Below, one piece after another: positions 1 to 33,834 of a stretch of 33,834 bases of DNA. How positions within the stretch are numbered: position 1 is the stretch's first letter; each line of letters opens with the position of its first letter. Source of the DNA: Xanthobacter autotrophicus (lineage in GTDB: Bacteria; Pseudomonadota; Alphaproteobacteria; Rhizobiales; Xanthobacteraceae); assembly GCF_030015065.1 (NCBI RefSeq), contig NZ_JAIVFN010000044.1, forward strand, positions 1 to 33,834, in the 5' to 3' direction. The position numbers and the translations under genes are program-made. The notes beneath the pieces are model-generated. The model was given only the letters and a program-made list of their open reading frames with translations. It had not been told where the DNA came from and searched no databases.

Positions 1-475
1 CCACCACCCTGAGCCGCGCGCCGCGCAGGTCGCGCAGGCGCTCCACCGGGCCGAGCCCCATCGTCTCGCCGCCGATGAGGGCCAGCGCCACGAAGCGGTT
101 CGGCGCCCCGCCCATGAGCTGGCGGATCCGCTCTGCGGCGAAGCGCAGATAGGCCGGCGTCTCCACCTGCGGGCGCTCGGCCACATGGAGCGGCGCGAAG
201 CCGGACGCGGTGGTGGCACGCAGGGCGAGGTCGCGCTGGGGGGGGGTGACCTCCCCCATCAGCTGGGCCAGCGCCGCGATGCGCTGCAGCATGGGCACGA
301 ATGGGCCGAGGGGGGCGGCGTTGCGGCGCTCGGTGATATAGGCCACCAGCATCAGCACCTGCACCACCACCAGCGCGCCGACGACGATGACCGCGATGCG
401 CGCGGCGATGCCGAAGCGGGGCAAGGATCGCTCCTTCGGCCGGACGCCGGGGGCGGGTTCAGAGGGTGCGGACAT
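1..475 (-). CDS. Sensor histidine kinase, N-terminal part (cut by window edge)
   Basis: Translating the minus strand from an ATG at 475 gives about 158 residues running off the window. A short basic cytoplasmic leader is followed by one hydrophobic helix at about residues 22-45 (with the run IAVIVVGALVVVQVLMLVAY), then a polar, presumably periplasmic region. Kinase domains are not reached. The frame begins inside the last codons of the OmpR-type regulator (17-base overlap), so the two are probably translationally coupled as a regulator-kinase pair. Start choice is open: the ATG at 475 has no clear ribosome site, while a TTG at 424 is preceded by GAAGGAG at good spacing. The kinase call rests mainly on the partner gene and the membrane-anchored topology. 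Confidence 0.7.
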   Translation of the reverse strand, partial: MSAPSEPAPGVRPKERSLPRFGIAARIAVIVVGALVVVQVLMLVAYITERRNAAPLGPFVPMLQRIAALAQLMGEVTPPQRDLALRATTASGFAPLHVAERPQVETPAYLRFAAERIRQLMGGAPNRFVALALIGGETMGLGPVERLRDLRGARLRVV

Positions 476-1175
476 CGGCGGCGAAGAGATAGCCGCCATT
501 GCGGACGGTCTTGATGAGCAGGGCCGCCTCGGGCGCGGCGGCGACCAGCTTGCGCCTGAGCCGGCTCACCGAGACGTCGATGGTGCGGTCGAAGGGATCG
601 GCGCTGCGCCCGCGGGTCCAGTCCAGCAGCTGGTCGCGGGAGAGCACCCGCTTCGGCCGCTCCAGGAAGCAGGCGAGCAGCTCGAACTCGGCGGAGGTGA
701 GGTCCAGCGCCTCGCCCTCGGCCCGTCCCACGCTGCGCGCGTCGAGATCGGCCACGAAGCCGGCGAAGGCCACCCGCCGCGACTGGAACTGCGGCTGGGG
801 CATGGCCCCGTCCGCACGGCGCAGCACGGCGCGGATGCGGGCGAGCAGCTCCCGCGGATTGAAGGGCTTCGCCAGATAGTCGTCCGCCCCCATTTCCAGG
901 CCGACGATGCGGTCCACGTCGTCGCCCTTGGCGGTGAGCATGAGGATGGGCAGGCCGCCCCGCGCCCGCAGCCGCCGGCAGATGGAGAGCCCGTCCTCCC
1001 CCGGCAGCATCAGGTCCAGCACCACCAGGTCCGGCCGCGCGGTGGCGAGCAGGCGGTCCATGGCCGCGCCGTCCTCCGCCGCCAGCACGCCATACCCCTC
1101 CCGGCCGAGGAAATCGGCGAGGAGGGAGCGGATTTCACGGTCGTCCTCGACGAGGAGAAGGGTGCGCTGGGCCAT
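459..1175 (-). CDS. OmpR/PhoB-family two-component response regulator
   Basis: A 238-residue protein with a receiver domain at about 4-118 and a winged-helix DNA-binding domain at about 135-235. In the receiver the acidic pair is D11/D12, the phosphorylated Asp is D54 (in VVLDLMLP), the switch Thr is T81 and the conserved Lys is K103 (in LAKPF). The C-terminal part has the family pattern, including an SVSRLRRKL recognition-helix region and a closing NGGYLF wing. Length is normal. The following kinase gene overlaps its 3' end. The ATG at 1175 fits the family start. The TGTAAC direct repeat 53 bases upstream suggests autoregulation. The signal sensed cannot be told from the sequence. Confidence 0.95.
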   Translation of the reverse strand: MAQRTLLLVEDDREIRSLLADFLGREGYGVLAAEDGAAMDRLLATARPDLVVLDLMLPGEDGLSICRRLRARGGLPILMLTAKGDDVDRIVGLEMGADDYLAKPFNPRELLARIRAVLRRADGAMPQPQFQSRRVAFAGFVADLDARSVGRAEGEALDLTSAEFELLACFLERPKRVLSRDQLLDWTRGRSADPFDRTIDVSVSRLRRKLVAAAPEAALLIKTVRNGGYLFAADVRTL

Positions 1176-1227
1176 GGTGGGAGTGTCGCCAAGCCGGGAG
1201 CGGCCAGCAATACGCGCCGCAGCGGCG

Positions 1228-1243
1228 GTTACAAAACGTTACA
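1228..1243 (-). promoter_or_regulatory. Direct repeat, likely response-regulator binding site
   Basis: GTTACA occurs twice with a 10-base period (1228-1233 and 1238-1243); on the minus strand it reads TGTAAC-N4-TGTAAC. Tandem hexamers one helical turn apart are the usual binding form of OmpR/PhoB dimers. It lies 53 bases upstream of the response-regulator start, so autoregulation is inferred. Confidence 0.45.
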
Positions 1244-1310
1244 GCGTCTCACCCCGGTGCAAACCGGGCGCAAAGGCCGCAGCCGAAGGTAGCGTCATCG
1301 CAACGGGCTA

Positions 1311-1355
1311 GAGCACGCGCCGATCAGATTGCTTCACTCTGATCGGTTCGCGCTC
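1311..1355. repeat. Palindromic intergenic repeat, copy 1
   Basis: An imperfect inverted repeat with 18-base arms (1311-1328 and 1338-1355, 15 of 18 matching) around a 9-base loop. The core is CGATCAGA...TCTGATCG. It resembles the element at 12517-12569 in its CCGATCAG core, the adjoining TTGC and the CGCTC end. It lies between the response-regulator gene and a secreted-protein gene, 26 bases before the latter's start. It could form a hairpin in that mRNA or be a REP-like dispersed repeat. Confidence 0.5.
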
Positions 1356-1381
1356 CAAGCGGCCCTTCCTCGGAGCCTGAC

Positions 1382-1690
1382 ATGAACCGCACGGTGCTCG
1401 CCCTCTCCCTCACCGCCTTCGTCTCCGTTGCCGCCGTCACCGAGGCCGCCGCCTGGACGCGGAGCGGCTCCACCACCACGCCGCGCGGCACCTACACCAG
1501 CGCCGCTTCGGGCGGCTGCTCCGGCGGCACCTGCAGCCGCAGCGCCACCGCCAGCGGCCCCTATGGCGGCACGGTCTCGCGTTCCGGCAGCGTGAGCCAG
1601 ACCGCGCCCGGCGCCTACAATTATTCGCGCACCACCACCGGACCCAACGGCAACAGCGTCAGCCGCTCGGGCAGCGTCAGCCGCTACTGA
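1382..1690 (+). CDS. Small secreted Ser/Gly/Thr-rich protein of unknown function
   Basis: A 102-residue protein. Residues 1-24 form a signal peptide (hydrophobic core LALSLTAFVSVAAV, likely cut after AAA or AAAW). The mature part is low-complexity, rich in Ser, Gly, Thr and Tyr, and carries a repeated SRSGSVS motif (at about 67-73 and again near the C-terminus), related SRSATAS and YSRTTTG segments, and one Cys pair in CSGGTC. No enzymatic motif is visible. The start is the only ATG giving a proper signal peptide. Small exported proteins of this kind are common in Hyphomicrobiales and generally annotated hypothetical. A surface or periplasmic role is inference only. Confidence 0.75.
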   Translation: MNRTVLALSLTAFVSVAAVTEAAAWTRSGSTTTPRGTYTSAASGGCSGGTCSRSATASGPYGGTVSRSGSVSQTAPGAYNYSRTTTGPNGNSVSRSGSVSRY

Positions 1691-1728
1691 GGCCATCGGC
1701 CTTTTCGAGGCCACCCTCGACCGATGCC

Positions 1729-1752
1729 GCGCAGGTTCGCCCGAGCCTGCGC
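1729..1752. terminator. Hairpin downstream of secreted-protein gene
   Basis: GCGCAGG (1729-1735) pairs with CCTGCGC (1746-1752), and the stem can extend inward through a G-U pair. There is no T-run, so it is either a weak or Rho-assisted terminator or just a stable mRNA end. It begins 38 bases after the secreted-protein stop codon. Confidence 0.35.
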
Positions 1753-1831
1753 GCGGGCTGGTCGATGGCTGGCGAGCAAGGCTCACCGGCCATGGGCATG
1801 AGCCACCTCTTCCGGGCCTCACTGCCTGGAG

Positions 1832-1872
1832 TGCCGGGCCGCGGCGAGCCGCCCCAAGGCCGCGGCCCGGCA
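1832..1872. repeat. Perfect 13-base inverted repeat, very GC-rich
   Basis: TGCCGGGCCGCGG at 1832-1844 is perfectly complementary to 1860-1872 across a 15-base loop. It lies in the 276-base gap between the secreted-protein gene and the desaturase-family gene, about 95 bases before the latter's start. There is no T-tract after it on either strand. It may be a transcript-stabilising hairpin or part of a dispersed repeat. The rest of the gap shows no gene. Confidence 0.45.
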
Positions 1873-1966
1873 GTCGACGCATACGCAGGCGGGCGGCCGT
1901 CCGGCCCGAAAGCGGGTCGGCGGGTAAGGGGCGCGGGGGCGCTCTCGACATTCAAGAGGTGAAGCC

Positions 1967-2806
1967 ATGGCCGGCTTCTTCACCGGCGGCGCGCTTGCGA
2001 CCCAGACCGGCAGCTTCGCGCTGATCGCCCTCGCCCTGATGGCGGCGGAGTTCCTGTTCCACAAGGTGAACCACGTGGAAAGCCACGACGCGGCGGAGAG
2101 CGCGGCCTCCCTCGTCATCGCGGCGGGCAACAAGATCATCGGCGCGCTCACCGCCTCTCTGGTCGCCGTGCCGGTGTTCCTGGTCTCCCAGCACCGCCTG
2201 TTCGACATTCCCATGCAGGGCGTCGCGGTCTGGGTCGCGCTCTTCCTGGCGGTGGAATTCTGCTACTTCCTCCACCACCTCGCCATGCACAAGGTGCGCT
2301 GGCTGTGGGCGACCCACGCGGTGCACCACTCCGCGACCCGGCTCAACCTGTCGGCCGCGGTGCGGCTCGGCTGGGGCGGACCCCTCACCGGCGGGATTGT
2401 CTTCTACCTGCCGCTGGTGGCGCTGGGCTTTCCGCCGCTTGCCGTGTTCGGCATGCTGGGGGCGGGGCTCGTCTACCAGTTCTTCCTGCACCTCGCCCGG
2501 CCGCCCCATCTCGGCCCGCTGGAATGGGTGCTGAACACCCCGCGCCACCACGCGGTGCACCACGCCTCCAACCCAAGCGTCATCGACCGCAATTTCGGCG
2601 GCGTGCTCATCGTCTTCGACCGCCTGTTCGGCACCTTCGCCGAGGCGCCACAGGACGAGCCGCTGAGCTTCGGCATTGCGGGCGCGGCGACAAGCCGCAA
2701 TCCGCTCGCCATCGTGTTCCGGGAGTGGATCGCCATGCTCCGTGACGCAGGGCGCACCCCGGGCCTTTATGGCAAGCTGCGCGTGCTGTTCGGGCCGCCG
2801 GGGTGA
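1967..2806 (+). CDS. Sterol desaturase / fatty acid hydroxylase family membrane protein
   Basis: A 279-residue integral membrane protein with hydrophobic segments at about 15-31, 54-74, 86-102 and 143-176. The His clusters of the non-haem di-iron hydroxylase superfamily are present: H104-x3-H108 (in HHLAMH), H117-x2-H120-H121 (HAVHH) and H194-H195-x2-H198-H199 (HHAVHH), with a further His at 175. These would hold two irons at the cytoplasmic face and oxidise a lipid or sterol-like C-H bond with O2. AGAGGTGAAG precedes the ATG. The actual substrate cannot be read from the sequence; hopanoid, carotenoid, ether-lipid or fatty acyl substrates are all possible for the family. Confidence 0.9.
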   Translation: MAGFFTGGALATQTGSFALIALALMAAEFLFHKVNHVESHDAAESAASLVIAAGNKIIGALTASLVAVPVFLVSQHRLFDIPMQGVAVWVALFLAVEFCYFLHHLAMHKVRWLWATHAVHHSATRLNLSAAVRLGWGGPLTGGIVFYLPLVALGFPPLAVFGMLGAGLVYQFFLHLARPPHLGPLEWVLNTPRHHAVHHASNPSVIDRNFGGVLIVFDRLFGTFAEAPQDEPLSFGIAGAATSRNPLAIVFREWIAMLRDAGRTPGLYGKLRVLFGPPG

Positions 2807-2959
2807 GGCCGGTATCAGGATGGAGCCCGCCATGAATGGAATGCATTTCTGTATTGCGGAAAATGTGGATTGTGCACCGCAGCAATCACGGTATGTTCAT
2901 CGCAGCTAAGCGCACCGAAACCTAGGCCGTCGGCTACACGCGTGCGCAGTGAGGCTGAC

Positions 2960-3334
2960 ATGAAGAACATCCTCAAGATCGCCGGCGCCGCCGGCCTCCT
3001 TGCCACGGCCGCTGTGACCGTGGCCGCCACCACCTTCGCCGGCGAGCCGCTTCCCGCGGAGCGTCAGGCCATCGTGACCCATCTGGGCGGCAAGGCTTCC
3101 GCCGTGACCTATTGGGTCAAGGATGCCAAGGGCTACGAGGTGATCACCACCCTCGACGCCGCCGCCGAGCCGGGCGCCAATCCGGCCGTGGTCCGCGTGT
3201 CCACGCTGCTTCAGCCCGGCCAGCAGCAGGTCATCTCCCTGCCCGGCCCGGTGGGCCGCAGCGGCACCACCCTGAAGATCAGCCGCGTGGCCGACCGCGT
3301 GGAAGTCGAGAAGGTGGGCGCGCTCTCCTTCTGA
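2960..3334 (+). CDS. Small exported protein of unknown function
   Basis: The ATG at 2960 gives a 124-residue protein with a clean signal peptide (MKNILKIAGAAGLL core, probable cut after TTFA or nearby). The open frame extends upstream to 2870, but only this start gives an N-terminal signal and it has AGTGAGG just before it. The mature part of about 98 residues is predicted soluble and beta-rich (for example QAIVTHLGGK, YEVITTLDAA, TTLKISRVAD) with no Cys and no recognised motif. It follows the desaturase gene by 153 bases in the same direction and is closed by a strong terminator, so it is probably its own unit. A periplasmic location is inferred from the signal peptide. Confidence 0.8.
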   Translation: MKNILKIAGAAGLLATAAVTVAATTFAGEPLPAERQAIVTHLGGKASAVTYWVKDAKGYEVITTLDAAAEPGANPAVVRVSTLLQPGQQQVISLPGPVGRSGTTLKISRVADRVEVEKVGALSF

Positions 3335-3358
3335 GGCGCGCGACCAACGCAACGCAGC

Positions 3359-3393
3359 AAAGGGCGTCCGCATGGCGGGCGCCCTTTTCGTTT
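3359..3393 (+). terminator. Strong intrinsic terminator
   Basis: A 13-base-pair stem (3359-3371 with 3375-3387, one G-T pair) and a 3-base loop, followed by TTTTCGTTT overlapping the stem end. It lies 24 bases after the stop of the small exported protein. Its A/T-flanked form could also stop the converging 5-oxoprolinase transcript from the minus strand. Confidence 0.85.
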
Positions 3394-3445
3394 GGCGGCG
3401 ACCGCCCCTGTCCGGGCCCGCGATGGCTCTGCCCTCCGGCCCGCC

Positions 3446-6400
3446 CTACTTCCCCCGCAGCGCCGGATCGCCATAGCCGCCCCCCGTGGGGGTGACGATG
3501 ATGACGGCCTCGCCCGCTTCCAGCACCTTCTGGTCGCAGCCGAGCAGCACTTCGGTGGCGCCGTCTCGCCGCCTCACGAAGCCCTCGCCCAGCGCCCCGC
3601 TCTCGCCGCCCTTCAGGCCGAAGGGGTGCACCCGGCGGTGGGAGGCGAGCAGCGCGCACTCCATCTGCTCCAGGAAGCGGATGCGCCGGTAGGTGCCCGC
3701 CCCCGCATGCCAGCGCCCCCGCCCGCCCGAGCCGGGACGGATGTGGAAATCCTCCAGCAGCACGGGAAAGCGCGTCTCCAGCACCTCGGGGTCGGTGAGG
3801 CGGGAATTGGTCATGTGCACATGCACCCCGTCGGTGCCGTCGAAGCCGGGGCCGGCAGGGGAGCCGGAGCAGATGGTCTCGTAATACTGGTAGGTGTCGT
3901 TGCCGAAGGTGAGGTTGTTCATGGTGCCCTGGGAGGCCGCCATGGCATTCAGCGCGCCGAACAGGCAGTTGGTGACCGCCTGCGAGGTCTCCACATTGCC
4001 CGCCACCACCGCCGCCGGATAGACGGGCGCCAGCATGGAGCCCTCCGGCACCACGATGCGGATGGGCCGCAGGCACCCCGTATTCATGGGGATCTCGTCC
4101 TCCACCATCACCCGGAACACGTAGAGCACGGCGGCGCGGGTGACCGGGGCGGGGGCGTTGAAGTTGGTGGGCTGCTGCGGCGAGGTGCCGGTGAAGTCCA
4201 CCGTCGCCTCCCGCTTCCTTCTGTCCACCGAGATCCTCACCCTGATGTGCGTGCCCTGGTCCATCTCGTAGTGGAAGGCGCAGTCCTCCAGCCGGTCGAG
4301 CACCCGGCGCACGCTCTCGGCGGCATTGTCCTGCACGTGGCCCATATAGGCCTGCACCACGTCGATGCCGAAGCTGTCGATCATCTTGATGAGTTCGCGC
4401 ACGCCCTTCTCGTTGGCGGCGATCTGCGCCTTCAGATCCGCGATGTTCTGCACGGGGTTACGGGCCGGATGGCGGGCCGTGGTCAGCAGTTCCAGCAGCG
4501 CCTGTTCCCGAAACGAACCTTCCGAAACCAGCTTGAAGTTGTCGATATAGACACCCTCTTCCTCGATATGGGTGGCGAGCGGGCTCATGGAGCCGGGCGC
4601 GATGCCGCCCACGTCCGCATGATGGCCGCGGGAGGCCACCCAGAACAGGATGGTATCTCCATCCGCGTCAAAAACCGGTGTCACCACAGTGATATCGGGC
4701 AGATGGGTGCCGCCGTTGTAGGGCGCGTTGAGGGCGAAGACGTCGCCGGGACGGATGGCGCCGGCATTCTCGCGGATCACCGTCTCCACCGACTTGTCCA
4801 TGGAGCCCAGATGCACCGGCATGTGCGGGGCATTGGCCACCAGATCCCCTTGCGCGGAGAAGACGGCGCACGAAAAGTCCAGTCTTTCCTTGATGTTGAC
4901 CGAGTAGGCCGTGTTCTGGAGCGTCACCCCCATCTGCTCGGCGATGGACATGAAGAGGTTGTTGAACACCTCCAGCATCACCGGGTCCGCATGGGTCCCC
5001 ACCGCCCCCGCCCGGGCGAGAACCTCGGTGCGGGTGAGGACGAGGTGGTTCCTGGCAGTCACCTGCGCCCGCCAGCCCTTTTCCACCACCACCGTCTGGT
5101 TGGGCTCGATGACGATGGCGGGTCCCTGCAAGCCCATGCCGGGCCTGAAATTTTCCCGCATCACCACCGGCGCGTCATGCCATTCGCCGCGGGCGTGGAA
5201 GCGGGTACGGCGCGCCTCGTCCGGCACCCCCTCGACCAGCGGCAGGTCGGGCTCGGCGATGCCCGCGCCGCCGCCCGCCGACATCACCTCAATGGCTTCC
5301 GCTACAATGGCTTTTTCCGGCGAGACGAAGCCGAACTGGGCGCGGTGCCGGGCCTCGAACTCGTCCCGCATGGCGGCGAGATCGGCGAGCGCCACGGGGA
5401 TGGCGGTGTCGGTACCGGCATAGCGCAGATGCGCCTTTGCCTCGGTCTGCGCCTCGCCCGCCGCGATGCCCTGCCCGGCCAGCTCGCGGAGCGTCTCCGA
5501 TGCCATATCTTCCTTGAAAGACAACAGCTTGGGCAACAGGTCCGGGGTCAGCGCCTCGCCCACCGACTTGGTGCGCTGGGCGCGCACCGAGGCCAGCCCC
5601 ATGCCATAGGCCGAGAGCAGGCCGGAGAAGGGATGGATGAGCACCGTCGTCATGCCCAGGGCATCGGCGACGAGGCAGGCATGCTGGCCGCCGGCGCCAC
5701 CGAAGCAGTTCAGGGCGTAGCGCGTCACGTCATAGCCGCGTTCCACCGAGATCTTCTTGATGGCGTTGGCCATGTTCTCGACCGCGATGGTCACGAAGCC
5801 GTCTGCCACCTGTTCCGGCGTGCGATCACCGCCGATCTCCTGCGCCATCGCAGCGAACATCTTGCGCACCACTTCCGCGTCGAGCGGCTGATCCTGCGCC
5901 GGCCCGAAGATCTTCGGGAAGAAATCCGGGATCAGCTTGCCCAACATCACGTTGGCGTCGGTCACCGCCAGCGGCCCGCCGCGGCGATAGCAGGCGGGGC
6001 CGGGATTGGCGCCGGCGCTGTCGGGACCCACGCGGAAGCGCGCGCCGTCATAATGCAGGATGGAGCCGCCCCCCGCCGCCACGGTGTGGATGCGCATCAT
6101 GGGCGCGCGGATGCGCACGCCGGCCACCTCGGTATCGAAGGCGGTTTCGAGCTCCCCGTCATAGTGGCACACGTCCGTGGAGGTGCCGCCCATGTCGAAG
6201 CCGATAATGCGGGAAAAACCTGCCAGCGCACCGGTCTGCGCCGCCCCCACCACGCCGCCGGCGGGCCCCGAGAGCAGCGCATCCTTGCCCTGGAACAGGC
6301 CGGCGGCGGTCAGCCCGCCCGAGGACATCATGAACATGAGGCGGATGGCCTCCGCCGCCCCGTCCCCGCCTGAAAGCTCGTCCGCCACCTGGCCCACATA

Positions 6401-7093
6401 GCGGCGCAGGATGGGCGAGAGATAGGCGTCGGCGACCGTGGTGTCGCCACGCCCCACCAGCTTGATGAGCGGCGAGACCTCGTGGGAGACGGACACCTGC
6501 GGGAAGCCGATCTCCCGCGCCAGCGCCGCCACCTGCCGCTCGTGCTCGGGATAGCGGTAGCCGTGCATGAAGACGATGGCCACCGCCACGATGCCGTCCG
6601 CCTTCGCCGTCTCCAGCCGGGCGCGGACCACGGCGAGGTCAGGAGCTTCCTCCACCGTGCCATCGGCGCGCACCCGCTCATCCACCTCCACCACGCGCTC
6701 GAACAGCATGTCGGGCAGCACGATCTTCCTGGCGAAGATCTTCGGCCGGGCCTGGTAGCCGATGCGCAGGGCATCCCTGAAGCCGCGCGTGGTGACGAAG
6801 AGGGTGCGATCGCCCTTGCGCTCCAGAAGGGCATTGGTGGCGACCGTGGTGCCCATCTTCACGGCAGAAACCAGCCCCGGCGGAATGGCGGCGCCCGCCG
6901 GCAGGCCGAGGACCTCGCGGATGCCATGCACCGCCGCGTCGCGATAGGCCTCGGGATTTTCCGAGAGCACCTTGTGGGCGACCAGGCTGCCATCGGGCCT
7001 GCGGCCGACGATGTCGGTGAAGGTGCCGCCCCGGTCGATCCAGAACTCCCAGGACCCGGCGCCCTTCAGTCCGATCTCGCCAGCGGTGGTCAT
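3446..7093 (-). CDS. Fused HyuA-HyuB hydantoinase / 5-oxoprolinase (ATP-hydrolysing)
   Basis: A 1215-residue single-chain member of the hydantoinase/oxoprolinase superfamily. The HyuA half runs from about 1 to 695: an N-terminal nucleotide-binding start ([12 protein letters not shown] at about 18-29), a second phosphate-binding motif ([11 protein letters not shown]) and a Gly-rich GGAGGQHA stretch. The HyuB half begins at about 702 ([10 protein letters not shown]) and ends in the usual GGGYGDP. The fused length and order match 5-oxoprolinase (5-oxo-L-proline + ATP + 2 H2O to L-glutamate), but N-methylhydantoinases share the fold, so the substrate is not certain. The frame extends to 7207, but the ATG at 7093 starts the conserved region with GGGAG upstream. 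It diverges from a TRAP operon, suggesting it hydrolyses what that system imports. Confidence 0.92.
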
Positions 7094-7249
7094 CCGCGCC
7101 AACTCCCGATGTTCCAGAGGATTTGAGCCTGAACGCCGGGCGCCCCGCCGGCAGGAGGGCCGGGGCGTGGCGTGCGTCTTGCTTAAGGTAAGGCGCAGTC
7201 GCCCCACCCACCGCAGCGTCCCTCAAGAAAGGCATGGCCATGATTTAAC

Positions 7250-7266
7250 GTCAACATATCGTTGAC
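7250..7266. promoter_or_regulatory. Perfect operator-like palindrome GTCAAC-N5-GTTGAC
   Basis: Six-base arms at 7250-7255 and 7261-7266 with the 5-base spacer ATATC. It overlaps the -35 hexamer of the TRAP promoter and sits in the divergent gap, so binding should repress the TRAP operon and could also affect the oxoprolinase gene. The best candidate ligand-responsive binder is the MarR-like product encoded at 10419-11006, by proximity only. Confidence 0.6.
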
Positions 7267-7290
7267 AATTTATAGACACATCATGAGAAT
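7262..7290 (+). promoter_or_regulatory. Sigma-70-type promoter of the TRAP operon
   Basis: A perfect -35 TTGACA (7262-7267) is followed after 17 bases by GAGAAT (7285-7290), a 4 of 6 match to the -10 box. The spacing is ideal, and the palindrome at 7250-7266 overlaps the -35, which is typical of a repressible promoter. Confidence 0.5.
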
Positions 7291-7432
7291 GCCATGATCC
7301 GCCGGAGAGCGGGGCGGCACCAGCCGCAAGAGGGGATCCGATGAGACACCAGACCTTCCCGCGCCCGGCGGAAGCCGGTCCATCGCGCCACCCCCGGCGG
7401 CCAGACCTTGCGCGCGCCCTGCGGAGGCTGCC

Positions 7433-7978
7433 ATGATCCGCCGCCTCCTCGATGTCCTGTATCTCGTCGCCGGCTGGCTCGCCGGGCTGTTCCTGCTCGC
7501 CATCTTCGTGCTGATGATGCTGCTCTCGGTCGGGCGCATCGTCGGCTTCAACATTCCGTCGGGAGACGATTTCGTCGCCTGGTGCATGGCGGCGACCGCC
7601 TTCCTGGGCCTTGCCCACACCTTCCGCTCCGGCGAATTGATCCGCGTCGGCCTCGTCACCGACCGTATCAAGGGCCGGGCGAAGCGGATCGTTGAGCTGT
7701 TCTGCCTCGTTGTCGGCCTGTTCTCGGTGGGCTTCTTCGCCTGGCATGCGGTGATCCTCACATGGGATTCCTACCGCTTCAACGATATCTCGCAGGGCGT
7801 CGTGGCGGTGCCCCTGTTCCTGCCGCAGCTCGGCTATTCGGGCGGCCTCGTCATCCTCTTCATCGCCTTCGTGGACGAGTTCGTCCATGCCCTGAAGGGC
7901 GGCGTACCGCGCTACGAGAAGCCGCCGCCGGAAACCGCGGAGGAGCTGATCGAGCGCGCCATGCAGAGCGGGGTCTAG
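7433..7978 (+). CDS. dctQ: TRAP transporter small permease (DctQ family)
   Basis: A 181-residue membrane protein of the DctQ type with four hydrophobic helices at about 8-30, 45-62, 87-107 and 128-146, and the usual FxxWCMAATAFLGLAHTFRSGE region after helix 2. The small permease pairs with DctM to form the membrane domain of a sodium-driven tripartite transporter for carboxylate-like solutes. GGAGG lies just before the ATG. It is the first gene of dctQ-dctM-dctP-marR, three bases ahead of dctM. The acidic, soluble C-terminal tail (EKPPPETAEELIERA) is typical. Confidence 0.93.
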   Translation: MIRRLLDVLYLVAGWLAGLFLLAIFVLMMLLSVGRIVGFNIPSGDDFVAWCMAATAFLGLAHTFRSGELIRVGLVTDRIKGRAKRIVELFCLVVGLFSVGFFAWHAVILTWDSYRFNDISQGVVAVPLFLPQLGYSGGLVILFIAFVDEFVHALKGGVPRYEKPPPETAEELIERAMQSGV

Positions 7979-7981
7979 CCC

Positions 7982-9289
7982 ATGGAAATGATCGAGATTT
8001 CCGGGCTCCTCCTGCTCCTCCTCCTGGGCCTCCTCGCCTCGGGCGTGTGGATCGCCATCGCCCTGCTCGTGGTGGGCTATGTGGGCATGCAGTTCGTCGC
8101 CGGCGGCATCCCGGCCGGCGCCGTGCTCGCCACCACCATCTGGGGCAATTCCGCCTCCTGGACGCTGGCGGCCCTGCCGCTGTTCGTCTGGATGGGGGAG
8201 ATCCTGTTCCGCACCCGCCTGTCGGAGGAGATGTTCCGGGGCCTCGCCCCCTGGCTCAACTGGCTGCCCGGCCGGCTGATGCACGTGAACGTCATTGCCT
8301 GCGGTCTGTTCGGCTCGGTGTCCGGCTCCTCCGCCGCCACCTGTGCCACGGTGGCCAAGATCGCCCTGCCGGAGCTGAAGAAGCGCGGCTATGACGAGAA
8401 TGTCAGCCTCGGCTCGCTGGCCGGTGCCGGCACGCTCGGCATCCTGATCCCGCCGTCCATCACCATGGTGGTCTATGCGGTGGCGGCCAACGTCTCCATC
8501 ATCCAGGTGTTCCTGGCCGGCTTCCTGCCGGGCTTCCTGGTGATGGCGCTGTACAGCGGCTACATCATCGTCTGGTCGCTGCTGAACCCGTCGCGCACCC
8601 CACCCGCCGACCCGCCGCTGCCGTGGCGCGAGAAGCTGAGGGAATCCGCCAACCTCATCCCCGTCAGCCTGCTGATCATCTTCGTCTTCGCCGCGCTTCT
8701 GTTCGGCTGGGCCACGGCGACCGAATGCGCGGCCTGGGGTGTCGCCGGCTCGCTCGCCATCGCCTGGCGGCAGGGCTCCCTGTCCTGGCCGGCCTTCTGG
8801 GCCTCGGTGATGGGCGCGACGCGGCTGACCTGCATGATCATGCTGATCCTCGCCGGCGCTTCCTTCATGTCCACCTCCATGGCCTATACGGGCATCCCGG
8901 TGGCCCTCGCCCAGTGGGTGGACAGCCTCAACCTCTCCCCTTACGCGCTCATCGCCGCGCTCACCGTCATGTACATCGTGCTGGGCACGGCGCTCGACGG
9001 CCTGTCCATGATCGTTTTGACCACCTCGGTGGTGATCCCCATGATCAAGACCGCAGGCTTCGATCCGGTGTGGTTCGGCATCTTCCTGGTGCTGGTGGTG
9101 GAGATGGCGGAGGTGTCGCCGCCCGTGGGCTTCAACCTGTTCGTGCTGCAGACCATGTCGGGCAAGGATTCGAACACGGTGGCCCTCGCTTCCCTGCCGT
9201 TCTTCTTCCTTCTCGTGGCGGCAGTGGCCATCATCACGGTATTTCCGCAGATCGTCATGCTCCTGCCCGAGCTTGCCTACGGAAACTGA
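7982..9289 (+). CDS. dctM: TRAP transporter large permease (DctM family)
   Basis: A 435-residue, very hydrophobic protein of standard DctM length, with about a dozen membrane segments and the family's helical-hairpin regions (for example GSVSGSSAATCATVAKIALPEL split by SGSSAAT, and LGTALDGLSMIVLTTSVV). It carries out sodium-coupled solute movement across the inner membrane. It starts three bases after the dctQ stop, so the two are co-translated. The conserved GAGTLGILIPPSI and PPVGFNLFVL stretches, which form the substrate/sodium region in this family, are intact. The last residues are LPELAYGN. Confidence 0.95.
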   Translation: MEMIEISGLLLLLLLGLLASGVWIAIALLVVGYVGMQFVAGGIPAGAVLATTIWGNSASWTLAALPLFVWMGEILFRTRLSEEMFRGLAPWLNWLPGRLMHVNVIACGLFGSVSGSSAATCATVAKIALPELKKRGYDENVSLGSLAGAGTLGILIPPSITMVVYAVAANVSIIQVFLAGFLPGFLVMALYSGYIIVWSLLNPSRTPPADPPLPWREKLRESANLIPVSLLIIFVFAALLFGWATATECAAWGVAGSLAIAWRQGSLSWPAFWASVMGATRLTCMIMLILAGASFMSTSMAYTGIPVALAQWVDSLNLSPYALIAALTVMYIVLGTALDGLSMIVLTTSVVIPMIKTAGFDPVWFGIFLVLVVEMAEVSPPVGFNLFVLQTMSGKDSNTVALASLPFFFLLVAAVAIITVFPQIVMLLPELAYGN

Positions 9290-9355
9290 TCGGGCCGGCC
9301 CCTCCCCGGATCCGCGAGGGCGCGAAACGTTGGATCAACCCGAAGGAGACCCTGG

Positions 9356-10351
9356 ATGTCTGGATTGATGCGCATCTTCGGCCCGGCCCTCATGCTCGGC
9401 GCCCTCGTGCCGGGTACCCTGGCGTTCGCGGCCCCTGCCATGGCGCAGACCAAATGGAACCTGCCCTCGGCCTATCCCGCCGACAACCTCCACAGCGAGA
9501 ACCTCGCCCAGTTCGCCAAGGACGTGGAGGCGGGCAGCGGCGGCAAGCTCTCCATCACGCTCCACCCCAACGCCTCCCTCTTCAAGGCGCCGGAGATCAA
9601 GCGCGCGGTGCAGACCGGGCAGGCGCAGGCCGGCGAGGTGCTGATCTCCCTGCACGAAAACGAGGATCCCATCTTCGGCGTGGACGTGGTGCCCTTCCTC
9701 GCCACCTCCTTCGAGCAGGCGAGGAAGCTGTGGGCCGCCTCCCGCCCTGCGGTGGAGAAGAAGCTCGCCTCGCAGGGCATCAAGGTGCTCTATGCCATGC
9801 CCTGGCCGCCCCAGGGCCTGTTCTCCAAGTCCCCCGTGGAGAAGATCGAGGACCTGAAGGGCGCCAAGTGGCGCGCCTACAATGCCGGCACCTCCCGCAT
9901 CGGCGAGGCGGTGGGGGCGCAGGCGGTCACCGTCCAGCAGGCCGAACTGGCCCAGGCGCTCGCCACCGGCACCGTCACCGCCCTCATCACCTCCGGCGCC
10001 ACCGGCTACGACGTGAAGATCTGGGAGAGCGTGCCCTATTTCTACGACATCCAGGCCTGGCTGCCGAAGAACGTGGTGTTCGTGAACCAGGCCGCCTTCG
10101 ATGCGCTGGACAAGCCCACGCAGGAGGCCGTGCTGAAGGCCGCCGCCGCCGCCGAGGAGCGCGGCTGGAAGCTCTCGCAGGACAAGACCAGGTGGTATTA
10201 TGAACAGCTCGCGGCCAAGGGCATCAAGATCACCCCGCCCAGCCCGCAGCTGAAGGCCGGCTTCGAGAAGATCGGCGCCACTCTCACCGATGCGTGGCTC
10301 GCCAAGGCGGGCGCGGACGGACAGAAGGTCATCGAGACCTACAAGAAGTGA
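9356..10351 (+). CDS. dctP: TRAP transporter substrate-binding protein (DctP family)
   Basis: A 331-residue periplasmic binding protein. The signal peptide is residues 1-30 (cut after AMA). The mature part shows the family pattern: an N-terminal strand after KWNLPSAYP, an acidic central region with SLHENEDPIFGVD, and the linker segment KGAKWRAYNAGTS, whose Arg at the usual position normally clamps a ligand carboxylate. It captures the solute and delivers it to the DctQM permease. AAGGAG precedes the ATG at correct spacing. A 66-base gap separates it from dctM. The ligand is unknown; the divergent oxoprolinase makes pyroglutamate or a hydantoin-like acid a reasonable guess. Confidence 0.94.
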   Translation: MSGLMRIFGPALMLGALVPGTLAFAAPAMAQTKWNLPSAYPADNLHSENLAQFAKDVEAGSGGKLSITLHPNASLFKAPEIKRAVQTGQAQAGEVLISLHENEDPIFGVDVVPFLATSFEQARKLWAASRPAVEKKLASQGIKVLYAMPWPPQGLFSKSPVEKIEDLKGAKWRAYNAGTSRIGEAVGAQAVTVQQAELAQALATGTVTALITSGATGYDVKIWESVPYFYDIQAWLPKNVVFVNQAAFDALDKPTQEAVLKAAAAAEERGWKLSQDKTRWYYEQLAAKGIKITPPSPQLKAGFEKIGATLTDAWLAKAGADGQKVIETYKK

Positions 10352-10418
10352 GCGATCGGGCGACGGCCTGCCCGCCGCCCGGTTTCCCGCATTCCGCCTA
10401 CCCACCCACGAGGCCGAC

Positions 10419-11006
10419 GTGACCGCGCCCGACGCCAAGGACGGCAACAGCACCCCAGGGACGGCCCACGCAGGGACGGCCCGGGAGGCATCGCAAGGCC
10501 GCGCCGGCCCCGCCATCGTCTCCTCCGCCCATCTCGCGGAGGGCGCCCTGCCGACCCTCTCCGAGTTCGAGTTCGGCCTCAACATGCTGATCCATGCCTA
10601 TGGCCGCTGGATGGTGCGCTGCATGGCGGCGGCGGGCGTGCCGGACCTCTCGCCCCTCGACGTGCAGGTGCTGCATCACGTGGTGCATCGCGACCGGCCG
10701 AAGACCATCGCCGATTTGTGCCTCGTGCTCGACGTGGAGGACACCCACCTCGTCACCTATGCGGCGAAGAAGCTGCAGGCGCTCGGCCTCGTCTCCTCCG
10801 GGCGGCGCGGCAAGGAGAAGACCCTCATCGCCTCCGACCAGGGCCGGGCCACCTGCGAGCGTTATCGCGAGGTGCGCGAGGCACTGCTCACCAATGCCGT
10901 GGTCGCCACCGGCATCCCGCCCGAGAAGCTCTCCGAGGTCGCTGCCCTCATGCGCACCCTCTCAGGCCATTACGACCAGGCGGCCCGTGCCGCCGCATCG
11001 CTCTGA
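10419..11006 (+). CDS. MarR-like winged-helix transcriptional regulator
   Basis: Read from a GTG at 10419 (ACGAGG just upstream) it is 195 residues; the frame is open further back into dctP but without a better start. The first 45 or so residues are Ala/Pro/Thr-rich and probably disordered. From about 45 the pattern is MarR-like: a helical dimer start (FEFGLNMLIHAYGRWM), a winged helix with SPLDVQVLHHVV, TIADLCLVLDV and the recognition stretch THLVTYAAKKLQ, and a wing at SSGRRGKEK. It is the last gene of the TRAP operon, 67 bases after dctP, so it likely controls that operon through the palindrome at 7250-7266. The effector is unknown. Confidence 0.85.
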   Translation: MTAPDAKDGNSTPGTAHAGTAREASQGRAGPAIVSSAHLAEGALPTLSEFEFGLNMLIHAYGRWMVRCMAAAGVPDLSPLDVQVLHHVVHRDRPKTIADLCLVLDVEDTHLVTYAAKKLQALGLVSSGRRGKEKTLIASDQGRATCERYREVREALLTNAVVATGIPPEKLSEVAALMRTLSGHYDQAARAAASL

Positions 11007-11108
11007 TCCGGACCCGCCGCCGGGGCCAGGGCGAGACATTTTCCACCGGATTTGCAATAAGATACCGCCAAATACCCCGACTCACCCCGCATGATGGAGG
11101 AAATGGGC

Positions 11109-11155
11109 GATCCGCCATCGGGAGGGACACGCAATGGTTTCCGTCCCGGCGGATC
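11109..11155 (+). other. Bulged hairpin between marR-like gene and phaZ
   Basis: GATCCGCC (11109-11116) pairs with GGCGGATC (11148-11155), and stacked on it GGGAC (11124-11128) pairs with GTCCC (11143-11147), leaving a 7-base bulge on one side. It lies 103 bases after the regulator and 49 bases before phaZ. It could be an end structure for the TRAP operon mRNA or a leader structure of phaZ. There is no T-run. Confidence 0.3.
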
Positions 11156-11203
11156 ACACTCTATGATGCCTTCTGACGATGCGCGGAGGATGGACCCGGC
11201 GCC

Positions 11204-12346
11204 ATGTGGCTTGACGACCAGCGCCCCCTCCGCTTCGGGGCGCCCGCCGATAGCGAGCGCCTGAGCGAAGGGGCCTTCCAGCCCTTTGGCATCGGGGAAG
11301 GATGCTCCGCGAACCGCGTGCCGGCAACCGAACTGGTGGGCGTCCGCCTGCCCTTCGGCCAGATGCGCAGCTTCGCCCGCAGCGGGCCAGACGGCCTGGG
11401 GCGGGGCCGCCGCGTCCTCGTCGTGGCGCCCATTGCCGGCGCCTATCCCTTCCTGATGCGCGACCTCATCGTGGCGCTTCTCGGCATCGCCGACACGGTG
11501 GCGGTCACCGACTGGCCCAATGCCCGCTACGTCCCGGTCTCGGCCGGCCGTTTCGGTTTCGCCGAAAACTGCATGGAGACCGCGCAGATGGCGCGCGCGC
11601 TGGCGGGCGATGACGGCGGCGTCCACATGGTCGGCGTCTGCCAGGGTGCGCTGCCGGCATTCGCCGCCGCCTGCCTGCTGGCCGCTGCCGGCCTGCCGCC
11701 GGCGAGCCTCAGCCTGATCGGCGGGCCCATCGACCCCTCGCGCAATCCCACCCGCCTGTGGCGCGTGCTGCAGGAGCGGTCGCTCGAGGCGCTGGAGCGG
11801 CAGGTGATCGAGACCGTGTCCTCCGCCTTTCCCGGTGCGGGGCGACGCATTTTTCCGGCCTGGCGGCAGATCGATGCCTTCGCCCTCTATCTGTGGCGCC
11901 AGAGTCTCTCGGGCGGTGACCTGCCGTTCCGCCTCGCCTTCGACGACGGCGACGACCCGCTGCGCTTTCCCCTGGCAAGATTGTGCTGGAACATGATGGA
12001 CGTGGCTGGCGAGTTCTTCATGGAGAATGTCGCCACCGTGTTCCGCGAGAATGCGCTGGCCCGCGACCGCCTGACCATCGCCAACCAGGCGGTCCGCGGG
12101 GAAGCCCTCACCACCACCGCGCTCCTGACCATCGAAGGGGAGATGGACGACATTTCCGCCCGAACCCAGACCGAGGCGGCCCACGACCTGTGTGTCAACA
12201 TCCCTGCCGGGCTGAAGCGGCAGGTGGTGGTGCCCAATGCGGGGCATTTCACGTTGTTCTACGGCCGGCGCATGCGCGAGATCGTGCTTCCCGCCCTTGC
12301 CGAGGTCATGGCCGCCGCCGAGGACAGTACCCGTCCGGCCGCCTGA
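11204..12346 (+). CDS. phaZ: Intracellular polyhydroxyalkanoate depolymerase
   Basis: A 380-residue alpha/beta-hydrolase of the intracellular PhaZ group, which hydrolyses stored poly-3-hydroxybutyrate granules to release hydroxybutyrate. The diagnostic TDWPNARYVP motif is present. The nucleophile is Cys146 in GVCQG rather than Ser, which is normal for this group. The acid is probably D315 or D316 in IEGEMDDIS, and the catalytic His is H348 in NAGHFTLF. There is no signal peptide, consistent with a cytosolic enzyme. An in-frame stop lies shortly upstream, so the ATG at 11204 is the only good start; its GGAGGA is set rather far back. It is a single gene between the TRAP operon and the AcoR-type regulator. 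Confidence 0.9.
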   Translation: MWLDDQRPLRFGAPADSERLSEGAFQPFGIGEGCSANRVPATELVGVRLPFGQMRSFARSGPDGLGRGRRVLVVAPIAGAYPFLMRDLIVALLGIADTVAVTDWPNARYVPVSAGRFGFAENCMETAQMARALAGDDGGVHMVGVCQGALPAFAAACLLAAAGLPPASLSLIGGPIDPSRNPTRLWRVLQERSLEALERQVIETVSSAFPGAGRRIFPAWRQIDAFALYLWRQSLSGGDLPFRLAFDDGDDPLRFPLARLCWNMMDVAGEFFMENVATVFRENALARDRLTIANQAVRGEALTTTALLTIEGEMDDISARTQTEAAHDLCVNIPAGLKRQVVVPNAGHFTLFYGRRMREIVLPALAEVMAAAEDSTRPAA

Positions 12347-12516
12347 CCATACGGCGCGTCGGCGAGCCTTCGAGCGACGCGAAAGCCGGCCGCTTGACGG
12401 AACGCCTTGCAACTCCCGGGAGCCACCCTCCATCTCTTTGGACGGAGACGGATTCACCGCCATATCGCATCGCGATGGCGCTTCAATATGGGGGCATCGC
12501 CCTCGAAGCTGATGAT

Positions 12517-12569
12517 AGAGAACGCGTTATCCGATCAGCTTGCGATGCAAGCAGATCGGATAACGCTCT
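12517..12569. repeat. Palindromic intergenic repeat, copy 2
   Basis: 18-base arms at 12526-12543 and 12547-12564 match at 17 of 18 positions around a 3-base loop, giving a very stable cruciform or hairpin. Outer AGAG and CTCT bases extend it with a small bulge. It shares the CCGATCAG core and the CGCTC end with the element at 1311-1355. It lies in the gap between the converging phaZ and AcoR-type genes, where it could also act as a shared terminator. The rest of the 221-base gap holds no gene. Confidence 0.6.
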
Positions 12570-14547
12570 AATGACCGCCGCGGCTTCCCCGGGCGGCAAG
12601 ATGGCGGTGCAGCGTGCTGCGGTGGATGCCGAGCCTGCGCGCCGCTTCCGAGACATTGCCTTCGCAGGCGACGAGCGCCGCCTCGATGGTGGCCCGCGTC
12701 ACCGCGCCCAGATCGCGCGCGGCAAGGTCCCGCGCAGCGGCGTCGCCCGGCGCGGCCGGCTGCGGCGATGGCCCCACGGACCGGCGCGCCGCACGCAGTT
12801 CCGCCGGCAGGTCCTCAACCCCCAGGATGTGGCCCGGCTCCGCCAGCGCCTGGAGCACGCGCAGGACACCCACCAGCTGGCGGAAATTGCCCGGCCAGTC
12901 GTGGCCCGCCAGCGCGGCGCGGCACTCGGCAGACAAAGCGGGGGCGTCGGGGCAAGGCCCGGCCAGTTCCGCCCACAGGCGGTCCACCAACACCTCGCGG
13001 TCGGCGAGGGTGCGCAGCGAGGGGAGCATCACCGTATACTGGGCGATGCGGAAATACAGGTCCGCCCGGAAGGCGCCCGCCTCCACCAGCTGCTTCAGGT
13101 CGCGGTGGGAGGCGCAGACCAGGGCGAAGTCCACCGCCACCGGCCGCCCGCCGCCGAGCGGCGTCACCTCGCGTTCCTGAAGCACGCGCAGCAGGCGGCT
13201 CTGGAGCGGGAGCGGCATGTCGCCGATCTCGTCGAGGAACAGCACCCCGCCGTCCGCCTCGCGGAACAGGCCCTTGAAGCCGGCGCGACGGGCACCGGTG
13301 AAGGCGCCTTCCTCATAGCCGAACAGCTCGGATTCGATGAGGCCCTCGGGCAGGGCCGCGCAATTGACCGCCGCGAACGGCCGGGCGCCCCGATTGCCAC
13401 GCCGGTGCATCTGGCGTGCGAACACCTCCTTGCCGACACCGGTCTCGCCCTGGATCAGCACCGGCACGCCGGCTTCCATGAGGCGCACGGCGCGGCCGAG
13501 GTCCCGTTCCGTCGCGGCGTCGAAGCGCGGGCCCGGCGCCGGCGCCACGGGCGGGCGCGCGGGTGCGGGCTGTGGTTCTGCGGGCTGCGGCGCACGCGGC
13601 GAAAGGGTGCGGACCGGCGTGCCCTGACGCTCGAGGCGCATGATCACGTCGCCCCGGCGGGTGCGCACGCGCCGTTCTTCCCCGGCCTTGCCGAGGCTGC
13701 CCTCGAACAGGTCGCCGAAGCGCTTGGCCTCCAGCGCATCCCAGCCGAGGCCGAGCAAGGCAAGGCCCGGGCGGTTGGCGGCGATGAGGCGGTAATCCTC
13801 GAACACGAGGATGCCCTCGCGCGCCGTGCCGAGGAAGCTCGGATCGGCATGGAAGCGCACCAGGCTATGGTCGGGGAAGGCGCCCTCGAACATGCGGTGC
13901 TCCACCTGGCCGGCGGCCAGCTCCACCAGCGCCAGCGCGTGCAGATGCGGCACCGAGGCCGGGCCCGACAGGTCGAGCAGGCCCACCAGCTCTCCGAACG
14001 GATCGTGGATGGGGGCGGCGGCGCAGCTCAAGATACCGTTGGCCTCGGCATAATGCTCCGCCCCGCGCACCTCCACCGGGCGGCGCTCCACCAGCGCAGT
14101 GCCGATGGCGTTGGTGCCGGTCTCGGCCTCACTCCAGCTCACGCCCGGGCGCAGCGCCACCTTGGCGGCGCGGTCGGCGAAGTCGGCGCTACCCACGGTG
14201 TCCAGCACCAGCCCGGACGGATCAGTGAGGATGACGATGCTGTCGGCCGCGCGGGCGGCGGCGTGGAGCGCCTCCAGCTCGGGACGGCAGCGCCGGCGCA
14301 GGGCCTCATGGCGCTCACGCCGGGCGGCGAACTCGCTATCCGTCAACGGCTCCGCCCGCGGACGGGACTGCGGCCCGAGCCCCCGCGCGGCGCAGCGGGT
14401 CCAGGAGCGCAGGATCGGCTGCGCCAGCGCGTCCTCCGCCACCGGCGCGCCGGAGAAGAAGCGGCGGCGGGCCGCAAGGACCGCATCGGTCGAGGCGCAG
14501 GACGACAGTGCAGAGGTCGACACGGCAGGCGTCGGCACAGCAGGCAT
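12568..14547 (-). CDS. AcoR-type sigma-54-dependent transcriptional activator
   Basis: A 659-residue enhancer-binding protein. A GAF-type sensor region covers about 70-200 (with EAETGTNAIGTAL, typical of AcoR-like proteins), followed by a second sensor-like segment and a Pro-rich linker. The AAA+ domain runs from about 345 to 575 with Walker A GETGVGKE (367-374), the sigma-54-contact loop GAFTGA (414-419) and Walker B LFLDEIGD (D439). A Fis-type helix-turn-helix ends the protein (GNVSEAARRLGIHRSTLHRH). It should activate the divergent aldehyde dehydrogenase gene through the -24/-12 promoter at 14760-14775. The family responds to small carbonyls or alcohols such as acetoin and acetaldehyde; the effector here is not known. 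Confidence 0.93.
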   Translation of the reverse strand: MPAVPTPAVSTSALSSCASTDAVLAARRRFFSGAPVAEDALAQPILRSWTRCAARGLGPQSRPRAEPLTDSEFAARRERHEALRRRCRPELEALHAAARAADSIVILTDPSGLVLDTVGSADFADRAAKVALRPGVSWSEAETGTNAIGTALVERRPVEVRGAEHYAEANGILSCAAAPIHDPFGELVGLLDLSGPASVPHLHALALVELAAGQVEHRMFEGAFPDHSLVRFHADPSFLGTAREGILVFEDYRLIAANRPGLALLGLGWDALEAKRFGDLFEGSLGKAGEERRVRTRRGDVIMRLERQGTPVRTLSPRAPQPAEPQPAPARPPVAPAPGPRFDAATERDLGRAVRLMEAGVPVLIQGETGVGKEVFARQMHRRGNRGARPFAAVNCAALPEGLIESELFGYEEGAFTGARRAGFKGLFREADGGVLFLDEIGDMPLPLQSRLLRVLQEREVTPLGGGRPVAVDFALVCASHRDLKQLVEAGAFRADLYFRIAQYTVMLPSLRTLADREVLVDRLWAELAGPCPDAPALSAECRAALAGHDWPGNFRQLVGVLRVLQALAEPGHILGVEDLPAELRAARRSVGPSPQPAAPGDAAARDLAARDLGAVTRATIEAALVACEGNVSEAARRLGIHRSTLHRHLAARGSRGGH

Positions 14548-14578
14548 GTGGGTCCCTCGCTTGGCTTCGCTCCCTGAA

Positions 14579-14605
14579 ACACCTGTCGCATTTTGCTACA
14601 GGTGT
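14579..14605. promoter_or_regulatory. Upstream activator site, 12-base-arm palindrome
   Basis: An inverted repeat from 14579 to 14605 with 12-base arms (one mismatch) and a 3-base centre; the outer ACACCTGT/ACAGGTGT arms are perfect. It lies 155 bases upstream of the sigma-54 promoter and 32 bases from the AcoR-type start codon, the expected place for an enhancer that also allows autoregulation. Confidence 0.65.
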
Positions 14606-14759
14606 CGCAGCTCTTGTTCTTATGTGCGCCAGTCTGGCACGACTATTCGCTTCCCGTCCAGCGGACGTTCCGGCAAGGCTTGGCGGCCGCCAGCAAAATC
14701 AAGACAGGCCAGCATCTTCCCGCAGCGCAAATAAAGTCGTTTGGATACCCTGCAAGATC

Positions 14760-14775
14760 TGGCACGGGCGCTGCA
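14760..14775 (+). promoter_or_regulatory. Sigma-54 (-24/-12) promoter of the aldehyde dehydrogenase gene
   Basis: TGGCACG (14760-14766), four bases, then CTGCA (14771-14775) places the invariant GG and GC exactly as sigma-54 requires. Transcription would begin at about 14786, leaving a short leader with GGGAGGG before the ATG at 14810. The divergent sigma-54 activator gene supports it. Confidence 0.8.
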
Positions 14776-14809
14776 CACCATCTGCCGCATCAACCCTCGG
14801 GAGGGAACA

Positions 14810-16330
<1,521 letters not shown>

Positions 16331-16354
16331 GCGCGGCTTCTTCCAGGAGCGGGG

Positions 16355-16378
16355 GCTGCCGGCGCGGGGGCCGGCAGC
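16355..16378 (+). terminator. Hairpin after aldehyde dehydrogenase gene
   Basis: GCTGCCGGC (16355-16363) pairs with 16370-16378 around a 6-base loop, 24 bases after the stop codon. Only a pyrimidine-rich stretch, not a T-run, follows. It is a probable terminator for the aldehyde dehydrogenase transcript. Confidence 0.5.
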
Positions 16379-16569
16379 ATCCTTCCCTTGCCCCCCTCCC
16401 GGGGCATCTCGCCGGAGGCGGTCTTCGCCAACCCGCGCCGGGAGACATGAATGGATGGCCTGGGCTTGTCCCCGCTCCGGCCCTCCGTCTCCCGCCGCCT
16501 CCGGTCTTTTCTTTTCGTTCCGCGTTTCTCAACCCGCGCGAAGGATGGAGGCCGACAGTCATGGCTTGC

Positions 16570-16600
16570 GCCGCAGACCCGTTTCCCCCGGGTCTGCGGC
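16570..16600 (-). terminator. Perfect 11-base-pair hairpin after the hyf operon
   Basis: 16570-16580 is perfectly complementary to 16590-16600 with a 9-base loop. It lies 26 bases beyond the hyfI stop and between converging genes, so it probably ends the hyf transcript. There is no T-run on either strand. Confidence 0.5.
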
Positions 16601-16626
16601 GTCGGCGTTTGCACGCCGGTCCCGGC

Positions 16627-17139
16627 TCAATCCCTGCCGGCGCGCAGCAGCGCGAGAAGGCCGGTGAGCAGCGCCAGGGGCGTCGGCGGGCAGCCGGGTA
16701 TCCTGAGGTCCACCGGCAGCACGGCCTCCACGCCGCCGGCGCAGGCATAGCCGCCGGCGAAGACGCCGCCAGTGATGGCGCAGTCGCCGGCCGCCACCAC
16801 CCATTTGGGCGCGGGCGTCGCGTCGTAGGTGCGCTTCAGCGCCTCGGCCATGTTCTTCGCCACCGGCCCGGTCACCAGCAGCACGTCCGCATGGCGGGGC
16901 GAGGCGACGAAATGGAGGCCGAAGCGCTCCAGGTCGTAGAAGGCATTGCCCAGCGCGTGGATCTCCAGCTCGCAGCCGTTGCACGAGCCCGCATCCACCT
17001 CGCGGATGGACAGGCTGCGCCCGAGCCGCGCCCGAGCCGCCGCATTGAGCTCGGCGGCGAGCTGTTCCACCGCCACGTCTTCCGGAGCGGCCTCCGTGAG
17101 GGGGGCTTTCAGCAGCCCTTGGAGCAGGAGCTTGCGCAT
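16627..17139 (-). CDS. hyfI: HyfI/NuoB-like iron-sulphur small subunit of the Hyf-type complex
   Basis: A 170-residue member of the NuoB/hydrogenase-small-subunit family. All four cysteines for a 4Fe-4S cluster are present: C53 and C56 (SCNGCELE), C120 (GDCAITGG) and C150 (PGCPPTP). In related complexes this cluster passes electrons between the catalytic large subunit and the redox chain at the membrane. It is shorter than the E. coli protein (about 250 residues), lacking its C-terminal extension. The ATG at 17139 is chosen because it is 8 bases after the hyfG stop and begins the conserved part; the upstream open frame is unconserved. It is the last gene of the operon. Confidence 0.9.
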   Translation of the reverse strand: MRKLLLQGLLKAPLTEAAPEDVAVEQLAAELNAAARARLGRSLSIREVDAGSCNGCELEIHALGNAFYDLERFGLHFVASPRHADVLLVTGPVAKNMAEALKRTYDATPAPKWVVAAGDCAITGGVFAGGYACAGGVEAVLPVDLRIPGCPPTPLALLTGLLALLRAGRD

Positions 17140-17147
17140 GATGGCCC

Positions 17148-18656
17148 CTAGAGATCCACGCCCGAATAGGAGCAGTTGAAGGATTTGTTGCAGAGGGGGA
17201 AGTCGGCGACGATGTTGCCCTCGATGGCGGTTTCCAAAAGCGGCCACTGGAACCAGGACGGATCACGCAGATGCGCACGCCGCACGCGTCCGTCCGCCGC
17301 CAGCGCCACGAAGGCCAGCACGTCGCCGCGGAAGCCCTCCACCACCGCAAGGCCCTCTCCGGGACCTGCCGGAATCTCGGTCGCGACCGGGCCGTCGGGC
17401 AGGGTATCGAGCAGGCGGACCACGAGGCCGAGGCTCTCCTCCACCTCGCGGATGCGCACCCAGATGCGCGCGTTCACGTCGCCCTCGGGCCGCACCGCCA
17501 CCTCGAACGGCAGGCGGTCATAGGGGGGATAGGCGAAGGCCCGCCGCGCATCGAAGGGACGGCCGGAGGCGCGGCCCACATAGCCGCCCGCCCCGAACTG
17601 GCGGACGTAATCCGGCCGGGTGAAGCCGGTGCCCACGGTGCGGTCCTGCAGCGAGGCGGTGTTGTCGTAGAGCTCCACCAGCGCCGGGAAGGCGGCGCGC
17701 ACCTCGGACACCAGCACGCGGATGGCCGAGATGCCGTCGCGCGCCAGATCCACCGCCACCCCGCCGGGGATGACGCCATCCATCATCAGGCGATGGCCGA
17801 AGGCGCGCGCAGACACGCGCAGCACCTTCTCGCGCAGCACGCCGCAATGGGCCAGCATCAGCGCAAAGGCGGCATCGTTGCAGATGGCGCCGATGTCGCC
17901 GAGATGGTTGGCAAGGCGCTCCAGCTCCGCCATCACCCCGCGCAGGGCATGGGCCCGCGCCGGCACGGCGACGCCGCGCGCCGCCTCCACCGCGCGGCAG
18001 AAGGCCAGCGCATAGGCCACCGTGCTGTCGCCGGACTGGCGCCCGGCAAGCCGCGCCGCCTGCGCCACGTCCGCGCCGGCCACCAGGCGCTCGATGCCCT
18101 TGTGCACGTAGCCGAGGCGCTCCTCCAGCCGCACCACCGCCTCGCCATAGCAGGAGAAGCGGAAATGGCCGGGCTCGATGATGCCAGCATGGACCGGGCC
18201 CACCGGGATCTGGTGCAGCCCCTCCCCTTCCGCGGCAAGGAAGGCATAAGTATCGCCCGCCGGTTCCGCCGGCAGGGGAGTCCCCAGCGGATGGCGCACG
18301 CCCCAGCGGCCATGGTCGAGCCAGGCGCGATCGTCGGGAGCGCCCTCGGGCACCAGGCCATAGAGGTCGCGCACGGTGCGCTCCAGCCTTGCTGCCGGCG
18401 GGTGATGGCGCGCCACCGAGGGGAACGCGCCGCCGGCGCAGGCATAGGTGGCCACGGCCAGCCGGCCGGCCGCCTCGTCCAGCAGCGCCATGTGCACGGC
18501 GCCCGCATCGCCCCACAGGCCCATGAGCACCAGATCGCCGGCCGCCAGATGCCCGGCGAGGGCCGTCCACTGCTCCGCGCTCACCTCGCCGCGCGGGAAG
18601 GGGCGGCAGGGGCCGGCGCGGCGGCCGCTTTCCAGAAGCTGTGCGAAGCTCTCCAT
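17148..18656 (-). CDS. hyfG: HyfG-like large subunit lacking NiFe-centre cysteines
   Basis: A 502-residue protein: a NuoC-like domain at about 25-125 and a NuoD/hydrogenase-large-subunit domain from about 150. Aligned by eye with HycE/HyfG, the N-terminal nickel motif R-x-C-G-x-C reads R206-Q-S208-G-D-S211, so both Cys are Ser. The C-terminal motif C-x-x-C keeps C495 but has S498. A NiFe centre is therefore very unlikely, and no C-terminal extension for protease processing is present. The fold otherwise looks whole (HQIPVGPVHAGIIEPGHFRF, the typical domain start, is intact). It likely holds a catalytic or quinone-like site of unknown chemistry. Its start is 9 bases after the hyfF stop. Confidence 0.9.
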   Translation of the reverse strand: MESFAQLLESGRRAGPCRPFPRGEVSAEQWTALAGHLAAGDLVLMGLWGDAGAVHMALLDEAAGRLAVATYACAGGAFPSVARHHPPAARLERTVRDLYGLVPEGAPDDRAWLDHGRWGVRHPLGTPLPAEPAGDTYAFLAAEGEGLHQIPVGPVHAGIIEPGHFRFSCYGEAVVRLEERLGYVHKGIERLVAGADVAQAARLAGRQSGDSTVAYALAFCRAVEAARGVAVPARAHALRGVMAELERLANHLGDIGAICNDAAFALMLAHCGVLREKVLRVSARAFGHRLMMDGVIPGGVAVDLARDGISAIRVLVSEVRAAFPALVELYDNTASLQDRTVGTGFTRPDYVRQFGAGGYVGRASGRPFDARRAFAYPPYDRLPFEVAVRPEGDVNARIWVRIREVEESLGLVVRLLDTLPDGPVATEIPAGPGEGLAVVEGFRGDVLAFVALAADGRVRRAHLRDPSWFQWPLLETAIEGNIVADFPLCNKSFNCSYSGVDL

Positions 18657-18665
18657 GGCGCGCCC

Positions 18666-20126
18666 CTAGCCCAATAGCCCGGCCACGTGCCGGAACCACG
18701 CCACCAGCGGCGGCGGCAGATAGAGCCCGGCCACCAGCACCAATGTCAGATGCACCGCCATGGGCAGATAGCTCGCCTTCACCTTGTCGCTGCCGGGGCT
18801 GGGGGCGCCGAAGGCGATGCCGGAGAGCTTCGCCATCAGCGCGCCGAAGGCAAGGAGCAGCCCCGCCACCAGCGGCAGGGCGAGCCAGGGCCGATGCGCG
18901 AAAGCGGAGGTCACCAGCAGGAACTCGCTCATGAACACGCCGGCCGGCGGCAGGCCGGCAATGGCCGCCACCGCCACCACGAGCCCCCAGCCCAGCGCCG
19001 GGTGGGAGGTGGTGAGGCCGCGGATGTCGGCGAGCTTCTGCGTGCCCTTCACCTGGCACACATGGCCCACCGCGAAGAAAATGGCCGACTTGGTGAGGCT
19101 GTGCATGGTCATGTGCAGCAGCCCGGCGAAATTGGCGACGGGCCCGCCGAGCCCGAAGGCGAAGGCGATGAGGCCCATATGCTCGATGGAGGAATAGGCG
19201 AACAGCCGCTTGATGTCCCGCCGCCGGTACAGCATGAAGCCGGCGAGCAGCAGCGAGGCGAGGCCCATGGCCATCATCAGCGGCCCCGGCGCCAGCGTGC
19301 CGGGATGGGCCGCCATCAAGAGCTTGAAGCGCAGCACCGCATAGAGCGCCACGTTGAGCAGCAGCCCCGACAGCACCGCCGAGATGGGGGTGGGGCCTTC
19401 CGAATGGGCATCGGGCAGCCACGCATGGAGCGGAGCAAGGCCCACCTTGGTGCCGTAGCCGAGCAGCAGGAACACGAAGGCGACGTTGAGCAGCGCCGGG
19501 TCGAAATCCCGCGCGCGCTTCATCAGCACGCTCCAGATCATGCCGTCCGGTCCCTCGCCCACCACCGGCTGGGCCACCATGTAGACGAGGATGGTGCCGA
19601 ACAGCGCGAGCGCGATGCCCACCGAGCCCAGCATGAAATATTTCCACGCCGCCTCGATGGCCGCCTCGGTGCGATAGAGGCCCACCATCAGCACGGTGGT
19701 GAGGGTCGCCACCTCGATAGCCACCCACATGACGCCGAGATTGTTGGAGAGCAGAGCCAGGTTCATGGCCGCCAGCAGCGCCTGGTACATGGCGTGGTAG
19801 AAGCGCAGGTGCAGCGGCGTGAGGCGCCCGGTCTCCAGTTCGTGGCCGATGTAGCTCGCCGAGAACACGCTGGTGGTGAAGGCCACGAAGGTGTTCAGCA
19901 CCACGAACACGATGTTGAGGTCGTCCACGATCAGGAACGGCCCGGCGATGCGCGGCGCCATCAGCAGCGCCAGGGCGGTGAGGAACGTCAGGGCGCAGGC
20001 GCCCACGTTCAGGGCGGCCGAGACCCGATAGGACGGGACCAGCGCCAGCAGCACCGCCGCGGCAGCCGGGATGGCGAGGATGACCGGCGCGGGATCGAAC
20101 GGCAGCGCCGCGAGGGCGGTCATCAT
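18666..20126 (-). CDS. hyfF: HyfF-like antiporter-type membrane subunit
   Basis: A 486-residue polytopic protein of the NuoL/M/N-Mrp antiporter family, with about 13-14 hydrophobic helices. Residues needed for proton transfer are present: E138 in WVAIEVATL and K227 in GYGTKVGLAPLHAWLPDAHSE-like sequence, as well as the central SSIEHMG stretch. The start at 20126 overlaps the hyfE stop as ATGATGA; a second ATG at 20123 is equally possible, while the open frame further upstream is simply overlap with hyfE. It would form one ion channel of the membrane arm. It is somewhat shorter than E. coli HyfF (about 526 residues), mainly at the C-terminus. Confidence 0.92.
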   Translation of the reverse strand: MMTALAALPFDPAPVILAIPAAAAVLLALVPSYRVSAALNVGACALTFLTALALLMAPRIAGPFLIVDDLNIVFVVLNTFVAFTTSVFSASYIGHELETGRLTPLHLRFYHAMYQALLAAMNLALLSNNLGVMWVAIEVATLTTVLMVGLYRTEAAIEAAWKYFMLGSVGIALALFGTILVYMVAQPVVGEGPDGMIWSVLMKRARDFDPALLNVAFVFLLLGYGTKVGLAPLHAWLPDAHSEGPTPISAVLSGLLLNVALYAVLRFKLLMAAHPGTLAPGPLMMAMGLASLLLAGFMLYRRRDIKRLFAYSSIEHMGLIAFAFGLGGPVANFAGLLHMTMHSLTKSAIFFAVGHVCQVKGTQKLADIRGLTTSHPALGWGLVVAVAAIAGLPPAGVFMSEFLLVTSAFAHRPWLALPLVAGLLLAFGALMAKLSGIAFGAPSPGSDKVKASYLPMAVHLTLVLVAGLYLPPPLVAWFRHVAGLLG

Positions 20127-20803
20127 GCGCGCCCTCCCCGGAAGCGGTCGAGGGCGTCCACGTCCACGGTGTCGAACCGCTCGCGGATGCGGAACAGGAA
20201 GATGCCGATGACGATGAAGGCGATGAGCACGGAGAAGGCCACCGAGATCTCCACCACCAGCGGCATGCCCCTGGCCCCCGTGGCGGCGAGGATGAGGCCG
20301 TTCTCCAGCGACATGAAGCCCACCACCTGGCTCACCGCATTGCGCCGCGTCACCATCATCAGGAGGCCCAGCAGCACTACCGAGAGGGCGAAGGCGAGGT
20401 CCTCCCGCGCCAGCGCGTCGGCAGCGGGGGTGGCCTTGAGCATTACCACCATGGACAGGGCGACCAAGGCGATGCCGGCGAGCATGGTGGGGCCGGTGGC
20501 GACCACCGTCTCCACCTCCCGGTGGATGCCGAGCCGCGCCACCATGCGGTGCAGCGCCACCGGGATCACCAGCGCCTTGAACACGAGGGCGATGAACGCG
20601 GTGAGGTAGAGGTGCGGCGCGTCCTGGGCGTAGGCCTGCCATGCCACCGCCAGCGCCAGAGCCACCGCCTGGAGCGCGAACACGTTGAGGAGGGCGTAGA
20701 GCCGGTCCTGGTAGAGCATCAGGAAGGAAATGAGCACCAGCGCGCCGGCGAACAGGTGGGCGACGTCGAAGACGAGGTTGGGGGTGATGGCGTGCTCGAT
20801 CAT
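20123..20803 (-). CDS. hyfE: HyfE-like (NuoK-related) membrane subunit
   Basis: A 226-residue membrane protein with about six or seven hydrophobic helices, matching E. coli HyfE in length (216). The first segment (HLFAGALVLISFLMLYQDRLY) and the later ENGLILAATGARGMPLVVE stretch, with an acidic residue in a membrane helix at the NuoK-like position, are characteristic. It would link the two antiporter-like subunits to the core. The ATG at 20803 shares a base with the hyfC stop (TGATG), indicating translational coupling. The C-terminal tail is charged and cytoplasmic (RIRERFDTVDVDALDRF). Confidence 0.9.
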   Translation of the reverse strand: MIEHAITPNLVFDVAHLFAGALVLISFLMLYQDRLYALLNVFALQAVALALAVAWQAYAQDAPHLYLTAFIALVFKALVIPVALHRMVARLGIHREVETVVATGPTMLAGIALVALSMVVMLKATPAADALAREDLAFALSVVLLGLLMMVTRRNAVSQVVGFMSLENGLILAATGARGMPLVVEISVAFSVLIAFIVIGIFLFRIRERFDTVDVDALDRFRGGRA

Positions 20804-21756
20804 CACAGGATCCCCGACACGAACAGCAGCAGCGTTCCCAAAAGCCCGAGCATCAGCGCGGCGCCGAGGAAGTCGGGCACGCGGAACACCCGCATCTTGG
20901 CGATGGAGGTCTCGAACACGGCGACCAGCAGCGCCCCCACCGCGAGCTTGCCGCCATAGGTCGCCATGCCCAGCACCATCGCGGAGGGACCCGCCCCCAC
21001 CGGAGCAAGGCCCCACGGCACGAACACGCAGGCGACGAGGGAGAGGAACAGCAGCAGCTTGAGCTGTGCCGCCAGTTCGATCAGCGCCAGGTGACGGCCG
21101 GAATATTCCAGCACCATGGCCTCGTGCACCATGGTCAGCTCCAGGTGGGTGGAGGGATTGTCCACCGGGATGCGGCCATTCTCCGCCACCGCCACCATGA
21201 GCAGCGCCACCAGCGCCAGCGCCAGCGACACCCTGAGGCCCACGCCCGCCAGCATCACCGAGGCGATGGTGGACAGCTGGGTCGAATGGGCGACAAGGGC
21301 GAGGGAGAACACGATCATGATCATGGCCGGCTCGGCGAGGGAGGAGATCATCACCTCCCGGCTCGATCCGAGGCCGCCGAAGCTGGTGCCCACATCCATG
21401 CCGGCCAGCGCCAGGAAGAAGCGCGCCGAGCCGATGAGGGCGGTGATCGCGATGAGGTCCGCCGACCAGGAGAAGATCAGCCCGGTGGCGAAGGTGGGCA
21501 CCAGCGCCGCCGCCACCCAGGTGGCCGCGAACACGAGATAGGGCACCACGCGGAACAGCCAGGAGGCGTTCTCGGCCAGCACCACCTCCTTGCGCATCAG
21601 CCGCGCCAGATCGCGATAGGGCTGGAGGACGGAGGCGCCCCGGCGGCGCGTGAGGCGCGCCTTCGCCTTGCGCACCAGCCCGGTCAGGAGCGGGGCGAGG
21701 GCGAGCACCAGAAGCATCTGCGTGCCCTGCACGAGGAGGTTCGCCATCAGGTCCAT
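20803..21756 (-). CDS. hyfC: HyfC/NuoH-like membrane anchor subunit
   Basis: A 317-residue protein of the NuoH/HycD family with about eight membrane helices. The family's cytoplasmic loops are seen: RRGASVLQPYRDLARLMRKE after helix 1, and the acidic AENGRIPVDNPSTHLELTMV stretch that in complex I lines the quinone chamber and couples redox change to pumping; the Glu and Asp residues of that stretch are kept. Start: the ATG at 21756 overlaps the hyfB end by ten bases; an ATG at 21747 would give a TGATG overlap like that of hyfE and a protein three residues shorter. Neither has a strong ribosome site, which fits coupled translation. Confidence 0.93.
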   Translation of the reverse strand: MDLMANLLVQGTQMLLVLALAPLLTGLVRKAKARLTRRRGASVLQPYRDLARLMRKEVVLAENASWLFRVVPYLVFAATWVAAALVPTFATGLIFSWSADLIAITALIGSARFFLALAGMDVGTSFGGLGSSREVMISSLAEPAMIMIVFSLALVAHSTQLSTIASVMLAGVGLRVSLALALVALLMVAVAENGRIPVDNPSTHLELTMVHEAMVLEYSGRHLALIELAAQLKLLLFLSLVACVFVPWGLAPVGAGPSAMVLGMATYGGKLAVGALLVAVFETSIAKMRVFRVPDFLGAALMLGLLGTLLLFVSGIL

Positions 21757-23792
21757 AGGGCGAGCACCAGAAGCAGCAGCACCAGGGCCGAGAAGACGAG
21801 GCCCAGATACTGGCGGATGGTGAGGTATTGCAGCTTGTTCGCCCGCTCGGCCACGGCGCCCACCGCCGCCGTCAGCGGCAGGAACAGGAAGGCCCAGGCC
21901 GGGTCCCGCGCACTGGTCGAGATGCGGGCGGGGGTGAGCGCGCCGGGGGGCGGCATCTCCACCGTCTCGCGGGCCGCGAACAGGCCACGCGCGAACACGC
22001 GACGGATGGGCTGGGCGAAGGAGGCGGCGGAATATTGCGCCAGCGGGCTGGCATTGGGGAAGCCGCAATCCCACGGCGGCGCCCGCCGCACCGCGCGCGA
22101 GGCGAAGCGGTGGATGACGACCGCGGCGATGAGCGCCGACACCGCCGAGAAGCCGAACACCAGCAGCGCATTGTAGGAACTGCGGCTCTCCGCCACCGGG
22201 ATGATGGAGAGCCACGCCACGGACCTCTGGGACGGCATGGTCTCGCCGATGAGGCCCGCCACCGCCGGCTGGAGCGCGTCGATGAAGAGGCCCGGCAGCA
22301 GGCCCGCGCCCACGCACACCGCGGCGAGCGCGATCATGGCGGCACGGGAGAAGGCGTCCACCTCGTGGGCCTCGGCCGCGTTGGGGCTGCGCGCCCGGCC
22401 GAGGAAGGCGATGCCGTAGAGCCGCACGAAGCAGGCGGCGGCGAGCGCGGCGGCGAGCGCCATCAGCGCGCCGACCGCCGGCACCATCAGCCGCAGCCCC
22501 CAGGCCGGCAGGTCCGGGCTCAGCAGCACCGCCTGGAACACCAGCCATTCCGAGGCGAAGCCGTTGAGCGGCGGCAAAGCCGAGATGGCGGCGCAGCCGA
22601 TCAGCATCACCGCGCTGGTCACCGGCATGCGGTGGATGAGGCCGCCCAGGTCCTCCATCTGCCGCGTGCCGGTGGCGGTGAGCACCGCGCCGGCGCCGAA
22701 GAACAAAAGGCTCTTCATGGCCGCGTGGTTGAGCACATGGAACAGGGCGGCGGTGAGCGCCAACGCCGCGGCGGCGGGAAAGCCGTTGGCCGAGAAGGCG
22801 AGCGCCAGCCCGAGGCCGACGAAGACGAGGCCGATATTCTCGATGGTCGAATAAGCGAGCACGCGCTTGATGTCGTTCTGCAGCAGCGCCTGCAGCACGC
22901 CGATCACCGCCGCGACGCCGCCGGCCGCCAGCACCGGGATGCCCCACCACCAGTCGGGCGGCCCCGAGAGGTCGAGCACGATGCGGATGAAGCCGTAGAC
23001 CGCCACCTTGGTCATCACGCCGCTCATGAGGGCGGAGACGTGGCTGGGCGCGGCAGGATGGGCCAAAGGCAGCCAGACATGCAGCGGCACCAGGCCCGCC
23101 TTGGAGCCGGCCCCCAGCATGGCGAGCGCCAGCACCAGCGCGGCGGCGATGCCCACAGGCGGCGCCTCGCGCATGGCGTCGAAGGCATAGCCGCCCCCGG
23201 AGCCGGCGGCGAGCAGGCCGAAGGCCAGCATCAGCGCCAGCGTGCCGAAGGACGCCATGAGGATGTAGACGAGGCCGGCGCGCACATTGCCCGCCTCCTT
23301 GTCGTGGGCCACCACCAGAGCCCATGACGCCAGCGACATGAACTCCCAGGACAGGAGGAAGGTGTAGGCGTCGTCCGCCAGCAGCACCATGTTCATGCCG
23401 GCAAGGAAGGCCGGGAAGAAGGGCAGCACGCGCGCGGGCGCATGGTCGTGCCTGCCGTAGCCGAGGCCGTAGAGGCTGGCCGCCGCGCCGCCGAGATTGA
23501 CCACGGCGAGGAAGAAGGCGGAGAGCGCATCGAGCCGCAGGTGCGCCCCGATCCACGGAATGCCCAAGGGCAGCACGATCCCGGCCGGCGGCGCCGCGAT
23601 GGCTGTGAGCGCGGACAGGCCGGCCACCAGCGTCACCGCCAGCGCGCCGCCATAGATGAGGGACCGGCCCGCGGGGCGGCTTGCCATCGCCACCCCGAGC
23701 AGGCCCAAGGCCAGCAACGCCACCACGGCGACGAGGGCGACGAGGAGCTGGCCGTTCAGGAGAAGCCGGGTGGCGAAGGCGGCCTCGGACAT
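21747..23792 (-). CDS. hyfB: HyfB-like (NuoL-type) antiporter membrane subunit
   Basis: A 681-residue protein, close to E. coli HyfB (672), with about 15 hydrophobic segments. It carries the antiporter-family residues E150 (LLSWEFMSLASW), K231 (GAGSKAGLVPLHVWLP) and K262 (SGVMTKVAVYGF), so ion translocation looks feasible. A long C-terminal part after about 540 includes the DCGFPNASPLAQYSAASFA segment typical of HyfB/HycC. It begins three bases after the stop of the XRE-type regulator gene and overlaps hyfC, so the operon is translated as a unit. Confidence 0.94.
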   Translation of the reverse strand: MSEAAFATRLLLNGQLLVALVAVVALLALGLLGVAMASRPAGRSLIYGGALAVTLVAGLSALTAIAAPPAGIVLPLGIPWIGAHLRLDALSAFFLAVVNLGGAAASLYGLGYGRHDHAPARVLPFFPAFLAGMNMVLLADDAYTFLLSWEFMSLASWALVVAHDKEAGNVRAGLVYILMASFGTLALMLAFGLLAAGSGGGYAFDAMREAPPVGIAAALVLALAMLGAGSKAGLVPLHVWLPLAHPAAPSHVSALMSGVMTKVAVYGFIRIVLDLSGPPDWWWGIPVLAAGGVAAVIGVLQALLQNDIKRVLAYSTIENIGLVFVGLGLALAFSANGFPAAAALALTAALFHVLNHAAMKSLLFFGAGAVLTATGTRQMEDLGGLIHRMPVTSAVMLIGCAAISALPPLNGFASEWLVFQAVLLSPDLPAWGLRLMVPAVGALMALAAALAAACFVRLYGIAFLGRARSPNAAEAHEVDAFSRAAMIALAAVCVGAGLLPGLFIDALQPAVAGLIGETMPSQRSVAWLSIIPVAESRSSYNALLVFGFSAVSALIAAVVIHRFASRAVRRAPPWDCGFPNASPLAQYSAASFAQPIRRVFARGLFAARETVEMPPPGALTPARISTSARDPAWAFLFLPLTAAVGAVAERANKLQYLTIRQYLGLVFSALVLLLLVLALWT

Positions 23793-23795
23793 GGC

Positions 23796-24083
23796 CTATT
23801 CCTCCCCCGCCGGGCGCCACGCGGACCCGGGCGGCGGGACACGCAGGCGCACGCCGCGTCCGCCGCCGGCCTCGCTGACGGCACCTTCGCCGATGAGCTC
23901 GACGCCCGCCGCCTCCAGCCCGCCCACCAGCTTCATGAGCGAATCCACATTGCCGCGGATGACGCCGTCGCTCGCTTCCATGCGCTGGATGGTGGGCAAG
24001 GAGAGGCCGCTCAAGGCCGCGAGCGCGCGCTGGTCCAGGCCGAGAAGGGCCCGGGCGGCGCGAAGCTGGGCGGCAGTGATCAT
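23796..24083 (-). CDS. XRE-family HTH regulator, first gene of the hyf operon
   Basis: A 95-residue protein with a single Cro/CI-type helix-turn-helix at about 5-60: ARALLGLDQRALAALSG forms the first helices and SLPTIQRMEAS the recognition helix. A short Gly/Arg/Pro-rich tail follows. The ATG at 24083 is preferred; a TTG at 24092 is also in frame. No good ribosome site is visible before either. Its stop lies three bases before hyfB, so regulator and complex are made together. The perfect palindrome at 24156-24178, 73 bases upstream of its start, is the likely operator, making it a probable autorepressor or activator of the hyf operon. Confidence 0.85.
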   Translation of the reverse strand: MITAAQLRAARALLGLDQRALAALSGLSLPTIQRMEASDGVIRGNVDSLMKLVGGLEAAGVELIGEGAVSEAGGGRGVRLRVPPPGSAWRPAGEE

Positions 24084-24155
24084 GGCGACCAAAAGGGAAG
24101 CGTGGAGCGTGACTTCTCCTGCTTACGCCTCCCCTATTCATCATTCAAGCATCAC

Positions 24156-24178
24156 TTATGATGTACAGGACATCATAA
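24156..24178. promoter_or_regulatory. Perfect palindrome upstream of the hyf operon
   Basis: TTATGATGT (24156-24164) and ACATCATAA (24170-24178) form a perfect 9-base-arm inverted repeat with a 5-base centre, in an unusually AT-rich patch. Further ATCATT/ATCACT copies lie just beside it (24140-24155). It is the best operator candidate for the XRE-type regulator. No convincing -35/-10 pair could be assigned. Confidence 0.6.
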
Positions 24179-24249
24179 AGTCGGAGCCATGCCCCGCCGA
24201 TGCGGATGCCGCATCGTATCAGGGACACGTGCCGCCTGTGATGACGCGG

Positions 24250-24281
24250 GCATGGTCGCGATCAACCGACCGCGACCATGC
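24250..24281 (-). terminator. Perfect 11-base-pair hairpin after the padR-like gene
   Basis: GCATGGTCGCG (24250-24260) pairs with 24271-24281 around a 10-base loop, 11 bases past the stop of the PadR-family gene. There is no T-run. It probably stabilises or ends that transcript and separates it from the hyf promoter region. Confidence 0.5.
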
Positions 24282-24292
24282 AGGAGCGGGGA

Positions 24293-24952
24293 TCACGCCT
24301 CGCGGATGTCGTTGGCCGCGCGGGCGAGGATCTCGACGATCCGCGTCTCGGCGCCGCGATTGGCCTCCAGCTTCTGCTGGGACACGTCCCGCAGGTTCTC
24401 GAGGGCGGCTTCCACGAGGCGGGGCAGCTCGGCGCCTTGGCTCGGGCCGCTCTCGCTCCAGCCCATCCACTTGCGCACCCGGCCCATCCTGAGGCCGATC
24501 TCCGACAGGCGTCCGATGATGGCATCGGCGAAGTCGCGGTTCTCGGCGAGATGGGTGCGGCCCTCCTCGGTGATGGCATAGCGCTTCTTCGCACCGTCCG
24601 CCTCCGAGGTCACGTAGCCGGTCTCCTCCAGGAAGGTGAGGGTCGGATAGACCACGCCCGGGCTCGGCGAATACCAGCCCGCGGTCTTCTCCTCGATCAC
24701 CTTGATGATCTCGTAGCCGTGCCGCGGCTGCTCTGCGATGAGCGACAGGGCCAGCAGCTTCAGGTCGCCCTGCGCCAGCATGCGGCCGATGCGGAACATG
24801 TCACCGCCGCCCCGTCCGCCACGGCCGCCACCGCGATGGCCGCCGAATTCCCCGCCGCGGCCCGGGCCGCCGGCATGCCGCATCTCGTCCCAGTCCCCCC
24901 GCTGGCCGCGTTCGCCGCCATGGTGTCCGTCACGTCTGCATCCAAACATCAT
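24293..24952 (-). CDS. PadR-family regulator, YqjI-like, with Gly/His-rich N-terminus
   Basis: A 219-residue protein. Residues 1-50 are rich in Gly, His and Arg with one Cys (C5, H10, H11, H26, H39), followed by a PadR winged helix at about 60-135: DLKLLALSLIAEQPRHGYEI, then YSPSPGVVYPTLTFLEE, then the wing with KKRYAITEEG. A C-terminal helical region would dimerise. The whole arrangement resembles E. coli YqjI, a nickel-responsive repressor with a metal-binding N-terminal extension. AGGAGA precedes two adjacent ATG codons (24952 and 24949). The palindrome at 24993-25008 is a likely autoregulatory operator. The neighbouring divergent gene is not the usual ferric reductase partner. Confidence 0.9.
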   Translation of the reverse strand: MMFGCRRDGHHGGERGQRGDWDEMRHAGGPGRGGEFGGHRGGGRGGRGGGDMFRIGRMLAQGDLKLLALSLIAEQPRHGYEIIKVIEEKTAGWYSPSPGVVYPTLTFLEETGYVTSEADGAKKRYAITEEGRTHLAENRDFADAIIGRLSEIGLRMGRVRKWMGWSESGPSQGAELPRLVEAALENLRDVSQQKLEANRGAETRIVEILARAANDIREA

Positions 24953-24992
24953 TCGTCTCCTAAGATATGTCGTAAGATACAACGATACGGTT

Positions 24993-25008
24993 TATATCGT
25001 TCGATATA
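24993..25008. promoter_or_regulatory. Operator-like palindrome TATATCG-TT-CGATATA
   Basis: A perfect inverted repeat with 7-base arms in an AT-rich patch (24950-25015) between padR and the recombinase gene. Related ATCGT/ACGAT words lie beside it at 24968-24988 (ATGTCGT, AACGATAC). It is probably the binding region of the PadR-like protein and overlaps its promoter. Confidence 0.6.
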
Positions 25009-25101
25009 TCTGAAACGCAAGAGCATGGTGGCGGTTCCCGTTCAGGTTTTTTTGAAGGGCGCGCGTCCAGAACTGGAGGCGCCTGTCTCCGGAGTGCGTC
25101 C

Positions 25102-26094
25102 ATGGCCATGAGCGATGAGCAGAAAGCCGCCCGCGCCGCCCACGGCCTGCTCGGCGCCGTGACGCCGGACGTGGGCGCGGCCGTCGAGGCCTGGCTCGCC
25201 CGCCTCGCCCACGAGCGCCGGCTTTCGGCCAAGACCCTGGAAGCCTATGCCCGCGACCTCTCCGTGGTGCTGTTGCGCCTCACCGATCATCTCGGCATGC
25301 GCCCGGGCCTGAGCGATCTCGCCGCCCTCACCCCCGCCGACGTGCGCGCCGTGCTCGCCGCCCGCCGGGCGGACGGGGTGGCGCCGCGCACGCTGGTGCG
25401 CCTGCTCGCCGCCGCGCGCTCCTTCGGCCGGCACCTGGAGCGGGAGGGGTTGGGCAAGGTGGGGGCCCTCACCGCCGTGCGCGCGCCCAAGGTGCCGCGC
25501 AGCCTGCCCAAGCCCGTCCCGGTCGCCGCCGCCCGCGCCCTGTCCGATCCCGCCACCCGCGCCGGGGAGGATCGCGAGCCCTGGGTGCTGGCGCGCGACG
25601 CGGCGGTCATCGCCTTGCTCTACGGGGCGGGGCTGCGCATCTCGGAAGCCCTGGGCCTGACATCCCGCGACGTGCCGCCGGACGCCGAAGCCATCACCGT
25701 CACCGGCAAGGGGCGCAAGACGCGCATGGTCCCGCTCATCGCGCCGGTGCGCCGGTCCATCGCCGAATACCGCGCCATCTGCCCCCACGCCCTCGGGCCG
25801 GAGGGGCCGTTGTTTCGCGGCACGCGGGGCGGGCCGCTCTCGCCGCGCATCGTCCAGCTGGCGGTGGAGCGCATGCGCGGCGCCCTCGGCCTGCCGCAGA
25901 GCGCCACGCCCCACGCTTTGCGCCATGCCTTCGCCACGCACCTGCTGTCGCGCGGCGGGGAGATCCGCGCCATCCAGGAGCTATTGGGCCACGCCTCGCT
26001 CTCCACCACGCAGATCTACACCGAGGTGGACACCACCGCGCTGATGGCCGCCTGGCGCTCGGCCCATCCGCGCTCCGGCGCGTCGGACACGTGA
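25102..26094 (+). CDS. Tyrosine recombinase, XerC/XerD family
   Basis: A 330-residue site-specific recombinase. The N-terminal core-binding (SAM-like) domain is at about 25-115 and the catalytic domain at 150-320. All active-site residues are visible: R179 (AGLRISEAL), K203 (TGKGRKTR), H271-x2-R274 (HALRHAFATH), H297 (LLGHASL) and the nucleophile Y306 (TQIYT). Length and these motifs fit XerC, which resolves chromosome dimers at dif together with XerD. GGAGTGCG lies before the ATG; an ATG two codons later is also possible. There are no integrase-type neighbours, att repeats or phage genes, so a housekeeping XerC is more likely than a mobile-element integrase. Confidence 0.93.
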   Translation: MAMSDEQKAARAAHGLLGAVTPDVGAAVEAWLARLAHERRLSAKTLEAYARDLSVVLLRLTDHLGMRPGLSDLAALTPADVRAVLAARRADGVAPRTLVRLLAAARSFGRHLEREGLGKVGALTAVRAPKVPRSLPKPVPVAAARALSDPATRAGEDREPWVLARDAAVIALLYGAGLRISEALGLTSRDVPPDAEAITVTGKGRKTRMVPLIAPVRRSIAEYRAICPHALGPEGPLFRGTRGGPLSPRIVQLAVERMRGALGLPQSATPHALRHAFATHLLSRGGEIRAIQELLGHASLSTTQIYTEVDTTALMAAWRSAHPRSGASDT

Positions 26095-26125
26095 TGCAGC
26101 GTCGAGCCGCCTGAAAGGAGACCGC

Positions 26126-26560
26126 ATGAGCTTCCCGCCCGTCCGCCCGGTCATCGAGCATCTGTCCATCACCACCGTGGACCTGCCGCGCGCGGTGCGC
26201 TTCTACGATGCCGTGCTGGCGCCGCTGGGCCTGGTGCGGGTGGCCGATTATGACGAGCCGGAGGGCGCCTCCGCCTGCTGGGGGCCGCCGGGCACAATCC
26301 CCGCCCCGGAGGGCGCCATCGGCGCCGCGCCGTTCTGGGTGCAGCTGCGCGAGGAGCCGGTTTCCCCGCCGCCGGGCACGCACATCGCCTTCTGCGCGCC
26401 GGATGAGGCCGCCGTCGCCGCCTTCCATGCGGCGGGGCTTGCCGCCGGCGGGACCGATTACGGCGCGCCGGGCCTGCGGCCCCAGTATGGGCCGGGCTAT
26501 TACGCCGCCTTCCTGCAGGACCCGGACGGCTGGCGCATCGAGGCGGTGACGTACGTCTGA
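26126..26560 (+). CDS. VOC-family (glyoxalase/dioxygenase fold) protein
   Basis: A 144-residue single-domain vicinal-oxygen-chelate protein. The N-terminal half begins with IEHLSITTVDLPRAVRFYDA, whose His (H12) is the usual first metal ligand position. The C-terminal half has GTHIAFCAP and ends in YYAAFLQDPDGWRIEAVTY with the Glu at the last ligand position. AAGGAGA precedes the ATG. It starts 31 bases after the recombinase gene. Members include lactoylglutathione lyase-like enzymes, dioxygenases and resistance proteins; this short type is usually of unknown substrate. Confidence 0.9.
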   Translation: MSFPPVRPVIEHLSITTVDLPRAVRFYDAVLAPLGLVRVADYDEPEGASACWGPPGTIPAPEGAIGAAPFWVQLREEPVSPPPGTHIAFCAPDEAAVAAFHAAGLAAGGTDYGAPGLRPQYGPGYYAAFLQDPDGWRIEAVTYV

Positions 26561-26719
26561 GGGCTGCGCGCCCGCCGGGCGCCGGCCGGCGATGGCGCCA
26601 TGGCTGCGCTCAAGGGTGCGCGGGATCGTGATCGGATCGCGACCGAGGGAGGGTTCGCGCCGCAGCCGGTCCATGGCTTAATTTCCGCGTGCCCCCCGAT
26701 GAAAGGCCAGGAGAAAGAG

Positions 26720-26875
26720 ATGAAGCGGATGGCTTTCACCTTGTGCGCCCTGACCCTGCTTGCCGGCACCGCTCCCGCCTTTGCGGGCGGCGCGGGCTGC
26801 GCCGGCATGACCAATGCGTCGTCCGGCGCGACGACCACGACCGCGAGCACGCCCGTCACACCGAAGGGTGGCTGA
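26720..26875 (+). CDS. 51-residue exported Thr-rich peptide
   Basis: The ATG at 26720, preceded by AGGAG, gives a 51-residue protein: a classic signal peptide at 1-22 (KR start, hydrophobic CALTLLAGTAP, cut after AFA) and a mature peptide of about 29 residues, Gly/Ala at first, then Thr/Ser/Pro-rich (SGATTTTASTPVTPKGG). One Cys remains in the mature part. The frame runs further upstream, but only this start gives a signal sequence. A textbook terminator follows 48 bases later, so it is a separate small transcript. Function is unknown. Confidence 0.65.
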   Translation: MKRMAFTLCALTLLAGTAPAFAGGAGCAGMTNASSGATTTTASTPVTPKGG

Positions 26876-26923
26876 CAAGCGGGTTCTGTTTCAGGCGATC
26901 ACCATCTTCAAGGGACCTCCATT

Positions 26924-26954
26924 GCCCTCCGGCCTCAAGCCGGAGGGCTTTTTT
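26924..26954 (+). terminator. Intrinsic terminator
   Basis: A 10-base-pair stem (26924-26933 with 26939-26948), the 5-base loop CTCAA and six T directly after. This is the clearest Rho-independent terminator in the window, 48 bases downstream of the 51-residue peptide gene. Confidence 0.93.
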
Positions 26955-27091
26955 CTGGAGATCAGGCCTTCTTCGCGGACCGCCCGGCCTGCGCCCCGGC
27001 CCAGGACCGGAGCGCAGGCACAGCTCATTGAGTTCTGGATCGACTCCTCGAACCGAATGGGTGCCAGCCGTTTTGGTCGATCCAATAGCAA

Positions 27092-27118
27092 AGGCCGGTG
27101 AGCGGGGCTCACCGGCCT
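27092..27118 (-). terminator. Terminator of the lpd transcript
   Basis: A perfect 12-base-pair stem (27092-27103 with 27107-27118) and a 3-base loop. On the minus strand it is followed by TTGCTATTGG, adding to the T at the end of the stem. It is 66 bases past the lpd stop codon. The 230-base gap on either side holds no gene. Confidence 0.75.
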
Positions 27119-27183
27119 CGGGTGCCTGCGTGGCGATTGAGCGAAGCCCTTCCGGCACCGGTCGAGGATCGGTGCCGCTGGCC

Positions 27184-28587
27184 TCACATGTGGATGGCGC
27201 GCTTTTCCACGGCCATGGCCGCTTCCTTCACCGCTTCCGAGCGGGTGGGATGGGCATGGCAGGTGCGGGCGAGGTCTTCCGACGAGCCGCCGAACTCCAT
27301 GAGCACGGCGCATTCGTGGATCATCTCGCCGGCCTCGGGGCCGATGATGTGGGCGCCCAGCACCTTGTCGGTGGCGGCGTCCGCAATGATCTTCACGAAG
27401 CCGTCCGTGGTGTTGTTCACCTTGGTGCGGCCGTTGGCGGTGAAGGGGAACTTGCCCACCTTGTAGGCCACGCCCGCGGCCTTCAGGTCGTCCTCGGTCT
27501 TGCCGACCGACGCCACCTCCGGGAAGGTGTAGACCACGCCGGGGATCACGTCATAGTTCACGTGCCCGGCCTTGCCGGCCAGCAGCTCCGCCAGCGCCAC
27601 GCCCTCATCCTCGGCCTTGTGGGCGAGCATGGGGCCGACGATCACGTCGCCGATGGCATAGATGCCCGGCACGTTGGTGGCGAAGTGATGGTCCGTGACC
27701 ACCCGGCCACGCGGGTCCTTGGCGACGCCGGCCTCTTCGAGGCCGAGGCCCGCGGTATAGGGAATGCGGCCGATGGCCACCAGCACCACGTCCGCCTCGA
27801 TCACCTCGGCCGCGCCACCGGCCGCCGGCTCCACCGACACCTTCAGGGTCTTGCCCGAGGTGTCCACACCGGTGACCTTGGTGCCGAGCTTGAAGGCGAA
27901 GCCCTGCTTGTCGAGGATGCGCTGGAAGCTCTTGGCCACGTCGCTGTCCATGCCGGGCAGGATGCGGTCGAGGAATTCCACCACCGTCACCTGCGCGCCG
28001 AGGCGGCGCCACACCGAGCCCAGCTCCAGGCCGATGACGCCGGCGCCCACCACCAGCAGCTTGCCCGGCACCTTCGGCAGCGACAGCGCGCCGGTGGAGG
28101 AGACGATGCGCTGCTCGTCGATGGTCACGCCCGGCAGCGGCGCCACGTCCGAGCCGGTGGCGATGACGATGTTCTTGGTCTCCAGCACCTCGACCTTGCC
28201 GTCGGCGTTCAGTGTCACCTCGACCTTGCCGGTGCCGAGGATCTTAGCCACGCCCATATAGACGTCGACCTTGTTCTTCTTCAGCAGGAACTCGACGCCC
28301 TTCACATTGCCGTCCACGCCCTTGTCCTTGAAGGCGAGCATGGCCTTCAGGTCGAGCTTGGGGGCCGGGACGCCGATGCCCATCTCGCCGAACTTGTGGC
28401 CGGCTTCCTCGAACAGCTCGGAGGCGTAGAGCAGCGCCTTCGAGGGGATGCAGCCCACATTGAGGCAGGTGCCGCCATGGGTGCCGCGCTTCTCCACCAC
28501 GGCCACCTTGAGGCCGAGCTGGGCCGCGCGAATGGCACACACATAGCCGCCGGGGCCGGTACCGATGACGGTGAGATCGTAGGACAT
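27184..28587 (-). CDS. lpd: Dihydrolipoyl dehydrogenase (E3)
   Basis: A 467-residue flavoprotein disulphide reductase that reoxidises dihydrolipoyl groups with NAD+, as E3 of the 2-oxoglutarate dehydrogenase complex and perhaps of others. Features: the FAD-binding [17 protein letters not shown] at 9-25, the redox-active pair C41/C46 in [12 protein letters not shown], a second NAD-binding [12 protein letters not shown], and the dimer-interface acid-base pair H446/E451 in HAHPTRSE. Length is normal. It is the last gene of the sucA-yciI-sucB-lpd series, 240 bases after sucB with a hairpin between, so its expression may be partly separate. Confidence 0.97.
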
Positions 28588-28790
28588 CGCTTTAGTCTCC
28601 GGACCTCAAGTAAAGCCGCCGCCCATGATCCGGGACCGCATCAATGACGCGTCCGACCGACCGGCTCCATTCGAGGTGATTTAAGTCCACTTCCAAGCCC
28701 GGGAGGCTGGAACCTTGGTTGCGTGGCGCCGCACGTTCAAGCCGCCGCACCGGTCGAGGCAGTCGGTTTCGGCAGGGTCCCGAAGAACCG

Positions 28791-28816
28791 GGAGCCCGCT
28801 TTGTGGAGCGGGCTCC
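28791..28816 (-). terminator. Hairpin between sucB and lpd
   Basis: GGAGCCCGCT (28791-28800) is perfectly complementary to 28807-28816 around a 6-base loop. It lies 12 bases past the sucB stop codon. The following bases on the minus strand are CGGTTCTTCGGG, without a long T-run, so termination may be partial, reducing read-through into lpd. The rest of the 240-base gap shows no gene. Confidence 0.55.
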
Positions 28817-28827
28817 TGGCACGATCC

Positions 28828-30054
28828 TCACAGATCCAGCACGAGCCGCGCGGGATCCTCCAGGGTCTCCTTGACGCGCACCAGGAAGGTCACGGCCTCG
28901 CGGCCGTCGACGATGCGGTGGTCGTAGGAGAGGGCGAGGTACATCATGGGGCGGATCACCACCTGGCCCTTGATGGCCACCGGGCGCTCCTCGATGCGGT
29001 GCATGCCGAGGATGCCCGACTGCGGCGCATTGAGGATGGGGGTGGACATCAGCGAGCCGTAGATGCCGCCATTGGTGATGGTGAAGGTGCCGCCCTGCAT
29101 CTCCTCGATGCCGAGCTTGCCGTCGCGCGCCTTCTTGCCGAAGCCGGCGATGGCCTTCTCGATCTCCGCCACCGAGAGCTGGTCGGCGTCACGCACCACC
29201 GGAACCACGAGGCCCTTCTCGGTGCCCACCGCGATGCCGATGTTGTAGTAGTTCTTGTAGACGAGGTCCTGGCCGTCGATTTCGGCATTCACCGCGGGCA
29301 GGTCCTTCAGGGCGGCGATGACCGCCTTGGTGAAGAAGCCCATGAAGCCGAGCTTGGTGCCGTGCTTCTTCTCGAACGCATCCTTGAACTGGGCGCGCAG
29401 GCTCATCACGGCGGTCATGTCCACGTCGTTGAACGTGGTGAGCATGGCCGCGGTATTCTGCGCATCCTTCAGGCGCCGCGCGATGGTCTGGCGCAGCTTG
29501 GTCATCTTGACCCGCTCCTCGCGCACCGCATCGCCGGGGACCGAGGGCGCGCGCGCCGCGACCGGGGCGGCAGCGGGAGCAGCGGCGGCGCCGGCTGCGA
29601 TGGCGGCCAGCATGTCACCCTTGGTGACGCGGCCATCCTTGCCGGAACCGGCGACGCCCGACGGATCAACGCCGCCCTCGGCGGCGATGCGGCCCACGGC
29701 CGGGCCGTTGGCGCCGGACGCGGCAGCAGCGGCAGGCGCCGCAACGGGAGCCGGCGCAGGGGCCGCAGCGGCGGGAGCCGGAGCGGCGGCGGCGGGAGCC
29801 GGAGCGACAGCGGCACCGTCGCCGCCGATGGAGCCGAGCAGGGCGCCGACGCCCACCGTGTCGCCGTCCTTGGCCACGATCTCGGCCAGGACGCCTGCGG
29901 CGGGAGCGGGCACCTCGACCGTCACCTTGTCGGTCTCGAGCTCCACCAGCGGCTCATCGGCCTTGACGGCATCGCCGGGCTTCTTGAACCACTTGCCGAT
30001 GGTCGCCTCGGTAACGGACTCGCCCAGGGTGGGCACGCGGATCTCGGTGGTCAT
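28828..30054 (-). CDS. sucB: 2-oxoglutarate dehydrogenase E2, dihydrolipoyl succinyltransferase
   Basis: A 408-residue E2 that transfers succinyl groups to CoA. The lipoyl domain is at 1-76 with the lipoylated K43 in ETDKVTVE. An Ala/Pro linker follows at about 80-115. A peripheral subunit-binding domain lies at about 117-155 ([26 protein letters not shown]). A second Ala/Pro linker precedes the catalytic domain at about 175-408. The active site has H379 and D383 in SYDHRIVDG. Length matches E. coli SucB (405). A single lipoyl domain is usual for this enzyme. Its start follows the YciI-family gene by 27 bases. Confidence 0.97.
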
Positions 30055-30081
30055 TGCGTTCGCCCCTGTGTGGGGCCTCCC

Positions 30082-30423
30082 TCAACTATCGGCAGGTGAC
30101 TGGGCATCAGCAGCCGGGCCAGCCACCCGGCGCTGAATGAGCGACAGGATGGGCATCACCTCATAGGCGAAGCCCAGCCCTGCCTCAATAACGGGGTCCT
30201 GCGCGGCGAGGACATTCGCCGCGTCCTGATCTTCGGCTTCCACCAACGCCATGCCCCAGATACCGGCGGGGTCCGCCACCGGCCCCACGGCGAGGGCGAC
30301 GCCACGATCGGCCTCGCTCTGCCAGAAGGCGCCGTGGGCGGCCATGGCGTCCATCTCCGCCGCCGTCGCATCCGCCGGGAAGGCGGCACGCGGCGGGGAG
30401 AGGCGCAGGAGGAAGTGGGCCAT
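30082..30423 (-). CDS. YciI-family protein encoded between sucA and sucB
   Basis: A 113-residue protein with the YciI/YCII ferredoxin-like fold pattern: MAHFLLRLSPPRAAFP as the first strand, then HGAFWQSEADRGVALAVGPVADPAGIWGMALVEAED with an acidic loop where the family carries its conserved His/Asp, and DPVIEAGLGFAYEVMPI at the end. The tail after residue 95 is variable. The ATG at 30423 is preceded by TGAGGCG and lies 9 bases after the sucA stop, so it is made with the dehydrogenase. Function of the family is mostly unknown; some members are dehalogenase- or muconolactone-isomerase-like enzymes. Confidence 0.88.
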   Translation of the reverse strand: MAHFLLRLSPPRAAFPADATAAEMDAMAAHGAFWQSEADRGVALAVGPVADPAGIWGMALVEAEDQDAANVLAAQDPVIEAGLGFAYEVMPILSLIQRRVAGPAADAQSPADS

Positions 30424-30432
30424 GACGACGCC

Positions 30433-33387
30433 TCAGCCCAGGGCTTCGTCGAGGAAGGCCTTGAGCTGGGCCATGTGCTTGGACATGAGGCCCGTGGCGG
30501 TCGCCGCCGAGGCGGGACGACCGGCATAGCGCGGACGCCTGGAGGCGCCGCCCACCTGCTCCAGAACCCACTCCAGATAAGGCTGCACGAACGACCAGGC
30601 CCCCTGGTTCTTCGGCTCCTCCTGGCACCAGGACACCTCGGCGTTCTTGAAGCGCGAGAGTTCCTGCACCAGCGTCTTGAGCGGGAACGGATAAAGCTGC
30701 TCCACGCGCATCAGGTACACGTCCGACACGCCGCGCTTCTCGCGCTCTTCCAGCAGGTCGTAATAGACCTTGCCCGTGCACAGCACGACGCGGCGGATCT
30801 TGTCGTCCGGCACCAGCTTGATGGCGTTCTCCGCCGGATGGGACTGGGCATCATCCCAGAGCACCCGGTGGAAGGTGGTTCCGGTCACCATGTCGGCCAG
30901 CGAGGACACCGCCCGCTTGTGGCGCAGCAGCGATTTCGGCGTCATCAGGATCAGCGGCTTGCGGAACTCCCGCTTCATCTGGCGGCGCAGGATGTGGAAG
31001 TAATTGGCCGGGGTGGAGCAGTTCGCCACCTGCATGTTGTCCTCGGCGCAGAGCTGCAGGTAGCGCTCGAGGCGGGCGGAGGAGTGCTCCGGACCCTGGC
31101 CCTCATAGCCGTGCGGCAGCAGGCAGACGAGGCCGGACATGCGCAGCCACTTGCGCTCGCCCGACGAGATGAACTGGTCGAACAGCACCTGCGCGCCGTT
31201 GGCGAAGTCGCCGAACTGCGCTTCCCAGAGCACCAGGGTATTGGGCTCGGAGAGGGTATAGCCATACTCGAAGCCGAGCACCGCCTCCTCCGAGAGCATC
31301 GAGTTGATGACCTCGTACTTGGCCTGGGTCTCGGAGAGATGGTTGAAGGGCTTGAAGCGCGCCTCGGTCTCCTGGTCGGTCAGCACCGAATGGCGCTGGG
31401 AGAAGGTGCCGCGCTCCACGTCCTGGCCGGAGAGGCGCACGGGATGGCCTTCCAGCAGCAGCGACGAGAAGGCCAGAGCCTCGCCGGTGGCCCAGTCGAT
31501 GCCCTTGCCGTCCTCGATGGACTTGCGCCGGTTGTCGAGGAAGCGCTGGATGGTGCGGTGGAGCTGGAAGCCCTCCGGCACCTTGGTGATCTTCTCGCCA
31601 ATGGCCTTCAGCACGTCCTCGGCCACGCCGGTGTTGCCGCGGCGCGGGTCGTCGTCCTCGTGGGTGGCCTTGAAGCCGGCCCAGCGGCCGTCCAGCCAGT
31701 CGGCCTTGTTGGGCTTGTAGGCCTGGCCGGCCTCGTGCTCGGCCTCCAGGCGCTCGCGCCACGCCGCGCGCATGGTGTCCACCTCGCCGGCGGTGACCAC
31801 GCCTTCGGCCTCGAGCTTCTTGGTATAGAGCTCGAGCACGCTCGGGTGCTGGCGGATCACCTTGTACATCTTCGGCTGGGTGAAGGCCGGCTCGTCGCCC
31901 TCATTGTGGCCGAAGCGCCGGTAGCAGAACATGTCGATGACGACCGGCTTGTGGAACCGCTGACGGAACTCGGTCGCCACCTTGGCGCAGAACACCACCG
32001 ATTCCGGATCGTCGCCGTTGCAGTGGAAGATCGGCGCCTCGATCATCTTCGCCACATCGGACGGATAGGGCGAGGAGCGCGAGTAGCGCGGATTGGTGGT
32101 GAAGCCGATCTGGTTGTTGATGATGAAGTGCAGCGAGCCGCCGGTGCGGTGGCCCTTCAGGCCCGACAGGCCGAGGCACTCGGCCACCACGCCCTGGCCG
32201 GCGAAGGCGGCATCGCCGTGCAGCAGCAGCGGCAGCACCTTGGTGCGCTCGCTGTCGCCGAGCTGGTCCTGCTTGGCCCGCGCCTTGCCGAGCACCACCG
32301 GATCCACGATCTCGAGATGCGACGGGTTGGCGGTGAGCGACAGGTGGACCTTGTTGTTGTCGAACTCACGATCCGACGAGGCACCGAGGTGGTACTTCAC
32401 GTCGCCGGAGCCCTCCACGTCGTCGGGAGCCCAGGAGCCGCCCTTGAACTCGTGGAACAGGGCGCGGTGGGGCTTGCCCATCACCTGGGTGAGCACGTTC
32501 AGGCGGCCGCGATGGGCCATGCCGAACACGATCTCCTTCAGGCCCAGGTTACCGCCGCGCTTGATGATCTGCTCCAGCGCGGGGATCAGGCTCTCGCCGC
32601 CGTCGAGGCCGAAGCGCTTGGTGCCGGTGTACTTCACATCGAGGAACTTCTCGAAGCCCTCGGCTTCCACCAGCTTGTTCAGGATGGCGCGCTTGCCCTC
32701 GCGGGTGAAGGTCACCTCCTTGTCGGGACCCTCGATGCGCTCCTGGATCCAGGCCTTCTCCTCGGGCGAGGAGATGTGCATGAACTCGACGCCGATGCTG
32801 GAGCAATAAGTGCGACGCAGGATCGCCACCATCTGCCGGACCGAGGCGAACTCGAGGCCCAGCACGTGGTCGATGAAGATCTTGCGGTCGAGGTCGGCCT
32901 CATAGAAGCCGTAGGAGGCGGGATCCAGCTCCGGCGCCTCGCGCGGCGGGGTCAGGCCGAGCGGGTCGAGATTGGCATGCAGGTGGCCGCGCATGCGATA
33001 GGCGCGGATCATCATCAGCGCCTTCACGGAATCGCGGGTGGCCTGCTGCACCTCGGTGGCGGAGAATTCGACGCCCGCCTTCTGCGCCTTGGACTTCACC
33101 TTGTCCGAGATGACCTTTTCCACCTCGATCCACTGGCCGTCCATGGCCGAGACCAGTTCGCCATTGGCGTGCACCGGCCAGTGCGGCTTCTTCCAGGAGG
33201 CGCCGCGCGCATTCTGGATCACCTGGCCGGGCTCATCCTTCAGCGCCGCGAAGAAGCTCTGCCAGTCGGGGCTGACCGAATTCGGGTCGGCTTCGTAGCG
33301 GGCGTAGAGATCCTCGATCCAGGCGGCGTTGGCGCCATCGAGGAAGGAGGTGGAGAGGAAAACGTCGTTCTGTTCCGCGCGCGACAT
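30433..33387 (-). CDS. sucA: 2-oxoglutarate dehydrogenase E1 component
   Basis: A 984-residue thiamine-diphosphate enzyme that decarboxylates 2-oxoglutarate and passes succinyl to the E2 lipoyl group. The N-terminal E2-binding segment (FLSTSFLDGANAAWIEDLY) is at 10-28. The thiamine motif begins at H390-G391-D392 (HGDAAFAGQG) and ends in IINNQIGFTT. A transketolase-type pyrimidine domain follows, and the family C-terminal domain ends in MAQLKAFLDEALG. GGGAAGAA lies before the ATG. This is the TCA-cycle enzyme, not a pyruvate dehydrogenase E1, given its length and N-terminal segment. It follows sucD in the same direction after a 327-base gap. Confidence 0.98.
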   Translation of the reverse strand: MSRAEQNDVFLSTSFLDGANAAWIEDLYARYEADPNSVSPDWQSFFAALKDEPGQVIQNARGASWKKPHWPVHANGELVSAMDGQWIEVEKVISDKVKSKAQKAGVEFSATEVQQATRDSVKALMMIRAYRMRGHLHANLDPLGLTPPREAPELDPASYGFYEADLDRKIFIDHVLGLEFASVRQMVAILRRTYCSSIGVEFMHISSPEEKAWIQERIEGPDKEVTFTREGKRAILNKLVEAEGFEKFLDVKYTGTKRFGLDGGESLIPALEQIIKRGGNLGLKEIVFGMAHRGRLNVLTQVMGKPHRALFHEFKGGSWAPDDVEGSGDVKYHLGASSDREFDNNKVHLSLTANPSHLEIVDPVVLGKARAKQDQLGDSERTKVLPLLLHGDAAFAGQGVVAECLGLSGLKGHRTGGSLHFIINNQIGFTTNPRYSRSSPYPSDVAKMIEAPIFHCNGDDPESVVFCAKVATEFRQRFHKPVVIDMFCYRRFGHNEGDEPAFTQPKMYKVIRQHPSVLELYTKKLEAEGVVTAGEVDTMRAAWRERLEAEHEAGQAYKPNKADWLDGRWAGFKATHEDDDPRRGNTGVAEDVLKAIGEKITKVPEGFQLHRTIQRFLDNRRKSIEDGKGIDWATGEALAFSSLLLEGHPVRLSGQDVERGTFSQRHSVLTDQETEARFKPFNHLSETQAKYEVINSMLSEEAVLGFEYGYTLSEPNTLVLWEAQFGDFANGAQVLFDQFISSGERKWLRMSGLVCLLPHGYEGQGPEHSSARLERYLQLCAEDNMQVANCSTPANYFHILRRQMKREFRKPLILMTPKSLLRHKRAVSSLADMVTGTTFHRVLWDDAQSHPAENAIKLVPDDKIRRVVLCTGKVYYDLLEEREKRGVSDVYLMRVEQLYPFPLKTLVQELSRFKNAEVSWCQEEPKNQGAWSFVQPYLEWVLEQVGGASRRPRYAGRPASAATATGLMSKHMAQLKAFLDEALG

Positions 33388-33425
33388 GGGCTTCTTCCCG
33401 GATGGTCAGTGGAGCCTCGCATTCC

Positions 33426-33446
33426 TTCAGCGCATTTTGCGCTGAA
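33426..33446 (-). other. Leader hairpin upstream of sucA
   Basis: TTCAGCGC (33426-33433) is perfectly complementary to 33439-33446 with an ATTTT loop, 38 bases before the sucA start codon. Outer bases (CATT and AATG) extend the pairing with a small bulge. It could be an operator or an mRNA leader stem; no known element is recognised. Confidence 0.35.
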
Positions 33447-33680
33447 AATGAAGCCCCAGGACCGCTCGTCTGCCACAAATCCGGCGTCCGGCCAGGGGCC
33501 GGGCGCCCTTTCACCCCTGCGAGGCTCGTGGCGGCCTTCGGCAGCGGTGCTCGACAACCATGAGATGGGATGCGCCGCGGCAGGCCGAAAGACCGTCGCG
33601 GCGCCGTCCCCGAACCGCGCTCGCCAGTCGCCGAACTTCGTGGCGAAATTGCGCGGCGTATCCGGCTTCGCGGCGGGCTA

Positions 33681-33703
33681 CCCCCTTCTTATACGGAAGG
33701 GGG
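33681..33703 (-). terminator. Hairpin after sucD
   Basis: CCCCCTTC (33681-33688) pairs with GAAGGGGG (33696-33703) around a 7-base loop, 11 bases past the sucD stop. There is no T-run, so termination may be incomplete and sucD may read into sucA. Confidence 0.5.
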
Positions 33704-33714
33704 CGCCCAGTCGC

Positions 33715-33834
33715 TCAGCCCTTGAGCACCTCGACGAGGGTCTTGCCGAGGCGGGCCGGGGACGGCGACACGCGGATGCCCGCCGCCTCCATGGCCGCGA
33801 TCTTGTCCTCGGCGCCGCCCTTGCCGCCGGAGAT
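33715..33834 (-). CDS. sucD: Succinyl-CoA ligase alpha subunit, C-terminal end (cut by window edge)
   Basis: Only the last 39 residues are in the window: they contain [20 protein letters not shown], then [12 protein letters not shown] and the stop. This is the typical end of SucD, which with SucC converts succinyl-CoA to succinate with ATP or GTP formation. The reading direction and position ahead of sucA match the sucCD-sucAB order of alphaproteobacteria. No catalytic residues are visible because the rest lies outside. Confidence 0.88.

Follow-up and report, generated by a model that had tools for sequence, protein, structure and literature searches.

The window (the whole stretch of DNA analysed, 33,834 nucleotides) carries the operon known from Azorhizobium caulinodans as hyqRBCEFGI, and the complex it encodes has thus already been described. 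By alignment, its large subunit HyqG is without the ligands that define a group 4 [NiFe] hydrogenase, and the site that surrounded them is highly conserved. We tentatively favour, at less than even confidence, the reading that Hyq is an ion-pumping, probably quinone-linked oxidoreductase in which a soluble carrier feeds electrons through one 4Fe-4S cluster.

Operon composition and annotation

The operon lies on the minus strand and comprises seven genes:

23796..24083, minus strand: hyqR, which opens the operon and encodes a small XRE-type helix-turn-helix regulator (Pfam HTH_3 over cut-off)
21747..23792, minus strand: hyqB, HyfB/NuoL-type antiporter subunit, 681 aa (NF005086, 867.5 bits, cut-off 667)
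20803..21747, minus strand: hyqC, HyfC/HycD/NuoH-type membrane anchor, 314 aa (PF00146, 128.4 bits)
20123..20803, minus strand: hyqE, HyfE-type membrane subunit, 226 aa (NF008556, 81.8 bits, below the cut-off of 136)
18666..20126, minus strand: hyqF, HyfF/NuoM-type antiporter subunit, 486 aa (NF005043, 876.2 bits, cut-off 533)
17148..18656, minus strand: hyqG, 502 aa, NuoC-NuoD fusion homologous to hydrogenase large subunits but devoid of Ni ligands (PF00346 and PF00329 both exceed their cut-offs)
16627..17139, minus strand: hyqI, 170 aa, small subunit with hydrogenase-type CxxC spacing and one [4Fe-4S] cluster (PF01058, 112.7 bits)

The first-pass annotation had correctly recognised six open reading frames of HyfB, C, E, F, G and I type, in that order, but had overlooked hyqR and the published identity of the set. 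The likeness to the A. caulinodans Hyq 'endo-hydrogenase' (Ng 2009, Sprecher 2012) covers gene content, the six subunits and gene order including hyqR, homologues of which precede hyqB at other hyq loci; by published description, it also covers a HyqG with fused NuoC and NuoD parts and no Cys pairs. The order B-C-E-F-G-I is intact in 62 of 64 relatives with sufficient flank, taken from the best 80 of 566 matches at E up to 1e-3 (some titled non-alphaproteobacterial), a choice that biases such conservation figures upward.

The closest profile and fold match to HyqG is found in the E. coli formate hydrogenlyases (HycE/HyfG; FHL 7z0s), HycE (7z0s_E) being both the best PDB profile match (E 2.2e-79) and the top fold match. 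Against PF00374, HyqG scores 24.5 bits, slightly below the cut-off of 25.8, and 26.3 bits, slightly above it, when the whole genome is searched. The earlier remark that such sets tend to be labelled hydrogenase 4 is borne out: with scores above cut-off, standard models assign 'hydrogenase 4 subunit B/F' to HyqB and HyqF; they give one further Hyq subunit the name NuoB.

In a tree, a 100/100 split sets HyqG and its distant relatives apart from Hyc/Hyf, CooH-like proteins and NuoD, with long branches flagged. The hycD-P-Q-E locus of M. tuberculosis presumably resembles a Rhodococcus cluster in our set (L127). The suggested kinship with the Ehr group agrees with the usage of 'Ehr' in the available parts of PMC10284858 (near group 4f, CxxC motifs missing), and the features described there and in the available parts of PMC6349859, namely a group-4-like complex and no CxxC motifs, are found in Hyq, as are antiporter-like subunits.

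Homology clustering of open reading frames of at least 90 aa, across 110 loci (30 of them just 3.1–4.6 kb long) and the window, revealed no conserved redox partner beside the operon beyond hyqR. No NuoI/HyfH-like frame with two CxxCxxCxxxC motifs is present in the window; such a frame occurs in 3 of the 64 relatives (among the best 80 of 566), never inside the operon.

The former nickel site of HyqG

Three segments of HyqG are central to the argument:

18024..18041, minus strand: R206-Q-S-G-D-S211, standing in for R-x-C-G-x-C
17160..17177, minus strand: N494-C-S-Y-S-G499, standing in for D-P-C-Y-S-C of HycE
18174..18176, minus strand: E161, invariant, at the position of the proton-transfer Glu (HycE Glu193 / MbhL Glu21)

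The letters R206-Q-S-G-D-S211 and C495-S-Y-S498 read previously are confirmed in the 502-aa protein, and the window contains no N. The accompanying claim that three of four Ni ligands are Ser was right in denying HyqG a normal NiFe centre but was off by one in its C-terminal register; none of the four ligands survives. In a gapless alignment, HycE D-P-C531-Y-S-C534-T-D-R pairs with N494-C495-S496-Y497-S498-G499-V-D501-L, so that C241, C244, C531 and C534 of E. coli HycE correspond to S208, S211, S496 and G499, and C495 stands opposite HycE Pro530 and not opposite a ligand. We take all four HycE residues to be Ni ligands, C531 being the one that we saw named as such in the literature. The HMMER alignment with 7z0s_E gives the identical C-terminal register, and that with MbhL (6cfw_L) ends at N494 facing Asp, which is consistent with it. 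A reading of C495-x-x-S498 as a CxxC motif is ruled out by the gapless HycE alignment.

In 115 sequences (110 HyqG, one identical pair included, and 5 more distant relatives), the four ligand positions never carry Cys. Across the 110 HyqG, S208 and G499 are invariant, S211 is kept in 107 (3 Ala) and S496 in 109 (1 Thr). The recurrence of identical residues excludes a sequencing error at the two motifs, and intact Cys ligands elsewhere in HyqG, which would also have overturned the earlier claim, are not borne out, the register being gapless at both motifs. With every Ni-ligand residue gone, it is unsafe to name Hyq a hydrogenase.

The surroundings are far from degenerate: of 26 site residues inspected, 15 are the same throughout the 110 HyqG. 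The HycE positions of the proton-transfer Glu (for its role see the available parts of PMC9474812 and PMC7684303), the canopy Arg, His284 and Glu437 are all kept in HyqG, E161 and the canopy Arg R443 in 110/110, whereas Asn (N494) takes the place of the canopy Asp (D529 in HycE, D458 in complex I) in 110/110. The former NiFe cavity is now lined by polar residues (S208, D210, N490, K491, N494, S496 and Y497) in addition to E161 and R443. HyqG ends without a C-terminal tail for cleavage. Thus the Ni ligands, the canopy Asp, HyfA, HyfD, HyfH and the C-terminal tail of the E. coli formate hydrogenlyases are absent from Hyq; HyqG lacks the four Cys by which a group 4 [NiFe] hydrogenase is recognised, and most sampled hosts lack hypD of the Hyp maturation that goes with them. 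An AlphaFold model of HyqG has pLDDT below 50 at residues 145–185, 482–490 and 492–502, both active-site loops included, and was therefore not used for distances.

The absence of either Cys pair was already reported in 2012 (PMC3357923, available parts), where three HyqG Cys (C258/C491/C497) were called fully conserved; they match C259/C489/C495 of the window by numbering and spacing, not by direct alignment. These are kept in 108/110, 109/110 and 106/110 HyqG, and in 2, 1 and 0 of the 5 more distant relatives, respectively. A three-Cys metal site was rejected, its members being replaced in clear orthologues: C489 is Ile in locus L078, and C495 is Gly in L006, L018, L113 and L116. HycE, moreover, has Cys at position C259 too, one that is presumably not among the HycE Ni ligands.

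HyqI and the ion-pump subunits

The NuoB-type cluster Cys had been called intact, and alignment with HycG, HyfI and NuoB agrees: HyqI keeps all four, as do 78/78 relatives with a HyqI match (from 80 loci, the best 80 of 566). Their spacing is the hydrogenase-type CxxC and not the tandem Cys of cluster N2. The companion claim for the antiporter-type Glu/Lys residues holds for most positions, with exceptions in HyqB, HyqF and HyqC. HyqB E150, K262, K360 and E415 map onto HycC, with most key Glu/Lys/His retained, as do HyqF E138, K346 and E401; E131, E139, E189, E203 and E209 of the HyqC E-channel map onto HycD. The exceptions are HyqF N258 (HycC K239), HyqB Q378 (HycC D354) and HyqC S199/H201 (HycD E199/E201).

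Complex I shares with Hyq its NuoB/C/D/H/L/M-type cores. In contrast to complex I, the Hyq operon encodes neither an NADH module nor NuoI, HyqI has no tandem Cys, and the quinone-site His and Tyr are replaced in HyqG by I160 and G209.

Distribution and regulation

Hyq is widespread: of 387 genomes sampled from the window's class, 32 have hyqG (a match at E 1e-100 or better), the window genome among them; 4 of the 33 non-window matches (G028, G149 and second copies in G045 and G072) were left out of locus reading. Neither NiFe assembly nor nitrogenase appears to be needed in most hosts, as hypD has no match in 21/32 (it is found in 11/32) and nifH none in 26/32. The published tie of Hyq to N2 fixation is therefore not general. 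No nifH exceeds the cut-off in the window genome, which does encode hypD and NiFe large subunits, on contigs other than the window's. Three associations exceed chance when kinship and genome size are ignored: hyqG with nifH (6/12 nif genomes, Fisher p 1e-4), hyqG with hypD, and hyqG with the gamma domain of 2-oxoacid:ferredoxin oxidoreductase (31/32 against 228/355 other genomes, p 4e-5), the last of which may be a genome-size effect only.

NuoD is over cut-off in 31/32 hyqG genomes and COX1 matched in 30/32, suggesting that Hyq is an accessory in respirers that mostly bear an oxidase. The sole hyqG genome without NuoD (G143, 0.9 Mb) has no match to COX1, bd oxidase, nifH or hypD; that it retains hyq and MenA without those enzymes points to a quinone as partner. 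The 2-oxoacid:ferredoxin oxidoreductase gamma family likewise has no match in G143. Another genome (G082) has hyq and NuoD but is without COX1 and bd oxidase.

NifA dependence is reported for the operon of A. caulinodans, whereas the window genome is without nifH over cut-off. General NifA control finds no support in searches run without a positive control: the best sigma54-like site has 4 mismatches, no close site lies upstream of the window hyqR, and TGT-N10-ACA, present in 4 of the 44 upstream regions covered (from 42 loci), is absent from the window. A candidate HyqR operator is:

24159..24175, minus strand: palindrome TGATGTCCTGTACATCA, 92 bases ahead of the hyqR start

Upstream of operon-linked hyqR genes, the pattern TGATGT-N5-ACATCA occurs with at most one mismatch in 14/42 regions, against 0.0 expected by Markov resampling (50 resamples); this count is not independent of discovery, as the pattern was picked after viewing the same regions.

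Proposed mechanism

In the mechanism that we tentatively favour, HyqBCEF would pump or exchange ions, powered by electrons that pass through HyqI and its single [4Fe-4S] cluster. At one end of the flow, a small substrate, most likely quinone, would sit in the polar former NiFe cavity; at the other, a soluble low-potential carrier (ferredoxin or flavodoxin) would dock straight onto HyqI, as suggested by the lack of a NuoI/HyfH-like two-cluster subunit. Hyq would be accessory to complex I and could run in either direction, building an ion gradient at the expense of reduced carrier or spending the gradient to lower electron potential.

Several observations are at odds with parts of this scheme. 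For quinone, these are the loss of the complex I His/Tyr pair, the Asn at the canopy Asp position, the want of N2-type tandem Cys in HyqI, and a model that gives no supporting quinone-site geometry; for the carrier, no carrier or donor gene is conserved next to the operon, the ferredoxin association may be a genome-size effect, and G143 has no match to the gamma family. G082, with hyq and NuoD but no COX1 or bd oxidase, also fits poorly. The scheme as a whole has to face the co-occurrence of hyqG with nifH and hypD, and the hyq-dependent H2 phenotypes (PMC3357923, PMC2930871, available parts) considered below.

Published H2 phenotypes and alternative readings

The discoverers regarded Hyq as an H2:quinone oxidoreductase, which would now require an H2-activating site other than NiFe(Cys)4. 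The available parts of PMC2650096, PMC2930871 and PMC3357923 report hyq-dependent H2 uptake and evolution in vivo in A. caulinodans. In Table 2 of PMC3357923, delta-hyq delta-hup evolved 540 against 16 for delta-hup at 20 uM O2, and 14,000 against 61,000 below 1 uM O2. Full H2 recycling in culture and nodules persisted despite deletion of the complete 20-gene hup/hyp operon, and Rhodocista centenaria, with hyq but without hup/hyp, is stated to recycle H2 fully, its data not being presented there (PMC2930871, available parts); recycling without hup/hyp adds weight to the H2 reading and takes it from our own. The invariant E161 and R443 and the presence of hyqG in 6/12 nif genomes also favour it. 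H2 activity dependent on the operon, which the first-pass annotation had named as refuting its view, is thus claimed for the A. caulinodans orthologue, but we do not take the claim as settling the matter: the hyq deletion takes out hyqR as well, the accessible text of the three papers yields no complementation test, and PMC3357923 describes a cell-free assay as 'not at hand'. Nor does Table 2, as available, include a nifK delta-hyq strain. Also against an H2 function are the four lost ligands, the canopy Asn, the missing cleavable tail, the incomplete conservation of the three Cys and the 26/32 hyqG genomes with no nifH match. A search that excluded most subscription journals found no later paper devoted to Hyq, PMC3826726 and PMC5573673 merely citing the 2009 paper in their available parts. 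We consider the discoverers' reading distinctly unlikely, and a shade more doubtful the stronger form in which Hyq exchanges H2 with the quinone pool without a known NiFe, FeFe or Fe site, even in strains without hyp. The in vivo claims must still be weighed against the structural argument.

It is unlikely, though worth considering, that Hyq instead serves as reductase or oxidase of some other small, polar molecule, either in the cavity or at the cluster of HyqI. The sulfane sulfur reductase MBS offers a precedent, showing that a group-4-like complex can dispense with NiFe and work at the proximal cluster (PMC7684303, available parts), and the HyqG site is polar and conserved. However, MBS lacks the MbhL-E21-type Glu and has one cluster Cys displaced, whereas HyqG keeps E161 in 110/110 and HyqI the hydrogenase-type CxxC spacing. 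We regard as improbable a redox-gated ion exchanger or sensor, in which the HyqGI head sets the antiporter state with no substrate turnover; mostly intact antiporter-type subunits and the lack of a redox partner adjoining the operon would suit it, but the strong conservation of the site does not, and to our knowledge the characterised members of the hydrogenase/complex I superfamily all turn over a substrate. It is hardly credible that Hyq is an ordinary NiFe hydrogenase whose ligands lie elsewhere, or else a pseudo-enzyme in decay. In its favour, the window genome does encode hypD and NiFe large subunits, though on different contigs; against it, the register is gapless at both motifs and 21/32 hyqG genomes have no hypD match, and decay is countered by near-invariant motifs in 110 sequences and gene order intact in 62/64 relatives (among the best 80 of 566).

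Since 2012, the absence of a NiFe site and the published H2 phenotypes have stood in contradiction. If the H2 phenotypes did reflect catalysis by Hyq, a new hydrogenase class would exist inside the shell of an old one. As standard models label two Hyq subunits hydrogenase 4 and a third NuoB, matches of this kind may lead to H2 metabolism being predicted too often.

The hyq operon and its regulator

The window carries seven tightly packed genes in the same order as the Azorhizobium caulinodans hyqRBCEFGI operon, as that order is given in the available text of PMC2650096. Six of them are the structural genes that the first-pass annotation had listed as HyfB, C, E, F, G and I; the regulator gene hyqR had been overlooked.

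Features of the hyq region
24083 to 16627, minus strand: hyqR, hyqB, hyqC, hyqE, hyqF, hyqG and hyqI
24293-24982, minus strand, as hyqR: PadR-family regulator gene, upstream of hyqR and outside the conserved neighbours
Downstream of hyq, plus strand: acetaldehyde dehydrogenase gene (ExaC; NF050026 over cut-off)
Downstream of hyq, beyond the ExaC gene, minus strand: sigma54 activator gene

A palindrome, TGATGT-N5-ACATCA, lies at 24159-24175, 92 bases before hyqR. If at most one mismatch is allowed, it is present upstream of hyqR in 14 of 42 operon-linked cases, whereas 50 Markov resamples gave 0.0, and its 14 best matches lie 71-118 bases before hyqR; this count overstates independence, because the pattern was derived from the same regions and the loci are related. 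As a sequence pattern it is a likely candidate for the operator to which HyqR, an XRE regulator, would bind. A search of 44 hyqR upstream regions, run with no positive control, gave no close sigma54 site.

The acetaldehyde dehydrogenase and sigma54 activator genes adjoin hyq at 12568-16330, and ORFs that cluster with both (clusters 19 and 25) adjoin hyq in Xanthobacter agilis (locus L004, 15240-18985), the source of the closest HyqG relative among the matches listed (70% identity). Elsewhere in the window are a fused hydantoinase/oxoprolinase A and B gene (1253 aa; 3446-7207), genes of dihydrolipoamide-dehydrogenase type and for a 2-oxoacid dehydrogenase E2 (27184-30054) and, after the latter, a 984-aa ORF (30433-33387).

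A remodelled site in HyqG

Profile searches place HyqG closest, among solved proteins, to E. coli HycE (7z0s_E, E 2.2e-79), followed by Pyrococcus MbhL (2.9e-47) and the best complex I chain (9e-44), and 7z0s_E is also the top fold match of the predicted HyqG model. Both ligand motifs align without gaps, HycE C241, C244, C531 and C534 corresponding to S208, S211, S496 and G499. The earlier choice of C495 as the first C-terminal ligand was wrong, as this residue aligns with HycE Pro530. The accompanying claim that the large subunit is unfit for a NiFe centre holds for a normal centre: cysteine occupies a ligand position in 0 of 115 sequences, namely five more distant relatives and 110 HyqG sequences comprising the window's, the best 80 of 566 relatives and 29 of the 33 matches outside the window from a 387-genome search (one pair identical). 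Within these 110, the set for all counts in this section, S208 and G499 are invariant, S211 is found in 107 and S496 in 109. HyqG ends one residue past D501, compared with 33 past D536 in HycE, and therefore has no maturation-protease tail.

With residue roles taken from the available text of PMC9474812 and PMC7684303, the proton-transfer glutamate (HycE E193, MbhL E21) is kept as E161, the canopy arginine R478 as R443 and HycE H284 as H251 (each 110/110), and E437 as E404 (109/110). HycE D192 is lost (I160), as is the canopy aspartate D529 (N494, 110/110), while the positions of the complex I quinone histidine and tyrosine are I160 and G209. The invariant polar residues include D210, D261, N490, K491 and N494, absent from HycE, and D485, S492, Y497 and D501, shared with it. 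Because of these kept, lost and new invariant residues, the site, as read from sequence, is remodelled and conserved and not decayed. Three HyqG cysteines named in 2012 as completely conserved in eight genera (PMC3357923, available text) are frequent but not universal: C259 in 108, C489 in 109 and C495 in 106.

Other subunits and relatives

HyqI has hydrogenase-type CxxC spacing and four cluster cysteines, present in all 78 HyqI matches from the 80 loci (best 80 of 566). Compared with HycC and HycD, most but not all of the checked charged residues are retained in HyqB, HyqF and HyqC. Among loci from the same 80 with enough flank, B-C-E-F-G-I stand in order in 62 of 64, and a frame with two CxxCxxCxxxC motifs occurs in three of 64, never inside the operon; the window has none. 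Homology clustering of ORFs of at least 90 aa from 110 loci and the window gave no common neighbour partner but hyqR. In the tree, HyqG and its distant relatives separate from Hyc/Hyf, CooH-like and NuoD proteins (100/100), with long branches and an arbitrary root.

Eight Bradyrhizobium loci (L020, L033, L035, L041, L046, L047, L052 and L053) carry a further hyqR-like gene just 3' of hyqI, encoded on the opposite strand (∼12.1-12.7 kb), followed by a cluster 9 gene. A Rhodococcus sp. WAY2 plasmid has a hyq-like cluster with a NuoB-type gene at its front (L127, 2990-10278), and its HyqG relative has no cysteine at the ligand positions. On a Methylovirgula sp. HY1 plasmid (L134), hyq has an F1Fo-type ATP synthase operon immediately upstream (1681-8243), and the gene of a formaldehyde-activating enzyme (16215-16733) lies downstream.

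Distribution among genomes

At E 1e-100 or better, hyqG was found in 32 of the 387 genomes sampled from the window's class, a set that includes the window's own genome. Six of the 12 genomes with nifH over cut-off and 11 of the 27 with hypD are among these 32 (Fisher p 1e-4 and 1e-6, treating genomes as independent with relatedness and genome size uncontrolled). Thus hyq associates with both markers, which counts against a clean separation. Nonetheless, 26 of the 32 lack nifH and 21 lack hypD, and the statement in the available text of PMC2930871 that hyq is generally absent from non-diazotrophs is not borne out by the genomes sampled here. In the genome from which the window comes, hypD and NiFe large subunits are encoded on contigs other than the window's, and nifH over cut-off was not found.

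NuoD over cut-off is present in 31 of the 32 and COX1 in 30. The 2-oxoacid:ferredoxin oxidoreductase domain occurs in 31 of 32, against 228 of the 355 others, uncorrected for genome size; the exception is G143 (0.9 Mb; 34% G+C around hyq; locus L136, G143:C21:4000-17400). This genome carries hyq and MenA and gave no match for NuoD over cut-off, COX1, bd oxidase, nifH, hypD or the POR domain, and Hyq may be its sole complex-I-like enzyme. A further hyqG genome, G082, has NuoD and neither COX1 nor bd oxidase.

Does Hyq act on H2?

The in vivo work on A. caulinodans can be read as Hyq exchanging or oxidising H2 without NiFe maturation, which would be remarkable if true. In the published excerpts available, the H2 phenotypes of delta-hyqRI7 strains are large (PMC3357923 Table 2), and H2 recycling persists in strains without the complete 20-gene hup/hyp operon and in Rhodocista centenaria, which lacks hup/hyp (PMC2930871); if so, H2 is oxidised without NiFe maturation, in agreement with the lost ligands of HyqG. 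However, the deletion covers everything from the start of hyqR to the stop of hyqI (available text of PMC2650096), so that an effect of the regulator cannot be told from one of the enzyme. In the available texts of PMC2650096, PMC2930871 and PMC3357923, a word search for 'complement' returned no complementation test of the deletion, the word being absent or, in one, used in its primer/PCR sense. The authors themselves, in the available text of PMC3357923, had no cell-free uptake assay at hand and considered it 'uncertain, if not unlikely' that HyqG has a NiFe site. We regard this reading as the less likely one and a non-hydrogenase role for Hyq as more likely, and do not regard the published H2 phenotype as disproved.

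Hyq is a real, conserved family that has been described before, whose mechanism we infer, and the window contributes one more member, from a host without nifH over cut-off. Added here are a corrected ligand map of HyqG, the overlooked hyqR with its probable operator, and a distribution that, in most of the hosts sampled, sets Hyq apart from both nitrogenase and the maturation of NiFe enzymes.
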